From positions 1 to 64,000 of the IMG/VR virus record IMGVR_UViG_3300035188_001035: DNA of 64,000 nucleotides. The stretch is one strand, 5' to 3'. This document shows positions 1 to 64,000 of this stretch, one piece after another. This DNA is from a virus. Below the pieces are notes generated by a model. It made no database searches. It worked only from the letters and a program-made list of their open reading frames with translations, and was not told the DNA's origin. The position numbers and the translations under genes are program-made. How positions within the stretch are numbered: the stretch's first letter is position 1; every line of letters begins with the position of its first letter.

Positions 1-99
1 GTTGGTGGAGGTAAATATACTATACGAGTTTTATATGGAACCATTACTATTATTAAACGATTTAGTCAATCAACAACATTACTAGACTGCGCATTATGA
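1..99 (+). CDS. 3' end of an unidentified gene (partial)
   Basis: Frame 1 is open from the first base for 32 codons and ends in TGA at 97-99. The TGA overlaps the ATG of the following fibre gene in an ATGA arrangement, the coupling seen all through this window. The visible peptide is Val/Ile/Thr-rich (VGGGKYTIRVLYGTITIIKR and on) and looks like the last beta-strands of a structural protein. Only the C-terminus is visible, so no function can be assigned. Its position suggests a virion component in the same operon as the fibre. Confidence 0.6.
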   Translation, partial: VGGGKYTIRVLYGTITIIKRFSQSTTLLDCAL

Positions 100-3000
100 G
101 CTGTTTTGATGTACAAATTTTAGATCCCAATATCAACACCATAGAAATCGAAACTTGTATTGGTGATCAGCCATCATCTATAGATATAGTTACATATGAC
201 AATACTGCACTAGTAGAAGTTTCTCATTGTATAGCATTATTGCCTTCGGATATTAGTGAGCTAATTCCTGTGCAAGATATAGTGGCTGGTAGTGGAATCT
301 CAGTTAGTAGTATTAGTGGCATATATACTATTTCATCAAATAATAGTGATCCTGTAAGTCTATTAGAAACCGTACAAGATATTATTGGTAATAGTGGGTT
401 ATTAGCTGGAAATTATATTAATATTAATTATAACGATAATACAGGATTTACTACAATATCTGCCACTGGATTACAACCTAGTGGCAATTATGCTAATGCT
501 ATTCATACTCATACTAGTAGCGATATAACAGATTTTAATAGTAGTGTAAGCGGTTTGTTACCAAGTGTAACTGGCACTGGCTATGTCTCTTCGTCTTTTT
601 CTAATAATCTTTATACTATTTCTGTAACAGGACTACAACCTAGTGGAAATTATAGCGTTGATGGTCATACTCATACAAGCTCTAATATTACAGATTTTAA
701 CTCTAGTGTTAGCGGACTTCTTCCTGTTAAGAATATTAGTGCTGGCAGCGGCATAGGAATATCTTCAGTTTCTGGTGATTTTACAGTTAGTGTTACTGGG
801 ACTTTTGGTCTTACTGACGAAGAAGTTGATGATAGAGTAAGTAATTTATTAGTGGGTGGTAATTATGTAAATCTTAATTATAATGATTTAGGAAACAGTC
901 TAATAATTTCTGTTACTGGCGTTCAGCCAAGTGGAAACTATAGTTTAATTGGACACTCTCACAATACTAGTGATATAACAGACTTTAATAGCGGAGTAAG
1001 CGGACTCCTTCCTAGCGTTAGTGGCAGCGGATATATAGTATCGTCTTTCGCTAATAATATCTATACTCTTAGCGCTAGTGGGCTACAACCAAGTGGTAAC
1101 TATAGTGTTGTTGGTCATTCACATGTTATAGCTGATGTTTCGGGATTGCAAAATGCTTTAGATAGTAAACAACCAAGTGGAGTTTATGCTAGTGGTATTC
1201 ATTATCATATTAGTTCTGATATCACAGACTTCAATAGTGCTGTTAGTGGATTGATTCCTCCGTCTAACTTTACTTCACTAACTGGATTAAGCGGAATAGT
1301 TGTCACTAATAGTGGCACAAATTATTTTGTAACATTAAGTGATCCTACTATTCAACTAGCTGATATTACAGATCTATCTTCTAATGCTAGAACTTTTTTA
1401 TTAACACCGTCTAGTAGTAATCTTAATACTTTAATTAGTGATGAAACTGGATCTGGAAATTTAGTATTTAATAATAGTCCCGCTTTTAGTGGCACCCCAA
1501 CTGTGCCAACAGCACCAAGCGGAACAAATTCTACCCAAATTGCTAGCACAGCATTTGTTAGAACAGAAATCAGTAACCTAATAGACTCCGCCCCATCAAC
1601 ACTAGATACTCTTAATGAATTAGCAGCAGCACTAGGTGACGATCCTAATTTTGCCACCACTATTGCTAGTGGATTGGGACAAAAGGCAAATTTAAGCGGA
1701 GCTATTTTCACTGGATCAGTAACTATTCCTAGCGGAACTGGCAATTTTGATAGTTTAACAGTTGGAGGGGTGGTGGTGAGCATTAGTGGTCACTCTCACG
1801 TTACTAATGACATCACAAACTTTAATTCATCCGTTAGTGGACTACTTCCAGTTAAAGACATATTAGCTGGTAGCGGTATTTCTGTATCATCGTCTAGTGG
1901 TATTTATACTATTAATGCTGATATTAGTGGTGTCATAACAGAAGTTATTCAAGATAATTTAGGTAGTGGATTTTTAGTCGCTGGCACTGGCGTTCAATTA
2001 ACATATGACGATCCAGCTAATACTCTAAGATTGGATAATCTTCACACTGAAATTAATGAACTTAGTTTAGAACCTCAAGGATTTGTAAATAGACTTGATA
2101 GTGTTATTAGCTTTAATGATAGTACCAGAACATTTACTATTGCTCCTAGTGGAGCAAGTTATGATGTTTATATTGAGGGAATTAAAGTTACTAAAACAAC
2201 AAGCGAAAGTATTGTTATACCAACTGGAACTGCACTAAATTATCTTCATTTTAATACTGACACTGGATTATTGGATAATAAAACAACAGGATTTAATTTT
2301 GATACTGATGTACCGATAGCTTATATTCATTGGAATGCTGATATTAATCAAAGCACATTTTTTGGTGAAGAACGTCATGGAATCCGCATGGATAGTGTTA
2401 CTCATAAATGGATACACAACACTTTCGGCATACAATATATTAATGGTCTTAGTATTGGTGGATACATCTTATTAGGTAATGGATCCTCTAACAGTCATGC
2501 TCAAATTGATATATCTGATGGTGTTTTATATCAAGAAGATATAATTATAGATATTACTAATGATAATGGAATTAATAGTGCCAATGAATTTGTTCAAACA
2601 CTTAATCCAATAGCCTATATTCCTACCTACTATCATAGTGGTTCAACGGGACAGTGGGTAAGAGACTCTGCCACAGCGTTCCCAGTAAAATACAATGGAA
2701 CACGCGCTCAGTACAATCTATTTAGTGGGGGAACTTGGACAATTCCAAACGTTACTAACGATAGATTTTTCGCAATGTGGATTGTGGCAACAAACGATAT
2801 TAATGATCCTATTCTTGCTATAGTTGGTCAAAGAGAGGATAGCAGTTTAAATAGTGCCGAGAGTCACAATAATTGGAATGATATTAATCTTACTAATATT
2901 CCAACACAAGAAATAAGACCACTATATCGACTAATTTTTAAAACCAATTCTACCTATACAAATACGCCAAAGAGTAGCTTACAAAGTATACTAGATATAC

Positions 3001-4364
3001 GAGTGGCTATTCAATCTACTGTTGCTGGTGTTGTTCAAAATGATCATGGTAGTTTATTCGGATTGGCCGATGATGATCACTCCCAATATGTGCATATTGA
3101 TAATAACAGAACCATTAGCGCACTTCATACTTTTAGTAATGGTTTGAATGCTGGTGGTCTTATTAATGCTGCTAGTGGTAGTTTTACATCATTAACTGTT
3201 AATGGAACCGGAGTTAGTCTAAGCGGCCACACTCATACCAGCAGTGATATTACTGATTTTAATAGCACCGTTAGCGGACTATTACCTAGTGTTAGTGGAA
3301 TCGGATATGCTACAACGTCATTTGCCAATAATATTTATACTGTAAGTGTTACTGGATTACAGCCCAGCGGCAACTACAGCGTTGTAGGCCATACCCACAC
3401 CAGCAGTAATATTACGGACTTTAACAGTAGCGTAAGCGGATTGCTACCAATAACTAATATAGTTGCTGGTAGCAATGTAACAGTATCAACATCAGGAACT
3501 ACCTATACTATATCGTCTAGTGGTACTGGTGGCGGTGGAACAACCATAACAAATTATGGTAACAATAGATTACTAACTAGCGATGGAACATCAACAGGTA
3601 TAGTTGCCGAAAGTGGTATAGTTTTTAATGATTCTACAAAAATAGTGGATATTACTTACGATACTAGTATTGGAGATAGTGGTAATGTTCCAGGATTAAG
3701 AATTACTGCTTACGATACTAATACTTCAGCTACTATGGGTGGAAGATTAATCTTTAGAAGATTTAATGGTACAGAATCCTCACCTTCTGGTTTATTAAAT
3801 AACGATACTATTGGAGCTATAATATATGCAGCACCAAATACTAGCGGTATTGCTGAGACTGTTGGAAGAATATTAGGATCTGCGGATGGGGTTCTTGGGG
3901 GATCTAATACTAGTCAACCATCAAAAATATCAATTATCACCAGCTCTGGTCCGAGCAGACTTGATAATGAACTAACTTTAGAATCTGATGGAGAAGTATA
4001 TACTAATGGATATATTACAGTAGATGACGGCATATCTGCTCCAACGCCTGTGTACAGTCTTGGAACAGTTAGCGGAAATACTGCTATTAGTTATGATGTA
4101 GATCGACAAATACAAACAGTAACTCTTAATGGAACTAGTGTCAACTTTACAGAAGGTACCGGTTGGACAACAGCAAATCGAAGTGTTGATGTTGTGCTTC
4201 AAATTACTGTAACTTCAACAACAACTGTTGCTTTTGATAGCGGGTTTGTAACAGATTGGTATAATACTTCTTTACCAACTTTCTCTTCTGGTGTTTATCT
4301 TATACTATTACGTAGTATAGGATCGACGATTATACAAGGTCATTATATAGGCAAGAAAATTTAA
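96..4364 (+). CDS. long repetitive phage tail fibre protein (phage tail-repeat type)
   Basis: A 1422-residue protein built from repeats. A unit of the type LQPSGNYSVxGHTHTSSxITDFNSSVSGLLP recurs about eight times, alternating with GSGISVSSxSGxYTI strands. Near residues 470-530 is a stretch with TQIASTAFVRTEI and STLDTLNELAAALGDDPNF, the hallmark of the phage tail repeat-like (PTR) family found in tail fibres. The middle (about residues 690-1000) is non-repetitive and could be a globular carbohydrate- or host-binding part. The C-terminus (about 1330-1422) is another beta-rich unit ending FSSGVYLILLRSIGSTIIQGHYIGKKI-like. It would act in the virion as an elongated, probably trimeric, fibre. It is the first full gene of a run of receptor-type genes. 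The family role is well supported; the receptor cannot be guessed. Confidence 0.85.
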   Translation: MSCFDVQILDPNINTIEIETCIGDQPSSIDIVTYDNTALVEVSHCIALLPSDISELIPVQDIVAGSGISVSSISGIYTISSNNSDPVSLLETVQDIIGNSGLLAGNYININYNDNTGFTTISATGLQPSGNYANAIHTHTSSDITDFNSSVSGLLPSVTGTGYVSSSFSNNLYTISVTGLQPSGNYSVDGHTHTSSNITDFNSSVSGLLPVKNISAGSGIGISSVSGDFTVSVTGTFGLTDEEVDDRVSNLLVGGNYVNLNYNDLGNSLIISVTGVQPSGNYSLIGHSHNTSDITDFNSGVSGLLPSVSGSGYIVSSFANNIYTLSASGLQPSGNYSVVGHSHVIADVSGLQNALDSKQPSGVYASGIHYHISSDITDFNSAVSGLIPPSNFTSLTGLSGIVVTNSGTNYFVTLSDPTIQLADITDLSSNARTFLLTPSSSNLNTLISDETGSGNLVFNNSPAFSGTPTVPTAPSGTNSTQIASTAFVRTEISNLIDSAPSTLDTLNELAAALGDDPNFATTIASGLGQKANLSGAIFTGSVTIPSGTGNFDSLTVGGVVVSISGHSHVTNDITNFNSSVSGLLPVKDILAGSGISVSSSSGIYTINADISGVITEVIQDNLGSGFLVAGTGVQLTYDDPANTLRLDNLHTEINELSLEPQGFVNRLDSVISFNDSTRTFTIAPSGASYDVYIEGIKVTKTTSESIVIPTGTALNYLHFNTDTGLLDNKTTGFNFDTDVPIAYIHWNADINQSTFFGEERHGIRMDSVTHKWIHNTFGIQYINGLSIGGYILLGNGSSNSHAQIDISDGVLYQEDIIIDITNDNGINSANEFVQTLNPIAYIPTYYHSGSTGQWVRDSATAFPVKYNGTRAQYNLFSGGTWTIPNVTNDRFFAMWIVATNDINDPILAIVGQREDSSLNSAESHNNWNDINLTNIPTQEIRPLYRLIFKTNSTYTNTPKSSLQSILDIRVAIQSTVAGVVQNDHGSLFGLADDDHSQYVHIDNNRTISALHTFSNGLNAGGLINAASGSFTSLTVNGTGVSLSGHTHTSSDITDFNSTVSGLLPSVSGIGYATTSFANNIYTVSVTGLQPSGNYSVVGHTHTSSNITDFNSSVSGLLPITNIVAGSNVTVSTSGTTYTISSSGTGGGGTTITNYGNNRLLTSDGTSTGIVAESGIVFNDSTKIVDITYDTSIGDSGNVPGLRITAYDTNTSATMGGRLIFRRFNGTESSPSGLLNNDTIGAIIYAAPNTSGIAETVGRILGSADGVLGGSNTSQPSKISIITSSGPSRLDNELTLESDGEVYTNGYITVDDGISAPTPVYSLGTVSGNTAISYDVDRQIQTVTLNGTSVNFTEGTGWTTANRSVDVVLQITVTSTTTVAFDSGFVTDWYNTSLPTFSSGVYLILLRSIGSTIIQGHYIGKKI

Positions 4365-4374
4365 GGAATAATTT

Positions 4375-4641
4375 ATGTATTATGATGATAAAAATAAAAT
4401 TATAGTAGAAACATTACCAAAAAATAGTATTGGTCCTGATGGTAATTTCTATTTTAACTTTGATAGTGCGAACGATATTAACTTGTGGGCTAATCACAAC
4501 TATTATACTATACGGAATGATGTGGAGTCTCCAGGTTCAGATTATTATGAAGATGTAAAAAACAGAGTGGTCACACTAGATAAACCATACGCCGATGTGG
4601 TTAGAGTATGGAAACAAAGAAATCCATCAGAAGGTGAATAA
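4375..4641 (+). CDS. small fibre-associated protein, short paralogue of the next gene
   Basis: An 88-residue protein preceded by an AAGGA ribosome site. It shares a layout with the gene after it: an N-terminal MYYxxxNxxxVxxLP, a middle with a Tyr-Tyr-x-(I/V)-R strand, and the closing pattern DVxxRVVxxxKPYxDxxRxW. The pair therefore looks like a tandem duplication, with this copy lacking the C-terminal helical domain of its neighbour. The position between a fibre and an FGE-like protein suggests a fibre accessory or assembly role, but nothing in the sequence proves this. I do not recognise a named family. Confidence 0.7.
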   Translation: MYYDDKNKIIVETLPKNSIGPDGNFYFNFDSANDINLWANHNYYTIRNDVESPGSDYYEDVKNRVVTLDKPYADVVRVWKQRNPSEGE

Positions 4642-4643
4642 TA

Positions 4644-5138
4644 ATGTACTATAATATTAATAATCAACAATTAGTCGATAGTCTACCAACTAGCATAACT
4701 CTAGATAATGGAACAATAATTACTGGAGAAAATCTGGATAATAGTATTCTTGCTGAAGGTGGATACTATTTTGTTCGTAGTGATAATCCACCTCAACCAG
4801 AAAATACAGTAGAAGATGTTTCTCAAAGAGTAGTTAATATTAATAAACCATATGTTGATATTACAAGAACATGGATACCAATTCCTATTGTGGTACCAGA
4901 AAGTATTAGCGCACGACAAGTTCGCTTATGGTTAATCGATAACGATATTAGTTTAACAAGTGTTGAGGCCGCTATTGATACTATTGTTAACGAGAAATTG
5001 AGAGAGAAAACAAGAGTAGAATGGGAATATGCTCCTTATATAGAAAGAAATCATCCTCTTATTGAAAGCCTTGGTCAATATTTAGGATTATCTCCAGAAC
5101 AAATTGATCAAGGATTTGTAATAGCGTCACAGCTATGA
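4644..5138 (+). CDS. fibre-associated protein with C-terminal helical domain
   Basis: A 164-residue protein. Residues 1-80 repeat the fold of the preceding 88-residue protein (MYY start, RVVNINKPYVDITRTW). Residues about 90-160 form a helical region containing SARQVRLWLIDNDISL, VEWEYA and HPLIESLGQYLGL. This type of segment occurs as a small stand-alone or fused domain near phage tail fibres; I infer a fibre-assembly or adaptor role. The stop overlaps the next start by four bases (ATGA), so translation is probably coupled to the FGE-like gene. Confidence 0.7.
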   Translation: MYYNINNQQLVDSLPTSITLDNGTIITGENLDNSILAEGGYYFVRSDNPPQPENTVEDVSQRVVNINKPYVDITRTWIPIPIVVPESISARQVRLWLIDNDISLTSVEAAIDTIVNEKLREKTRVEWEYAPYIERNHPLIESLGQYLGLSPEQIDQGFVIASQL

Positions 5139-6106
5139 ATACTTTCGTAAAAAATAATAGTTTATTAACCAATTTTAAATCTATTATTTATCCCATAGGT
5201 AGTAATACTGTGAATTGGTATAAAACAGCAAACTGGAATGGAACAACCACACTTACTGTTCCTGGAGGCAATGTAACTACAGTAGGAACCAACGGTGGTT
5301 CTAGTGCATACGGAACTTATGATCAAAGCGGACTAGTTGAAGAATATCTAGAAAATTACCAAAGTACTATTAGTGGTATAATCTATATGTATAGACATGC
5401 CGCTTCATTTGATGATACCGTAAATTATTTAAGATATACTGATTTATTCAATATAAATATAGTAGCAGCTGGTGTGGTTAGAGGATTCAGAGTAGCCTCT
5501 TTAAATAATCCGCATGGATATAATAATTTCATACCAGTTTGGGATGCTAATAATGTTGCCGCACCAAACGGATATGGTTCAGTACCATATTTATTTAATG
5601 TCGCTAAATATAATGTAACAAATAATGAGTATAAAGATTTTTTAATAGCAATAGCTTCCATAGATAATGCTCCAAGTGTTCCTAGTAATGTTTATTTAAA
5701 TGATATGGCAACAAATATTTCTGGTGGTATTACTAGGACATTGATTGGAGGAAGTGGAAGTAGTAGTCAATATGTATATACTGTAAAAGCAAATATGGGC
5801 AACAAACCAATAAATTTTGTAAGCTGGAAAATGGCAGCACGATATATCAATTGGCTACATAATGGAAAACCAAGCGGGTCTCAAAATGCCGGAACTACAG
5901 AAGACGGAGCATATGATATCAATTTAAGTATACCAATTAGAAAAGTTGGAGCCAAATATTTTTTACCAAATATTAATGAATGGACCAAGGCTGGATTTTA
6001 TAAAGGTGGTTCTACAAATGCCGGATATTGGTTATATGCTACCCAAAGTAATACTGTGCCAAATAATATTACAGCAACAGCAACAGGCGATGGTATTCTG
6101 GTGTAA
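5135..6106 (+). CDS. FGE/sulfatase-modifying-factor (C-type-lectin-like) fold protein with swapped halves
   Basis: A 323-residue protein made of recognisable FGE-sulfatase family pieces in reversed order. Residues about 32-122 match what is normally the C-terminal half: NWNG, GNVTTVGTNGGSSAYGTYDQ, then an RHAASF strand and the closing GFRVAS. Residues about 134-320 match the normal N-terminal half: GYGSVPYLFNVAKYNVTNNEY, KANMGNKPINFVSW, ARYINWLHNGKPSG, FLPNINEWTKAGFYKGG and the YATQSNTVPNN/ATATGDG loop. The chain ends three residues after that loop, so the domain looks circularly permuted. There is no cysteine, so it is not an active formylglycine-generating enzyme; a lectin-type ligand-binding role in the virion is inferred. 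FGE/lectin folds are known phage receptor-binding scaffolds, and its neighbours are fibres. Confidence 0.8.
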   Translation: MNTFVKNNSLLTNFKSIIYPIGSNTVNWYKTANWNGTTTLTVPGGNVTTVGTNGGSSAYGTYDQSGLVEEYLENYQSTISGIIYMYRHAASFDDTVNYLRYTDLFNINIVAAGVVRGFRVASLNNPHGYNNFIPVWDANNVAAPNGYGSVPYLFNVAKYNVTNNEYKDFLIAIASIDNAPSVPSNVYLNDMATNISGGITRTLIGGSGSSSQYVYTVKANMGNKPINFVSWKMAARYINWLHNGKPSGSQNAGTTEDGAYDINLSIPIRKVGAKYFLPNINEWTKAGFYKGGSTNAGYWLYATQSNTVPNNITATATGDGILV

Positions 6107-6138
6107 TACTAAATATCCTCTAAATAAAAGGAAATAAT

Positions 6139-6351
6139 ATGGCTAATGATATAACCAAAGCAATTTCGGCTAATTCTATTAAAAATGGTACACTGCTGGT
6201 ATCCTGCACCACAACAGGAGAATACAGCTTATTAAATACTTATGTTAAAAATACTCCCACCATTAGCGATATAGAAGCTAAATATGATAACAGATTTGAT
6301 GATCCAGCATATTACTATGGTATTGGTAACGACACAGTAGTAGGAGGCTAA
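6139..6351 (+). CDS. small protein of unknown function in the fibre operon
   Basis: A 70-residue protein with an AAGGAAATAAT ribosome site upstream and the next start only one base after its stop. The sequence is polar and Thr/Asn/Asp-rich, with no signal peptide and no membrane segment. The motif ISDIEAKYDNRFDDPAYYYGIG stands near the C-terminus. I do not recognise the family. Tight spacing on both sides indicates a co-translated member of the fibre gene set. Confidence 0.6.
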   Translation: MANDITKAISANSIKNGTLLVSCTTTGEYSLLNTYVKNTPTISDIEAKYDNRFDDPAYYYGIGNDTVVGG

Positions 6352-6352
6352 T

Positions 6353-6817
6353 ATGCCAATTTTAAGAATAAATGAATTTCCAGAAGGTAGCGGCAGTCTG
6401 AGTAACGATGACGTTTTCTTATTTATGGATGATCCATCTGGTAGTGGTGTTACTAAAAAGATTAGTCTTAGTGAAATAAGTGCTGGTATTGGATATCCCA
6501 CAGTAGTTCAACTTGGTAGTGTTAGTGGTACTATCAATACAGACGCTAGTCTTGGAGATATTTTTGATCTTACGTTAGCTGCTAGTGGTACTTTATCTAA
6601 TCCAACTAATCCCACAGATGGTCAAAGTTTACGCTGGAGAATCTCTCACAACGCTAATAGTTTAACTCTTAATTTTGGTAACCAATTTAAAATTCCTAGT
6701 AGTGCCACAAGTCCACTACCTCTTAGTTCAACTAGCGGAAATATGGATATTCTTGGTGCTACTTATGATAGTAGCAGAAACAAGTGGGACATTATAGCTT
6801 TTGTACCGGGTTATTAA
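6353..6817 (+). CDS. small virion/fibre-tip-like beta protein
   Basis: A 154-residue protein with a strong AGGAGG site just before the start. It begins MPILRINEFP with an ELPxxxxLxxxDxxxFxD-like pattern (SNDDVFLFMDD, KKISLSEIS), common at the N-terminus of phage fibre proteins. The second half, DGQSLRWRISHNANSL through WDIIAFVPGY, is the type of beta-sandwich end seen in phage neck or fibre-tip proteins. I infer a minor tail or receptor-binding component. Confidence 0.65.
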   Translation: MPILRINEFPEGSGSLSNDDVFLFMDDPSGSGVTKKISLSEISAGIGYPTVVQLGSVSGTINTDASLGDIFDLTLAASGTLSNPTNPTDGQSLRWRISHNANSLTLNFGNQFKIPSSATSPLPLSSTSGNMDILGATYDSSRNKWDIIAFVPGY

Positions 6818-6834
6818 CAGAAAGGTAAAATGTT

Positions 6835-7995
6835 ATGGCAACTCTGTATTTCAACGGCGCGGTCGACAGCAACTGGAACACGCTCGGCAACTGGTGGAGC
6901 GATAATGTATACTCCGTTCCTGCCACATCTTTACCTAGTAGTGCTGACGATGTTATAATGATTGCTGATTGTTTAACTAATAGCGGTAGTGGTGCTATAG
7001 TTAACACTCTTACTTTTGATGGTGGTCCATCTAATGGCAGTGTGAGCGGCGGTACTGCAACGCTTGGCATAAATATTACGGCTATTCAAGTTTCGGAATA
7101 TTATACTATTGCAATTATAATAGATGCCTTCTTAACAGGCACACTAACCGCACACAAGGTTTATTTAACTGGAGCCTCTTATAGCGGAAATAATAATGGT
7201 ATTATTAATGGTAGTGTATTATTTAATTCTCTTGGTTATAACAATGGTACTATCAATGGAAATGCTACCTTTGGTGCTGGTGGATATAATAACGGAAGCG
7301 GCTCCGTAAATGGTAACGCAATTTTTGAAGCATCGTCGGTAAACGAGGGATATATCGGAAATAATGCTACATTTATCGATATGATTAACTACGGATACGT
7401 AAATGGAAATGCTATATTTTATGGAGGTGCTGATAATTCTAATACTATCAATCAACATGCTACTTTTAATGATTATTCATACAACAACTCCGGCGGCACC
7501 GTCACCGGAGACGCCACGTTTAATGATTATTCATACATCAACGAAGGCACCGTCAACGGCGATGCGACGTTCAACGACAATTCGTACAACAACTACGGCA
7601 CCTTCACCGGAGACGCGACATTCAACGACAGTTCGTACAACTACAACGGCACGCTCGGCGTAGACGCGACGTTCAACGACAGTTCGTACAACAACGAAGG
7701 CACCGTCCCCGGAGACGCCACGTTCAACGACAGTTCATATAACAGCGGCGGCGGCATTGTTATCGGAGACGCCACGTTCAACAACAATGCGTACAACGAC
7801 GGCGGCGTCAGTGGCAACGCGACGTTCAACGGCAGTTCGTACAACAGCGGCACCGTCACCGGAGACGCGACTTTCAATGACAGTTCGTACAACGGAAGCA
7901 CTGGCGTTGTGAATGGCACTGAAACCTACGCCAATCGCACGCCGTTTCCGATCCCTCGCGGCATCAACGGTTCTTCCATTCTAGGAGTTATATAA
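6835..7995 (+). CDS. glycine/asparagine repeat protein, likely beta-solenoid virion protein, mosaic gene
   Basis: A 386-residue protein. The N-terminus (about 1-85) starts MATLYFNGAVDSNWNTLGNWW, a module that opens many phage and environmental surface proteins. From about residue 120 on it consists of short units of the form GDATFNDSSYNxxGTV with a period near 15-17 residues, as expected for coils of a beta-solenoid. Codon use changes sharply: the first 65 bases and about 7484-7965 are GC-rich (GACGCGACGTTCAACGAC-like units), while the middle is AT-rich like the rest of the window. This points to recombination or repeat exchange with a GC-richer relative. It probably sits on the virion surface; ligand unknown. 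Confidence 0.75.
   Translation: MATLYFNGAVDSNWNTLGNWWSDNVYSVPATSLPSSADDVIMIADCLTNSGSGAIVNTLTFDGGPSNGSVSGGTATLGINITAIQVSEYYTIAIIIDAFLTGTLTAHKVYLTGASYSGNNNGIINGSVLFNSLGYNNGTINGNATFGAGGYNNGSGSVNGNAIFEASSVNEGYIGNNATFIDMINYGYVNGNAIFYGGADNSNTINQHATFNDYSYNNSGGTVTGDATFNDYSYINEGTVNGDATFNDNSYNNYGTFTGDATFNDSSYNYNGTLGVDATFNDSSYNNEGTVPGDATFNDSSYNSGGGIVIGDATFNNNAYNDGGVSGNATFNGSSYNSGTVTGDATFNDSSYNGSTGVVNGTETYANRTPFPIPRGINGSSILGVI
7484..7965 (+). repeat. GC-rich tandem repeat tract inside a coding region
   Basis: About ten imperfect copies of a roughly 45-51-base unit coding for (G)DATFNDSSYNN(E/Y)GTV. Bases are strongly G/C at third positions (GAC, AAC, TTC, GGC, GCG), unlike the flanking AT-rich codons that encode the same amino-acid motif upstream at 7200-7480. 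The repeats would allow slippage or unequal crossing-over and so length change of the protein. Confidence 0.75.
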
Positions 7996-7997
7996 CT

Positions 7998-8312
7998 ATG
8001 AATCTTTCACAGCCAGTTACTATTCAACCACCAACCATTACTCGATCCACCGGAGAGGTACGTGTTCAAAAGCCTATCACTTTATCTGAATTGGACATAA
8101 CCCTAATCGACAATAACAAAAGGAAGAGATGCGAAGTTCGCATTCGCCCCTGCCCCTATTCTCTACTTTTATGGACAAACAATGATTATGATGCTATTGG
8201 CGATTATACTCAAGCCCAAGTTGAAGCTAAGGTTTTGGAACTATTAGGTAGTGAACCAGCTAAAGTATTAGAAGGGTTATTCCTTCCACCAGCGCCTCCT
8301 GTTATAAAGTAA
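7998..8312 (+). CDS. unknown small protein after the repeat protein
   Basis: A 104-residue protein starting two bases after the preceding stop. It is mixed alpha/beta with a central CEVRIRPCPYSLLLWTNNDYD stretch and a C-terminal helix (TQAQVEAKVLELLG), ending in a proline-rich LPPAPPVIK. There is no membrane segment. The context, last of the fibre block and ahead of small membrane proteins, suggests a minor structural or fibre accessory role. I cannot name a family. Confidence 0.6.
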   Translation: MNLSQPVTIQPPTITRSTGEVRVQKPITLSELDITLIDNNKRKRCEVRIRPCPYSLLLWTNNDYDAIGDYTQAQVEAKVLELLGSEPAKVLEGLFLPPAPPVIK

Positions 8313-8338
8313 ACTTTTCTAAAAGTAGGTTATAATTT

Positions 8339-8683
8339 ATGATCAAACCAGGATACAAAACCAGTGAGTTCTGGTTCACACTAGTAAGCTTCTTATTTAG
8401 TGGACTATATTTATTGGGTATACTAAATGATCATTCTCAAAAAGAGGATTTGATTGCAGAAACTAGTCGAGGTTTAGAAGCATTAATATTGATTATTGGT
8501 CAGCTAACGGTGTTATTTCGATATGTAAAAGGCCGCAATGAGATTAAGAAAATTTGGTGGACTAATCAAAATGAGTCAAATAAGTTAATAGAACAACCAG
8601 AGGTAAAAAAAGATGTCAAGCCAAGAACTAATAAGAGCAGAAGTAGAAAAACTAATAGTCAACACAAAAGAAAAAGTAAATGA
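8339..8683 (+). CDS. holin-like small membrane protein
   Basis: A 114-residue protein with two predicted membrane helices: about residues 10-28 (EFWFTLVSFLFSGLYLLGIL) and about 46-62 (ALILIIGQLTVLFRYV). A short charged loop lies between them and a long Lys/Arg-rich tail (about residues 85-114) follows. Size, two-helix topology and basic tail are those of phage holins, and the opening KPGYKTSEFW resembles known holin-type proteins. A papain-like peptidase lies about 1.2 kb downstream, which would fit a lysis module. The last 71 bases are also used, in another frame, by the next gene. Holin function is inferred. Confidence 0.6.
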   Translation: MIKPGYKTSEFWFTLVSFLFSGLYLLGILNDHSQKEDLIAETSRGLEALILIIGQLTVLFRYVKGRNEIKKIWWTNQNESNKLIEQPEVKKDVKPRTNKSRSRKTNSQHKRKSK

Positions 8684-8999
8684 AGTTAAGCGTTTTGCTC
8701 TTGGTGAAGCGTGGAAACTATTACAGCTCACAACAGCTAGTGTTGTACAAATTATAGAAGCTATTGGTAACGATTTAAGCAATCCTGATAAAAAAGCTTT
8801 GGCAATGGATCTTTTGAATAGTTTTTATGATAAAATCTTTTTAGTGATAGATGTTCCATTTGTTCCCAATCTTGTTGAGCCTATTATACATAAGTACATC
8901 AAAAATATGCTCATGATAATGGTGAGTGCCACTATTGATGCTACGGTTACCATTTTTAGAAATACGGGCGTTTTTATTAAAAGAGAGGCTGGATTATGA
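8613..8999 (+). CDS. unknown helical protein overlapping the holin-like gene
   Basis: A 128-residue, mostly helical protein. The first 60 residues are amphipathic (EVEKLIVNTKEKVNEVKRFAL); residues about 90-115 (IIHKYIKNMLMIMVSATIDATVTIF) are hydrophobic and may be membrane-associated. An AGAGG site eight bases before the start supports this ATG although it lies 71 bases inside the previous gene. The stop overlaps the next start (ATGA). Family not recognised; possibly part of the same lysis or envelope module. Confidence 0.6.
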   Translation: MSSQELIRAEVEKLIVNTKEKVNEVKRFALGEAWKLLQLTTASVVQIIEAIGNDLSNPDKKALAMDLLNSFYDKIFLVIDVPFVPNLVEPIIHKYIKNMLMIMVSATIDATVTIFRNTGVFIKREAGL

Positions 9000-9373
9000 A
9001 TTACACAGAAACTTTTGAAGAATTTGCTAGTAAAGTTGGACCAATGGATTTGGCCCTATACGCTGGTGTCGGCTTAATACTATGGGTATTATTTAAGGAT
9101 AAACTAAGCCCTGTGCAAACACTATTAGGTGGATTAGTGGAAAAATTTAAAAACGCATCTCCACTTAAACCAGTAACTCCTGTTGCTGTTGTTGTTCCGT
9201 CGGTCAAGCCGGTTGTTACAACTAAAGAGGATATATTTTTTAAACTGATTGTAAGCTGGAAACAAACGCGAGATTTAGCTGCCGAGTGCGGATGTGTTAA
9301 GGCCGTAGAAGTTGCTGATCAAATGTTTCCATACTTAAGTCCTGTAGTTTGTGGAGATAAGGAGTCAACATGA
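8996..9373 (+). CDS. small single-pass membrane protein
   Basis: A 125-residue protein with one membrane helix at about residues 18-33 (LALYAGVGLILWVLF) after a short N-terminal part, then a proline/valine-rich linker and a C-terminal helical piece with CGCVKAVEVADQMFPYLSP. It overlaps both neighbours by four bases (ATGA). The topology fits an accessory or spanin-like envelope protein, but there is no lipobox and no clear coiled coil, so this is only a suggestion. Confidence 0.6.
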   Translation: MNYTETFEEFASKVGPMDLALYAGVGLILWVLFKDKLSPVQTLLGGLVEKFKNASPLKPVTPVAVVVPSVKPVVTTKEDIFFKLIVSWKQTRDLAAECGCVKAVEVADQMFPYLSPVVCGDKEST

Positions 9374-9867
9374 ATACTAAAACATTATTATTAGCATTAG
9401 CTTTTATACTAATAGGAATTGGATTATTCAAACCTGATCTTGGATCATTGGTAGATCGTCCACAACCTGTTGTTGTTGATATTGCAGAATTATCTGCACC
9501 GGTTAGAGAAGGCTTAAAAGCTAAAGCTGATGAGGTTGTTAGGGTTTTAAAAGACGGTGATCCTGATCGTAAAACTGATGGCAAAAGATTATCTAGTTTA
9601 TATGTAGATTTAGCAACTCTTGTAACCTTAGATGGTGATGATGAGGTTATTAAAAATACAGAAGAAATTAGACAAGCCAACAAATTAGCGGGAACTATGC
9701 TCAAACTGGATATTAAAAATAAATATCCTAAATTAGCAGAAGCTTGTAAGGCTGTAATAGTTGAGGCTATTGGCGATGATAGTGTAGCATTAAATAGAGA
9801 ATCCCGCATTCAGGCTGCTGAGGGTTTTAAAGCATTGGCGTGGGCTTGTTCACAAGGAGCAAAATAA
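9370..9867 (+). CDS. membrane-anchored or exported helical protein
   Basis: A 165-residue protein. Residues 4-18 (KTLLLALAFILIGIGLF) form a signal-anchor helix; the rest is soluble, charged and helical (SAPVREGLKAKADEVVRVLK, TEEIRQANKLAGTMLKLDI). It is expected to sit on the outer side of the inner membrane. The next gene, the peptidase, begins directly after the stop. No family recognised; it may be an envelope partner of the peptidase. Confidence 0.6.
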   Translation: MNTKTLLLALAFILIGIGLFKPDLGSLVDRPQPVVVDIAELSAPVREGLKAKADEVVRVLKDGDPDRKTDGKRLSSLYVDLATLVTLDGDDEVIKNTEEIRQANKLAGTMLKLDIKNKYPKLAEACKAVIVEAIGDDSVALNRESRIQAAEGFKALAWACSQGAK

Positions 9868-10791
9868 ATGGCTCGACTATCACCAATTGATCTTTATAAT
9901 AACTATAGACAAGGCTTTCAAGGAGCCATTTGGAATCAACTAGAATTTGATCACTTAATGGAAATTTTAAAATATCCATACTTTGGTGATGCTAGTTCTA
10001 GAATTACAAATAGTGGTAAAGGTAAACTATCAACTCCATACAAAAGCGTCTTGAAGTTTGATAAAAAGCCTTATGAAGAACGACAAGTTACTGGCGATTG
10101 CGTAAGTCATGGTACAAGAAACGCATGTGATATTAGTAGAGCGGTAGAAATAGATATATTGGGCGAAAAAGAAAGCTGGGTAGCAAGAGGAGCAACCGAA
10201 GCCATTTATGGCGCTAGAGGTTGGAGTGGTCAAGGTATGACAGGTAGCAAGGCCGCTGAATTTGTTAATAAAATTGGTGGTGTCCTTGTTCGTAAAAATT
10301 ATAAGGGCGTTGTTGATCTTAGCAAATATGACGGAATGCTTGGTGCCGGATGGGGTGGTCGCGGTGTTCCGGATAAAGTATTAGATTTAGCTAATGATCA
10401 TCAAATTAGAACTACATCACTTATTAAAAGTGTTGAAGAAGCACGAGACGCATTAGCAAATGGCTATGGATTAGCAGTCTGTTCTAATTATGGTTTTAGT
10501 AATAAAAGAGATAGTAAAGGATTTGCTAGAACTAGTGGTAGTTGGGCTCATTGTATGGCTTGGATAGCGTGTGATGATACCAATGGGGATACATCGTTTT
10601 TGGTACAAAATAGCTGGGGTAAATGGAATGATGGTGATCATCCAGAGTGGGGTCCAATTCCAGACGGCTCATTCCTAATCCATAGTGACGTAGCAGAAGG
10701 CATGATTAAACAAAATGGAACTTATGCCTTTAGTAATTTTAATGGATTTCCTGTACAAAAATTACCAGATTATGGGTTCGATTACTTATAA
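9868..10791 (+). CDS. papain-like (C1-type) cysteine peptidase
   Basis: A 307-residue protein with the papain-fold catalytic pattern in order: Gln73 (oxyanion position) and Cys78 in RQVTGDCVSHG, His228 in SWAHCMAW, and Asn248 in QNSWGKWND. The NSWG motif is the classic Asn-Ser-Trp-Gly of family C1. There is no signal peptide and no pro-domain, so it is smaller than secreted eukaryotic papains and is likely active as made. It could cut peptide cross-links as an endolysin, or act in virion maturation or entry. Genes before it code for small membrane proteins, which favours lysis, but most phage endolysin peptidases are NlpC/P60 or CHAP. Fold assignment is firm; role inferred. Confidence 0.8.
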   Translation: MARLSPIDLYNNYRQGFQGAIWNQLEFDHLMEILKYPYFGDASSRITNSGKGKLSTPYKSVLKFDKKPYEERQVTGDCVSHGTRNACDISRAVEIDILGEKESWVARGATEAIYGARGWSGQGMTGSKAAEFVNKIGGVLVRKNYKGVVDLSKYDGMLGAGWGGRGVPDKVLDLANDHQIRTTSLIKSVEEARDALANGYGLAVCSNYGFSNKRDSKGFARTSGSWAHCMAWIACDDTNGDTSFLVQNSWGKWNDGDHPEWGPIPDGSFLIHSDVAEGMIKQNGTYAFSNFNGFPVQKLPDYGFDYL

Positions 10792-10802
10792 GGTGTATAA
10801 TA

Positions 10803-10970
10803 ATGAGACTAATAGATAAAATTGCTTTGCAACGACTAATTAGTATGCTATTAACTTTTATCTTGGCGGTACTTAAATTAATAGTACCGCAAAAAACAGA
10901 AGCGGATGATAATATTGATAATCCTAAACCAAAAAGAAAAAGAATCTTTCCAAGAGTAAAAAATGAATAA
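10803..10970 (+). CDS. 55-residue membrane-type small protein
   Basis: A short gene between the peptidase and the zinc-finger protein. It encodes MRLIDKIALQRLISMLLTF at the start, a hydrophobic helix at about 10-29, and a highly charged C-terminal tail rich in Lys/Arg/Pro. Its TAA overlaps the next gene's ATG by eight bases. Hydrophobic N-terminus plus basic tail would suit a small envelope protein. The ORF is supported by tight tiling with both neighbours, not by homology. Confidence 0.5.
   Translation: MRLIDKIALQRLISMLLTFILAVLKLIVPQKTEADDNIDNPKPKRKRIFPRVKNE
10866..10890 (+). repeat. perfect 8-bp inverted repeat within the small gene
   Basis: GCGGTACT at 10866-10873 pairs exactly with AGTACCGC at 10883-10890 across a nine-base AT loop. 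It is followed by a run of A, not T, so on the + strand it is not an intrinsic terminator. It may be an mRNA hairpin affecting the downstream start, or chance. Confidence 0.4.
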
Positions 10971-11301
10971 ATTATTAGGGCTAGTATTAGTAGCAACTAT
11001 ATTATTTGGATCATCTCAATACAAAGGATCCACTACGGCATCTGTTGTTCTGGCTGGCGGCATTATTAAGTCTACACATATTGAAATGCCTGATACAAAA
11101 TACAAAAGGAAAAATTGTCCAGTATGTAAGGGTACGGGTAAATATTTGAGTGGTGACGGTATCAAAATGGTTGATTGTGGATATTGTGAGCCAGAAACAG
11201 GCACACAAACACTCACACAACCATCTAAGAGTGGTGTAACTAAAAGTGGTTCAACAACTATATCATGTGGACCTAATGGATGTAGGATAATCAAAAAATG
11301 A
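10963..11301 (+). CDS. exported small protein with DnaJ-type zinc-finger half
   Basis: A 112-residue protein with an N-terminal signal-like helix (about residues 2-17, KLLGLVLVATILFGSS). At about residues 45-66 it has CPVCKGTGKYLSGDG followed by CGYC, i.e. the CxxCxGxG and CxxC pairs of a DnaJ/RNA-type zinc knuckle. Two further cysteines lie near the end (SCGPNGC). There is no lipobox. It is probably secreted or membrane-anchored and zinc- or disulfide-stabilised. Function unknown; it belongs to the same coupled run of envelope-type genes. Confidence 0.6.
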   Translation: MNKLLGLVLVATILFGSSQYKGSTTASVVLAGGIIKSTHIEMPDTKYKRKNCPVCKGTGKYLSGDGIKMVDCGYCEPETGTQTLTQPSKSGVTKSGSTTISCGPNGCRIIKK

Positions 11302-11693
11302 ATAATGATGAACAGTTAAAAGCAATAGCCGCAAAGGTTTTAAATAAAGCCGGAGTACCACAAGAAGAAAATTTTGGTAGCGTTATTGCTATTCTTATGA
11401 TGATTAGTATTATTCTAACAGTTATTAGAGTATTACAAGAATGTAATAAAAATAAATTATCTGGAAACTATACCTCTCAAGATAAATACAATCTTTACGG
11501 ATCAGAAATTAAAGAATATAGTGCTCGTCGTGGTCTGTTCACACAGATGAGAATTAAAAGAATATTAAGAAGAGAGTTACCAAAAGAACAATATGCTAAA
11601 TATGGTATTCAACTATTGAACGCTATTTTAGATACAGGAGCAGATCTCAAGGATGATGAAGTCATAACCTTAGTGGAGGCAGCAAATGTTTAA
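11298..11693 (+). CDS. unknown protein with one membrane helix
   Basis: A 131-residue protein. A hydrophobic segment at about residues 28-48 (VIAILMMISIILTVIRVLQ) is flanked by charged regions; the rest is basic and helical (TQMRIKRILRRELPKEQYAKYG). The short motif EENFG before the helix recurs in the next protein (GEENFGF), so the two may share a small sequence element. Starts and stops overlap its neighbours by four to eight bases. No family recognised. Confidence 0.6.
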   Translation: MNNDEQLKAIAAKVLNKAGVPQEENFGSVIAILMMISIILTVIRVLQECNKNKLSGNYTSQDKYNLYGSEIKEYSARRGLFTQMRIKRILRRELPKEQYAKYGIQLLNAILDTGADLKDDEVITLVEAANV

Positions 11694-11940
11694 CATTTTA
11701 GTATGGTGCGTATATGGTTTATTTGTTGGTTCTATTGCTAAAAGTATAGTACCCGGAGAAGAAAATTTTGGTTTTGTTAAAACAGTAGCATTGGGTGTTG
11801 CTGGCTCTTATATGGGCGGAGCAATCCTGTATTTATTAGGAAACTACGATGCTGTATCTCCTGCCGGTGTTGTTATGGGTGTTGCTGGTGCAGTATTATC
11901 ATTGGTTCTGTATAACAAACTCACAACAAATAAATCTTGA
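11686..11940 (+). CDS. GlsB/YeaQ/YmgE-like membrane protein (transglycosylase-associated family)
   Basis: An 84-residue, almost entirely hydrophobic protein with three likely membrane helices: about 3-20, 29-50 and 57-77. The first helix ends in GSIAKSIVPGEENFG and the second starts LGVAGSYMGGAILYLLG, matching the GlsB/YeaQ signature (G-x-I/L-A-K-x-x-x-P-G, then G-x-x-G-x-x-x-G-G). The cellular family is stress-induced in the inner membrane, with unclear chemistry. Its presence in a phage is unusual and suggests a host-envelope effect. The stop codon overlaps the promoter of the next operon. Confidence 0.75.
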   Translation: MFNILVWCVYGLFVGSIAKSIVPGEENFGFVKTVALGVAGSYMGGAILYLLGNYDAVSPAGVVMGVAGAVLSLVLYNKLTTNKS

Positions 11941-11964
11941 CCAGACGCGTAGGTTTGCTATAAT
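11937..11964 (+). promoter_or_regulatory. sigma70-type promoter with extended -10, giving a probable leaderless mRNA
   Basis: TTGACC (-35, 11937-11942), a 16-base spacer ending in TGC, then a perfect TATAAT (-10, 11959-11964). The expected start, about seven bases after the -10, falls on the A of the dCMP deaminase ATG at 11971, so there is no room for a ribosome site. The -35 overlaps the previous stop codon. Confidence 0.75.
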
Positions 11965-11970
11965 ACTTCC

Positions 11971-12438
11971 ATGAGACCATCGTGGACAGATTATTTTTTA
12001 GGTTTGGCTAAAGTTGTTTCTCAACGTAGTCACGATATGCAAACACAGCACGGCTGCGTTATCACAGATTCTAGGGATAGAATTCTAGGCGTAGGATATA
12101 ATGGCTTTCCTCGTGGACTTGATGATGATTTATTACCTAGAACACGGCCAGAAAAATATCCATGGATGATTCATGCCGAAAGAAATGCGCTATCTAACTG
12201 TGTTGTTAGACCAGATAATGGTATAGCGTATGTTACTGGTCAAAGTTGTAATGACTGTATTATGGCTTTATGGCAAGAAGGTATAAGAAAAGTAGTTATG
12301 TCAAATAATCATGGTACACATTTATTCAATGAAGAAGCCCAAAATATTTTTAGAAAATTTGTCTCAATGAGCGGAATAGAAATTATTTATATAGAACCAA
12401 ATCTTTCTTGGCTGAAAGAACTCGGTGGTGTATTATGA
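11971..12438 (+). CDS. deoxycytidylate (dCMP) deaminase
   Basis: A 155-residue protein of the dCMP deaminase branch of the cytidine-deaminase fold. His68-Ala69-Glu70 (MIHAERNAL) supplies the zinc ligand and the proton-shuttling Glu; Cys93 and Cys96 (SCNDC) complete the zinc site, with Ser in place of the usual Pro. YNGFPRG (about 43-49) is the family motif near the nucleotide-binding loop. It turns dCMP to dUMP, feeding dTTP synthesis, and acts in the cytoplasm together with the ribonucleotide reductase and dNMP kinase here. The opening MRPSWTDYFLGLAKVVSQRS matches the family start, so the ATG that coincides with the predicted transcription start is likely correct. Confidence 0.9.
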   Translation: MRPSWTDYFLGLAKVVSQRSHDMQTQHGCVITDSRDRILGVGYNGFPRGLDDDLLPRTRPEKYPWMIHAERNALSNCVVRPDNGIAYVTGQSCNDCIMALWQEGIRKVVMSNNHGTHLFNEEAQNIFRKFVSMSGIEIIYIEPNLSWLKELGGVL

Positions 12439-12572
12439 ATACAACAGTATTATTCTATATTAGTATTTTTATTTTTTTATATCATAAGTTTACCGGTAAT
12501 ACAGAAATGTGTTTAACTTCTTTTCAACTCACAGTATTACTGGGCATTTCAGCAATTTTATATAGGAGATAA
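12435..12572 (+). CDS. 45-residue membrane-type small protein
   Basis: The ATG overlaps the TGA of the deaminase (ATGA) and its TAA lies two bases before the reductase start. The peptide has two hydrophobic segments, about residues 3-16 (TTVLFYISIFIFLY) and 29-42, with a short polar turn between. Such a hairpin fits a tiny inner-membrane protein. No family is recognised; support is by position and clean fit between neighbours. Its end carries the ribosome site (TAGGAGATAAT) of the next gene. Confidence 0.5.
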   Translation: MNTTVLFYISIFIFLYHKFTGNTEMCLTSFQLTVLLGISAILYRR

Positions 12573-12573
12573 T

Positions 12574-14766
12574 ATGTCGGCGCTCCAAGAACTGCAAAAT
12601 TATACATTCGTTAGTAAATACGCTCGTTGGATTGAGGATAAGAATCGCCGTGAAACATGGAAAGAAGCGGTTGATAGAGTCCGTGACATGATGCACACGA
12701 AGTATGATGAGTTTGGAATCAAAGACGATATTGATTGGGCTTATGATATAATGTATAAGAAAAAGGTTCTTGGTTCTCAAAGAGCACTCCAATTTGGTGG
12801 CGATCCTATTCTTAAAAGACACGCAAAAATCTATAACTGTACCAGTTCTTACTGTGATAGATTACGTTTTTTCCAAGAATGTTTCTGGTTATTATTGTGC
12901 GGAAGTGGAACCGGATTTAGTGTACAAAAACACCATGTTTCTAAATTACCAACACTAGAGCACGCCCCCGTAGAAGATGTTGGAACTAAATATGTTATTG
13001 ACGATAGCATAGAAGGTTGGGCCGATGCTTTAGGTGTTTTACTTAGTTCTTATTTTAGTAAACCAGTAGAAGAATTCAAACAATATAAAAATTGTCATAT
13101 AGTTTTTGATTATACTAATATTAGACCAAAAGGATCGTCTTTGGCATCCGGCGTGGGTAAAGCACCCGGTTATGAGCCATTAGCAAATGGCCTTGAAAAA
13201 ATCAGATCTTTATTAGATCGTTGTATAGCAAATGGACAAAAAAAATTACGTCCTATCGACGCTTATGATATAGTGATGCATAGTAGCGATGCTGTTTTAA
13301 GTGGAGGAGTAAGGCGTTCGGCTAGTTTAGCGCTATTTAGTCCCGATGACGAAGAAATGGCAAAAGCTAAAACCGGTAATTGGTTTATTGACAATCCACA
13401 GAGAGCAAGAAGTAACAATTCCGCACTCCTACTAAAGAATGAAACTACTTTTGAGGAATTTGATACTCTTATGCAATCTGTGAAAGAATTCGGAGAACCA
13501 GGATTTATTTGGAGCGAGTCTACAGAAATGATTTTTAATCCATGTGTAGAAATTGGTATGTGGCCTGTCGATGAAGAAAATGGTAAGAGCGGATGGCAGG
13601 GTTGCAATCTTTCTACCATTAATTGTTCTAGTGTAACCGACGAGGAGGATTTTTATGAAAGGTGCAAAGCAGCTTCCATTATTGGTACTCTTCAAGCTGG
13701 TTTTACTAAATTGGATTATTTGGGAGAAACTAGTGAAAGGATTTTTGACAGGGAAGCCCTATTAGGCGTGTCATTAACTGGCACAATGGAAAAGCACGAT
13801 CTGGTCTTGACAGAAAAGGTTTTGACCAAAGGCGCTAAAATAGCGGTCGAAACAAATAAAGAATTAGCAAAAAAGATAGGTATTAATCAAGCGGCTAGAG
13901 TCACATGCTTAAAACCAGAAGGTACCAGCAGTAGTATGTTGGGTACTAGTTCTGGTATACATCCACATCACGCCAAACGATATATACGTCATGTACAGGC
14001 GAACATTTTAGAAGCACCATACCAACACTTCAAAAAATTAAACCCGCAAGCCTGCGAAAAATCATCTTGGTCGGCCAATAATACTGATGAAGTTATTAAA
14101 TTTCCTATAGAAGTACCTGATGGTGCAAAATTAAAGAATCAATTACCAGCCGTTGAAATGTTATCAATAGTAAAAGATACTCAAAAGCATTGGGTACAAT
14201 CAGGAAAAAATAAAGGCTTATGTACTCAAGAATATTTGAGCCATAATGTTAGTAATACTGTTACGGTTAAGCCTGACGAATGGGAAGACGTAACCAAATT
14301 TATTTATGATAATCGTAAATATTTTGCCGGTATTAGTTTGATTCCTCAGAGTGGCGATAAAGACTATCCACAAGCACCATTTACCACAGTTTATACTAGT
14401 CGTGAAATTGTTAAAGAGTATGGTGATGCTGCATTGTGGTGTTCTGGTCTAATCGAGTTATCTCTTAACGCATTCGATAACAATCTTTGGGCCGCTTGCG
14501 ATTACGTTAGTATGAATCAAGCAAAGACAGACGATGCTCAAGATAAGTTATTATTTGTTACGAAAATGAAAAACTTTGCTGGTAAATATTTTGATGGTGA
14601 TATCAAACGTTTAACATATTGCATGAAAGACGTTTATAATTGGAAAATCTATTGTGATCTATATAATAGTTTCAAAAAGGTTGATTATACGCAACTATCT
14701 GAAACAGAGGACAATACCGTGGGAATAGAGGAAATTAGTTGCGCTGGCGGTGCATGTCTAATTTAA
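12574..14766 (+). CDS. nrdJ: class II (adenosylcobalamin-dependent) ribonucleotide reductase
   Basis: A 730-residue single-chain enzyme that reduces ribonucleotides to deoxyribonucleotides. Key residues visible: Cys89 (YNCTSSYC) as one of the reducing pair, Asn322-Pro-Cys324-Val-Glu326 (the thiyl-radical Cys and catalytic Glu), GCNLSTIN at 343-350 with the second redox cysteine, and the C-terminal CAGGAC pair (Cys723/Cys728) that receives electrons from thioredoxin. GSGTGFSV and VLSGGVRRSA are typical of the monomeric B12-dependent triphosphate-reductase group. No NrdB-type small subunit or activase is encoded nearby, consistent with class II. It depends on cobalamin from the host, so it works with or without oxygen. 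It has a TAGGAG ribosome site and is co-transcribed with the deaminase. Confidence 0.9.
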   Translation: MSALQELQNYTFVSKYARWIEDKNRRETWKEAVDRVRDMMHTKYDEFGIKDDIDWAYDIMYKKKVLGSQRALQFGGDPILKRHAKIYNCTSSYCDRLRFFQECFWLLLCGSGTGFSVQKHHVSKLPTLEHAPVEDVGTKYVIDDSIEGWADALGVLLSSYFSKPVEEFKQYKNCHIVFDYTNIRPKGSSLASGVGKAPGYEPLANGLEKIRSLLDRCIANGQKKLRPIDAYDIVMHSSDAVLSGGVRRSASLALFSPDDEEMAKAKTGNWFIDNPQRARSNNSALLLKNETTFEEFDTLMQSVKEFGEPGFIWSESTEMIFNPCVEIGMWPVDEENGKSGWQGCNLSTINCSSVTDEEDFYERCKAASIIGTLQAGFTKLDYLGETSERIFDREALLGVSLTGTMEKHDLVLTEKVLTKGAKIAVETNKELAKKIGINQAARVTCLKPEGTSSSMLGTSSGIHPHHAKRYIRHVQANILEAPYQHFKKLNPQACEKSSWSANNTDEVIKFPIEVPDGAKLKNQLPAVEMLSIVKDTQKHWVQSGKNKGLCTQEYLSHNVSNTVTVKPDEWEDVTKFIYDNRKYFAGISLIPQSGDKDYPQAPFTTVYTSREIVKEYGDAALWCSGLIELSLNAFDNNLWAACDYVSMNQAKTDDAQDKLLFVTKMKNFAGKYFDGDIKRLTYCMKDVYNWKIYCDLYNSFKKVDYTQLSETEDNTVGIEEISCAGGACLI

Positions 14767-14790
14767 TCCACTATTCGCAAAGGGTAAACA

Positions 14791-15510
14791 TTGAGAAAAA
14801 ATAATAAAAAGAAAAAAGCTGTTGATCTCACTAATGATATTGAACAATCTGGTCCTATCTATAGAAATAGATTAAAACCCAGGAGCGAAAATCAAAAAGA
14901 ATATATAAGAACTGTTGCTGAAAATACTATAACTTTTTGTCAAGGGTTAGCCGGATCAGGTAAAACCCACATAGCAATTGGTATGGCACTAGAGTATTTA
15001 TTAGACCAAAAGGTTAATAGAATTGTTATCACAAGGCCAGTTATAGAGGCTGGTGAAAAAATAGGATATCTACCAGGAACGGCGGAAGAAAAATTACATC
15101 CTTATTTATTGCCTATTATTGATGAAATTAATCATTTTATTAGTATGGCCCAGTATGCTTCATTAAAACTAAATAATAAGATAGAAGTAGTACCTTTAGG
15201 TTTAATGAGAGGTCGTAATTTTCACAACTGTTTCATTGTTGCTGACGAGTGCCAAAACGCATCATACGAACAATTAAAAATGTTATTGACAAGAGTTGGT
15301 CACGAGAGTAAATTAATACTAACTGGCGATATTGGACAATCCGATCTTAGTAGACACTTACAGGGTGGATTTATTCATATGATCAATGCTCTAGATGGAA
15401 TAGAAGGTATCGGGAATTGTAAATTAGAATCATCAGACATAGTGAGAAATCCAATAATAGCAAAAATTTTAGCAAGATTAGATAATTTTGAAAATGGAAC
15501 AAAAACATAA
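14791..15510 (+). CDS. phoH: PhoH-like ATPase
   Basis: A 239-residue protein of the PhoH family. Walker A is GLAGSGKTH at 52-60; the family block VITRPVIEAGEKIGYLPG follows; Walker B is FIVADECQNAS near 147-157; sensor-type LILTGDIGQSDL comes after. It covers a single P-loop domain of about 200 residues, as in phage PhoH. The start is TTG at 14791 with an AAAGGG site before it. PhoH proteins bind and hydrolyse ATP and are linked to RNA metabolism and helicase activity; the phage role is unsettled. It is common in phages of aquatic bacteria. Confidence 0.9.
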   Translation: MRKNNKKKKAVDLTNDIEQSGPIYRNRLKPRSENQKEYIRTVAENTITFCQGLAGSGKTHIAIGMALEYLLDQKVNRIVITRPVIEAGEKIGYLPGTAEEKLHPYLLPIIDEINHFISMAQYASLKLNNKIEVVPLGLMRGRNFHNCFIVADECQNASYEQLKMLLTRVGHESKLILTGDIGQSDLSRHLQGGFIHMINALDGIEGIGNCKLESSDIVRNPIIAKILARLDNFENGTKT

Positions 15511-16069
15511 ACAATGTCTATTATTGAATGCTGATTATAGTCCATTAAGTATAATATCCTGGCAAAAGGCTATTATATGGTCTATAAGATTTGAAAATAA
15601 TCCTAGATACGGTATTGAAATAATAGATTTCTATAAAAACGATCACATCAATGGAGTAGATAAAAAATATCCTATTCCAGCAGTAACCAAAACGCAAAGA
15701 TTTTTTAGAATCAATAATCAGGATGTTATATTCTCTCGTAAAAATATTTTTATCAGAGATAATTATACTTGTCAATATTGCCATAAACAATATGAAATGA
15801 GTAGTCTAACATATGATCATGTTATACCAAAATCTAAATGGACAGGACCATCATCACCAACTAGTTGGACAAATATAGTCACGGCGTGTACATACTGTAA
15901 TCGTAAAAAGGGTAATAAAACACCCAAACAAGCTAATATGCCCTTGATTAAATTACCAATAAAACCAAATAAAAATATGAAATTCTTGCCTATTGCCGAA
16001 CATCTTCTTAAGATAAAAGATGATCTACCAGAAGAATGGAAGACATATCTGCCGGAATCTTATCTATAA
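15494..16069 (+). CDS. HNH endonuclease
   Basis: A 191-residue protein. The N-terminus, LLLNADYSPLSIISWQKAI, is the typical lead-in of a widespread bacterial/phage HNH family. The nuclease core runs from CQYC (Cys93/Cys96) through TYDHVIPKSK (Asp108-His109) and an Asn at 127 to CTYCNRKKG (Cys132/Cys135); the four cysteines hold a structural zinc. I chose the ATG at 15494; a TTG six bases upstream is possible. It overlaps phoH by 17 bases. It may be a free-standing homing-type nuclease or take part in genome processing. Confidence 0.85.
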   Translation: MEQKHKQCLLLNADYSPLSIISWQKAIIWSIRFENNPRYGIEIIDFYKNDHINGVDKKYPIPAVTKTQRFFRINNQDVIFSRKNIFIRDNYTCQYCHKQYEMSSLTYDHVIPKSKWTGPSSPTSWTNIVTACTYCNRKKGNKTPKQANMPLIKLPIKPNKNMKFLPIAEHLLKIKDDLPEEWKTYLPESYL

Positions 16070-16446
16070 TGCCAACATACTCATATCAGTGCGAAAAATG
16101 TCAAAATAGATTTGAATTATTTTTTTATATCAAAGACTATATAGATCATCCCAAATGTGAAAAATGCCACAGTAAACAAACCCACAGAAGATATGTTGAT
16201 GATGTGATAACACAAAGCACAAGTGTTCGTAAGTCTGATACAGAATTAAAAACATTAGGCGATTTAGCTAAACGTAATAGTGACAGAATGAGCGAGGATG
16301 AAAAAACTCATTTATATCATAAACATAACGAATATAAATTTGATGAAAGTACTAAGACATTACCAACAGGCATGAGCAGAATCAAAAAACCAGAAAAAAT
16401 CAAATGGCCAGGATCCAAAGGCAAAACTAAACGAGGTAAAAAATGA
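16069..16446 (+). CDS. FmdB-like zinc-ribbon protein
   Basis: A 125-residue protein whose start shares one base with the previous stop (TAATG). It begins MPTYSYQCEKCQNRFELFF and continues to HPKCEKC, which is the CxxC...CxxC zinc ribbon of the FmdB/CxxC_CxxC_SSSS family. After residue 45 it is charged and of low complexity, ending in a Lys-rich tail (KWPGSKGKTKRGKK). Cellular members are called putative regulators without firm chemistry. In phages such proteins may bind nucleic acid or partner proteins; the basic tail would fit nucleic-acid binding. Confidence 0.7.
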   Translation: MPTYSYQCEKCQNRFELFFYIKDYIDHPKCEKCHSKQTHRRYVDDVITQSTSVRKSDTELKTLGDLAKRNSDRMSEDEKTHLYHKHNEYKFDESTKTLPTGMSRIKKPEKIKWPGSKGKTKRGKK

Positions 16447-16829
16447 ATCATTATTCTAATATATTCCAAATCAATCCTTCCAAAATAGATCCAGTTTCGG
16501 ATAGGAATTATTATACTGTTTTAGGAAAACACGATTTCTTGGATGAAAACAACAATCCGCGAACCAAAAATGAAAAAAATGCTTACGCTTATTCCAAAAT
16601 CAACAACGATAGCGATACTCAATATTTTGTAAAGGTTGGATTATATGGTAAGATATTTAATCCAATAGGACTATATTCAGAAGGCAAAGCTAATAAATTC
16701 TTATCAAAAGTAGGTAAAAATGAATTCAGTTTCACCAGAGTTAATCAAAAGGTTTTTGATATGTATGTAAATTTTTTAAGAACAAAAAATGTCGCATGGT
16801 TAAATAATGCAGAAAGGGAACTAACATGA
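16443..16829 (+). CDS. unknown conserved-type phage protein
   Basis: A 128-residue soluble protein overlapping both neighbours by four bases. It has a YYTVLGKHDFLDENNNPRTK stretch near residue 23 and a basic, mixed alpha/beta body (YFVKVGLYGKIFNPIGLYSE), ending VAWLNNAERELT. No enzymatic motif, signal or membrane segment is visible. Position among nucleic-acid genes suggests a role in replication or regulation, but I cannot assign one. Confidence 0.6.
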   Translation: MNHYSNIFQINPSKIDPVSDRNYYTVLGKHDFLDENNNPRTKNEKNAYAYSKINNDSDTQYFVKVGLYGKIFNPIGLYSEGKANKFLSKVGKNEFSFTRVNQKVFDMYVNFLRTKNVAWLNNAERELT

Positions 16830-17152
16830 ACAAAGAAACAAAGTACGCAATATTGTACCTAAATAGTATAGGGAAATCTGATGAACAAATATCCAAAGAA
16901 CTCAAAGTAGATATTTCAGATATCAAAAAAGCAACCAAACAATCTAGCAATAATACTAAAATAAAAACAACTTCTTCGAAGGTTAATAGTAAAGATCTTA
17001 TGATTACACAAACCAACAATAAGAAGATCAATTCTGTGGCTATTATGACAAAAGCAGCATCAGAAGTAAATGACGATTTCAAGAAAAAAATCAAATCCAC
17101 AGTATCTCGTAGTGGCAAAGTATCTATTTTTCGACCAGATAAAAATAAATGA
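16826..17152 (+). CDS. small protein with N-terminal helix-turn-helix-like segment
   Basis: A 108-residue basic protein. Residues 3-34 (KYAILYLNSIGKSDEQISKE followed by LKVDISDIKKATK) look like a helix-turn-helix as in small phage regulators that sense a repeated 'identify, wait, bind' pattern; the middle is Ser/Lys/Thr-rich linker. The C-terminal part has LMITQTNNKKINSVAIMTKA and ends with an IFRP peptide. It could be a DNA-binding regulator. Overlaps with both neighbours are ATGA. Confidence in the HTH is moderate. Confidence 0.55.
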   Translation: MNKETKYAILYLNSIGKSDEQISKELKVDISDIKKATKQSSNNTKIKTTSSKVNSKDLMITQTNNKKINSVAIMTKAASEVNDDFKKKIKSTVSRSGKVSIFRPDKNK

Positions 17153-17556
17153 AATATATCTCCAAATATTCCAATGATAAATTTGTAACAGCACAGCAAT
17201 ATATTACTGAGCTGATTTGCGAACACAAGGCATTAAAGGAAAAAAAGGATTTGCATTTTAGATTTTGGACAAACAAGGAGTGGTCTTTATTTTATAGAAA
17301 TCAGATAGCCACAGCTAATAAATTAATTGAAAAATATTCTAGCCAAGCCATTATAGAAGCCATCAAAGACGATAGAGCCAAGAAAATTTTTTCATTGCGA
17401 GCACCGCACTTGATTCCTATCATAGAAGAACACGAGGCTATCATACAAGCACAAAATAATAAATTGTCTATGGAATTTGATAGAAATACTCAAAAGACAT
17501 ACCACAAATCATCTAAACAAAAAAATACTCTGTCAAGATTAAAGGAATTAGAATGA
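17149..17556 (+). CDS. unknown helical protein upstream of recA-like gene
   Basis: A 135-residue, Lys/Glu-rich, predominantly helical protein with FWTNKEWSLFYRNQIATANK near residues 40-60 and AIIEAIKDDRAKKIFSLRAP near 70-90. It overlaps the RecA-like gene by four bases, so the two are probably made in step. It resembles small loader or adaptor proteins in size and composition only. Family not recognised. Confidence 0.6.
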   Translation: MKYISKYSNDKFVTAQQYITELICEHKALKEKKDLHFRFWTNKEWSLFYRNQIATANKLIEKYSSQAIIEAIKDDRAKKIFSLRAPHLIPIIEEHEAIIQAQNNKLSMEFDRNTQKTYHKSSKQKNTLSRLKELE

Positions 17557-18572
17557 GCTTAAAAGAGGATGTAAAAAAGAACTTCGGAGATAATATTCTA
17601 ATTACAGCAAGTTCTGTCATGGACAAAAAACTGCTCACAATACCAGTTAGTCCATCGTTAGATATTGTATTAAATGGTGGTATTCCAGAGGGTAGTTTTG
17701 TTATTTTAACAGGACAACCCAAGTGCGGAAAAACAACAACATCCCTAGATTTCTGTGCTACTGCACAAAAACCAGAATACGCATATGGATCTTTTAAAGA
17801 TGGCCGAGAAGTGTATTACCTGAACATTGAAGGTAGATTGAAAAAAAGAGACTTAGAAGGAATACCAGGATTAAATCTTGATAAATTTCATATTGTAGGA
17901 TCTCAAGAAGGTAAAATTTTACACGCAGAAGAATATCTACAAATAGGCGAACGCATTATTAATGAATTACCAGGATCAATAGTTATTATTGATTCATATT
18001 CAGCATTATGCACCGAGGCCGAGATCACTAGCGATATGAATAAAATGCAAAGAGCAGACGGAGCAAAATTATTAGCTAAGTTTTGTCGTAAAGTAGCTAA
18101 TGTTATTCCTGTTAACAAAAATATAGTTATTGGTATTACTCATCTAATGGGTAATCCCGGATATGGAAATGCTGAATGGAAAGAGAAGAGCGGTCAGGCC
18201 ATTGCATATCAAACTGATATAAAGCTTAAAGCCAAGTTTTTTAAGAAGTGGAATCTATCCGATGATAGTCCACAAATCGGACAAGAAGTAGAATGGGAAG
18301 TACTATGTTCGGCATTAGGACCACCGGGCGGCTCAATTACTAGTTATATAAGATACGGAACAGGTATTGATAAACACATGGAGCTTTTAAATTTAGCCGT
18401 GGATCTTGGCTTAATCAATAAGGGTGGTGCTTGGTATACAATTACTACTGTTGAAGATAAGCCAAAATTTCAAGGTTTAGAAAAAGCCAGACAGTATCTT
18501 GTTGATAATCCGAAAACATATAATGATCTTTTGGAAAAAGTCTATGAAACAATGGGTATCAAATGCAAGTAA
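17553..18572 (+). CDS. RecA/UvsX-like recombinase
   Basis: A 339-residue RecA-fold ATPase. Walker A is GQPKCGKTT at 54-62; Walker B is GSIVIIDSYSAL near 144-155; the second half carries NKNIVIGITHLMGNPGYG (L1/L2 area) and SGQAIAYQTDIKLKA typical of RecA-family cores in phages. The length is between T4 UvsX (about 390) and cellular RecA (about 350). It should coat single-stranded DNA and drive strand exchange in recombination-dependent replication and repair. It is placed between small unknown genes and a VSR-like nuclease, upstream of helicase-primase. Confidence 0.85.
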   Translation: MSLKEDVKKNFGDNILITASSVMDKKLLTIPVSPSLDIVLNGGIPEGSFVILTGQPKCGKTTTSLDFCATAQKPEYAYGSFKDGREVYYLNIEGRLKKRDLEGIPGLNLDKFHIVGSQEGKILHAEEYLQIGERIINELPGSIVIIDSYSALCTEAEITSDMNKMQRADGAKLLAKFCRKVANVIPVNKNIVIGITHLMGNPGYGNAEWKEKSGQAIAYQTDIKLKAKFFKKWNLSDDSPQIGQEVEWEVLCSALGPPGGSITSYIRYGTGIDKHMELLNLAVDLGLINKGGAWYTITTVEDKPKFQGLEKARQYLVDNPKTYNDLLEKVYETMGIKCK

Positions 18573-18970
18573 AAGATTTGGACAATAATTTTTGTCATTG
18601 GCAATTAATTGGTGGAATATCTCATGGGTCGCTCAAGAACAAATCAAGCCTACATCTAAAAGCCAGAGAGTTAATTCATGAATGTTTTCCAACACTTCAG
18701 GTTCTAGAAGAAGTACCAGTTCAAGTTAGGAGATCAGAAACTCTGTATTTGGATTTTTACTTGCCATTGAACAAGAAATGTATAGAAGTACATGGAGAAC
18801 AACATTATACATTTAGCAGATTTTATCATCACAACTTGTTAGGATTCATGAGGCACAAAAAAAGAGATCAAGAAAAAGCTGAATGGTGCAGTATCAATGG
18901 GATTGAATATATAGAATTACCGTTTAATGAAGATATAGACAAATGGAAAAGCAGAATAAAAAATGAATAA
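18563..18970 (+). CDS. restriction-endonuclease-fold (VSR/DUF559-like) nuclease
   Basis: A 135-residue protein with the PD-(D/E)xK core: a strand with LYLDFYLP (Asp near 57), then KCIEVHGEQHY (Glu near 68, the ExHGxQH form seen in VSR/DUF559-type nucleases), then a basic helix with HKKRDQEKAEWC. The end, IEYIELPFNEDID, is the usual last strand. It would nick or cut DNA in repair, recombination or mobility. It overlaps recA-like by ten bases. The fold is well supported; substrate unknown. Confidence 0.75.
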   Translation: MQVKDLDNNFCHWQLIGGISHGSLKNKSSLHLKARELIHECFPTLQVLEEVPVQVRRSETLYLDFYLPLNKKCIEVHGEQHYTFSRFYHHNLLGFMRHKKRDQEKAEWCSINGIEYIELPFNEDIDKWKSRIKNE

Positions 18971-19469
18971 TACTACCACCAACAAAAGTTCAACTGAACA
19001 AGTTAGTTATTGGGACAATATTTTAGATGAGTACGAGAAAAATCTCGGACTACCTAATTATATTAGTGAGGTTATTAGCGAACAAGAGATCAATCAATAT
19101 TTAACCATGGATAGAGATCGCATAGAAAAATTAACGCCAGAAGATTGTTCTCAAATAGCATACAGGTTGGCCCAATTTGCTTTTCATATACAAAGATCAC
19201 TAAATAGAGAACTCGCAAGATTAAACTGGGCGGAAGATACGATTAAAGAAACTATTGCTGATGATATAAATAATTATAAGGGATATGGCTATATAGAAAA
19301 GTCAGCACAAGCCATCAAACACAACGATAAAGCTAGTGCATTAAACAAAATTAAGAAATATGCCAAACAAAGATCAGATAGACTCAGTTATATCGCCTCC
19401 TCTGTAAAAAATCTATCAGATATATTGATTTCTATTCAAAAAACAAAGGTGAAACATCATGGAACTTAA
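18963..19469 (+). CDS. unknown helical protein
   Basis: A 168-residue acidic, mainly helical protein overlapping its neighbours by eight and eleven bases. The centre has DCSQIAYRLAQFAFHIQRSL and NRELARLNWAEDTIKETIAD, suggestive of a helical bundle or coiled coil. No cysteines form a zinc site and there is no signal peptide. Position between a nuclease and helicase-primase suggests a replication accessory, but no motif proves it. Confidence 0.6.
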   Translation: MNNTTTNKSSTEQVSYWDNILDEYEKNLGLPNYISEVISEQEINQYLTMDRDRIEKLTPEDCSQIAYRLAQFAFHIQRSLNRELARLNWAEDTIKETIADDINNYKGYGYIEKSAQAIKHNDKASALNKIKKYAKQRSDRLSYIASSVKNLSDILISIQKTKVKHHGT

Positions 19470-19845
19470 TTTTAGTGATCCAGAGCAAATTAAGCAATTA
19501 ATTAGTGCATTACAAAATTTATTACCGAAAGAAAATACTCCAAAGGCAGAAGAGAGAACAGAAGAAATTCTTCCAGATCATAATATAAAAACAAAAACAA
19601 GAAAACTAAAATCAGAACATTATAATAAATTTGATAATATGCCAGAAGCCGGTATGCATAAAAGTGATTCTTTAATAGATAAAAAGTTGTCTGTTCATCC
19701 TCCAAGCCCAAGAACAAGACAATTTGAGGCTGTAGATGTAAAGTGTAGATCTTGTGGGAAAAGCGAAAAAATCAATCCTGTTCTTCTGCCGGATTCCAAC
19801 GATAGATATAAATGCAACAAGTGTTCTACGATGGCTGGTGAGTAA
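19459..19845 (+). CDS. small zinc-ribbon protein upstream of the helicase
   Basis: A 128-residue protein. The first 85 residues are polar and likely disordered, starting with the helix DPEQIKQLISALQNLLPKEN. The C-terminal 40 residues carry CRSCGKSEKINP and YKCNKCSTMAG, a two-CxxC zinc ribbon. The stop directly abuts the helicase ATG. An adaptor or loader for helicase or transcription is conceivable but unproven. Confidence 0.6.
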   Translation: MELNFSDPEQIKQLISALQNLLPKENTPKAEERTEEILPDHNIKTKTRKLKSEHYNKFDNMPEAGMHKSDSLIDKKLSVHPPSPRTRQFEAVDVKCRSCGKSEKINPVLLPDSNDRYKCNKCSTMAGE

Positions 19846-21318
19846 ATGCCAATAATTTTATCTGATCCTTCTGCTGAAAGAGCGGTACTCGCAGGAATAT
19901 GTAAGTATGGCGAGGAAGTTTATCTTGATATTGCAGATATACTTCAAGAGTCTTCTTTTACCATTGATAGTAATAAAATACTATATAAGTGCTTAAAAGA
20001 TCTGTGTGAAAAGAATAGTCCTAATAGTATAGATCTCGCATCTATATATTCTGTGGCTCAAGAAGTTGGTGTGTCTCATATTTTATCCAAAAAAGAAGAG
20101 GCCCAACATCTTAGGGCGGTTTTAGATTTTCCTGTTAATAAAGAAAATGTACCTAAGTTTGCGGCTAAAATTCGTAAGCTAGAAATTGCAAGATTACTTA
20201 GGGAGCAACTAGAAAAAGCACAAGATAAAATATTAGAAATTAATGGTAGCGAATCTATATCTTCGATTATAGGACTAGCCGAGGATACGGTTTTTAATTT
20301 TACGTCGCTCCTTAACGATACTGACTCTGCTCCGGAGCAAATAGGTTCTAATCTTGATGAGTACATCGAAAATCTAGAAAAAAATAAAGTAGATCAAGTT
20401 GGTATACCAACAGGATTTCCTGTGTACGATCAGGCTATTGGCGGAGGATTAAGAAGAGGAACAGTAAATGTTATAGCGGCCAGACCCAAAACAGGAAAAA
20501 CGCTTTTGTCCGATAATATAGGAAAAAATATTGCTGATCTTGGTATTCCCATATTAAATATGGATACAGAAATGAATAAACAAGATCATATTCATAGAAT
20601 TCTTGCTATGATGAGCGAAACCGAAATCAATAGTATAGAAACCGGAAAGTTTGCTGATTCTCCGGATAAAAAGAATAAAATAGCAAAAGCTGTTAACGAA
20701 TTAAAATCTCTAAAAATATACCATAAAAGCATAGCTGGAAAACCCTTTGAAGATCAATTAGCCATCATGAGAAGATGGTTAGTTAAAGAGGTTGGTTTAA
20801 ATGATGATGGTACAGCAAAAGAGTGTGTTATATTTTATGATTATCTAAAATTAATGGATAGTTCTGGTATTAGTCAAGACCTCAAAGAATATCAATTATT
20901 AGGATTTATGATGACAAGTCTTCATAATTTTGCTGTTAGATATCAAGTGCCAATTGTGGCTTTTATTCAATTAAATAGAGATGGTATCACCAAAGAAAGT
21001 ACAGATACGGCTAGTGGATCAGATAGAATTATATGGCTATGTAGTAATTTCAGTATATTTAAACGCAAAAGCGACGAAGAAATAGCCGAAGATGGTCCGT
21101 CAGAAGGTAATCGCAAATTGGTTCCATTAATTAGCCGTCACGGCGGAGGATTAGATGATAACGATTATATTAATTGTCATATGAAAGGATGGTGTGCAAA
21201 AATCACAGAAGGAAGAACCAAATTAGAAATTTCTAATAATACAGGAACCAAAAAGAATAACAAAAATACATTTGTACTAGAAAATGATAACACAGAAGAA
21301 AACATCCCGTTTGTATAA
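19846..21318 (+). CDS. dnaB: DnaB-type replicative DNA helicase
   Basis: A 490-residue hexameric-helicase-type protein. The N-terminal helical domain begins SDPSAERAVLAGICKYG; the RecA-like motor begins GIPTGFPVYDQAIGGGLRRG. Walker A is ARPKTGKT at 212-219; Walker B is near CVIFYDYLKLMD; a later IQLNRDG and SGSDRIIWLCSN correspond to motif H3/H4 regions. Length matches cellular DnaB (about 470). It unwinds duplex DNA at the fork and works with the primase that follows, whose start lies 35 bases inside this gene, and with the PolIII-type polymerase. Confidence 0.9.
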   Translation: MPIILSDPSAERAVLAGICKYGEEVYLDIADILQESSFTIDSNKILYKCLKDLCEKNSPNSIDLASIYSVAQEVGVSHILSKKEEAQHLRAVLDFPVNKENVPKFAAKIRKLEIARLLREQLEKAQDKILEINGSESISSIIGLAEDTVFNFTSLLNDTDSAPEQIGSNLDEYIENLEKNKVDQVGIPTGFPVYDQAIGGGLRRGTVNVIAARPKTGKTLLSDNIGKNIADLGIPILNMDTEMNKQDHIHRILAMMSETEINSIETGKFADSPDKKNKIAKAVNELKSLKIYHKSIAGKPFEDQLAIMRRWLVKEVGLNDDGTAKECVIFYDYLKLMDSSGISQDLKEYQLLGFMMTSLHNFAVRYQVPIVAFIQLNRDGITKESTDTASGSDRIIWLCSNFSIFKRKSDEEIAEDGPSEGNRKLVPLISRHGGGLDDNDYINCHMKGWCAKITEGRTKLEISNNTGTKKNNKNTFVLENDNTEENIPFV

Positions 21319-22423
21319 TCAAAAACAGCTTAAAGTAATTTGCGACAAGTTGTGCGATAGTATAGATGATCTTATACAAGTATTATCTATAAGTCATTTA
21401 AAACATAACGGCAAAATGATATCGGGTAGTTGTCCCATACACAATGGAGATAATCCATCTGCTTTTAATTTATATCCTGAAGGAGAATCTTATAGAGGTA
21501 ACTGGAAATGCAGAACGCACGGATGCGAGAAAATTTTTAAAGGATCAATTATAGGCTTTATTAGGGGAGTTCTGTCGAATAAGAATTATGGCTGGGTCAC
21601 AGAAGGTGACGATACTGCATCTTTTGAAGAAACTATAGAGTTTGTAGAAGCCTTTCTAAAGCAAGAAGTACACAAGATCAAAATATCAAAACACGAGATA
21701 GAGAAAACTAATTTTACTAATATCGTTAATAATATCGTTACTAAAGCAGAGTCTCCTAAACAACTAATAACCAGACAACAAGTTAGAAAGTCTCTAGAAT
21801 ATCCTTGCAATTATTTTATTAATAGAGGTTTCAGTAACGATATTTTAGAAAAATACGATGTTGGGTTATGTAATAAATCTAATAAAGAAATGTACAATAG
21901 GGCTGTTGTACCAATTTATGATAATGATTACAAATTTTTAGTAGGATGCACAGGAAGAAGCATATTCGACAAATGTGACAAATGTGGATATTACCATGAT
22001 CAGAATTGTCCATCAGAATCAGAAGGTTGGAAATTCCCTAAATGGAAACATAATTATGAATTCAAAAGCCAAAATCATTTATACAATTTCTGGTTTGCTA
22101 AAAAATCTATACTAGAGTCTGGAAAGGTTATTCTTGTAGAAAGTCCTGGTAACGTATGGAGATTAGAACAAGCCGGTATTCATAATAGCGTAGCCATGTT
22201 TGGCTCGTCATTAAGCGATAGACAAAAAATCATATTGGATGGATCTGGTGCTATGACTATAATAACTATTATGGATAATGATTTAGCTGGTAAAAAAGCG
22301 GCTGAGATAATTTATACGAAATGTAAAAATACTTATAATATTGTGAATCTAAGTATCAATAAGCCAGATGTTGCCGAAATGACCATAGAAGAAATCGACA
22401 CAGAAATTAAGAGTAAAATATGA
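21284..22423 (+). CDS. DNA primase (zinc-finger and TOPRIM type)
   Basis: A 379-residue primase, shorter than bacterial DnaG (about 580). The zinc-binding N-terminal domain has SCPIHNGDNPSAFNLY and WKCRTHGCEK (Cys/His ligands). The TOPRIM catalytic core has ILVESPGNVWRLEQAG (catalytic Glu) and TIMDNDLAGKKAAE (metal-binding DxD). Between them is a CxxC...C cluster (DKCDKCGYYHDQNC). It makes RNA primers for the lagging strand. I keep the ATG at 21284; a TTG at 21311 is an alternative with less overlap. The helicase-interaction domain typical of DnaG is not visible. Confidence 0.85.
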   Translation: MITQKKTSRLYNQKQLKVICDKLCDSIDDLIQVLSISHLKHNGKMISGSCPIHNGDNPSAFNLYPEGESYRGNWKCRTHGCEKIFKGSIIGFIRGVLSNKNYGWVTEGDDTASFEETIEFVEAFLKQEVHKIKISKHEIEKTNFTNIVNNIVTKAESPKQLITRQQVRKSLEYPCNYFINRGFSNDILEKYDVGLCNKSNKEMYNRAVVPIYDNDYKFLVGCTGRSIFDKCDKCGYYHDQNCPSESEGWKFPKWKHNYEFKSQNHLYNFWFAKKSILESGKVILVESPGNVWRLEQAGIHNSVAMFGSSLSDRQKIILDGSGAMTIITIMDNDLAGKKAAEIIYTKCKNTYNIVNLSINKPDVAEMTIEEIDTEIKSKI

Positions 22424-23016
22424 CACAAATTATTGCATTTGCTGGTCGCAAACAATCAGGGAAAACAACTTGCTCTGAAGCTCTTTTAAAATATGCGAAT
22501 GGATCAATAGTCCCCTATAATAGTGGCAAGATATATAATTTTGCTGATCCACTCAAAAAAGACATTTGCATGAATATACTTGGATTAACATATGATCAAT
22601 GCTACGGTTCTGATGACCAAAAAAATGAACTAGTAAATTGCTTTTGGGATAATAATCAATTAACAGCCAGAGAAGTTATGCAATTTGTTGGCACAAATAT
22701 TTTTAGAAAAATGCAAAATAATGTATGGGCAGATGCCACCATATCAAAAATTAAAACTGAAAATCCTAACATAGCAATAATTGCAGATTGTAGATTTCCA
22801 AACGAAGTTTCTTCAATTAAGGATGCTGGAGGCGTAGTTATAAAATTAATGCGTAATCCATACAATTCAGATCACGAAAGTGAGATTGCGTTGGATCCTG
22901 ATAATTATGATTATTCTCATTTTGATTTAGTCATTGATAATCATCGTATGTCTATACGAGAGCAAATAGATACTGTTATTAATTTCCTAACCAATAAAGG
23001 AATATTACCATTATAA
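22420..23016 (+). CDS. deoxynucleoside monophosphate kinase
   Basis: A 198-residue P-loop kinase. Walker A GRKQSGKTT lies at 8-16; the lid and nucleotide-binding parts include FADPLKKDICMNILGL, TAREVMQFVGTNIFR and IIADCRFPNEVSSIKDAGG, the signature of the phage dNMP kinase group (as T4 gp1). It phosphorylates dNMPs to dNDPs, recycling host-DNA nucleotides and using the deaminase product. It overlaps the primase by four bases. Its TAA is at 23014-23016, and the next gene probably starts inside it. Confidence 0.85.
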   Translation: MTQIIAFAGRKQSGKTTCSEALLKYANGSIVPYNSGKIYNFADPLKKDICMNILGLTYDQCYGSDDQKNELVNCFWDNNQLTAREVMQFVGTNIFRKMQNNVWADATISKIKTENPNIAIIADCRFPNEVSSIKDAGGVVIKLMRNPYNSDHESEIALDPDNYDYSHFDLVIDNHRMSIREQIDTVINFLTNKGILPL

Positions 23017-24056
23017 TTACATATTTTCGGAGTTCGTCATACAATACTCATAGTATGTGCGAACAACAATATTTTATTGAATATGTTTTGGGTATGCGTG
23101 GACAATCTAATAAAAAAGCAGATAAAGGAACAATCTGTCATAAAGTTTTAGAATTGCTCGCTGTTATCAAAAAAGCACAACAAGATAAAATATTATTTAT
23201 AGAAGATGAAATAGTTGGTAATATAAATATTAATAAATATGATTTAGATATTCTAATCGAACAAGTATATAACTACTATATTGGTGAATTTTCCCATCAC
23301 GTTTGGGAAAGCAAAGACTTCAAAGACTGTCGTACCTGGGTTTATAAAGCCATAGAATTTAATAGTGGGGCTTTTGATCCGAGAAATAGAGAAATAGTAT
23401 GTCCAGAGCAACATTTTGATATAGAGATAAAAAAACCTTGGTCTAAATATTCATATTCTACTGATGAAGGTCAGCTAGAAGGACATCTGGCTATTAAGGG
23501 AACTATTGACTTGATCACCAAAGTGAGCGATAATACATTAGAAATCGTGGATTGGAAAACTGGAAAAAGACTTGATTGGGCAACAGGACAGGAAAAAACT
23601 CCAGAAAAATTACAGAATGATCCTCAATTGATGATTTATCATTATGCTGTTAGTCATTTATATCCAGAATATGATTATGTGATTGTGACTATATATTTTA
23701 TTAATGATGGAGGTCCATTCTCTATACTTTTTGATAAAAGCGATCTTGCAAAAACAGAAAAAATGTTACAGTCTAAATTTGAGGTGATCAAGAAAACTAA
23801 AAAACCTAGATTACATAAAACATGGATGTGTAATAAGTTGTGCCATTTTGGTAAAACAACTTTTGAAAACGACAATAAGATATTACCAATTATAGAATAT
23901 AGAGATAATCAAGTTTGTAATCCAAACTATCCAATGACAAAATGCGAACAAATAAAACACGATATAGAGATTAAGGGTATGGACGCCGTTGTATCAGAAT
24001 ATAAAAAGGATGGACATTCTTTTGGTAAATACAAAGCTCCTGGTGCAGTAGAATGA
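23010..24056 (+). CDS. PD-(D/E)xK exonuclease (RecB/Cas4-type), probable non-ATG start
   Basis: A RecB-family nuclease. The core has HKVLELL (motif I His), GTIDLI (Asp), LEIVDWKTGK (catalytic Asp-x-Lys) and PQLMIYHYAV (motif QxxxY), all in the expected order. The first ATG is at 23055, but the 15 codons before it read on without a stop and give TYFRSSSYNTHS, which fits the typical lead strand and helix (xxFRSSSYxxxxxCxxxYFLxYVLG) of this family. The first ATG also has no ribosome site in range (GGAG lies 22 bases before it). The only open starts upstream are ATT 23010, ATA 23013 or ATT 23016; AAAGGA at 22996-23001 is best spaced for 23010. I choose 23010. It probably resects DNA ends for recombination, near RecA and polymerase. 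Confidence 0.75.
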   Translation: MIITYFRSSSYNTHSMCEQQYFIEYVLGMRGQSNKKADKGTICHKVLELLAVIKKAQQDKILFIEDEIVGNININKYDLDILIEQVYNYYIGEFSHHVWESKDFKDCRTWVYKAIEFNSGAFDPRNREIVCPEQHFDIEIKKPWSKYSYSTDEGQLEGHLAIKGTIDLITKVSDNTLEIVDWKTGKRLDWATGQEKTPEKLQNDPQLMIYHYAVSHLYPEYDYVIVTIYFINDGGPFSILFDKSDLAKTEKMLQSKFEVIKKTKKPRLHKTWMCNKLCHFGKTTFENDNKILPIIEYRDNQVCNPNYPMTKCEQIKHDIEIKGMDAVVSEYKKDGHSFGKYKAPGAVE

Positions 24057-25930
24057 AATTTTATAATCCTTTACATTGTCACTCGATGTATAGTCTATTA
24101 GACGGTTTATCTAAACCTCAACAAATAGCTGATAGATGTTTAGAAATAGGATCTACCGCTTGTGCTTTAACAGACCACGGTAATATAGCTGGTGCTATTA
24201 AATTTCACAAGGTTATGAAGAAAGCTGGTATAAAACCAATTCTAGGATGTGAGTTGTATATATCAGAAGATGCTTCTATAAAAGATAAGTCAAATAAAGA
24301 ACTTAGCCATTTTATTGTATTGGCCAAAAATAAAACCGGGTGGCAGAATTTAATCAATCTGGTATCAGAGTCCAACAGACCAGACTTTTATTATCACAAG
24401 CCTAGGATCGATTTAAACAATCTGGAGAGATTCTGTGACGGCAACCTAATAGGTATTTGCGGCCATCTAGGTTCTTTATTGGCCGATAAAATTACGGAAA
24501 ATGATCAAATTATTCCTGATTGGAAAAATATAGGAACCAGATTGATAGATCAATTAAAAGATATATTTGGTCCAGAAAATTTATTCTTGGAAGCCCAATT
24601 AATGGATCAAGAAAATTTACCCATACAAAAGAAATTAACAGAAGTTGTAAGGGCATTAGGTCAATTTACAAAAACCAAAATTATATGTACTCCAGACGCT
24701 CATTATGCGAATAAAGAGGATGCTTCAGATCAAAGAATACTATTGTGTAATAATCTAAAAACCACAATGCCAGAAATTAGTAAAAAGATTAATCAAAATC
24801 AAGATATACCAATGGGGTGTTTCTTTACTTCTGATAATTATCATATTTTATCTCAAGAAGAAATTGCCGCTCTGCACACAGAAGAAGAAAGAGATAATAC
24901 TCTATTAGTATCTGATATGTGCGAAAATTATGAAATTGAAAGCAAACCTAGATTGCCACCATTTGGTTGCGATGCTCCAGATGAATTCTTAAGAGAACTA
25001 TGCAGAAAAGGATGGAAAGATAAAATACAAAATAATATACCAAAAGAACAGCAGAGTATTTATGTTGATAGAATCAAATATGAATTAGATATTTTACAAG
25101 GAGCTGGTCTTAGTAGTTACTTTTTAATAGTTCAAGATATTGTCAATCATGTTAGAGACAACAAATGGCTTCCAGGACCGGGTCGAGGTAGTGCTGCCGG
25201 GTGTCTAGTATCCTACTTAATTGGTATAACCAATATTGATCCGATAAGATATAGTTTATTGTTTGATAGATTCTACAACTCTGGACGAAATACTGGTGAT
25301 CGAGTAAGTATGCCGGATATTGATGTTGACGTTCCCATTGAAAAGAGAGAAGATATTATTTCTTATATTAAAATGAAGTATGGATCTAGTCAGGTTTCAC
25401 AGATGGTTACATTCAATACAATTAAAGGTAGAGGTGCTATTAAAGACGTATTAAGAGTATATGGTAATATTGGTTTTGAAGAAATGAATAATATTACTAA
25501 AAATATACCCGATGAAGCTAAAATAGCAGACGAACTTCAAGAAATGAAAGACGAAACAGGTGAATCGTCAATTATACGTTGGGCATTGGAGAACCAGCCA
25601 GACAAACTAAAAGAATGGTGTCATATTGATAATAATGGACAATTTCAGGGGCCGCTTGCCAAAAGATTTGAACAGGCTATTAGATTAGAGGGAACTAAAG
25701 TGAACCAATCTAAACATGCGGCTGGCGTCGTTATTGCTGATACCGAATTATCCAGCATATGTCCCATGGTGTATGATACTAAAACAAAAACTAGAATAGC
25801 CGGAATGGAAATGGAAGATTTGGAAAGTATCGGAATTGTAAAATTTGATATCCTTGGTGTTGCTATGTTGGACAAAATCATGTATATATCAGAATATCTC
25901 AAGAAAGGAGTTTCAAATGAAATTTCATGA
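24053..25930 (+). CDS. dnaE: DNA polymerase III alpha subunit, N-terminal part (PHP + palm)
   Basis: A 625-residue first half of a PolIII-type replicase. The PHP domain begins HCHSMYSLLDG (His8, His10) and keeps ALTDHGN, ILGCELY and CTPDAHY, so its metal site looks intact. The polymerase palm has PGPGRGSAAG at 375-384, the catalytic PDIDVD at 421-426 with FNTIKGRGAIKDVLRV after it, and the third catalytic Asp599 in KFDILGV. The chain then stops at residue 625, whereas a normal alpha continues with the fingers, which here form a separate gene at 26778. No intein sequence is present at the break. The two halves presumably assemble into one enzyme. It overlaps the next small gene by 14 bases. 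Confidence 0.9.
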   Translation: MKFYNPLHCHSMYSLLDGLSKPQQIADRCLEIGSTACALTDHGNIAGAIKFHKVMKKAGIKPILGCELYISEDASIKDKSNKELSHFIVLAKNKTGWQNLINLVSESNRPDFYYHKPRIDLNNLERFCDGNLIGICGHLGSLLADKITENDQIIPDWKNIGTRLIDQLKDIFGPENLFLEAQLMDQENLPIQKKLTEVVRALGQFTKTKIICTPDAHYANKEDASDQRILLCNNLKTTMPEISKKINQNQDIPMGCFFTSDNYHILSQEEIAALHTEEERDNTLLVSDMCENYEIESKPRLPPFGCDAPDEFLRELCRKGWKDKIQNNIPKEQQSIYVDRIKYELDILQGAGLSSYFLIVQDIVNHVRDNKWLPGPGRGSAAGCLVSYLIGITNIDPIRYSLLFDRFYNSGRNTGDRVSMPDIDVDVPIEKREDIISYIKMKYGSSQVSQMVTFNTIKGRGAIKDVLRVYGNIGFEEMNNITKNIPDEAKIADELQEMKDETGESSIIRWALENQPDKLKEWCHIDNNGQFQGPLAKRFEQAIRLEGTKVNQSKHAAGVVIADTELSSICPMVYDTKTKTRIAGMEMEDLESIGIVKFDILGVAMLDKIMYISEYLKKGVSNEIS

Positions 25931-26090
25931 AGTTGCGGTTGGAGAAAAATTTATTCACAATAATCAGGAGTATATTAAGACTCCAGAAATGAGGGTCAGT
26001 TGCTGCAAGATCAAAGATAACTGTCAGATTCTTACCACAGGACAAAAGGCAGTACTAAAACCGTTGGATGAAGTAGAAAAAGTACAATAA
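25917..26090 (+). CDS. 57-residue protein between polymerase halves
   Basis: Starts inside the last codons of the polymerase N-part, with AAGGAG six bases before the ATG. The sequence MKFHEVAVGEKFIHNNQEYI continues into CCKIKDNC and a basic C-terminus. The pattern (V-x-x-G-x-x-F, YxK) resembles small one-domain beta proteins common in phages, where they often read 'F...G..F...G..Y.K'. It may be unrelated to the polymerase, but its place between the halves raises the chance that it is a subunit or linker. Function unknown. Confidence 0.65.
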   Translation: MKFHEVAVGEKFIHNNQEYIKTPEMRVSCCKIKDNCQILTTGQKAVLKPLDEVEKVQ

Positions 26091-26092
26091 AT

Positions 26093-26791
26093 ATGCTGAC
26101 CAAAAAAATATGTGTTTTTGACTTTGAAACCGATGGATCAAATCCTCTGGTTTGTAGTCCAGTACAATTAGCGGCTGTTATAATAGATCCCGTTAAACTA
26201 GAGATTGTTCCAGATTCTGAATTTAATGCTTTTTTTAAACCAGAACCGATGGAGAATAATTCTGATTATAAGTATGATACTGATATAATCGAATTTCATT
26301 CAAAGGTTAGAGGTTGTTCTCAAGAAGCGATATACGCCGCTTGGAACGAATATCCATCCCAAGAAGTTTCATGGAAAGCTTTTGTCAGTTATCTAGAGAA
26401 ATATAATTGTTTTGGATATAAGAAAAAGAGTATATTCTCCGCACCTATTGCCGCTGGATATAATATAAATAGATTTGATCTGAAAATTATACAAAGATTA
26501 AGCGAAAAATATAAAAATGTTGATGCTAAAGAAAATATCACCACTTTATTTTATCCAAGAGACGTACTCGACATAATGAATTTGGTATTCTATTGGTTCG
26601 AAAATATCAATATCAAAAATTATTCTTTAGATACGATCAGAGAATATATGGGAATATCAAAAGATGGTGCTCATGATGCTCTGAAAGACGTAAAAGACTG
26701 TGCCAAAATATTATTAAGATTTATGAGACTACATAGAAATTTATCTGCTAAGATTATATTTAAGGACGCCTTTTTAAATGATAAAGTTTGA
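26093..26791 (+). CDS. DnaQ-like 3'-5' exonuclease (DEDDh)
   Basis: A 232-residue exonuclease. Exo I is CVFDFETDG (Asp10, Glu12), Exo II is YNINRFDLKIIQ, and Exo III is GAHDALKDVKDC with the His and Asp of the DEDDh class. This is the epsilon-type proofreading fold. The gene lies exactly between the two polymerase halves and overlaps the second by 14 bases, so it is very probably the proofreading subunit of the split replicase. In the Gram-positive PolC enzyme a related exonuclease is inserted in the chain; here it is a separate gene in the split. Confidence 0.85.
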   Translation: MLTKKICVFDFETDGSNPLVCSPVQLAAVIIDPVKLEIVPDSEFNAFFKPEPMENNSDYKYDTDIIEFHSKVRGCSQEAIYAAWNEYPSQEVSWKAFVSYLEKYNCFGYKKKSIFSAPIAAGYNINRFDLKIIQRLSEKYKNVDAKENITTLFYPRDVLDIMNLVFYWFENINIKNYSLDTIREYMGISKDGAHDALKDVKDCAKILLRFMRLHRNLSAKIIFKDAFLNDKV

Positions 26792-28382
26792 GTGCGGTTG
26801 TGAGTTCCCAACCGATAGTTTGGATAAACAAAAAACATCTATCGATTTTGATATTCATAATATAAATTTTAGTTGTCAAAAAACCTGGGACTTAATCTCT
26901 GAAGGAAATACCAAAGGATGTTTTCAATTAGAGAGCCGCCTTGGGCAAGCAATGAGTAAAAAACTCAAGCCTACTAATATAGAAGAATTATCCGCTTTGA
27001 TTAGTATTTTAAGACCAGGATGCTTGGAAGCATATAGAGATGGAAAAAGCGTATCATATCATTATATTGATAGAAAAAACGGTAACGAATCTATAGACTA
27101 TTTTCATAGTTCGTTAGAGCCAATCTTGAAAAATACTTATGGAGAAATGGTATATCAAGAACAAGCAATGGAAATAGCCAAAGATATAGCTGGCTTTAAT
27201 TTGCAAGAAGCTGATATGTTGCGTAAGGCTATAGGAAAGAAAAAGCCAGAAGAAATGGCAAAGATTAAAACCAAATTCTTAGATGGCACTAGAAGTATGG
27301 CTAAGGTATCAACAGATGAGGCCGAACAAATATTCGGATGGATAGAAAAAAGTCAAAGATATTCTTTTAATAAAAGCCATGCTGTGAGTTACGCAATCAA
27401 TGCTTATATATCAGCGTATGCTAAAACACACTTTCCAACCATTTTTTTCTTATCATATCTTAGATTAGCTAAAGATAAAATTGATCCACAATTAGAAACG
27501 TTAGAATTAATTAGTAATGCAAAGGATATGGGCATTAGTGTTTTTGGACCACAATTAAAACACAAGAATAAAGATTTTGCTATTATTGATGGAAAAATAT
27601 ATTTCGGATTAACGAACATCAAAGGATTAGGGGATTCTGTTTATCAAAAAATATTATCAATAACAGAAAATTTAGATGTTGCATCATTAGATTGGCCAAA
27701 TACATTATTAAGAATTTTGGTAAATATCAACTCGTCATCTGCTAAAGCTATAATCTTATCTGGAGCTTTAGACTATCTTAAAATTTCCAGAAATAAAATG
27801 CTATTCGAATTAAATTTGATATTGGAATTAACAGATAAAGAAATTAGTAAGTGTCTTGAAATTATACATTCTAATAAAATTAATAATTCATGCGATATAG
27901 TTAGGCTATTACTAGCAAATAGTAAAATATCTAAAAATAGACATCCAAAAGTTTTAAGTATACTTAACCAGTTATCGGATCCTTCTTATGCTTTAACAGA
28001 CGATCCTGAGTGGGTTTCTAATAATGAAAGAGACATACTCGGCGTATCGATATCGTATGCTAAAACGGACTTCTATGACTCGTCATACGCTAATACTGAC
28101 TGTAAAACTATAAAGACATTCCCTGAAAATAAACAATTTTTTCTAATAGCTGAAATTGAAAATATGAGTGTTATTGTAACTAAAAGAGGAAAAACACCAG
28201 GACAAGAAATGTGTTTTTTGAGATTATCAGATGGTGCTGGTAGTCTGGATTCTGTTGTTATGTTTCCTGATGATTTTTCTAAATATAAGGAATTACTGCT
28301 AGAGGGCCGAGTGTTGATGTTTAATGGACAAAAGAACCAAAAAAATAATTCAATTATCGCAAAAAAATGTTTTTTGGTATAG
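26778..28382 (+). CDS. dnaE: DNA polymerase III alpha subunit, C-terminal part (fingers + OB fold)
   Basis: A 534-residue second half. After about 28 lead residues with a CGC pair, it picks up the alpha sequence at TWDLISEGNTKGCFQLES, then KKLKPTNIEELSALISILRPG, YGEMVYQEQAMEIA, RKAIGKKKPEEM and FNKSHAVSYAINAYISAYAK, all in DnaE order. At the end (about 455-534) is an OB fold (FLRLSDGAGSLDSVVMFPDDF). A tau-binding C-terminus is not visible. Together with the gene at 24053 it makes a full-length replicative polymerase. The end abuts the SSB promoter by two bases. The first 25-28 residues have no counterpart in unsplit DnaE and may form the contact with the other half. Confidence 0.9.
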   Translation: MIKFECGCEFPTDSLDKQKTSIDFDIHNINFSCQKTWDLISEGNTKGCFQLESRLGQAMSKKLKPTNIEELSALISILRPGCLEAYRDGKSVSYHYIDRKNGNESIDYFHSSLEPILKNTYGEMVYQEQAMEIAKDIAGFNLQEADMLRKAIGKKKPEEMAKIKTKFLDGTRSMAKVSTDEAEQIFGWIEKSQRYSFNKSHAVSYAINAYISAYAKTHFPTIFFLSYLRLAKDKIDPQLETLELISNAKDMGISVFGPQLKHKNKDFAIIDGKIYFGLTNIKGLGDSVYQKILSITENLDVASLDWPNTLLRILVNINSSSAKAIILSGALDYLKISRNKMLFELNLILELTDKEISKCLEIIHSNKINNSCDIVRLLLANSKISKNRHPKVLSILNQLSDPSYALTDDPEWVSNNERDILGVSISYAKTDFYDSSYANTDCKTIKTFPENKQFFLIAEIENMSVIVTKRGKTPGQEMCFLRLSDGAGSLDSVVMFPDDFSKYKELLLEGRVLMFNGQKNQKNNSIIAKKCFLV

Positions 28383-28384
28383 TC

Positions 28385-28412
28385 TTGACTTGAGCTAGAA
28401 TTCTGATATAAT
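28385..28412 (+). promoter_or_regulatory. sigma70-type promoter with extended -10 for ssb
   Basis: TTGACT (28385-28390), 16-base spacer ending TGA, TATAAT (28407-28412). The architecture is the same as at 11937-11964. The expected start is near 28419, giving a leader of about 39 bases with AAAGGAG at 28444-28450 before the ssb ATG. Confidence 0.75.
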
Positions 28413-28457
28413 ATAAGTGTTGATTGTATTTTTGTTTTAACTTAAAGGAGATTGCTT

Positions 28458-28829
28458 ATGAATATTGTAATTTTAAAAGGTAATTTAACTAGGGATCCAG
28501 AGCTACGTGTTGTTAGTAGCGGAGAAAAGCAAACATCCGTAGTTTCTTTTACGGTTGCTGTATCCAAGGATTTCACAAGAGCTAATGGAACAAAAGATAA
28601 GATTGTTTCATATATCCAATGTGAAGCGTGGGATAGCGGTGCTGAAGTCATCGGATCGTCTTTCAAAAAGGGTGATCTTGTTATGATCGAAGGTAGTTTA
28701 AGGAATGATTCTTGGGAAAAGGATGGAGTCAAGCACTCTACATTAAAGGTCAGAGTTAATAACTTTGCCAAAGTAACAAGAGTCTATAAGAAAGATGCAG
28801 TAACTGCTGAATCATCAGTAGCTTTCTGA
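28458..28829 (+). CDS. ssb: single-stranded DNA-binding protein
   Basis: A 123-residue SSB with one OB fold: MNIVILKGNLTRDPELR (strand 1), VVSFTVAVSKDF, IQCEAWDSGAEVIGSSFKKGDLVMIEGSLRNDSWE and LKVRVNNFAKV follow the bacterial/phage SSB pattern. There is no long acidic tail of the DFxDDIPF type; it ends ESSVAF. It coats unwound DNA at the fork for the phage polymerase and RecA-like protein. It is monocistronic, with its own strong promoter and a terminator after it, which suits a protein needed in large amounts. The ATG at 28458 has a perfect-strength ribosome site seven bases upstream. Confidence 0.9.
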   Translation: MNIVILKGNLTRDPELRVVSSGEKQTSVVSFTVAVSKDFTRANGTKDKIVSYIQCEAWDSGAEVIGSSFKKGDLVMIEGSLRNDSWEKDGVKHSTLKVRVNNFAKVTRVYKKDAVTAESSVAF

Positions 28830-28831
28830 GA

Positions 28832-28861
28832 TTGACATAATATATATGTGATCTATATAAT
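28832..28861 (+). promoter_or_regulatory. sigma70-type promoter overlapping a terminator
   Basis: TTGACA (28832-28837), 18-base spacer, TATAAT (28856-28861). The predicted start is near 28868, inside the hairpin at 28864-28880. It lies just after the ssb stop and about 50 bases before the first glycosyltransferase, which it would drive. Confidence 0.65.
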
Positions 28862-28863
28862 AG

Positions 28864-28889
28864 GGGGCGACACACGCCCCTTATTTTAT
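28864..28889 (+). terminator. Rho-independent terminator after ssb
   Basis: GGGGCG (28864-28869) and CGCCCC (28875-28880) form a perfect six-pair GC stem with a five-base ACACA loop, followed by TTATTTTAT. Transcripts from upstream form the whole stem and should stop. Transcripts starting near 28868 would lack most of the 5' arm and pass. Confidence 0.8.
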
Positions 28890-28915
28890 ATACCTCAAAA
28901 AGAAACAGTAATAAT

Positions 28916-30520
28916 ATGAGAAAAAAACGAGTATTGATGTGTGCAGAGGCGCATCATATAAATTCTGGATTCGGCAGATACACAAAGGAAATACTATACA
29001 GACTAAGTAAAAGTAATAAATATGAGCTTGCTGAATTGGCTTGTTATCATAAAGATGGATCAAAAACAAACGTACCATGGAAAGTATACTCAAACGTACC
29101 AAAAGACGATGATAAACAAAGTATAGAAGCATACGAATCTAATCAGCTTAATCAATTTGGTCAATGGAGATTCGAAAAAGTATTATTAGATTTTAAACCT
29201 GATATAGTTTTTGATATAAGGGATTATTGGATGTTCTCCTACCAAGAACTTTCATGTTTAAGACCATACTATAAATGGATAATAGCCCCAACCATAGATT
29301 CTATACCACAAAAAACAGAATGGTTAACAACGTTTGAAAATGCAGATATGGTATTAACACATACCGATTGGGCTGGAGACTATTTAAGGTCTCTAAATAG
29401 ACCTATTAATGTTGGTCCGTGCATCACAGATTCTGTTGACACAGAAGTTTTTCAACCAGTACACTGTACAAAAACATATCATAAATCTAGATATGGTTTA
29501 CCAGCCGATTCTATTATTATAGGATCAGTAATGAGAAATCAAAAGCGTAAACTCATTGCTGAATTATTTAAAGTTCTAAGAAAATTAATAGATACGACAA
29601 ATAATCATAATATATTTTTATATTTGCATACTTCTTATCCAGAAAAACAGGGTTGGCCGATTCCCGAATTGTTACAAGAGCATGGGGTGGAGAATAATGT
29701 ATTATTTACATATTATTCTATTAAGGATAATAGTATATTTGTATCAAAATATAAAGGCTCAAAGATACCATCTCCGTCATGTGACGATGGAGTATCCATC
29801 TTCCCTAATGTGCAATTAGGTATTAATAACGATCAGCTTAATGATGTATATAATTTATTTGATATATATGTACAGTATGCTATTTGTGAAGGCTTGGGTA
29901 TTCCTCAGCTAGAAGCTGCTTCTTGTGGTATACCTATTTTTTCTGTTAATTATAGCGGAATGGAAGAAATAACATCTAAAGTTGATGGCGTTAAAATTAA
30001 TTATTTATTGGCTACTGAGTTGGAAACCGGATCAGATAGGGCAACACCAGATAATGATCATTTAATGCACGAGATCATGGAATGGATGCAAAAAACAACA
30101 AAAGATAAGCTTAAATTTTCACATAAAACAAGAGAATTATTAGTTCAAAATTATAGTTGGGATATGACAGCAAAAACTATCATGGATGTTTTTGATAATA
30201 TGCCTATAAATGAAGACATATGGTCTGTTCCAATGAATGCCAATACAAAACTATCAGTTCCAGATAATCTATCCAATAGAGAATTTGTAGAATTTATTAT
30301 CCGTGATATTATGTGTGAGCCTAATTTATTAAAAACTTATTTTGCTCAAAACCTAATAAAATCACTCAATGAATCTATTGATATCACATCAAATAAAAAT
30401 AATATTCAAGCCAGAGAAGCGGTTATCAAAGCACTAGAGATATTCTTAAATAATAAAGTCTTTTGTGAACAAGTCAGATCAGGAAAAATCAAACTAAATG
30501 ATAATTTCTTGTCATCATGA
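28916..30520 (+). CDS. GT4-type glycosyltransferase
   Basis: A 534-residue enzyme of the GT-B (GT4-like) fold. N-terminal domain: RVLMCAEAHHINSGFGRYTKEIL with the sugar-acceptor-side Gly-rich loop. C-terminal nucleotide-sugar domain: GSVMRNQKRKLIAELFKVL, then FDIYVQYAICEGLGIPQLEA and CGIPIFSVNYSGMEEI, the E(x7)E-type region and following loop. It ends in about 130 residues of extra helical domain. It moves a sugar from a nucleotide donor to an acceptor in the cytoplasm. It is the first gene of a coupled cluster and overlaps the next by four bases. Confidence 0.85.
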   Translation: MRKKRVLMCAEAHHINSGFGRYTKEILYRLSKSNKYELAELACYHKDGSKTNVPWKVYSNVPKDDDKQSIEAYESNQLNQFGQWRFEKVLLDFKPDIVFDIRDYWMFSYQELSCLRPYYKWIIAPTIDSIPQKTEWLTTFENADMVLTHTDWAGDYLRSLNRPINVGPCITDSVDTEVFQPVHCTKTYHKSRYGLPADSIIIGSVMRNQKRKLIAELFKVLRKLIDTTNNHNIFLYLHTSYPEKQGWPIPELLQEHGVENNVLFTYYSIKDNSIFVSKYKGSKIPSPSCDDGVSIFPNVQLGINNDQLNDVYNLFDIYVQYAICEGLGIPQLEAASCGIPIFSVNYSGMEEITSKVDGVKINYLLATELETGSDRATPDNDHLMHEIMEWMQKTTKDKLKFSHKTRELLVQNYSWDMTAKTIMDVFDNMPINEDIWSVPMNANTKLSVPDNLSNREFVEFIIRDIMCEPNLLKTYFAQNLIKSLNESIDITSNKNNIQAREAVIKALEIFLNNKVFCEQVRSGKIKLNDNFLSS

Positions 30521-31623
30521 ATAATATACTATATATAGGACCATATAGAGAATTTACTGGAATAGGTAATGCATCTAGAAAATATATACAGGCTTTATGC
30601 GACGCTGGATTCAATATTGTCTGTCGCCCACTATTCAATACTATAAAACCTATTATAGAACAAGAATTAGAAGATATTATTATTCGTTGTGAAAAGAATA
30701 ATTTAGACAATTATGATACAATAATTCAACATGCATATCCACACCAGTTTTGTCATATCAATGGCTATAAAAATATAGGTATAGTTTCTTTAGATAAAAC
30801 TCATTATGGATACGATATTTATGAATATCTGAATATCGTGGATGAAATTTGGGTTGGTTCAACACACGCTAGAGAAGAACTTATTAATGGCAACATAGAT
30901 ATTGATAAAATAAAAGTTGTGCCAGAATTTATAGATTTATCAATTATAGATGATTATAAACAGAAAAATATAAAACAATCTAAAAAAAACAAGTTTATGT
31001 TTTATACCATATCAGATTTTACTAATAAAAAAAATCTACAAACTTTGATTCTAGCATTCTTTATTATTGCTATAGAATTTCCAGATACTGGACTACTGAT
31101 TAAAACTAAAAATACAAATAATGATAGTAGTAACTTAACATCTTTATTGACCTATGAAATAGATAAAATAATAGATTCATTACCTTTTAAGATCGATAAA
31201 AATATAACATACCCAACACTTATAGTAGGGGAAACTAAATATGATAATATACTATATATACATAATAATTGCGATTGTTATATAGATATATCGTCCGGAG
31301 AAAGTTTTGGATATCCAGTATTAGAGGCTATGTGTTTTAATAATCAGATTATAGTGAATAAGAATTCTGGTTCTTCAGATATAGTTAAGGGTACAAAATT
31401 CTATGGAGTAGAATCAACCCCTAAAAATGCTCACGATAATAGTCATCCATATTGGATATATAATTCTTTTCATCATAAATATTATGTTCCGGAACTTGAT
31501 AGTTTGGTTATGCAAATGAAGCGAGCTTTAAGTGAGTCTCTTTCAGAAAAGTCTGAGCGAATAGAATCACAAAACCATAAAGTCCTAAGCTATTCTATCA
31601 ATAATATTAAAGGGTTTATATGA
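30517..31623 (+). CDS. GT4-type glycosyltransferase
   Basis: A 368-residue GT-B enzyme. It opens MNNILYIGPYREFTGIGNASRKYI (acceptor domain) and has the nucleotide-sugar site at CDCYIDISSGESFGYPVLEAMCF (E(x7)E-like) and IIVNKNSGSSDIV. A FYTISDFTNKKNLQTLILAF segment is the usual start of the second Rossmann domain. It is linked by ATGA overlaps to both neighbours. With the preceding GT4 enzyme it probably builds an oligosaccharide. Acceptor unknown. Confidence 0.85.
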   Translation: MNNILYIGPYREFTGIGNASRKYIQALCDAGFNIVCRPLFNTIKPIIEQELEDIIIRCEKNNLDNYDTIIQHAYPHQFCHINGYKNIGIVSLDKTHYGYDIYEYLNIVDEIWVGSTHAREELINGNIDIDKIKVVPEFIDLSIIDDYKQKNIKQSKKNKFMFYTISDFTNKKNLQTLILAFFIIAIEFPDTGLLIKTKNTNNDSSNLTSLLTYEIDKIIDSLPFKIDKNITYPTLIVGETKYDNILYIHNNCDCYIDISSGESFGYPVLEAMCFNNQIIVNKNSGSSDIVKGTKFYGVESTPKNAHDNSHPYWIYNSFHHKYYVPELDSLVMQMKRALSESLSEKSERIESQNHKVLSYSINNIKGFI

Positions 31624-32087
31624 GTATATCATCAATTATACATAAAACTCTATTAATGAATAACACACCAAATGTATTATGGACATACACTGATCATAAA
31701 AATTTTGAAAAGCATATAGAAAAAGATAATATTAATCTTATAGATATGGAGGATACTCTATATGGTATTTATGATATAGATCTTGTAGTTTGCAATAATA
31801 GAATGATAAATTTAGATAAATGTATAGAATTAGCACTATTTTTACATTGCCCACTAATCATTATAGATCATGTTGAAAAACCAAATTATATATCAGAAGT
31901 GCCCAATCATTATATGTTCGAACCAGTATATCAAATTGCAGTATCTGAAAATATATGTAATTCATGGAATAGAATTCATAATAAAGTTATTCCATATAGT
32001 AATATATCAGATATAATAGATATTATTAAAAATATGAGTAAAGAATTTTTAAAAATCAAAATACAACCAGAAATTAAAAAATCATGA
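31620..32087 (+). CDS. unknown protein in glycosyltransferase cluster
   Basis: A 155-residue protein, alpha/beta (DIDLVVCNNRMINLDKCIEL and LALFLHCPLIIIDHVEKPN), which reads like a single Rossmann-type half of a glycosyltransferase without the donor loop. It overlaps both neighbours by four bases. It may be a reduced glycosyltransferase or an accessory subunit. Weak support for any function beyond cluster membership. Confidence 0.5.
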   Translation: MSISSIIHKTLLMNNTPNVLWTYTDHKNFEKHIEKDNINLIDMEDTLYGIYDIDLVVCNNRMINLDKCIELALFLHCPLIIIDHVEKPNYISEVPNHYMFEPVYQIAVSENICNSWNRIHNKVIPYSNISDIIDIIKNMSKEFLKIKIQPEIKKS

Positions 32088-32521
32088 AAAAAATCAGAAA
32101 ATATTTTCTATACACAACAGAACCCTCAAATCCAATTAAGGGTTTTGAATATTGTTCTATTAGTAAGTTTAGTAAATTCAAATCGCCAAATATAGATGAG
32201 TTGTTTGTTGCGGATCTAATTGATAATGTACCAGCAAATCAAAAAGATCAACTTGTCAAAGATATCAAATCTAAATTAAAAACTAATGGTATTTTATATG
32301 TGCAATCATTAGATAGATACGCTAGTGCAGCATCGATTCTAAATAAACAAATAGATAATAATTTTCTTAACACTCTACTATTTGCTAATAATAGGAAAAC
32401 ACTATCTTGTATGTCTGAAATAGTTCAATTATTAAATAAACATGGTTTTATTATAGAACAATCCAAATTTATAAATGGTATCCAATATTTTATTAAAGCA
32501 AGAGCATCTGATAATGAATGA
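32084..32521 (+). CDS. possible degenerate methyltransferase-like protein
   Basis: A 145-residue protein whose strand-helix order (ELFVADLIDNVPANQKDQLV, DIKSKLKTNGILYVQSLD, then a late ELLNKHGFIIEQ-like pair) resembles the second half of class I SAM methyltransferases, but the SAM-binding GxGxG part is missing. So either it is a fragment or only structurally similar. It overlaps the following gene by eight bases. Role in sugar modification is inferred from the cluster only. Confidence 0.5.
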   Translation: MKKIRKYFLYTTEPSNPIKGFEYCSISKFSKFKSPNIDELFVADLIDNVPANQKDQLVKDIKSKLKTNGILYVQSLDRYASAASILNKQIDNNFLNTLLFANNRKTLSCMSEIVQLLNKHGFIIEQSKFINGIQYFIKARASDNE

Positions 32522-33182
32522 TATTTCGTATATCATATTAGCTTGTCATATTGATAAGGGGATGAAATCCTTTGGATCAAAAGGCTTATTAGAATTTCAT
32601 AATAAAAAAATTTTTAACTATCAAATAGAATGGATTAAAAAACAGAATCATAACAATTATGAAATAATTATTATCTCCAATTTTGATACAATAAAAATAC
32701 AACGATCTTTTTCTGATACTATAAAAGTTGTTGAATGCGATACCAATCCTATTCTAAAAGGGTGTCTTGAGTCAAAATATAACAACTTAATTTTTATAGA
32801 TTATGGATGCTTATTTAACCCTAAGATTTTAAAAAAAATACAGCACCTCAAATCTAATTACGCAATTACTATTAGTGATATTAATCTTGATATTGGATGT
32901 ATTATAGATCATAATAGAATATCGCACATTTATTTGGATTTGCCAGATCATAAATTTAGTAATATTTTTAAATTAAACCATACATCAAAATTAGAAATTA
33001 TTAATAATAGTATTTATGATAGATCTAATCTTTTATATTTCGAAACATTGAATACTTTAATAAATAATGGAAATACGATAGAAAATATAATTATTGATAA
33101 AAAAGATTTCTTATACTTCAAACATATGGATCAAAAACATGCAATCAACAAATTCCTTAAAAGAATATCCAATCCAAATTAG
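32514..33182 (+). CDS. nucleotidyltransferase-like (GT-A-like) protein, degenerate
   Basis: A 222-residue protein. The first 60 residues follow the sugar-nucleotidyltransferase pattern (SYIILACHIDKG then SKGLLEFHNKKIFNYQIEWI), but the canonical GxGTRxxPxTxxxPK loop is altered. FIDYGCLFNPKIL near residue 95 resembles the metal-binding Asp strand. It might make an activated sugar or be an inactive relative. I place the start at 32514 (MNDISYII), where the ATG lies eight bases inside the previous gene. Confidence in the fold is moderate. Confidence 0.6.
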   Translation: MNDISYIILACHIDKGMKSFGSKGLLEFHNKKIFNYQIEWIKKQNHNNYEIIIISNFDTIKIQRSFSDTIKVVECDTNPILKGCLESKYNNLIFIDYGCLFNPKILKKIQHLKSNYAITISDINLDIGCIIDHNRISHIYLDLPDHKFSNIFKLNHTSKLEIINNSIYDRSNLLYFETLNTLINNGNTIENIIIDKKDFLYFKHMDQKHAINKFLKRISNPN

Positions 33183-33507
33183 TTTTTACTATAATCAAGT
33201 AACTAATGAAATTTTTAAAGACAAAAACTTTATAGAAATTAATGAGTTTTTATCTGATAAGAACAATATAGGTAAATATACATATTCTATCTATACCGAT
33301 CTAAATTTATTAAAACCTAATATCTTTGTTCCTATTTTTGATACAATATATTTAGCTTCTAGAAATCATAATGTTGTCCTAAATAGTACTAATGATTTTT
33401 GGTTATGCGATCTTTATAAACAAAACAAATACTTTTTTGTTGGATCGTGTGATCATAAAAGTATCCAATCTATTGAATCTATTACGGAGATATCAAATGA
33501 AATATGA
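33139..33507 (+). CDS. unknown protein, end of first sugar cluster
   Basis: A 122-residue protein if started at MQSTNSLKEYPIQISFYYN (33139), which overlaps the previous gene by 44 bases; an earlier start (33094) would double the overlap. The body has LLKPNIFVPIFDTIYLASRN, with hydrophobic strands in a GT-like setting. Its stop overlaps the next gene by 11 bases. No family recognised. Confidence 0.5.
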   Translation: MQSTNSLKEYPIQISFYYNQVTNEIFKDKNFIEINEFLSDKNNIGKYTYSIYTDLNLLKPNIFVPIFDTIYLASRNHNVVLNSTNDFWLCDLYKQNKYFFVGSCDHKSIQSIESITEISNEI

Positions 33508-34288
33508 TAAATTAAACGATAGTCAAAAAGAGAAATTAATTAAAGAACTATACAGTATTAAAAAACAATCTTTTCAACAAATAGCAGAATTATATGATAC
33601 ATATCCTAATAAGATTAGACGAGATGCTAAAAAATTCAATATAGATATAAGGAATAAGAGTGAAGCTCAAAAAAACGCTTTAGATAACGGATCTCATAAG
33701 CATCCAACAAAAGGACAAACAAGACCAGAAAATATAAAAAGTAAAATTGGAAAAAGCGTATTAGAAAAATGGGAGAGTTTGGATGAGTCAGAATTAAAAA
33801 CAATTAAACAGAAGGCACGGGATAGATGGGAAAAATTATCTGATGATGAAAAAGAAAATAGAATATCTGCCGCTATACAAGCCGTTAGGAAAACTAGCAA
33901 AACAGGATCAAAACTAGAAAATTTTATTCATACAAAACTTGTTAAATCTGGATATAAGGTGGACTTTCATAAGGAACAAACTTTATCTAATACCAAACTA
34001 CAGATTGATATATTTATACCATCATTAAATGTTGCGATAGAAATTGATGGACCATCACACTTTTTACCAGTATGGGGAGACGATACTCTGCAAAAAAATA
34101 TCAAATACGACAACAAGAAAACGGGTTTGGTACTTGGAAAAGGATGTGCTCTGATTAGAATAAAACAGACACGAGATTTTTCAAACGCACGAGCAGAAAT
34201 TTTATGGGAAAAATTATCAGAAATACTATCTAGTATTAAGACTAAATTTCCCAATCCACAGGACAGACTCATCAACATAGGAGATTAA
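33497..34288 (+). CDS. VSR/DUF559-like endonuclease with N-terminal helix-turn-helix
   Basis: A 263-residue protein from ATG 33497 (GGAG site just before). Residues about 1-55 form a helix-turn-helix (EKLIKELYSIKKQSFQQIAE). Residues 60-115 are a Lys-rich linker with NUMOD/GIY-YIG-associated style repeats (KIGKSVLEKWESL, KARDRWEKLSDDEK). Residues about 145-230 are the nuclease: LQIDIFIPSLNVAIEIDGPSH with Asp and ExDGxxH, as in VSR-type homing or repair nucleases. Its modular form, DNA-binding head plus VSR-fold nuclease, is that of free-standing homing endonucleases. It stands as a separate gene between sugar genes and a recombination-type gene. Confidence 0.75.
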   Translation: MKYDKLNDSQKEKLIKELYSIKKQSFQQIAELYDTYPNKIRRDAKKFNIDIRNKSEAQKNALDNGSHKHPTKGQTRPENIKSKIGKSVLEKWESLDESELKTIKQKARDRWEKLSDDEKENRISAAIQAVRKTSKTGSKLENFIHTKLVKSGYKVDFHKEQTLSNTKLQIDIFIPSLNVAIEIDGPSHFLPVWGDDTLQKNIKYDNKKTGLVLGKGCALIRIKQTRDFSNARAEILWEKLSEILSSIKTKFPNPQDRLINIGD

Positions 34289-34289
34289 A

Positions 34290-34979
34290 ATGGTCAAAAA
34301 CAAAAAAGAAAATACCGATACTAAAAATACTGTAACACCTAATGATCTGGAGTGGACTGATCATGTTCTAAGTTTGTTGTCTGATGATGAAAAGATATCT
34401 GATAATCCTACTACTGATGGATTACGAAGAATATTTGAAATTGCATTAAATTGTACAGTAATACGATCAACTAGTGATGTTGTTCAGAGTCCTGATCCTA
34501 ATAATGAAAAAAGAGCCACTGTTGTTCATACGCTAGAATATTCATCGAATGATAATAGTAGTATTGTGAAAACTATAAGTGGTGCGGCCGATGTGTATTG
34601 GGGTAATTGTGATAAAATATATAGAAATCATCCTGTGGCCGTTGCCGAAACACGAGCAGAAGGGCGCGCATTAAGACGAGCTTTAAAACTACGCAAGGTT
34701 GTGGCTGCCGAAGAAATTGCAAAAGATATTGAGGATAATCCTGATGGTGACTCGGTGTATAAGGTTAGTGCTAATCAGCTAAACTTTATGGATGTTTTGG
34801 CCAAAAGACTAGATATTAATATGGCTAAAGTTCTAGAGGATGCTGGACATAATGATAAAAATGTTTATAATATAGAGCATAGTATCGCTGTTGATATTAT
34901 CAAAAAATTGTCATCATATCAGCAAAATATCCATAATATATCTGATGATATAAAAGGATACGATGCTGGTTGGAAATAA
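34290..34979 (+). CDS. possible ssDNA-annealing (Rad52/Erf-like) protein
   Basis: A 229-residue protein. The central motif HPVAVAETRAEGRALRRALKL (around residues 114-134) is the closing helix pattern found in phage proteins that pair with single-stranded DNA, and the preceding strands (RATVVHTLEYSS, VKTISGAADVYWG) suit that beta-sheet. The C-terminal 80 residues (SANQLNFMDVLAKRLDINM) look like a small helical domain. It starts two bases after the nuclease. Function is inferred from a short motif and could be wrong. Confidence 0.5.
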   Translation: MVKNKKENTDTKNTVTPNDLEWTDHVLSLLSDDEKISDNPTTDGLRRIFEIALNCTVIRSTSDVVQSPDPNNEKRATVVHTLEYSSNDNSSIVKTISGAADVYWGNCDKIYRNHPVAVAETRAEGRALRRALKLRKVVAAEEIAKDIEDNPDGDSVYKVSANQLNFMDVLAKRLDINMAKVLEDAGHNDKNVYNIEHSIAVDIIKKLSSYQQNIHNISDDIKGYDAGWK

Positions 34980-34988
34980 GGGCTATTT

Positions 34989-35318
34989 ATGAAACTAATC
35001 TATAAAGCTAATGAAAAACTACAATTTGAACTTGAAGCCGAAGGTCAAAAAGAAATATTCAAAGAACTTGCAGTAATCCAGGAAATATTTAGCGAAGATA
35101 AATGCGCATTATGCAACAAAGGTAATATTAAATTTGTTGTAAGAAATGTTGATGGTAATGATTATTATGAATTAAGATGTCAGGACTGTGGAGGCATTTT
35201 ATCTTTTGGTCAACATAAAAAGGGTGGAACATTATTTCCAAAACGCAAGGACGACAATAATGAATATTTGCCGAATAGGGGTTGGCATAAATGGAGCAAA
35301 GAATCTAAGGATAAATAA
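34989..35318 (+). CDS. zinc-ribbon protein
   Basis: A 109-residue protein. CALCNKGN near residue 39 and [17 protein letters not shown] near 67 form a two-CxxC ribbon; the final part [12 protein letters not shown] is aromatic. Similar small proteins occur near Rad52-like or ssDNA genes in phages, so a nucleic-acid link is reasonable. Its stop overlaps the ATG of the large virion protein by one base. Exact role unknown. Confidence 0.6.
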
Positions 35319-38300
35319 TGTCTCCTGTTTATGTATCGTGTGATGGTAGAATATCACTAACACAACACGGTGTAACAACAGATGAAAACTGTTGTGGCGG
35401 ATGCTGTTCATACATTTCCGCAAATATAGACTATGTAAAAAATGGTCTGCCAACTAGCCCACCATCGTACACTAATTGTATCCCTGATGGTCCATCAAAA
35501 CCAGTTGTTATAAACGAAAATCCACCAGCAGGTATTTGTGCGCTACATGGTCTTCCTGGAAGTGATGGTACTTTTTCGCCCGGTTGTGATTGTGATTTTG
35601 CAAATAGAACCGATTGTTGTGCTTTCTATTGCGATGTTTGCAATGGATCCGCAATTGGTTGTGATTTTCCTCCTGAGTGTTTCGCGGAATGGACACCTCA
35701 TGAGTATTGCTATTTGACCAATCCGGTATATCCAGAACAAATATATAATATGGAGCAATATGCATTAGCTTGGGCTCAAAATGCTGATTTTACAATTATT
35801 GACAGATTGAGTGGTGCTCTAAATGAATTAAAAACTTGTTTGGAAGATATGGGTTATCAAAACGTAACAGCCAATGCTGGTCTAAGTTATATGCCAGGAA
35901 CCGACGAACATGGTCATTTTGCTCCTATTGTCGTAGATAACCAGCCTTGGGTTCCTGTGGACGAAACTGGACATACACATAATGAATACTTTTCTCAACA
36001 AAGATTAGAAGAAGAATATGGATGGGTATTTTATAATGGATATAATCCTGGAGGATGTGTACCTGATGGAGAGTGTCATCCAGATATGCAAGCTGCTTGT
36101 GGTGGGCCGTGTGGCGGCAATGGTCCGTGTATAAGTCCGGTTATTGTAGACCCGATTAGTAATTTGACGTGTCCTCCTCTGATAGTTGATTATGATAACT
36201 GTACACAATATTGCGAAAAACAAGACTGTTGTGTGTCTTTAGAACCTATTAGGATAACAGGAAATCTTTCTGCTAGTTGTTGTGATAATTGTGGGCGTCT
36301 TGGTAAGGCCAAATGCTGTACAGCATCCAGCGTTATATTTTCTCAACAGGATTTGGAAACTTTGAGTATTGGTACATCGGCCGGTAGAGGAGGAAAATGT
36401 GGAATTAATGGATGTTCTCCGGCAGTATCAGGAATAAGTGAATGTGATACGTTAGGTAATGGAATTTTAAATATGTGGTTCGAACCACTATACGAAGGAT
36501 CAAATGAGTATAATCTTAAAATACTAGCCAGAGAATGTGCGGGATCAAATACTTGTGTAATTGGTCCATTAAGAGCTTATGAATCAGGATGGAATGAAAG
36601 TACACAAAATTATAATAAGCCTATAGATACTTGTGATTATTCTTTTGAAAATCAAGAAGCTTGTGAATGTGGCTATAGAGTTAAAAAATTATGTGTTTCT
36701 ACAATCCAAAGAACTTTTAAATTTAATCTTAATACTAGACACGTTGAGTCTGTTTTTGATGGATTTATAGCGATATATGCTCCCAATAATCCTAGATGGA
36801 TGGTTCCAGATCCTCCAACAACACCTTTTGAACAAGATCTTTATAATAGTATATATACAAATTATTGTGTTGATAAATATTTATGGCCTTCTTGTTTACC
36901 AGAGGATTATGGGATTGGAAATGATGGTTTTTATGTCAGAAAAAGATGCATAGAGAGTGGTCCGCGGCCGTACAATGAAGATGTTATTACTCCTGGCAAT
37001 TTCGTTTCTGAATCAGAATCAGTTGATCCATCCTATCCATTTGCAGGTTATGCTTTATGGCATTTTAGAAATGACTTGGTTCCTGGATGGGAATTATTTG
37101 AGGTAGACGGACCAGATTCTCCAAGAACACAAGGTCTTGCTAGTACACGATCTGCAATAATGAGAGAAACGGTATATGGTCCTCCAGACGAAAGTGCCGC
37201 AACAACAAAATATTACTATACTGCATTTACAAGAAGAGGACTTCCCGATTGGGTGGTATTTACTGTTGGACAAGTAACAAATACAGATTGGACATATGGA
37301 GGTTTAACTACTGCTTGGCCCCTGGGTTCTGCTATATCGAATCATTATGCTGCTATGTGGGGTACTGCACCGGTCTGTGATGATATTGATAATCAATTAC
37401 TGTTCGGTGATGGTGTTTGTGCTGGTAGATTTAAAGAATATTACTATCAATGGACAGTTTCAGAACAATTTCCTAATCAAGAATCGTCTTGCTCGCCAGT
37501 ACTAACAAAAGACAATGAAATGAAAAACTGGGGCTGTGGAGTAATGATAGGCGATGAGTTTATGCAAAATGGAGCTTGTGAAACAGGTATTCAAATTGTT
37601 GATTTTGCTAACGAACTCGAATGGTTGAATGTAATGAACAATTTTAGACCAGTTCCCCCATGGAATATTGAATTATTATTGGGTACTGATGCTGTGGAAT
37701 ATACTTGTGGATCAGAGTGGGGGGTATGGAATGATCCTGAGTGTGTAGTTGTATATGATGAGGAACCAACATGCGATCCTACTCCAACACCAGCACCAAC
37801 ATCAACAGAAACTCCAGTAGCATTTACTCCTACTCCGGGACCTACTGAACCATGTCCAACACCAGAACCTACTCGTCATTGTGAATCGTTATCTCATGAG
37901 TTTGATAGTAATCAATGTCCAACTCCGAGTCCATCAGCTACTCCAACACCAACACCAACTGAAACTCCTACTCCGACACCTACTCCCACTGAGACTCCTA
38001 CTCCAACGCCGTCGCCAACACCAAGTCCAACGCCATCGCCAACACCAAGTCCGACTCCAAGTCCTACTCCGAGTCCAACGCCGTCGCCAACACCGAGTCC
38101 GACTCCAAGTCCTACTCCGAGTCCAACGCCGTCGCCAACACCTAGCCCGACACCATCGCCAACACCGAGTCCAACGCCATCGCCAACACCAAGTCCGACT
38201 CCAAGTCCGACTCCAAGTCCGACTCCATCACCCACGCCAAGTCCTACTCCATCGCCAACACCAAGTCCGACTCCAAGTCCTACTCCGAGTCCAACGCCGT

Positions 38301-38506
38301 CGCCAACACCAAGTCCGACTCCAAGTCCTACTCCGAGTCCAACGCCGTCGCCAACACCTAGCCCGACACCATCGCCAACACCGAGTCCAACGCCATCGCC
38401 AACACCTAGCCCGACACCATCGCCAACACCGAGTCCAACACCAAGCCCAACGCCGTCGCCAACACCAAGCCCGACTCCGAGTCCAACGCCATCGCCCACT
38501 CCTTAA
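35318..38506 (+). CDS. large cysteine-rich protein with a (Ser-Pro-Thr-Pro)n mucin-like tail
   Basis: A 1062-residue protein. Residues 1-about 820 are Cys-rich and globular: [29 protein letters not shown], an [10 protein letters not shown] segment that recalls fibre proteins, and many disulfide- or metal-capable pairs. The remaining 240 residues start with [12 protein letters not shown] and turn into about forty near-perfect SPTP units. It has no signal peptide, so it is probably placed in the virion rather than secreted. Proline forces an extended chain, with Ser and Thr every second residue open for O-glycosylation. It sits one gene before the glycosyltransferases, and a second and third protein in the window share the tail. 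Family of the head is not recognised. Confidence 0.75.
37918..38503 (+). repeat. 12-base SPTP coding repeat tract, copy A
   Basis: Tandem 12-base units for Ser-Pro-Thr-Pro, about forty of them, using alternating synonyms (AGT/TCG/TCA for Ser; ACT/ACG/ACA for Thr; CCA/CCG/CCT for Pro). Higher-order blocks of five to eight units repeat almost word for word, so the tract looks recently expanded. It is GC-richer than the surroundings and nearly identical in blocks to copies B and C. Confidence 0.9.
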
Positions 38507-38528
38507 GTTATAATAAGAGAATAATATT

Positions 38529-39155
38529 ATGGAACCTATTAAAATTATCAATATAGAATGCGTAAGTAGTAATGCTCCGTGTTATACTATCACTATATCA
38601 GCTGCTAATTTTATTCCTGGATATTATATTGAGACTAGTTTAGACAATGGAGGAACATGGACAACACAACAATTATTAACATCTTCAATAACTACTACCG
38701 ATATATGTTTCGAAGAACCACTAGAATCTGCTGTCTTGATCAGATTAGCATATGTAGGATGTATGGAAACTATACCTCCAACGCCAACACCATCACCAAC
38801 ACCAACAGAAACTCCAACACCTACCCCGACACCTACTCCCACTGAGACTCCTACTCCAACGCCGTCACCAACACCGAGTCCGACACCTAGTCCAACGCCA
38901 AGTCCTACTCCATCGCCAACACCAAGTCCGACTCCAAGTCCGACTCCATCACCCACGCCAAGTCCGACTCCATCACCCACGCCAAGTCCTACTCCATCGC
39001 CAACACCAAGTCCGACTCCAAGTCCTACTCCGAGTCCAACGCCGTCGCCAACACCTAGCCCGACACCATCGCCAACTCCTAGTCCAACGCCGTCGCCAAC
39101 ACCGAGTCCAATGCCATCACCAACACCGAATCCGACGCCGTCACCAACCCCATAA
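38529..39155 (+). CDS. small protein with SPTP mucin-like tail
   Basis: A 208-residue protein. The N-terminal 80 residues form a compact beta domain ([40 protein letters not shown]), similar to a single Ig- or fibronectin-like virion domain. The remaining 125 residues are [13 protein letters not shown] and then about 23 SPTP units. There is no signal peptide. It has the same tail as the preceding large protein, so the tails probably share function or modification. Glycosyltransferases begin 40 bases downstream. Confidence 0.75.
38778..39152 (+). repeat. 12-base SPTP coding repeat tract, copy B
   Basis: About 23 SPTP units plus a TETP lead-in, in direct orientation to copy A and inverted relative to copy C. 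Two units near the end carry changes (MPSP, NPTP). Blocks of several units match copies A and C at base level. Confidence 0.85.
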
Positions 39156-39194
39156 TTACTATATCTCTATATAATCAAAGGACTTAAATTCATT

Positions 39195-40454
39195 ATGGAA
39201 ACAATATTTATTCAAATAGCATCATACAGGGATCCTGAATTAGTACCAACTATTAATGATCTGATAGATAAAGCAGCAAATCCTAACAATCTAAGATTCG
39301 GCATAGCGTGGCAAAATAATAAAAAAAATGATGCTTGGGATAATATAGATTTATTTAAAAATGATAAACGATTTAGAATTATAGATATAGATTATAAACA
39401 ATCTCAGGGAGTATGTTGGGCCAGAAATAAAGTACAACAGTTATATAATAATGAAAAGTATACACTACAAATAGATAGTCATCATAGGTTTATAAAAGAT
39501 TGGGACATTTTATTGATAGACATGGTCAAAAATTTGCAAAATGATGGTTATAACAAACCATTGATCACCACATACTTGCCTAGTTATAATCCAAAAAATG
39601 ACCCAAGTGATAGAGTTATGGTTCCTTGGAAAATGAATTTTGATAGATTCATACCAGAAGGGGCCGTTTTCTTTTTACCAGCACCATTTGACAATAATGA
39701 TGATATTACTAAACCTATACCATCCAGATTTTATAGCGCACACTTTGCGTTTACATTAGGTGATTTTGTTAAAGAAGTACAACACGACCCTAATTATTAT
39801 TTTCATGGTGAAGAAATAAGTATAGCAGTAAGAGCATTTACACACGGATATGATCTTTTTCATCCTAATATTGTTGTGGCTTGGCACGAATATACTAGAA
39901 AAGACAGAACCAAACAGTGGGATGATGATAAAACTTGGCATGTAAGAAACCAATTAAGCCATTTAAGAAATAGAAAATTATTTGGAATGGATAATGAAAA
40001 ACAAGATATTGATTTTGAAAAATATGGTTTTGGCAATATTAGAAGTTTAACAGATTATGAGAAGTATAGTGGGCTATCGTTTAAATCAAGATCCATTACA
40101 GATGATGTGATTTATCATAAAAATCCTAATTTGAATAATATAGATATTCCTGATAAAGATTTTCAAGAATCATTACAACACATTTTTAAATATTGTATAA
40201 ATTTACCATCAGATAAAATTAATGAAAATGATTATGATTTTTGGGTGGTTGCTTTTCATGATGCTGAAGATAGAACAGTATATAGAAAAGATAGTGATAA
40301 AGAAGAAATAAAAAATACAGTTTCTAACGGGCGACCGACCTTCTATAATATATGGAGAGAATTTCATGTTTCCGAAATGCCAAAAAAATGGGTGGTATGG
40401 CCGCACTCACTATCTAAAGGCTGGTGCGAAAAAATAGAAGGTTCAATAATATGA
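39195..40454 (+). CDS. GlcNAc-type glycosyltransferase (PF11397-like)
   Basis: A 419-residue enzyme. It opens METIFIQIASYRDPELVPTI and continues ANPNNLRFGIAWQN, then YTLQIDSHHRFIKDWD, the defining blocks of the GlcNAc-transferase family that acts on Skp1 hydroxyproline in eukaryotes. The DSH is the likely metal-binding DxH. Since eukaryotic relatives modify proline-rich protein sites, transfer to the Pro-rich SPTP tails is an attractive but unproven idea. The C-terminal 140 residues are an added domain. It is preceded by AAAGGA and overlaps the next by four bases. Confidence 0.8.
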   Translation: METIFIQIASYRDPELVPTINDLIDKAANPNNLRFGIAWQNNKKNDAWDNIDLFKNDKRFRIIDIDYKQSQGVCWARNKVQQLYNNEKYTLQIDSHHRFIKDWDILLIDMVKNLQNDGYNKPLITTYLPSYNPKNDPSDRVMVPWKMNFDRFIPEGAVFFLPAPFDNNDDITKPIPSRFYSAHFAFTLGDFVKEVQHDPNYYFHGEEISIAVRAFTHGYDLFHPNIVVAWHEYTRKDRTKQWDDDKTWHVRNQLSHLRNRKLFGMDNEKQDIDFEKYGFGNIRSLTDYEKYSGLSFKSRSITDDVIYHKNPNLNNIDIPDKDFQESLQHIFKYCINLPSDKINENDYDFWVVAFHDAEDRTVYRKDSDKEEIKNTVSNGRPTFYNIWREFHVSEMPKKWVVWPHSLSKGWCEKIEGSII

Positions 40455-41281
40455 AAAGGGCATTGGTTGGTTTTGTAACAAATATTACAGCTAATTATTC
40501 AAAAATAAAAATATGGACTAATAGCTTTAAAAAACATTGTAAAAATGATGCAATATATCTTATTGCAGCAAATGCATCAAATGAAGAAATAGACTTATTA
40601 ATAAAACTAGATATTAATATTCATAATATTATTATTGATGATAATGATTTACAATTTATCAACCATAAAAGACTTTACTATACATATGATCTTTTGTCTA
40701 AAATTGATATAGAATATATATTAGTTACTGATGTTTTTGATGTTATTTTTCAAAATGATCCATTTAAAAAATTAGACTTTAATAAATTTGATTTGTTTCT
40801 AACTTTAGAAGGAGTGTTGGTGAGTGAAGAACCTTGGAATTCTGATGTAATAAACAAAATTTTTCCAGAATACTATCAGTTATGTAGAAATCGAGATGTA
40901 ATTTGTAGCGGCATTATAGCAGGAAAACGAGACCATCTAATTAATTTATTATCTAGCATGTATAATTTGTGTGAAAACTGTTCAAATAATCATAATATAA
41001 AAGATCAGGCCGCACTTATAGTTTTGGATACTATCAAACGTATTGATGCACATATTAAATATCTATCATTAAAGGATGGTTGGGTCGTGAATTGTGCCGT
41101 TGCTGGGCCAACCAATTTTTTTGAATCTTGGGGATTTAAGAATACTATTGAAAAAAGATACCTAGATATACCAGTATTAAGAAATAATAATATATATATT
41201 GGTGATTTACAATATGATATAGTACATCAATTTAATCGTATTTCTGAATGGAATAAGGAGTTAATAAAAGATTATGAGTAA
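40451..41281 (+). CDS. GT-A-type glycosyltransferase-like protein
   Basis: A 276-residue protein from ATG 40451 (ATGA overlap). KRALVGFVTNITANYSKIKIW opens a Rossmann-like fold; YILVTDVFDVIFQNDPFKKL is a DxD-type metal site (Asp-Val-Phe-Asp) with the 'vvDayDvlf' look of GT-A enzymes that act in protein glycosylation. VICSGIIAGKRDHLINLLSS and IKDQAALIVLD follow as in that group. Acceptor unknown. Part of the coupled four-gene run on the + strand. Confidence 0.7.
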   Translation: MKRALVGFVTNITANYSKIKIWTNSFKKHCKNDAIYLIAANASNEEIDLLIKLDINIHNIIIDDNDLQFINHKRLYYTYDLLSKIDIEYILVTDVFDVIFQNDPFKKLDFNKFDLFLTLEGVLVSEEPWNSDVINKIFPEYYQLCRNRDVICSGIIAGKRDHLINLLSSMYNLCENCSNNHNIKDQAALIVLDTIKRIDAHIKYLSLKDGWVVNCAVAGPTNFFESWGFKNTIEKRYLDIPVLRNNNIYIGDLQYDIVHQFNRISEWNKELIKDYE

Positions 41282-42026
41282 TGCAATATGCATGTGTACA
41301 ACATCAGAGACATACTCCCAAAATTTAATAGATTGGAAAAAGAATTTTATTGATGAGAACACCTATTTGATTGTAGATAAAACTAAAAATAGTAATTTTA
41401 ATTCTAATGATTTTATATATACAGAATCTGATATTAGAAAAAATCTTAATTTTAATCATGATGTTAGCAAAAAGCACTACTGGAATAGCTATGGCAACAG
41501 AAATATTATCTGGTTTTATGCGCATTTTAGAATGATTAATTTCTATTTAACCCATAATGATTTTGACTATTATTGGTTTTTTGACGATGATGTATATATG
41601 GATAATTGGCAAAAATTTATTGATACTACAAATAATTATGATTATGATTTTATGTCATATTTTTGTTTTAAAAAGAATAATGTAAAATCTACAGAAAATA
41701 TACCATATATCGATCACAACACAACTTCTGGACAACTGTGGTTTGAAAGATTTCCTGGTCATAATGACATACTACCAAAAACAAATGAATATTTTGGGTC
41801 TTTTTTTCCAACGGTCAGGTACTCTAATAAAGCGATGAGAAAATTGATTGAAATTAATAGTTTAGGATATTTTGGTTATTCTGAGGGTTTTGTTCCAACA
41901 GTATTAAATATGTATAATTTTTCACTCAAATCTATTATCAATCCTGATAATTCATCAGATATGTTCGATATTAACGATATAAATATTTTACATAAAAATA
42001 TAAGGATTACATGGCAATGGATATAA
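41274..42026 (+). CDS. glycosyltransferase-like protein
   Basis: A 250-residue protein. FDYYWFFDDDVYMDNWQKFI carries an Asp-rich metal-binding site; further on TSGQLWFERFPGHND and GYFGYSEGFVPTVLN look like acceptor- and donor-site loops. The pattern resembles GT-A transferases that work on polysaccharides. It overlaps its neighbours by eight and sixteen bases. Assigned by motif and context. Confidence 0.65.
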   Translation: MSNAICMCTTSETYSQNLIDWKKNFIDENTYLIVDKTKNSNFNSNDFIYTESDIRKNLNFNHDVSKKHYWNSYGNRNIIWFYAHFRMINFYLTHNDFDYYWFFDDDVYMDNWQKFIDTTNNYDYDFMSYFCFKKNNVKSTENIPYIDHNTTSGQLWFERFPGHNDILPKTNEYFGSFFPTVRYSNKAMRKLIEINSLGYFGYSEGFVPTVLNMYNFSLKSIINPDNSSDMFDINDINILHKNIRITWQWI

Positions 42027-43387
42027 AAAAGCCAATATTAGTTACAGCTATTTATGATATAGGTAGAGATAATTGGGAATCATATAATCTATCATACAAC
42101 AATTATTTAGCATGGATGCGCAATACTCTCTCATTAGATAGTTATATTGTAATTTATACAGAACGGAAATTTTTGTCTAAAATAGAGGAAATGCGTAAGG
42201 AATTCGATCCTACACTAGATAAAACAGTTATTATAACAACACCAATTGAGGAGTTGGATGCGTATAAACTGTACTATACTAAACTTTGTGATTTAATGTT
42301 CAGTAAAGAATTCAAAGATAAAATACATACTAAAGTTCCAGAGATGACCAAACCCCTATATAATGTCATCATGTTCAATAAAATATTTTTTCTAAAAAAA
42401 GCTAAAGAATTTTTTAATGGAGATTTTTATATTTGGGTAGATGCTGGTGGTCTAAGAGAGAATATATCCAATTATAATAATCAAAGATGGCCATGTTTGA
42501 ATAAAATCAACGAACTAGATAACTCAAAAATAACATTTTTTAGCCATAGTCAAACTATAATGATTAGGAATCAAGATATCGAAAATCATGCGTTGTCTCA
42601 ACAAAGATACATACAAGGAACAGCTTTTTTGATTCCGGTAAATTTGATAGATGAATTATTAGATAATTTTAATCAAACTATTAATGAATCTCTGGAACAT
42701 CAATATATAGGAAGTGACGAAAAAATATTCGATATAACTTATTGCAAAAATAAAACCAAATATAGTTTAATTAAGTGTGATTGGAGGACTTACTTTAATA
42801 TATTCAAAGACGATGGACTAAAACTTTTCGATAAAGACGGAAATAGACCTTCAAAAATATTTCTAGATCTAGGATCTCATCAATTACAAGGATTAAAAAA
42901 ATATATTGATAAATTATATATAGATAATAGCTGGGAAATACATTGTTTTGAACCGAATTCTATGGTTAAAACAGAAGAGTTTATTGAAGCGATTAAAGAA
43001 TTGTCTATTCAATTTCATAAAAAAGCAGTATGGATAAGAAATGGAAGAACTATTTTTAATCAACACGGAGAAAAAGGAGAAGGGCAAGGTTCTTTATTGG
43101 AAGAAACTGAAGGTGGAAAAGCGTATGGAGATTTTTATGCAGAAGAGGTAGTGGACTGTGTTGATTTGCTAGACTTTATAAAAAAATTAGATCCTAAAAA
43201 AGATATTTATATCAAAATGGATATAGAATGGTCAGAATATAAAGTTCTTAATAAATTATTATCTGATTGGCCTAAAAATATCAAAAAGATATGGATTGAA
43301 TGGCATGGATCTAATAGCAATAAAGAGAATATAAAGACTCTAGAGGATGCTATTAAAAATTTAGGAACAGATCTAGAGGTAATTTAA
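42011..43387 (+). CDS. fusion of HtrL/YibB-like glycosyltransferase and FkbM-like methyltransferase
   Basis: A 458-residue two-domain protein. Residues 1-about 265: LVTAIYDIGRDNWESYNLSY, MTKPLYNVIMFNKIFFLKKA and FYIWVDAGG are typical of the HtrL/YibB family of sugar transferases. Residues about 275-458: IFLDLGSHQLQGLKKYI (SAM-binding motif), WEIHCFEPNS, VDCVDLLDFIKKL and IYIKMDIEWSEYKVLNKLL match FkbM methyltransferases, which commonly O-methylate sugars. A transfer followed by capping methylation in one chain is plausible. It ends the + strand run; its stop is five bases from the stop of the convergent gene. Confidence 0.75.
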   Translation: MAMDIKKPILVTAIYDIGRDNWESYNLSYNNYLAWMRNTLSLDSYIVIYTERKFLSKIEEMRKEFDPTLDKTVIITTPIEELDAYKLYYTKLCDLMFSKEFKDKIHTKVPEMTKPLYNVIMFNKIFFLKKAKEFFNGDFYIWVDAGGLRENISNYNNQRWPCLNKINELDNSKITFFSHSQTIMIRNQDIENHALSQQRYIQGTAFLIPVNLIDELLDNFNQTINESLEHQYIGSDEKIFDITYCKNKTKYSLIKCDWRTYFNIFKDDGLKLFDKDGNRPSKIFLDLGSHQLQGLKKYIDKLYIDNSWEIHCFEPNSMVKTEEFIEAIKELSIQFHKKAVWIRNGRTIFNQHGEKGEGQGSLLEETEGGKAYGDFYAEEVVDCVDLLDFIKKLDPKKDIYIKMDIEWSEYKVLNKLLSDWPKNIKKIWIEWHGSNSNKENIKTLEDAIKNLGTDLEVI

Positions 43388-43392
43388 TCAAT

Positions 43393-44103
43393 CTATTTTT
43401 GTGCATATTCTGATCTAGGATATCTTTTAGTATAGTGATCTATCTTTGAATGATGCATACAATACGGATTTGCAAAACCTTTATTTAAAGCGTTCAAAAG
43501 CCAAAACTCTCCAAAAATTCTAAATTCGATAGGCTGTAGTTGAGAATCTTTTCTTATATAACAACCATATACATCATTAAAACTTCTAATTTTTTTAATA
43601 TAAGAATTTGATGCCCACCAAAAATTACCAGAAAAATGTGGATGTTTATGACCGTCTTGTATAGACTGAAGATTAACTCCACAAGCATCATAATTTTTTA
43701 AATATTTTGTTGATTCGTCCCATAATTCTATCAAGAAATATTCCATTAAGTCTATCCAATCCTGTATATTATCTTTTTCATTTTCTTTTGAGTGTGCTCT
43801 CCACACTCCTTTACTATGTAAATATAAAATATTATCTTCGTCTGAAAATTCCTTACATTTATTCCATAAAAAATCTAATGTGTGTCCTTCCGTACTTTCA
43901 TTATTTGAATTAAATGATAGATGAATTTTATTATCGTCTTTTAGAAGTGAAATGATAGAATCATCAATATGTTTACCTATCATATTAATATATATTGTAT
44001 TAATAGAATCATAAAGTCCATAATTTTTAATTTTATGCATGGTTTTTTGGAATCTATCAAAGTAGTCATTTATACAAAACATATGATAAAAGATATAGTT
44101 CAT
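43393..44103 (-). CDS. glycosyltransferase-like protein, last gene of the minus-strand run
   Basis: A 236-residue protein with NYIFYHMFCINDYFDRFQKT at the start and ILYLHSKGVWRAHSKENEKD in the middle, the 'YLHxKG' motif of a group of glycan-related proteins near cell-surface polysaccharide loci. GNFWWASNSYIKKI and EFRIFGEFWLLN follow. No DxD of the usual form is obvious. A sugar-related role is likely from motif and neighbours. It ends convergently with the + strand fusion gene, with no terminator in the five-base gap. Confidence 0.65.
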   Translation of the reverse strand: MNYIFYHMFCINDYFDRFQKTMHKIKNYGLYDSINTIYINMIGKHIDDSIISLLKDDNKIHLSFNSNNESTEGHTLDFLWNKCKEFSDEDNILYLHSKGVWRAHSKENEKDNIQDWIDLMEYFLIELWDESTKYLKNYDACGVNLQSIQDGHKHPHFSGNFWWASNSYIKKIRSFNDVYGCYIRKDSQLQPIEFRIFGEFWLLNALNKGFANPYCMHHSKIDHYTKRYPRSEYAQK

Positions 44104-44112
44104 AATATAGTT

Positions 44113-44790
44113 TTAGTTTTTAAAAAAGTTGTACGCTAAATAATCTTCTATCTCATTCTGATTTCCTATATCGAAATGATGATCTCCTAATCTACCATCA
44201 TCGATTCTATTATATTTTTTAACTTGAAATTCTTCCCTAGTTTTAGAATAATAGTGATTTAATTGAGCAATATCTGTTGGTACATCTAGATAAGGACAAT
44301 TAGGGCGATGAACTTGCATACTAGGGGTGTTTTTATCGATTCTTACTATAGATTTTCCAATAATATCAGGATTAATACCTCTTTTTGTAAATCTTTGTAA
44401 AACACTATAATTATTATTTTCAACTTTATCCAAACCATTATTACCAAAATAAAACCATCTAAAACAAAACGCAGCATATTCTTTATAGTTTTTTAAAAAA
44501 TCTTTTATATTTTTATGATTTTTTAGAACTAAAAATTCATCAATATCAAAAAAAGCAGCATATTCATATTCTGATTTATAATCGTCAATAAATTTATTAT
44601 AACTATAAATTTGTCTATCTCCTCTATCTTCATCAAATTCTATTTTAATTAAATTAGGATGATTAAATTTTGTGCGCCAATTATTTTGATAAAGAAATAT
44701 ATTATCGAATCCTAATTTAATATGATATTCTACCCATTCTTGAATATAATAATCTTCATTTTTAGCTATACAAACACACGCTGTTTTCAT
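44113..44790 (-). CDS. GT2/GT92-type glycosyltransferase
   Basis: A 225-residue protein started at MKTACVCIAKNEDYYIQEWV (44790), because this is the family start; codons before it would run into the neighbour. LGFDNIFLYQNNW and YAAFFDIDEFLVLK (DxD site) are characteristic of the Glyco_tranf_2_4/GT92 group. HRPNCPYLDVPTDIAQLNHYYSK matches the late acceptor loop. It acts on a glycan or protein acceptor in the cytoplasm. Coupled to its neighbours on the minus strand. Confidence 0.8.
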   Translation of the reverse strand: MKTACVCIAKNEDYYIQEWVEYHIKLGFDNIFLYQNNWRTKFNHPNLIKIEFDEDRGDRQIYSYNKFIDDYKSEYEYAAFFDIDEFLVLKNHKNIKDFLKNYKEYAAFCFRWFYFGNNGLDKVENNNYSVLQRFTKRGINPDIIGKSIVRIDKNTPSMQVHRPNCPYLDVPTDIAQLNHYYSKTREEFQVKKYNRIDDGRLGDHHFDIGNQNEIEDYLAYNFFKN

Positions 44791-44792
44791 AT

Positions 44793-45449
44793 TTATTTGC
44801 ACCAGTTTGTTGATCTGTTTCCACTCATGTACGATTCGTACTCTCCAGGCATCAACTGATTTTTCCAATCTTTGTACCAAGGAAGATGTTTAGAAGTATA
44901 TGGTCCAGCTAATCTTATATATGGCCAATTAGTTGTATAGTTATTATTAATCAAACAAAAAGTGGTATCTATATCAGCCCAATACATTTCTATCTCTTCA
45001 TGTATGACCTTATTTTGCCAAAATTTACTTTCCCATTGTTTTATAGTTTGATTTTCATATTTAACATCTTCTCGCAGATTATCACCAGAAATATCTAAAG
45101 CAACCCCTACTTTTCTAATTTTATATTTTTCAGAAGTTTCATACATTATTTGTATTGTTTTTTTATCTACAGCATCAGATATTTCAATATCAGGATCTGT
45201 CAATAGGAAAATGGGTCCAACTATTTTTTTAATTGATTCTAATTCATACACCCTATGTCCATGATTCTCCGATAGTCTAATAATGTTTAGTTTAGAATTA
45301 TCCAAAAAATTTACCATTGGACCGTATGTACTATTATTATCAACAATGAATATATTATTAGTTATATTAATAAGTCTTTCACAAATTTTTTTAACATATG
45401 TATAATTATTATATGCTATAATTAAGCATGGTATGTTTTCTGTATTCAT
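44793..45449 (-). CDS. GT2-type glycosyltransferase
   Basis: A 218-residue GT-A enzyme. IPCLIIAYNNYTYVKKICER and NNIFIVDNNSTYGPM form the N-terminal nucleotide-binding fold, and IFLLTDPDIEISDA has the Asp-Pro-Asp (DxD) metal site. The C-terminal half includes IKQWESKFWQNKVIHEEIEM and WPYIRLAGPYTSKHLPWYKD, as in family 2 transferases with a late His loop. It overlaps the preceding DUF3431-like gene by four bases. Confidence 0.8.
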   Translation of the reverse strand: MNTENIPCLIIAYNNYTYVKKICERLINITNNIFIVDNNSTYGPMVNFLDNSKLNIIRLSENHGHRVYELESIKKIVGPIFLLTDPDIEISDAVDKKTIQIMYETSEKYKIRKVGVALDISGDNLREDVKYENQTIKQWESKFWQNKVIHEEIEMYWADIDTTFCLINNNYTTNWPYIRLAGPYTSKHLPWYKDWKNQLMPGEYESYMSGNRSTNWCK

Positions 45450-45997
45450 ATTAATTCTTCATTAAAATTTAGAATAGTTGGCCATAAATATTCTACCATA
45501 TAATTGGTCTCGTTTTTGACTTCATATGTAGGTAATAAGCTTTTGATTTTTTCATACTGATCAATATCTCTTTTTTTTATTAAATTTCTAGAAACAATAC
45601 ATTGAGCTGAATTAATAAACTTTATTGGTAATTTATAAGCAATATCGTGTTTTTTACATAAATTTATTGTTCTATCAAGAACTTCGCCACCTCTTTCGTA
45701 TACTCTTCCCAATGGTACAAATTCTTTATCGAAGTTAAAATTATTAACAATATTTAAAAAAGAGGCACAGTGGAAAAAAGGATTATCTTGACTAAAACAA
45801 ACATAATCTGGTAAATCATAATAATTATCTATTATATAACTTAAATAAGCTATAGTGTCAAAACCTACATTTGGTAAATCAATGTGGTATTTTCCATTAT
45901 TAATAGGATTTTTATTATAAACAATGTATTCATGTTTTAATTCATTTATCCATGTAAGATTTTGTTCATAATGACAGATGATAATTTTCATTTTCAT
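45446..45997 (-). CDS. DUF3431-like putative glycosyltransferase
   Basis: A 183-residue protein. IIICHYEQNLTWINELKHEY, IVYNKNP, LPNVGFDTIAYLSYIIDNYY and DYVCFSQDNPFFH follow the DUF3431 order (yKN, LPNxGxExxxYLxHIxxxY, FxQxxPFxH). This family is GT-A-like and found in polysaccharide loci. The next ATG downstream, 45991, is an alternative start. First gene of the minus-strand sugar run, 24 bases after the SPTP-tailed gene. Confidence 0.7.
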   Translation of the reverse strand: MKMKIIICHYEQNLTWINELKHEYIVYNKNPINNGKYHIDLPNVGFDTIAYLSYIIDNYYDLPDYVCFSQDNPFFHCASFLNIVNNFNFDKEFVPLGRVYERGGEVLDRTINLCKKHDIAYKLPIKFINSAQCIVSRNLIKKRDIDQYEKIKSLLPTYEVKNETNYMVEYLWPTILNFNEELI

Positions 45998-46021
45998 ATT
46001 ATTATACCTATATTGTGATGA

Positions 46022-47035
46022 TTATATAATAGGGGTCTCGGTTGGTGTCGGGCTTGGCGTTGGAGTCGGAGATGGTGTTGGGCTAGGCGTCGGACTCGGT
46101 GTTGGTGACGGCGTTGGACTTGGAGTCGGGCTTGGTGTTGGTGATGGCGTTGGACTTGGAGTCGGGCTTGGTGTTGGTGATGGCGTTGGACTTGGAGTCG
46201 GGCTTGGTGTTGGTGATGGCGTTGGACTTGGAGTCGGGCTTGGCGTTGGAGTCGGAGATGGTGTTGGGCTAGGCGTAGGACTCGGTGTCGGCGATGGCGT
46301 TGGACTTGGCGTTGGAGTCTCGGTCGGTGTTGGACTTGGAGTAGGACTCGGCGTCGGGCTAGGCATTGGAGACGGTGTTGGACAATTAAGGCTATTGAAA
46401 AACTCCATATTAGAATAACAAGCAATAGTTGGCGTTGGTGTAGGAGTAGGAGTTGGTGGAGGTAATGTTGGTGTACACGCAATTGTAACACAAGGAGTTG
46501 GTGTAGGATTATACAAATGACACGCAACATCTATCCAAATTAATCCACCTTTTTCGCAACAGTTAGATTCTTCTGAAAATCCTTCATACTGAGTATGACC
46601 GAGGAACTGAATAGTCCCGCAATACTGCGAATTATAATTTGGTATTTGTTCTATAGGCATACTAAAATATCTATAATTACAATCAGTATCTAGGGTTGGT
46701 GGCATAATAGCCCCGGAACATAAGCTTAGAGACTCCCAATACATTCCTCGGCCAGATCCATGCACCAAAACCTGAGGAACTCCCTCACTAAAATTTGGTA
46801 TTTGTTTTATATCGTGGTTGAAAAATCGTTGACAAGATTGTGCTCCACCAAGAGTTCCAGAACTACAAGCATCTTCTGTTTCACCATTAATACTCATCCA
46901 TCTTAAACCATCAGCAGTATCATAGGAATGAGTTAATATTTGCTCTTTATTAGCGTTGAATCCTGATAATTGTTCCATAGGTACATTGAAATACCTGTGA
47001 ATTCTACACCACTTTGGGTCTTGATATGCACACAT
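46022..47035 (-). CDS. protein with triplicated beta motif and SPTP mucin-like tail
   Basis: A 337-residue protein. The first 175 residues hold three copies of an approximately 55-residue unit with the pattern R(Y/F)F-x(3-4)-(I/M)xQ(L/I)xx(F/Y)N followed by a Q(I/V)L-x-H strand: [30 protein letters not shown] and [15 protein letters not shown]. The rest is Thr/Pro-rich, then roughly 28 SPTP units with TETP interruptions. No signal peptide is visible. It lies right before the minus-strand glycosyltransferases, mirroring the two tailed genes on the + strand. Probably a virion-surface protein. Confidence 0.75.
46025..46381 (-). repeat. 12-base SPTP coding repeat tract, copy C (inverted)
   Basis: Roughly 28 SPTP units on the minus strand, inverted relative to copies A and B. 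On the + strand it reads as GGTGTTGGxGATGGCGTTGGACTTGGAGT-like units. Multi-unit blocks match the + strand copies after reverse complementing. Copies B and C thus form inverted repeats around the whole sugar cassette (39.2-46.0 kb). Confidence 0.85.
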
Positions 47036-47054
47036 TAGTATTTACCTATCATTA

Positions 47055-50000
47055 CTAAGGTGGTCCACCATCATCTAAACATTCTTCAGTAGTACTAAAA
47101 AGTGGTGGAGATCCTGTTCCTATAATCATATACGTTCCACCAGGACAATCACTAGCGCTTTCATCACCACCCAAACTTGAATCGCATATCAGATACATTG
47201 TTACCAAATCACCAGCTGCTGCTCCGTAACCCAAAGGATTTCTTACGTCATTTATTAACGTTGATCCCAATATACACTCTGAAGACATTGAATGATCAAC
47301 ATTAACTGATATTCCGGATGCGGTGTTAGAAGTAAAGTCATTATCTGCTGTACCAGTTACCAATAATGGTGCACTAGATACGTGCTCCATGATAATGTAT
47401 TCATTATTTTCATGAAGTTTGGCATATATTTTACTGCCTTTATAATAAGTCTTACCTAGATAGTCTTTAACATTAATAAAATTACAACCAGATCCAGCTA
47501 ATTTAGCTTCTCCACTGCACATAGGATCAATACGTTCTGTTAATTGAGCGATAACAATTTTATTAGAGTCTCCTCCTGCTACCCATACTCCTCTTTTTCT
47601 ATCAAACCTTAGATCTATAGGAGCAACTGGCCAAGTTCGTGGATTAGCGAGCCAATTATCCATAAATTTATCAGCTAATCCTGAGTTATTAAAAATGCCC
47701 TTTTCAGTATCTATTTGAATATCTGTAGAATTTGGTATAGGTTTACCATCAGTATCATAACCCCAAGCTTGTAAAACTAGTGGGCCTCTTAGAGCACAAA
47801 ATCCGAAATCATCATGATCGTCGTATCTGTCAGGATCGTGAGAAGATTTAATATCAGCAATATCTTCACCAAATGAAAGCATTAAAATATTAGTACTATC
47901 AGATTCTCCTCTAGAATCCCATTCTTCTAATAACTTCTTAGATAAAATAGGATTTAAATATTTTTGATTAATAGGTAAGCCTTTTGATCCACTATTCTTT
48001 TTATTTGTTGATGAATTTTCATCATCTTGATCCCAGCTTTGAAAATAAGGACTCAGTCTATATTTTCTGCCCTTGATCGATACTGGAGAAATTAAACCAT
48101 CTAATGACATTAATGCCATATTATATACGGCATCTCCTGTGACTGCACTTTCTACTTCTTTTAGAGTATTAAGTCCCATTTCATAATTTTTACGCGTTGT
48201 TGATGATGAACTATCTTCTTCCGAAGTATCTTCTTCTTCTTCTTCTTCTGGTTGTTGTTCTTCTTCGCATTGATCAAACGATGAATCACATATACCGTCT
48301 AAGTTTATAGCAATGCTTGGAGTGCATTCATTATTTGGAGTTGGTGTTGGTGTAGGAGTTGGTTCGTTATTTTCTTCGCCACCGCCTCCTCCATTATCTT
48401 CTTCTTCTAAGATAGCATCATAATATCCACCAATTAATAAGGACGATGGAGAAGCCGAAACATTTGGCGAAGCAACTCGACTTAAAATTTCTTGTATACC
48501 TAAATCTTTTAACCTTTGTGCGATAGCTTTTCTAGTTTCTGCCACCATAATAAGTGAATTTTTTCTTTGTGTTCTAATAATATCTAGTATTCTATTTCTT
48601 TCTTTATTTGCTTTCTGAACCTCATCAGACAAAGCCTTGGCGTATTGACCAAATTTTGCTGAGTATACCTGAAATGAATAATCTGAAGTAACACCGCCCT
48701 CATTATAATTTACATTAATACTCTTGATTGTAGCTATTGTATTACGAAAAACCCCTATACTGTAAGCTGGTGGTTCAGCAAGTGTTACACTACCGCTCTC
48801 TGTTTTATTGGTAAATCTAAGACCAGCATTGGACAAAGCTGTTCCCACAGTATTCATACCAGCATAATCACCATAGGCCCACGGACTCAAATCGGTTTTT
48901 ACAATTTCTGTTGAGCCTATTTGTCCTTGACTACCAACCCAAGGACCATAAACATAAATATTACTTTTCATAGGTATATTAACAGCATAATACATTGCTG
49001 CTGCATTTTCTAGTTTAAAAATATTGATAGCTGTTTTTCTAGTTGCTCCCTTAATTCCTTGTTGATGATTCGATATAAAATCTGTTACATTTTGTGCCAT
49101 ACCGAGCATAGCGGCTAAAGCTCTTAAACCTTGTGTTTTAATTCTATTATCCGCATTAACTGTTAGTCCTAAAAAGGGTGTTTGTATAACCACATCATTA
49201 GTATTGGTTTGAGGATTATTATAAACTTGTCCTGTGGTAGTTAATGATCCATAGATCATATTATTAGTTGGTTGATATACATAATTATTATCAGAAAAAT
49301 CTTTAGATATGATAAAGTCAATATCAAATGCCCCAATCCGTCTTTTTCTACTTCCGGCGGCTGAAATCATACCAAATCCATTAACTTTACCATCTTGAGT
49401 AATAAATAAAGAAGGATCAATTAATCCCATTCTATTAGCTGGTGTTCCGTATCCAGCCTCTACGGGAACATCTGATAATGATACTGAAGTATTATCTGAT
49501 GCCATACCACCGTATAAACCATATGGAGCATGAGCACATATTGTATTAACAGGCACAAGCCAGTATCTACCGTACCATGTTTTAATAAATTGTTGGAACC
49601 ATGCATATGCTCTTTCATATAAAACAACATTTACAGCAGCAGAGAACGCGGTGGATATCCCGGAGATATCGTCCATAGCTCTTGCGAAACCGTTCACATT
49701 TCCATTGTTAGCAAAACCTTGCAAAGCATTAAACGCATCTAAAACACGACGTAAATTGACTTGTCCCAATCCTAATAAATTAATAAGAGTTCCGGACAAG
49801 CTTTGTTTATTATTTTCATTACATATTATACCATATAATTTCCACATTTCCGAACTACCAGTAAAGAGTATTTCTTCTTCGGAAATGGTAAACATAGGAG
49901 GAAATCCATTAATAATAGCGGCTATAGGACTAGTATTAATAGGAACTGTAAAATTAATACCATCAACCTGTATAGGAAATCCTGTGAGATCGTATCCTAA

Positions 50001-50966
50001 CATCATCCGAGCTTTTGTTTCTGTAACAACATTGGCTAAATAATGAACTTGTTCACCAATAACAAATTTATTACTATTCGCATAAATTTCTTCGAATCCG
50101 CGTTCTCCCTTTGTGCAAATACCAGAGGAGAATCCAGCAGATATAATATCTTTTATTGGATTATCATTTGTTGGTATAATAGTTCTATCTATTAGATTAA
50201 TAAATATAGTATATCTTTGGAGTGTAACATAAAAATCACAACCACAAGCATCACATGCCTCACTAATTAAATTTAATAAATTACTTTCAGAATTAGATGT
50301 TCTAGCATATGGTGCTCTAAATAATAATGTATTAATCAACAATTGAAAGTTTAACGATAATCTATATTGTCCATTAGTTGTCACTATACCAGTATTATAT
50401 TGTTGTATAGCGCGTAAAGCATCAACTAGATAAACCTGGTTATCACCAGATGATCTTCCCCAATTGTTACAATTATTAACTCGTGGCCAATTGTGGGTAT
50501 CTTCTCCCGGAGGACACAGTGCAACATCTTTGTGCATCCAAGCGCAAACATTCATAAAGTTATAATTATCTAATGATGGTACTGGACAATAATATCCTTT
50601 TAATAAAACAGATACATACTCTAACATTTTTCTAGGATCAATAACTTGTACCTTATATCTTAATCCATTACTACTTAAACTTTCTGTAGCTGATGTTAGT
50701 ATTCCACCAAAAGATAATCCAGGAGTAGAAGATCCTTGATTAGCATAAACATTAAATAAAACTGGTGTTCCTACTTCTGCTATTTGACCCGCTCCTTGAC
50801 CAGCACAAGGATCAACAACCAATTCCATATCCAAAGTTGATGATGCCGCACCTATGCCTAATACTAGACTAAAATTACTTAGCCATAAATTACTGGATAC
50901 AACTTGTCCACCAGATGGTGTTGTAAATGTAAATAGGGCGCTCCTAGAATCACATTTCGTTGGCAT
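47055..50966 (-). CDS. large virion/tail-associated protein
   Basis: A 1303-residue protein. The N-terminal 100 residues (SALFTFTTPSGGQVVSSNLW, GTPVLFNVYANQG, YKVQVIDPRKMLEYVSV) resemble the strands of a phage tail hub or baseplate domain. The middle is mixed alpha/beta with Asn/Tyr-rich stretches; residues about 850-915 are a low-complexity hinge (PTPTPTP then EEEEEEDTSEEDSSSS). The C-terminal 350 residues form another domain that ends in DDGGPP. Cysteines are frequent, as in the SPTP-tailed proteins. Its place in a tail operon supports a tail or baseplate role; no enzyme motif is visible. Confidence 0.65.
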   Translation of the reverse strand: MPTKCDSRSALFTFTTPSGGQVVSSNLWLSNFSLVLGIGAASSTLDMELVVDPCAGQGAGQIAEVGTPVLFNVYANQGSSTPGLSFGGILTSATESLSSNGLRYKVQVIDPRKMLEYVSVLLKGYYCPVPSLDNYNFMNVCAWMHKDVALCPPGEDTHNWPRVNNCNNWGRSSGDNQVYLVDALRAIQQYNTGIVTTNGQYRLSLNFQLLINTLLFRAPYARTSNSESNLLNLISEACDACGCDFYVTLQRYTIFINLIDRTIIPTNDNPIKDIISAGFSSGICTKGERGFEEIYANSNKFVIGEQVHYLANVVTETKARMMLGYDLTGFPIQVDGINFTVPINTSPIAAIINGFPPMFTISEEEILFTGSSEMWKLYGIICNENNKQSLSGTLINLLGLGQVNLRRVLDAFNALQGFANNGNVNGFARAMDDISGISTAFSAAVNVVLYERAYAWFQQFIKTWYGRYWLVPVNTICAHAPYGLYGGMASDNTSVSLSDVPVEAGYGTPANRMGLIDPSLFITQDGKVNGFGMISAAGSRKRRIGAFDIDFIISKDFSDNNYVYQPTNNMIYGSLTTTGQVYNNPQTNTNDVVIQTPFLGLTVNADNRIKTQGLRALAAMLGMAQNVTDFISNHQQGIKGATRKTAINIFKLENAAAMYYAVNIPMKSNIYVYGPWVGSQGQIGSTEIVKTDLSPWAYGDYAGMNTVGTALSNAGLRFTNKTESGSVTLAEPPAYSIGVFRNTIATIKSINVNYNEGGVTSDYSFQVYSAKFGQYAKALSDEVQKANKERNRILDIIRTQRKNSLIMVAETRKAIAQRLKDLGIQEILSRVASPNVSASPSSLLIGGYYDAILEEEDNGGGGGEENNEPTPTPTPTPNNECTPSIAINLDGICDSSFDQCEEEQQPEEEEEEDTSEEDSSSSTTRKNYEMGLNTLKEVESAVTGDAVYNMALMSLDGLISPVSIKGRKYRLSPYFQSWDQDDENSSTNKKNSGSKGLPINQKYLNPILSKKLLEEWDSRGESDSTNILMLSFGEDIADIKSSHDPDRYDDHDDFGFCALRGPLVLQAWGYDTDGKPIPNSTDIQIDTEKGIFNNSGLADKFMDNWLANPRTWPVAPIDLRFDRKRGVWVAGGDSNKIVIAQLTERIDPMCSGEAKLAGSGCNFINVKDYLGKTYYKGSKIYAKLHENNEYIIMEHVSSAPLLVTGTADNDFTSNTASGISVNVDHSMSSECILGSTLINDVRNPLGYGAAAGDLVTMYLICDSSLGGDESASDCPGGTYMIIGTGSPPLFSTTEECLDDGGPP

Positions 50967-50979
50967 AATATAATTCCTT

Positions 50980-53430
50980 CTAACTAATATTTAGTTTATT
51001 TTGATATTCAGTAAATATTAAATTTACTAATTCATTAGAATTATTATTTAGAATAATCCTAGTCTCATTCTGATATAATAAATTATCCGCTAGATAAGTA
51101 TCATCTCCTTTAATTATATATACACCCGGTATTAAATTAGTAAAAGTAGTATCTTCATTAAATGAATTATAATAATTTTTTGGACCAATAATAGCACATT
51201 GTGTATTTTGTGGACTAATTTTAACAGATAGGGTCAGTCCTTCTGATTCTATAGTATTAATTTCACCAAGGCTGGTAGACTCATAAGAGGATCCACCAAA
51301 CAATGATTTGACCCAAGTTGATATAATAAAAGAGTTTTCTAATGTGTCTGTAAGGACACTAGGAATAAAAGTATTGTTTTGGTTACCTATGTAAACTAAG
51401 ATATCACCATATTTTATCAAGTCTAAAATTGATCTATTATAAATGGTCAAGACCTGTTGCATATTTAAAAAATGATTATCATAATCTATAGTATTATTAT
51501 TAAAGCTTAAATATTTTGGAATATTATTAAATCTATCTTTAATTCTAACAATCATATATCTTTCATCTAAATTTGAAACATATTGAGTATCTTTAATAAG
51601 ATTATTTTCAAATAAAATATTTTTCAATTCAGAATCTGTTGAATTAAAAGTATAATATTCTATAGAATAAATATTATTTAATGATTCTTCTGGTGTGAAG
51701 AATGTGCTTTGGCCCTGAATATCTAAACTAATTTCACCAGTATGTTTAGGATCTGTTATACTATATATATAAATATTATTATAGTTATTTGAGTTATTAA
51801 TAACTTTGATTAATTGTTTAATGTGCTGTAAATAGTTAAAAGAATTTGGATATATATCACATATAATATTATTAATATCTATATTATAAGTTAGTAAATT
51901 AAATTTTTGTAAAAAATTAATTGTAGTATCATAAGATAATGGTGAATATAGATTTTTTAATATGCTGGTAGATATTTCTTCTATGATAATATCATTATCT
52001 GTTGAAGAACCGATAGCAATACCAGCACAACCACCGTTAAAAAATTCTCGATATCCGGTACCGTTTATAATCAGGCTTCCCTTAATCAAACTAGGATTGT
52101 CACTATCAATTTCATTAGATTTTAATCCTAGTGTCATGTCAAAAGATTCTTTTGTTTTTAAATTCAACAAAGATACCACAGAAGATGGATCCTGTACTCC
52201 TGGTGAAATATGAAAATAATAAAACCATTCATTAGAATTGTTTCCTAATTTTAATAATTCAATAGTACCATCAGTAATAGAATATTTATCTAACATATTT
52301 CTAACAACAAGAAACTCATTTTGCACACCATTAATATTAAAATATATACTACTATTAATTGACAAATTTTGTATGGTTTGCCAAAGAGTAGAGTTTTGTA
52401 CAATATATTTATATGGTATCAGTACTGTATCAAATATATCTCTTGTTAAAACTAAATTCTTAGTAACGATTGGATTGTCTGGTTGAAGTCTAATATTAAT
52501 ATTCATTGGACTAATATTAGGTATAATAAAAGACGATTCTAATGAACACCGATTATCAAGTGGTGACGGATTCACATACATTGTATAATTACCGGGTGGA
52601 AAAGCATTATAGAATTTATAATGATATGTCTTTTTATCATAATTATTAATTTGTGTATTAGTAATATCTTGGTATTGAATATAATCTGTAGATGGTCCTA
52701 ATGGTCCAGACTGATTAGTGTAGAAATTAAAAGAATCAACACTTGTAATTTCTGTCACAAAAGGATTATTAAATTTAGAATATACATATGTTTGTTCTGT
52801 AGTATTATTAATAAATTTTAAATCAAACGGACCGTATCCAGTAAGCTTGAATTCTAGTGAGCCATAGGAATCATATAGAGCTGGTGGATATATATTATCG
52901 TATTGAATACTGATAGTATCATTTTTAACAGTAAACTCTGTGCCGGTAACAGAACAATTATTGCTATCTATAATCGTGGGTAGGTATGTTCCGGGAATTA
53001 AGTTATCTATAGTAAAAACATCATTATTATTGATAGTTGTTGTAGAATCTCCGAGAATAACTCTATATGGACTAATTCCTCCAATAATTTGAGCTTTATA
53101 ATATCCATTATTAAAACAACTATACTCTGATTGTTGTATTTCATTCAAAATTAATTCATCTGGTGATTCTATAGATATTGTTGTTATTGAACTATATGTA
53201 TTATCAATTAAACTTTTGAGTTTGTATGAATAAGTTCCATTCGATAAATTAAACACTTTTCTGGTATCATTAGAGATTTGATTAGCTGAAATATTATTTG
53301 ACCACTCCACAACATACGAAGCAAATGATACTATTTCTGCTTGGTTTGTAAATTGAATAGATGTTATTCTTATCGATCCGCTACTATTACTATAGCATTT
53401 ATTATCTGTTTTAATATATTTTGTGATCAT
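50980..53430 (-). CDS. large beta-rich (SprB/Ig-like) virion protein
   Basis: An 816-residue Asn/Ser/Ile-rich protein. The first 200 residues contain motifs such as GSIRITSIQF, LIPGTYLPTIIDSNNCSVTG and SPYRVILGDSTTTIN-like strands, which resemble the SprB-type adhesin repeat (GGxxPYxxxW, DxxGCxxxxxxxIxEP). The rest is repeated beta strands with few charged residues and no membrane segment. It probably forms an elongated part of the tail or a fibre. It lies in the minus-strand tail operon, 13 bases from both neighbours. Confidence 0.6.
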   Translation of the reverse strand: MITKYIKTDNKCYSNSSGSIRITSIQFTNQAEIVSFASYVVEWSNNISANQISNDTRKVFNLSNGTYSYKLKSLIDNTYSSITTISIESPDELILNEIQQSEYSCFNNGYYKAQIIGGISPYRVILGDSTTTINNNDVFTIDNLIPGTYLPTIIDSNNCSVTGTEFTVKNDTISIQYDNIYPPALYDSYGSLEFKLTGYGPFDLKFINNTTEQTYVYSKFNNPFVTEITSVDSFNFYTNQSGPLGPSTDYIQYQDITNTQINNYDKKTYHYKFYNAFPPGNYTMYVNPSPLDNRCSLESSFIIPNISPMNINIRLQPDNPIVTKNLVLTRDIFDTVLIPYKYIVQNSTLWQTIQNLSINSSIYFNINGVQNEFLVVRNMLDKYSITDGTIELLKLGNNSNEWFYYFHISPGVQDPSSVVSLLNLKTKESFDMTLGLKSNEIDSDNPSLIKGSLIINGTGYREFFNGGCAGIAIGSSTDNDIIIEEISTSILKNLYSPLSYDTTINFLQKFNLLTYNIDINNIICDIYPNSFNYLQHIKQLIKVINNSNNYNNIYIYSITDPKHTGEISLDIQGQSTFFTPEESLNNIYSIEYYTFNSTDSELKNILFENNLIKDTQYVSNLDERYMIVRIKDRFNNIPKYLSFNNNTIDYDNHFLNMQQVLTIYNRSILDLIKYGDILVYIGNQNNTFIPSVLTDTLENSFIISTWVKSLFGGSSYESTSLGEINTIESEGLTLSVKISPQNTQCAIIGPKNYYNSFNEDTTFTNLIPGVYIIKGDDTYLADNLLYQNETRIILNNNSNELVNLIFTEYQNKLNIS

Positions 53431-53439
53431 AATTAGCTT

Positions 53440-54903
53440 TTATCCGCATTTAATAAATTCTGTAGTTTTGCTATAAGTATATTTTCCTTCAGTTCTTTTA
53501 TTTTTTAATTGCCACCAACTATTATATGGGGCTATTGCTGTTAACCAATAATTATCAACGCACTCTATTAGTGTTGGCATTTTGGTAGTATCACAATTTT
53601 TTAAACTACCTCTTATAGTTACAGTAGCTCTATGAGGAGTATCCGCAACAACCTGTACTATAGCTTTATTACTATAAGGAATAGGTATTTCAATAGCCCT
53701 ATAAACAGGTAATGATTCATCCACACTTAATTCGATAGAACCATCTCCCACAGGATCACAACTATTAATATCATCAAATTGAGCACTAAAAGTTATTTCT
53801 CCGTTTACTGGCGATTTATTTAAAGAGCTGGATATTCTTTGATAGCAATACTGGAAACCCGAAGATGGACACGGATTTAAGGTTAATACACAATTACCAG
53901 CGATACCATTCAGGGCGACAAAATCACTTGATGGCCAAGTTCCATTAATTAATAATGGTTGTAATTGATTTAATGCTTGTAATGCATTGGCGTACCTTTC
54001 TTCTGTACAACTTTTATTATCTAATATATCTGTAGTAGCACTAGATAATCCTTTAATAGTTCCGCTAATGTTTCTGAAACGTTGATTTTTAACTTGATCT
54101 TTTTTATCTTCTGTATTAATATCAACAAATGCATATGGTGCGCATGATCCTTGGCTAACATACATATCGAATGACCATGATACTAAACCATTACCAGTAT
54201 TAATATCTAAAGATTTTGTATCTAACCATTTTGACCATCCGCTATATTTTCCTATAGGGTGTGACGAATCACACGCATTTAAAGCCATTAATGCTTTGGC
54301 TCTTTCTTTTATAATATCAATAGAATTTTGAATACCATTATATGATGGTATGCCACACACATCTCTACCATAAGAAGCAACATTAAGTCTTCCAGATATT
54401 TTAATATAGCTTTTAGATACCCCCATAATTTGATCAACAGAACCAAGGTTATTAACCTCTCCAATAATTTGAATGTTTTCATCATATTCTAATAAAAACA
54501 AAGCTTTAGTTATACATGTTTGTCTTAGAAAATCAGGGTCCGGATTAACTGCTGGTGATCCATCTACAGTTTCTATAGCTATTTGTATAGTATAATTTGC
54601 AGTATATGGTTGATCACCCATAGTAATGTCAACACTGCGTATTCTGCCATTACCATTCAAAAAATCGCTACCACCAGAACATCCTATCATTAAATTAATA
54701 CAACTATAATTAGTTTGATAAGTATTTAATTCAGCAATTTTTTGTTTAATATTTTTATCTACAAGTGTTCCACTCAAAGTAACAATTAGAAAACCACCAA
54801 TAGTATGTTCTCCAGCTTTTGTATATTCATACGATGTATTTACGAATGGTGCTGGTCGTAAACTAGTGCCATTTAAAAATACAGAATCAAATTTAGAACT
54901 CAT
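53440..54903 (-). CDS. tail-type structural protein, paralogue of the next gene
   Basis: A 487-residue protein with the same order of blocks as the neighbour at 54916: an AGEHTIGGFLIVTLSGTLVD opening, CINLMIGCSGGSDF then RIRSVDITMGDQPYTANYTI, a SWSFDMYVSQGSCAPYAFVD core, NISGTIKGLSS, and SPVNGEITFSAQFDDINSCDP near the end. The shared blocks show tandem duplication and divergence. Two stacked rings or alternating subunits of tail or baseplate are possible. No known family was recognised. Confidence 0.7.
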   Translation of the reverse strand: MSSKFDSVFLNGTSLRPAPFVNTSYEYTKAGEHTIGGFLIVTLSGTLVDKNIKQKIAELNTYQTNYSCINLMIGCSGGSDFLNGNGRIRSVDITMGDQPYTANYTIQIAIETVDGSPAVNPDPDFLRQTCITKALFLLEYDENIQIIGEVNNLGSVDQIMGVSKSYIKISGRLNVASYGRDVCGIPSYNGIQNSIDIIKERAKALMALNACDSSHPIGKYSGWSKWLDTKSLDINTGNGLVSWSFDMYVSQGSCAPYAFVDINTEDKKDQVKNQRFRNISGTIKGLSSATTDILDNKSCTEERYANALQALNQLQPLLINGTWPSSDFVALNGIAGNCVLTLNPCPSSGFQYCYQRISSSLNKSPVNGEITFSAQFDDINSCDPVGDGSIELSVDESLPVYRAIEIPIPYSNKAIVQVVADTPHRATVTIRGSLKNCDTTKMPTLIECVDNYWLTAIAPYNSWWQLKNKRTEGKYTYSKTTEFIKCG

Positions 54904-54915
54904 ATTATCTCCAAT

Positions 54916-56394
54916 TTATACTGTACATTGTTGTAAATAATCTTTTTTAAGAGTTAAGCTATTTAGTGTTCTATTGATATTGTTATTAACAATAATAAAT
55001 CCTGTACCATCTCCACCACCTTGAAGATTAACAGTATCTGTTGCCTTGCCTATGTATTGTTCTATTAGCTTTTGTAGTTTATTTTTTAAATCATTGATAA
55101 TACAAGAGTCAAATGCAGCACAAGAATTTCCATTGGACGATAAAGATGCTGTAAACTCATATTTAAGAGGTCTGAATGTTTTTAAGTCTTGTAATAGTGT
55201 TCCATACATCGGAATAATATGTTCAACAACTATTGGCTCTCGATAATTAATATCAACTGTTAAATCAGTTCTAAATCCATTTTCTTCGCACGAATCGACA
55301 GTAGACCAATCGAAAGTAAAAGAAATAGAGCCATCAACTCTAGATTTAGATATTGTTGATGCAGAAGGTTTGATACAAAGAGCATTATCCAGTGTGGTGG
55401 TTTCGCAGGCTGTGATAGGGTTATTAGGACAATTTGGCTGTTTGATCAAAGATAATTCTGAACCTTCCCATGAACTTAAATTAGAGAATCTATTTTTAAT
55501 AACAGCTAATACAGAATCAGCATTAGCTAGTTTGGAATCCGTACAAGTATCAGACAAGTCTATTAGATCTGACCATGATACGGATATCAGACCATTAATA
55601 TTCCCTGTTATTGATCTTTTTTCGGTTTTATCTTGATAGTTTTTATTGTTTGCAAAAGTTAAATCTACTAGAGCATACTTTTGTGTGGAGCATTGAGGAA
55701 TCAGGATAATGGAAGCAGAAAAGGACACGGATCCATCTATATTAGTATCCATGCTTCTAGTTTGTAATAATTTAGTCCATGTTTTATATTCGCTAAATAT
55801 TTCATGTTGTGGTCCAAATTTTACTAGTTTACGCAAAACAGTCATGGCTTTTTTAAACGTATCGCCATCATCATTACATACTGGCTGACATTTAATATTT
55901 ATTTTATTAGTAAATCTTACAAAAGTTTTAGAAAATTCTCCATTATTGTATAAATAACCATGGGAATCCTCACCTAATTCTATCTCTTCTGATTGATCTA
56001 AACTAGTTACACAATCAGATGCTACTATTCCTAAAGTATTTGGTGGTATAGTATCAATTTTACTTTTAAGTTCTATACTATAAGCACCAAGATTAATCCA
56101 TGCAGGATCAGCTCCCTGCTCTATATTAACATTAATTATTCTTGCCAAACCAGAATAAAATGAATCAAGGGTAACAGTAATGCACTGTGAGTCCCGACCA
56201 ATATTTCTTATATTTTGTAGTTTACTCATAACCTGACTGCCGGTGATAGAGCCGTCATCAGAAACACTAACAGTACCAGTAACAGTATAAGATACTGAAC
56301 CTCCTATAATTTCCCCTGATCGTGTTCTATAGTATTCTGGTCTACTTGTTACTTTAGCATCTTCTAATAATATTCCTGCTATAGTTACTGCCAT
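54916..56394 (-). CDS. tail-type structural protein, paralogue of the previous gene
   Basis: A 492-residue protein. It begins AVTIAGILLEDAKVTSRPEY and then GGSVSYTVTGTVSVSDDGS, CITVTLDSFYSGLARIINV, SVSFSASIILIPQCSTQKYALVD, SITGNINGLI and SRVDGSISFTFDWSTVDSCE. These align block by block with the 487-residue neighbour, spaced alike. The duplicated pair lies between a fibre-like gene and an adhesin-like gene, pointing to tail sheath- or tube-associated roles or baseplate rings. Family not recognised. Confidence 0.7.
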   Translation of the reverse strand: MAVTIAGILLEDAKVTSRPEYYRTRSGEIIGGSVSYTVTGTVSVSDDGSITGSQVMSKLQNIRNIGRDSQCITVTLDSFYSGLARIINVNIEQGADPAWINLGAYSIELKSKIDTIPPNTLGIVASDCVTSLDQSEEIELGEDSHGYLYNNGEFSKTFVRFTNKINIKCQPVCNDDGDTFKKAMTVLRKLVKFGPQHEIFSEYKTWTKLLQTRSMDTNIDGSVSFSASIILIPQCSTQKYALVDLTFANNKNYQDKTEKRSITGNINGLISVSWSDLIDLSDTCTDSKLANADSVLAVIKNRFSNLSSWEGSELSLIKQPNCPNNPITACETTTLDNALCIKPSASTISKSRVDGSISFTFDWSTVDSCEENGFRTDLTVDINYREPIVVEHIIPMYGTLLQDLKTFRPLKYEFTASLSSNGNSCAAFDSCIINDLKNKLQKLIEQYIGKATDTVNLQGGGDGTGFIIVNNNINRTLNSLTLKKDYLQQCTV

Positions 56395-56417
56395 AGTCCT
56401 TGTCCTTATAATAAATT

Positions 56418-59400
56418 TTAATTATTGCTTGAACTAATTGTTATCCAATTATCATTACCAGCGTGAACTAATGATATGTTTGTTGATGGTGCTAAACTTG
56501 TTAATTCTGTGCCATATCCGCTTTTTCTTATAAATATATAAAAACCAGTATCTCTATTTACTATAGTAAATTTTTTACCCATATATAGTCCGGTACCATT
56601 AGGTAAATATAATATAGCTGGATTAACAGTTGGAGTTAAAAATTGATATTCTGCATCGTTTGCGGATAAGTATGTAGATGCTCCAGATAAAGAACCAGAA
56701 GTTGCTAGGTTTTCATATCTTAATCTACTATTATTTATGGTGTCGGTACTATCTGTCTGGTAAATCATTTTATGAATTGAACTAGTGCCAGTTGGCATAG
56801 TAGTTGGAGTTATATTTGTACCTGTTGGTGTTGATAATGAATTAATAATAACTCCACTATTTAATATAACACCACTATTAAACGAAGATATTCCATAGAT
56901 ATTTACGGCTCCACTTACACTAATACCAGATGCAATTTGTGCATTACTAACAGTGATATTGGTAAATATACCAGAAACAAATGTGCTTGTACCAGAACTC
57001 ACTATGCCCGATGAAAATATTCCAGTGCCGCCTGCAATATTTATACCTGAATAAAAGGTTGCAGATCCCGAACTAATAATACCAGAAGCAAATGTTCCTG
57101 TTCCTATTACAATAATATTATCATCAAAAGTAAATTCATCATCAGAATAAAAATATATTCCAGTAGACTTTACTAATAATCCATTAGTGTTATTAGCAAA
57201 AATATGTATTCCGCTATTGCCTACTACGGTGCGATTATGTCCAATTACAATATTATCTGTTCCGCTAGCACTGGAGTTCATACCATGAATAATATTATTT
57301 AATCCTGTTGCATATGATTCTATACCACAAACTATATTATTTAAACCAGAGACTGATGATGATTGTCCAAAAATAATTCCGCCAGAACCATATATACTAT
57401 TATTATAGCCAACGATAACACCTGTCTCTTCGATATCTGCATAGTTACCATTACCGACAGCAAATACACTAGCAAAAAATGAAGAATTATCAAGAGTATT
57501 ACTTCTGCCAACAGCAACAGATCCATTTGCAACAACAGTATTATTCTCTCCTATAGCTACAGAATAATCTCCATGAGCACCATTATCATAGCCCATACTA
57601 ACACTATATAGGCCACTACTAGTATTATTATTACCAAGTGCTATTGCATAATTTTCATATGCATTATTATTGTTTCCCAATAGAACTATACCAGTAGCTA
57701 TAACTCCTGATGTAAGTGCGTTCATATTAGAACCAACCACCAGAGCACCACTACCAGAGCAAGAGATGTCTCGACCTAATAAAATATTATTTGTTCCACT
57801 ACTATTGATATCTGTACCATATACTATATTACCACTATTAGTAATAGCATTATTTAATCCATAAACGATATTTGTTCCACTAACACTATTATATCCTACA
57901 GAACAGGTATTTTTACCTAAATCAATAACTCCTGATTTATTGCCATCTACCAATACAAAAACTTGATATTTACTATTTTCTAATCCTGAAGTTAATGCTG
58001 TTACATTATTACGTAATAATAAACCAGTAGTTGGCATATTAGAACTATTCATAAAAACGAAACCAATAGTTTCGTTGATTCCACTAGACAGAATACTAGT
58101 ATTTATAAGATTAAAATTGATATCACTATTAACACTAGTGTTATAGCTAATGTCTCCGGATTGACTTATTTTAATATACTTTGTATTATCATAACAAAGA
58201 TATGTAGAATTGGATCCGCTAGCAGATATTCCTGATCCTCCAATAATCCAAATATTTGTGCCAGATACTGAATGATCATTGCCTATAATACCACAATAAG
58301 TTGAACCAGAAGACAACACATTATCATTACCTAATAGTATGCTGTTTTGTGCGGATGACGAGTTATTGGATCCTACTTGTATATTTTGTCCTATATTATC
58401 AGAGAATGTTCCTATAACTATACCATCAGTATTATCATTATCTGATCCTACTGTTAAACCGTCTGTTGAAATAATAAGATTGTCTTTTACTATACCATTA
58501 TCATAAATTGAAGCTTTAATAGCAGACTTTTCTGATCCTGCTGTTGCAGAATCGATGTACGCTGATAATTGAACGTATGGTACTCCATTATTACTAGTAT
58601 TAAGTCCGGAAAAAACTAGAGCGCCAATTCGATCATTACTAATATTTCCACTAGTACTACTATTATGAATTGATAGTTCAGGACCAGTACCACTACTTTC
58701 TATAGTTAGTCCATTAGTTTCTGAAGTTTTAATATGAACAGTATCAAGAGGATTAGAATTATTAATACCAATATTATTGGTGCTAGCATCAATAAATAAT
58801 AAATGGGTTAATCCACTACCCTCTATTCTAAAATCTTTATCCAGTGACTGTTCATTGAATACTACTGTGCCGCCAGAAATCGGTATAATAACATCCGCTG
58901 TTACAAGATTACCCGTTCCACCTATTTGTAATGAAGAATTTGAACTATTCCAATTTAATGCTGCTACTCCGCTAAAAGCTTGATTATTAACAATCTGAAT
59001 AGTACCATCTATACCATAAGCGGATGTAGAGTCTTGAATAGGATCTAAAAATAACCAGCCACTTTGTGATGGTACAGAAACTAATTGTATATAGTCATTA
59101 AGAATTGATAATGAATCTGATGAATTGCCATTAACAGTTTCTGTGCCGTATGGTAAAAACTCCACAGCATTTGCTTGTTCGTATTGACCACCTATAGTTT
59201 GATTTAAAAGAAATCCTAAAATGATAGGATCTTCTCCGACTACTGTGGGTAACGAAACCTGTACGTTAGATGATGATGCATCAATAATATACGTGGTAGG
59301 TATATAGTCAGCAGTAAAATTAGCTGATTTTGATTCTACATTATTAAATGATGTATTGACTCTATCTTGACTAATAATAGTTTCTATGAACTTGGTACCA

Positions 59401-59675
59401 CCAGAAAATGATACTAAATTATTGCTACTGCTTGAAGCTATTACAGTTTGTCTAACTAATTGATCTATGCCTCCACTACTCGATATATATCCTGTGCCTA
59501 TTTCCCATTCAAAATCATTATCTATTCTATAGATATAATAAGATAATAAATTATTGGCACCTATTACATCAGAAAAACTTCTATAACCAGTAATAGCGCC
59601 AGATAATACAAGATTACCTGTTCCATTAGTTGTTGATGATTCTTTTACTCTATTAGCGTAGTATTTAATTGACAT
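56418..59675 (-). CDS. tail fibre with YadA-like (Hep/Hag) head repeats
   Basis: A 1085-residue protein. It opens IKYYANRVKESSTTNGTGNL, a common fibre N-terminal domain that binds the tail. The central 500 residues are units such as YSVAIGENNTVVANGSVAVG and NNIVCGIESYATGLNNIIHG, the (G)xxSxAxGxxxxA pattern of trimeric autotransporter head repeats, giving a left-handed beta roll. The end, KFTIVNRDTGFYIFIRKSG and LVHAGNDNWITIS, is a typical fibre tip strand. It should form a trimeric, elongated receptor-binding fibre. It resembles the 1422-residue fibre at 96 in composition, and both share the SGLxxSG style. Confidence 0.85.
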   Translation of the reverse strand: MSIKYYANRVKESSTTNGTGNLVLSGAITGYRSFSDVIGANNLLSYYIYRIDNDFEWEIGTGYISSSGGIDQLVRQTVIASSSSNNLVSFSGGTKFIETIISQDRVNTSFNNVESKSANFTADYIPTTYIIDASSSNVQVSLPTVVGEDPIILGFLLNQTIGGQYEQANAVEFLPYGTETVNGNSSDSLSILNDYIQLVSVPSQSGWLFLDPIQDSTSAYGIDGTIQIVNNQAFSGVAALNWNSSNSSLQIGGTGNLVTADVIIPISGGTVVFNEQSLDKDFRIEGSGLTHLLFIDASTNNIGINNSNPLDTVHIKTSETNGLTIESSGTGPELSIHNSSTSGNISNDRIGALVFSGLNTSNNGVPYVQLSAYIDSATAGSEKSAIKASIYDNGIVKDNLIISTDGLTVGSDNDNTDGIVIGTFSDNIGQNIQVGSNNSSSAQNSILLGNDNVLSSGSTYCGIIGNDHSVSGTNIWIIGGSGISASGSNSTYLCYDNTKYIKISQSGDISYNTSVNSDINFNLINTSILSSGINETIGFVFMNSSNMPTTGLLLRNNVTALTSGLENSKYQVFVLVDGNKSGVIDLGKNTCSVGYNSVSGTNIVYGLNNAITNSGNIVYGTDINSSGTNNILLGRDISCSGSGALVVGSNMNALTSGVIATGIVLLGNNNNAYENYAIALGNNNTSSGLYSVSMGYDNGAHGDYSVAIGENNTVVANGSVAVGRSNTLDNSSFFASVFAVGNGNYADIEETGVIVGYNNSIYGSGGIIFGQSSSVSGLNNIVCGIESYATGLNNIIHGMNSSASGTDNIVIGHNRTVVGNSGIHIFANNTNGLLVKSTGIYFYSDDEFTFDDNIIVIGTGTFASGIISSGSATFYSGINIAGGTGIFSSGIVSSGTSTFVSGIFTNITVSNAQIASGISVSGAVNIYGISSFNSGVILNSGVIINSLSTPTGTNITPTTMPTGTSSIHKMIYQTDSTDTINNSRLRYENLATSGSLSGASTYLSANDAEYQFLTPTVNPAILYLPNGTGLYMGKKFTIVNRDTGFYIFIRKSGYGTELTSLAPSTNISLVHAGNDNWITISSSNN

Positions 59676-59692
59676 GTTAATTAATTTTACTC

Positions 59693-62600
59693 CTATCTTC
59701 TTATATTAATATTAATACCTGGCATAGCGTCTCTGATCGCATTTTCTACAGCGCCGATAACTTCATCTCTGAGTTGTGGCATATCTTGTTGTACAGCTTC
59801 TCCATTCATTTCAACAGTGACATTTACTGGTATAGATCCATTAATATTCAATGATATGTTTGATGGTATTCTGGATATGGCTCTTTCCAAAGATCGTAAT
59901 GATGTATTAAATCCATTAATAGTGTTATTAAAATTATTGGATGCTGAATTTATAGATGCTGCCGCAACACTAAGTTTAGCCGCGCCAGACTCTATACTAT
60001 TTAATTGTCCAAAGGCTGAGGATATCTTATTACCCGTTTGAACAAAAGAGTCAATTACGGATTTTAATGAATCCACAGATCTACTAAAGTTGTCAAATGC
60101 ACTATTTAACGATTCAATATCTAATACACCACTTTGACTAGGACGGCCACCGCCACTATTACCTCCAGCACCGTATGATCCTATCATTCCACCATTTTGA
60201 AAATAGTCTGGATTTTGACCATTATTAATAGACTTTAATAGTGATAGATTATTCTTAGTAGATTTAGCATTTACAACAAATTCACCAGGAGTTAGCATAG
60301 CAGGAACAGTATCAGTACCTTTAGGTTTAAAGTTAATATATTTTCCATCATTAGCATATATTAATCCACCATTAGCATGGTGCTGAATATCAATAGAATG
60401 AGCATACTTTTCTTGGGCTATCTTTGCTGCTTCAATACCTAATTTATCAGCAAGAGGGGACAAATGAAAATGAACTTCTTTTCTAAACAAATCCATTAAT
60501 TTTATGGATTCTAATGTAATTGGAACATCTGTTGCTATGGCTCTGCTAGTACCGGGTGGAGCGCCTGGTCCTTCTATAAATGTATTAGGTCCCTCCACCG
60601 CTTTGATTTTAGCTTTGTTTTTTATTTCCTCTACCCAGCTAATTAATGCATCTTCATCAGCACCAGTACGTGTTGCATATGTATCGATTGAATTATTCAA
60701 TACGTCTTTTATGGTTTCTCCTGGTTTGGGTTGATAACCAGCTGCGGTTGATAATTCATCAGCATACATTCTAGCAGCTAAATTTGATTGATCTGTTACA
60801 CGAGCTATATTAGATTCAAGAATTGGCTCACTTGTTCTCGTTAAGACCAATCTAGCATCTGTGATAGGAGTAGTACCATCCCACGCATATCTAATGGCTG
60901 TTTGAGCAGCTTCTTCTAGAGTTGTGGTTGATGGTAATGAGCCTCGGGGAACATTAGTTTCGGTACCAACATATTTACCAGGACCTAGGTTACCCATACC
61001 TGGTCTATTGGGATCTGTGAATTTAGGACTCTCTCCAAATTCTCCTATAAAAATACCCTTGCTATCTCTCATTTGAGCATCAGGCAAATCTGCCCATGGA
61101 TATTTAGTGCCATGAACACCAGCCACTTCTGCTTCTCTCATTCTTTGAGCAAGATTTTTTGCAGCTAACTCGATATCTGCTTCATTTGGTTTAAAATTAG
61201 CTCCTTCAAGTAATCGTGCATTGGCTTGTTTACTTAAATGTTTGGACATGCCTAACTCTGCTAATTTAAATGCTCCATGAGCAGCAACTGTAAAAGCGGC
61301 CATTAATAAAGCTTCTTTTGCTCCTTCATTATCTCCTGTAGCATATGCTATTCCGGCAGCGGTTGTTGGAGCGCCAGCTTCAACAGCGAATGCTGCTCCG
61401 GTTCCTAATCCGGCTGTTCCTATCATTGTGGCCATAACGGCAGGATCAGCAACACTCAAACCTAATTCTACAGTTTTTCCAACTATGGGTAAACCAGTAA
61501 TATCAGATACAACTTGTCCGGTTTCACTAGGAACGCCGGTAAAAACTTCCCCTTTTTTATAGTCTTTACCAGCATTGAGCAACTTTCGTGTTTGTCTAGC
61601 GGTAATTTTAGGATCTGGTGGAGTAAAGATTCCGTTTAGTTGTTCTTCAAAAAATTCTCTCCATAAACGACCATTAAAATATCTACTATATCTTTTTTCT
61701 GCTGCTTTTCTTCTTTTTATTTCTTCTTCAGTAATTGTTGATTGTGACAGATCCATCATTGGCGATCCACCAGCATATGGATTTGGTCCAAGATCTTTAA
61801 TTTCTCCTCCAAATGGATTATATTTTTTAAGTGGCTTGTTTGTTCCATCAGCAAAATAATTCATGCCATTTTTTTGTAATGAACCACCACTATTTATACT
61901 CTTAAGTAATGGTAAGTTCTTTCTGGTGGCTTCACGATTAACAACAAATTCACCCGGAGTCAACATTGCCGGAACAGTATCGCTACCTTTTGGTTTAAAA
62001 TTGATGTATTTACCAGTACTAGCATATGTGGTTGGTAATTTTGTATTGTTTGATGTTAATGCTTTAACTGCGGCCCCTTCTAAATCCTCTCTATCAACAG
62101 TTCTTAATATTTCAGCAATAGTATCTAATTTTTTATTTGTTAATACTAGAGCATTAGTAAACGAATCCTGTATAACGCTAGGCTTTAATACTGTTGCTGG
62201 ATCAGGAGCAGCACCGGCAGGAGCAGCACCGGCAGGAGCAGCAGGAGCAGCAGGAGCGGCATTACCAGCGGCAGGAGGTTCTGGTTTATTAGGATCTCGT
62301 TTTAATTCAAATTCTTGTGGTTTTATAGATTCTTTTAATAGTTTGGCAGATTCTGTTACGGTAGCTGACCATAACTGAGCAGATTTTTCAACCTCAGTAA
62401 ATAAAATATTAGCACCAGCTTCCATTCTTTCTTTTAATTGTTCTGTGGCTTTACGTTGCTCTTCAAATAACATTCTAGCACGACCAACCTCAGCTTCTAT
62501 TTCAGGATTTTCTCTGCCTGGACGTAACCCTAATTGATTTTTAATAAAGTCTAAAGTTGCAGCTAAAGTTGGATCTTCTCTACCTATTTTTGTAAGTACA

Positions 62601-64000
62601 TTATCAAAAAATTGCTTAGTAAGTTCTTCTCCTTGTGCTTGTGGCACCATTGAAACGATTTTTTCAAGGCCAGCTACTGCTTGAGGTAATTCAAAATTTT
62701 GAATATTACCAGTTAATGCTCTAGAATATGCGTCTACAGAATTGACAAAATCCACTTGCCATTCTGGATTATTAACATTTTTGATAATATCGGTAAGAAT
62801 ATTACGACCACCCTGTTGTGCTTGCCTTAAATCTTGAATTTTAGCCAATGACAATGCTGCTCTTTGACCATCAGTAGCTAACTTATTTAGGGCTAATCTT
62901 AATTTTTCACCTTCGGCAGTAATTTTACCAAGTTTATTAGTTAATAATGATACTTCTTTCTCTCTATCTTTTTGGTCTGGTATTGTGGCTGCCCTATCAA
63001 GTTCTTTTTGAATACCAGCCCGTAAATCATCAGCAAAATCTAAACGTTTTCTAATCTCTAATGGATCTAATGTTCCAGCTTGTCTTATACCAGCACCAGC
63101 AGCACCTTGATCTTGTGCAATATTAGGGATAGTGGTTAGTCTACTGATTTCATCATTAAATGGCTTGAATAATCTATCCATTGAAACTGTTCTATTTAAA
63201 GCTTTATCGATACTGTTGGCTCCTTCTGTTCTAATTTTTCCAGCTTGAATTTCTAGATTAGTGATTTGAACTAGAGCGTCAGAATATTCTTGTAGTCTTT
63301 GATTAACCTCATTTAGTGTTTTTAATCTGGCTTCTTCACTTCGTTTTAATACGGGACTTAGTGCAACAACTTGATCAATAACATTTTTTAAAGCTTTTTG
63401 ATCATTTATCAAATCTTTAGCATTAGCTAATGGACCACCCTCTCTACTAGGCTTGGTAATAAGATCTGATACTTTACCACCAATAGATTTGGCAAAATCT
63501 TCACCAACTACATTTTTAAGCGCATCAGTAACTTCGTTAGCAATAAATGCAGTATCAACTTCGTCTCCGGGGTCTCTTGCTCCTAGTGTAGCATTTCTGG
63601 CTATTGATTTACCAATAATATTTGGTAGATCTTGAGTTAGAATTTTTTCAGTTAAAATTCTTTGTTTAAAAACATCTGTTAATTCTTTATCAAAACCTAA
63701 TCCACCAGTAACATTCTGAATTGCTCTGGCAATATCATCATTAGATGAGGCAAGTAAATTATTTAAAACTGTTAAGTTTTTATTACTAGCTTTAGATATT
63801 GTTGCTTTACCACCAAGTCTAGTACCAATAGATAATTCTCTGTCTCTGGCAGCATCCTGGAATACATCACTAGCTTTGTTAATAGCAGCTTCAAAAACAT
63901 TTAACGCATTATTTAATCTGTCTACTTGTATTCTTGTTACAGTTCCTAGTCTATCAGCTTCTGCTTGTTTTAATATCGGCTCTCCTGCTCTACCTAATGC
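59693..64000 (-). CDS. tail tape measure protein (5' end outside window)
   Basis: The frame is open from 59693 to the right edge, so at least 1435 residues are seen and the N-terminus is missing; the TTG at 63412 is internal, not a start. It is Ala/Gln/Lys-rich and helical, with long coiled-coil-like stretches (NEVNQRLQEYSDALVQITNL). It carries two copies of the block YINFKPKG(S/T)DTVPAMLTPGEFVVN, a well-known feature of phage tape measures. A hydrophobic stretch (about 61.3-61.5 kb; ATMIGTAGLGTGAAFAVEAG) may insert in the host membrane, and an Ala/Pro hinge (PAAPAGAAPAGAAPDP) lies near 62.2 kb. It sets tail length and is ejected during DNA entry. First gene of the minus-strand tail operon seen here. 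Confidence 0.85.
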   Translation of the reverse strand, partial: ALGRAGEPILKQAEADRLGTVTRIQVDRLNNALNVFEAAINKASDVFQDAARDRELSIGTRLGGKATISKASNKNLTVLNNLLASSNDDIARAIQNVTGGLGFDKELTDVFKQRILTEKILTQDLPNIIGKSIARNATLGARDPGDEVDTAFIANEVTDALKNVVGEDFAKSIGGKVSDLITKPSREGGPLANAKDLINDQKALKNVIDQVVALSPVLKRSEEARLKTLNEVNQRLQEYSDALVQITNLEIQAGKIRTEGANSIDKALNRTVSMDRLFKPFNDEISRLTTIPNIAQDQGAAGAGIRQAGTLDPLEIRKRLDFADDLRAGIQKELDRAATIPDQKDREKEVSLLTNKLGKITAEGEKLRLALNKLATDGQRAALSLAKIQDLRQAQQGGRNILTDIIKNVNNPEWQVDFVNSVDAYSRALTGNIQNFELPQAVAGLEKIVSMVPQAQGEELTKQFFDNVLTKIGREDPTLAATLDFIKNQLGLRPGRENPEIEAEVGRARMLFEEQRKATEQLKERMEAGANILFTEVEKSAQLWSATVTESAKLLKESIKPQEFELKRDPNKPEPPAAGNAAPAAPAAPAGAAPAGAAPDPATVLKPSVIQDSFTNALVLTNKKLDTIAEILRTVDREDLEGAAVKALTSNNTKLPTTYASTGKYINFKPKGSDTVPAMLTPGEFVVNREATRKNLPLLKSINSGGSLQKNGMNYFADGTNKPLKKYNPFGGEIKDLGPNPYAGGSPMMDLSQSTITEEEIKRRKAAEKRYSRYFNGRLWREFFEEQLNGIFTPPDPKITARQTRKLLNAGKDYKKGEVFTGVPSETGQVVSDITGLPIVGKTVELGLSVADPAVMATMIGTAGLGTGAAFAVEAGAPTTAAGIAYATGDNEGAKEALLMAAFTVAAHGAFKLAELGMSKHLSKQANARLLEGANFKPNEADIELAAKNLAQRMREAEVAGVHGTKYPWADLPDAQMRDSKGIFIGEFGESPKFTDPNRPGMGNLGPGKYVGTETNVPRGSLPSTTTLEEAAQTAIRYAWDGTTPITDARLVLTRTSEPILESNIARVTDQSNLAARMYADELSTAAGYQPKPGETIKDVLNNSIDTYATRTGADEDALISWVEEIKNKAKIKAVEGPNTFIEGPGAPPGTSRAIATDVPITLESIKLMDLFRKEVHFHLSPLADKLGIEAAKIAQEKYAHSIDIQHHANGGLIYANDGKYINFKPKGTDTVPAMLTPGEFVVNAKSTKNNLSLLKSINNGQNPDYFQNGGMIGSYGAGGNSGGGRPSQSGVLDIESLNSAFDNFSRSVDSLKSVIDSFVQTGNKISSAFGQLNSIESGAAKLSVAAASINSASNNFNNTINGFNTSLRSLERAISRIPSNISLNINGSIPVNVTVEMNGEAVQQDMPQLRDEVIGAVENAIRDAMPGININIRR

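Follow-up and report, generated by a model that had tools for sequence, protein, structure and literature searches.

The locus

The window analysed here, a stretch of 64,000 nucleotides, makes up bases 1-64000 of a viral record 92,962 bp long. Three of its genes encode proteins ending in long Ser-Pro-Thr-Pro tails, a claim of an earlier, sequence-only reading that was confirmed in the open reading frames. On the + strand, the gene at 35318..38506 encodes a 1062-aa protein whose N-terminal head is Cys-rich (MSPxY...CC) and whose C-terminal P/S/T tail spans 242 residues, and that at 38529..39155 a 208-aa protein with a 136-residue tail. On the - strand, 46022..47035 encodes a 337-aa protein in which a YF..PIEQIP...W-like motif appears three times (by eye), followed by a 127-residue tail. 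The tails begin at residues 821, 73 and 211, respectively, and contain 41, 23 and 24 SPTP units; the earlier figures were about 40, 23 and 28, the last of which did not hold. The three proteins are the proposed acceptors of the sugars discussed below.

The longest alternating [S/T]P runs span 170, 88 and 92 residues in the 1062-, 208- and 337-aa proteins; when the residues of each protein were shuffled 1000 times the maximum alternating run was 8, 12 and 8, and shuffles (200) of 59 window ORFs gave zero runs of at least 8 units. When successive repeats were compared, 105/160, 64/92 and 83/108 codons differed at the third position, and the same codons showed 28 and 28, 18 and 20, and 18 and 22 differences at positions 1 and 2. 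As differences concentrate at third codon positions, the repeats look like sequences under protein-level constraint rather than products of recent DNA slippage.

The tailed proteins had no match in PHROGs, and scans with patterns from the N-terminal regions of the 1062- and 337-aa proteins recovered only the same phage or nothing. The 1062-aa head is conserved in the syntenic relatives L386, L397, L404, L368 and L343; in the last, positions 13678-14001 encode an untailed protein resembling the 337-aa protein (by eye), and a separate 557-aa protein rich in Pro, Ser and Thr (PST) comes next. A short PTPTPTPTP linker is present in the 1303-aa late protein (47055..50966, - strand), encoded downstream of the tape measure gene (59693-63412), and in similar late proteins of relatives the PST linkers are longer.

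On both strands, four transferase-like genes come after the tailed block. The + run (39195-43387) and the - run (43393-45997) converge with a 5-bp gap, and so meet tail to tail at 43.39 kb as originally described. The + run opens with a GT60-type gene (39195..40454), the proposed initiating polypeptide O-glycosyltransferase. The next product (40424..41281) is GT-A-like, with a TDVFDVxFQ motif in an 8-sequence alignment and a match to phrog_1579, glycosyltransferase (E 1e-4); its likely start, read from the sequence, is the ATG at 40451, which overlaps the stop codon of GT60, and its homologue in locus L006 gave a weak GT_PLOD match under the cut-off. The third (41274..42026) is GT-A-like by motif (WFFDDDV, also from an 8-sequence alignment); TDVFD and FDDD are the motifs conserved in the two families. 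A sequence search of solved structures with these two proteins returned only antibodies and ferritins (E 0.15 to 0.81), judged to be chance matches, and the same kind of search found none for the GT60 or the HtrL_YibB protein. In the fourth gene (42011..43387) an HtrL_YibB domain (PF09612, residues 9-266, 69.8 bits, over the cut-off, E 3.8e-19) is fused to an FkbM methyltransferase, in agreement with the fusion noticed before. The model of residues 1-265 has a predicted GT-A fold, its best match being LARGE1 (Z 13.5), and the FkbM half was poorly modelled.

The - run comprises a DUF3431 protein (45446..45997, PF11913, E 1.9e-14), whose homologues come directly after GT60 in loci L006 and L041; a GT2 glycosyltransferase (44793..45449, PF00535, E 4.8e-6); a GT92/Glyco_tranf_2_4 protein identified by Pfam (44113..44880), which, read from the sequence, probably starts at the ATG at 44790 and thus does not overlap the preceding gene; and a 236-aa protein (43393..44103) with neither a Pfam nor a PHROG match. 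The Pfam scan covered 20 window proteins, and matches were absent for the genes starting at 40424, 41274 and 43393. Because of these three, and because the HtrL_YibB and DUF3431 families lack an assigned function, the description "transferase-like" fits most of the eight run genes, by Pfam, PHROG or motif, but not all eight as had been claimed. Two more GT4 genes lie at 28916-31623. The 337-aa gene is the final gene preceding the - strand enzyme run and the final non-enzyme gene of the late operon that holds the tape measure; the phage-encoded transferase genes of this run lie beside structural genes.

The lead enzyme

The product of 39195..40454 matched PF11397, which we take to be equivalent to CAZy family GT60, with 259.7 bits (cut-off 21, E 6.9e-77); this equation fits the papers' description of the family. 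Residues D94-S95-H96 (DSH), GEE (205-207) and H231 are invariant in 27 phage sequences, so that DxH replaces DxD. According to PMC7185993, GT60 and GT27 share both the DxH motif and polypeptide Ser/Thr O-glycosylation. The AlphaFold model of the enzyme (pLDDT 91.1) retrieved mucin-type polypeptide GalNAc-transferases (GT27) in all of the top 29 structure rows (Z 19.5-23.2), the next family reaching 16.8. These are the closest solved folds, although the phage enzyme belongs to a different family, with 10-14% identity in the structural alignment, where its C-terminal part is barely covered, and with moderate Foldseek TM-scores (about 0.42-0.50 by query). As modelled, the enzyme is predicted to have a mucin-type polypeptide-transferase fold of the GT-A type, related to GalNAc-transferases.

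The sequence-only reading had pointed to a hydroxyproline route, in which GT60, like the Skp1 GlcNAc-transferase, would modify hydroxyproline residues, here those of the tails. Skp1 Gnt1 belongs to the same CAZy family (PMC6939170) and the tails are nearly half proline, but PF13640, the one oxygenase family searched for, was not found in the 92,962-bp record (a host enzyme is possible), and the characterised GT60 described in PMC9472816 targets Thr, its substrates being T. cruzi mucin-like molecules. This route was thus not borne out and we regard it as very improbable.

GT60 and PST-rich genes

Under a strict rule requiring long P-[S/T] runs near GT60, only 5/80 loci were positive, two of them the same phage, a result first read as refuting the co-occurrence. 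The same-site relatives, however, encode mucin-like proteins with irregular TPTx repeats, and PST-rich was therefore redefined by composition, a definition fixed after viewing these relatives: in 40-residue windows, P >=15%, S+T >=30% and their sum >=65%, or S+T >=60%. PST/ST-rich genes were then present in 71/80 GT60 loci (two being this phage) vs 3/80 TerL loci, and in 0/80 random viral loci, which were about half as long as the GT60 loci. The gene directly upstream of GT60 was PST-rich in 63/94 loci, with 8.9 expected; after merging GT60s of >=75% identity the values were 4/14 vs 0.2 expected. HtrL was found in 86/94 GT60 loci, and the count was also 86/94 for the HtrL domain alone, with FkbM-only matches excluded.

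At the same genomic site, PST-rich genes were found in 8/8 loci with GT60 (two being this phage) vs 7/63 without it, and in 6/6 vs 6/41 after dereplication. This test used 71 of 80 anchor loci, leaving out L415 (anchor unrecognised), L351 and L390 (cut just after the anchor) and those with <5 kb downstream; the anchor-record search set was 50/80, hand-picked across groups. In a tree of all 77 anchor loci the GT60-bearing syntenic loci formed about three lineages within one clade, and the Fisher values consequently overstate independence. The pairing has exceptions: no PST/ST gene lay closer than 10 kb to GT60 in 14/94 loci, of which two are truncated immediately upstream of it, and five of these 14 records, when checked by the PST rule, yielded two with PST genes elsewhere, one with a Ser/Pro-rich gene and two with none. 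Away from the anchor site, a PST-rich gene accompanied GT60 in 6/11 regions, directly upstream in none.

Adjacent GT60 and PST-rich genes were also seen in Jiulongibacter sediminis and in a Saprospiraceae MAG. The GT60 of Xanthomonas phage XacN1 (ORF334) is 45% identical to that of the window, and 13 PST-rich ORFs were counted in five 20-kb regions of that phage, chosen at repeat-pattern matches or near GT60, so that PST density there is biased.

The reverse test did not use the relaxed PST definition. Among viral contigs whose sole selection criterion was a P-[S/T]-P-T run, PF11397 was found in 11/50, and in 0/50 random contigs (p 0.0005), whereas PF00535 (GT2) was found in 13/50 vs 5/50 (p 0.07). 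The run-selected set consisted of 50 of the 75 loci with an in-frame run (5/80 had none) and the random set of 50/80, with total lengths of 2.40 Mb vs 2.11 Mb; these sets and the TerL set of 50 were hand-picked, roughly as the longest contigs, with a few slightly longer ones missed. The PF11397 search of the random contigs had no match in its 14 control genomes either; the same search was positive in the run-selected set. Together, these comparisons indicate that, at the level of gene content, GT60 is strongly linked to PST-rich proteins across phages and two bacterial loci, more than generic GT2 is.

Long C-terminal tails also occur outside this phage: 22 loci have a run ending at the stop codon (two being this phage), among them tails of 117 residues in L211 and 76 residues in L208 (possibly a spurious frame). 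Short C-terminal PT tails without an evident transferase directly downstream exist as well (by eye), although in L215 a GT2-looking gene lies four genes further. Among TerL relatives (50 of 80 records searched), GT60 was found in 4 and strict-pattern tails in 1, never together. The sequence-only reading had named tails occurring regularly without nearby transferases as evidence against it; these transferase-less tails, the 39/50 run-bearing contigs without GT60, which may be fragments, and the TerL relatives are in part of that kind.

Such tails are what would be expected if the Ser/Thr-Pro tails were unmodified, stiff polyproline-like spacers and the transferases adjacent merely as operon-end accessory genes. 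P-[S/T]-P-T runs elsewhere are mostly internal linkers, both operons end at the convergence point, which offers a natural site for insertion, and the cassette is absent from most syntenic relatives. The same-site contrast argues against this explanation, as do the link with GT60 being stronger than that with GT2 and the recurrence of the pairing in the two bacterial loci. In addition, in 79 anchor loci the upstream side has no PST gene, though a GT4-type gene is there in L341, L343 and L344 (by eye). We consider the spacer explanation unlikely, if less so than any other alternative.

Proposed mechanism

Our data suggest that the block is probably a cassette by which the phage performs mucin-type O-glycosylation of its own proteins, an interpretation drawn from gene content and a predicted fold. 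The GT60 enzyme (39195-40454) would put the first sugar on Thr/Ser of the SPTP tails of the three neighbouring proteins, from a cytosolic UDP-sugar that would most simply be UDP-GlcNAc. Extension of the sugar would fall to some of the remaining GT-A-type enzymes (40424, 41274, HtrL_YibB, GT2 and GT92), and its capping to the FkbM methyltransferase that is fused to HtrL_YibB. At least the 337-aa protein would take the glycan into the virion, where the benefit might be protection of extended stalks, host adhesion or masking.

Two further targets were considered. The cassette could alter the host surface (LPS, capsule or S-layer), blocking superinfection or changing phage binding, with the tails as bystanders; serotype-changing phage transferases are known (PMC12619734) and the members from GT2, GT4 and GT25 are of a generic kind. 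However, neither a polymerase nor a flippase family was found among the 20 Pfam-scanned window proteins, and the lead enzyme has a predicted polypeptide-transferase fold and known relatives that act on polypeptides, which makes this target improbable. Glycosylation of hypermodified DNA bases, for which viral transferases exist (from a title cited in PMC12619734), is the least probable of all, since GT60 is a polypeptide-transferase family and PF00303 (thymidylate synthase/hydroxymethylase) was not found in the record, which is possibly incomplete. Action on the phage's own Pro/Ser/Thr-rich regions, as the sequence-only reading had proposed, is supported by the GT60-PST association and by the fold; taken as a whole, that reading is partly supported.

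Comparison with known systems

The protist GT60 alpha-GlcNAc-transferases (T. cruzi TcOGNT and the Dictyostelium mucin-type and Skp1 enzymes) share the PF11397 family and the DxH motif with the phage enzyme, and the likeness lies in the proposed start of O-glycosylation on Pro/Thr/Ser-rich repeats. Unlike them, the phage enzyme is presumably cytosolic and its gene shares an operon with those of the presumed acceptors; a search of the record for a prolyl hydroxylase (PF13640 only) found none. In mycobacteriophages, virion glycans are found at the C-termini of capsid and tail-tube subunits (Freeman et al. 2023, via PMC12619734); the proposed resemblance is that of phage virion proteins bearing glycans, whereas the cassette proposed here is headed by a GT60 and would act on long mucin-like tails belonging to other proteins. 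Chlorovirus PBCV-1 encodes the glycosylation of its own capsid protein, according to PMC5852040. Its capsid transferase 2p72 matched the HtrL_YibB model (Z 11.9, behind LARGE1), a fold likeness only, as many GT-A enzymes score Z 10.5-11.6; PBCV-1 is, moreover, an algal virus with different enzyme families and a different acceptor. XacN1 resembles the window phage in its GT60 and its many PST-rich proteins, and at least two glycoproteins were detected by proteomics (PMC5852040), but it is a 384-kb jumbo myovirus, and, in what that source reports, neither ORF334 nor PST proteins are linked to its glycoproteins.

Significance

In a broader proposal, to which we give about even weight, mucin-type O-glycosylation would not be restricted to eukaryotes: phages and some bacteria would carry a mobile operon version in which GT60, usually with HtrL_YibB and often with a methyltransferase, travels with a fast-evolving PST acceptor to give a mucin-like coat on virions and cells, and from which eukaryotic GT60 may descend. 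If true, Ser/Thr-Pro low-complexity stretches in many environmental phages would be, beyond linkers, sugar-attachment tracts with their own enzymes, which would help to predict phages with glycosylated virions and point to functions for orphan phage transferases. Pairs of short peptide substrates and their matching enzymes would also become available for mucin-like polymers made in bacteria, and mucin-type O-glycosylation would be placed in prokaryotes and their viruses.

Results

The viral record comprises 92,962 bp, the window corresponding to its bases 1-64000. The late operon runs on the - strand from the terminase (locus L002) through the tape measure gene (59693-63412) to a 337-aa protein (46022-47035), whose final 127 residues form a Pro/Ser/Thr tail with 24 SPTP units; DUF3431, GT2 and GT92 genes and one of unknown family follow in that order. 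On the + strand, a replication-side operon has as its last members the 1062-aa and 208-aa proteins, each SPTP-tailed, and continues with four genes encoding a GT60 enzyme (39195-40454), two GT-A-type acidic-motif proteins and an HtrL_YibB-FkbM fusion. The two runs converge with 5 bp between them. No Pfam family matched genes 40424, 41274 and 43393 (named by start coordinate). The SPTP tails are not due to chance; their codons vary at silent third positions yet keep encoding the same residues, a sign of selection acting on the peptide sequence. Elsewhere, at 24053-28382, the two parts (625 and 534 aa) of an apparently split DNA polymerase III alpha-like gene flank a 232-aa exonuclease-like ORF, as named from reading the sequence.

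In a Pfam profile search gene 39195 matched PF11397, taken here as GT60, with 259.7 bits, and the DSH motif of the phage enzyme (residues 94-96) was invariant in an alignment of 27 sequences. Structural comparison of its model (pLDDT 91.1) returned GalNAc-transferases in all of the top 29 rows (Z 19.5-23.2, rmsd 3.2-3.9 over 263-283 residues), after which Z fell to 16.8; Foldseek gave moderate TM-scores, about 0.42-0.50, against these same enzymes. In the cited papers, GT60 is grouped with GT27, polypeptide Ser/Thr O-glycosylation and a DxH motif being common to both (PMC7185993), and GT60 enzymes initiate mucin-type glycosylation in Dictyostelium (PMC3188802), make the GlcNAc-alpha-Thr of T. 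cruzi mucin-like molecules (PMC9472816) and modify the Skp1 hydroxyproline (PMC6939170). The HtrL_YibB domain (gene 42011, residues 1-265) showed a GT-A fold in a structural comparison of its model, with LARGE1 as the best match (Z 13.5), followed by the PBCV-1 capsid transferase (Z 11.9) and many other GT-A enzymes (10.5-11.6).

A viral scan with the window GT60 protein gave 170 relatives; the 80 loci retained include two from the same phage as the window. Genes rich in Pro/Ser/Thr (PST) or Ser/Thr (ST), by composition, with the PST definition settled after relatives had been inspected, were present in 71 of these loci (183/1325 genes), versus 0/80 randomly drawn viral loci of roughly half the length (0/860 genes) and 3/80 loci of terminase large subunit relatives. 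Adding 14 regions from records of the anchor, a conserved gene of 109 aa that immediately precedes the gene for the 1062-aa protein, yielded 94 GT60 loci. The same-strand gene directly upstream of GT60 was PST/ST-rich in 63 of them, against 8.9 expected from random genes of the same loci, and in 9/33 (1.6 expected) or 4/14 (0.2 expected) once GT60s were merged at >=90% or 75% identity. An HtrL_YibB homologue accompanied GT60 in 86/94 loci. Two loci with flanks unlike the window phage (L006 and L041) carry GT60 and then DUF3431, 40424-like, 41274-like and HtrL_YibB genes, matching the window + run plus DUF3431, which in the window sits on the opposite strand. GT60 lacked a nearby PST/ST gene in 14/94 loci; of five such records that were fetched, two carried PST genes at other positions and a third a Ser/Pro-rich gene, whereas the last two had none by the PST rule, one of them having an S/T-rich gene. 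Directly upstream of another GT60, L016:135-770 resembles by eye a 2OG-oxygenase (possible prolyl hydroxylase), with no Pfam match.

The association also held in reverse: PF11397 occurred in 11/50 contigs from loci selected solely for a P-[S/T]-P-T run (2.40 Mb in sum) versus 0/50 random contigs (2.11 Mb; p 0.0005), and the generic GT2 skew was smaller (13/50 vs 5/50, p 0.07). The anchor defines 80 syntenic loci, in most of which the late operon comes immediately, with no cassette. Where at least 5 kb lay downstream (n=71), a PST-rich gene was found in 8/8 loci with GT60 (two from the window phage) versus 7/63 without, or 6/6 versus 6/41 after dereplication; p-values for this comparison overstate independence because the GT60-bearing loci form about three lineages of one clade, interleaved in the tree with GT60-free loci. 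In 79 loci the stretch upstream of the anchor contained no PST gene, although in the relatives inspected by eye one gene at a time (L341, L343 and L344) it holds a GT4-like gene. Whole-record searches found GT60 in 17/50 anchor records; for the 11 with GT60 away from the anchor, six fetched regions had a PST-rich gene, none directly upstream. Among 50 terminase relatives, GT60 occurred in four and strict-pattern tails in one, never in the same genome, and other tails occur where GT60 is absent.

From genome collections, 12 GT60 loci were examined. GT60 starts 235 bp from a divergent PST-rich protein gene in Jiulongibacter sediminis JN14-9 (L452) and 330 bp from one in a Saprospiraceae MAG (L449), the gene preceding it in a Gemmatimonas MAG (L456) has 40 PST residues, and two apparent phage contigs (L455, L458) have PST genes close by; the other seven loci, some truncated, showed no PST gene. 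The cultured Xanthomonas phage XacN1 shares with the window both a GT60 (ORF334, 45% identical) and PST-rich ORFs (13 over five 20-kb regions), and at least two glycoproteins have been reported for it from proteomics (PMC5852040). RAS14, with a related GT60, has a PST-rich ORF within 10 kb.

Discussion

The mucin-like region is placed differently among relatives: a standalone late protein of 228 to 557 aa (L341, L343, L344, L397), a linker within a late protein of 885 to 917 aa (L341, L344, L442), or, in the window phage, an extension joined to the ends of three proteins. By eye, the head of the 337-aa protein is similar to a 107-aa protein of L343 that has no tail and is followed there by a separate PST protein, and heads of the 1062-aa family conserve about 30 N-terminal residues and diverge beyond. 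This pattern fits fast-evolving, exchangeable tracts that would bear sugars. A 51-bp tandem repeat in the window (7494-7893, 7.9 copies) encodes GDATFNDNSYN-like units, and the PST-rich 557-aa protein of L343 (11995-13668) has a similar repeat, GDATFNDNSSN, in its C-terminal part; by eye, this would connect PST tracts with a repeat domain of virion-like type.

Members of one gene family, with an N-terminus of approximately MSPxY..GKLLI..G.LA...CCCGC, sit at a shared site in the window (35318-35500), L386, L397, L404, L368, L343 and L409. A 79% terminase relative without a PF11397 match (L340, G036:1-20000) encodes four PT-rich proteins; one of them, of 823 aa, lies close to the terminase, and another carries TTTASP repeats. 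In the GT60-free syntenic relative L350, a poly-Ser/Thr protein with 280 S/T-rich residues (15070-16653) is encoded close to a gene whose methyltransferase match is weak and falls below the cut-off.

Taken as a whole, the block is most likely a mucin-type O-glycosylation cassette with which the phage would modify its own Pro/Ser/Thr-rich proteins. We found no report of phage GT60/PF11397 or phage mucin-type glycosylation in the open literature, subscription journals being mostly outside this coverage. On this reading, the proposed cassette would be a new form of virion glycosylation in phages and, if confirmed, also of mucin-type O-glycosylation outside eukaryotes.
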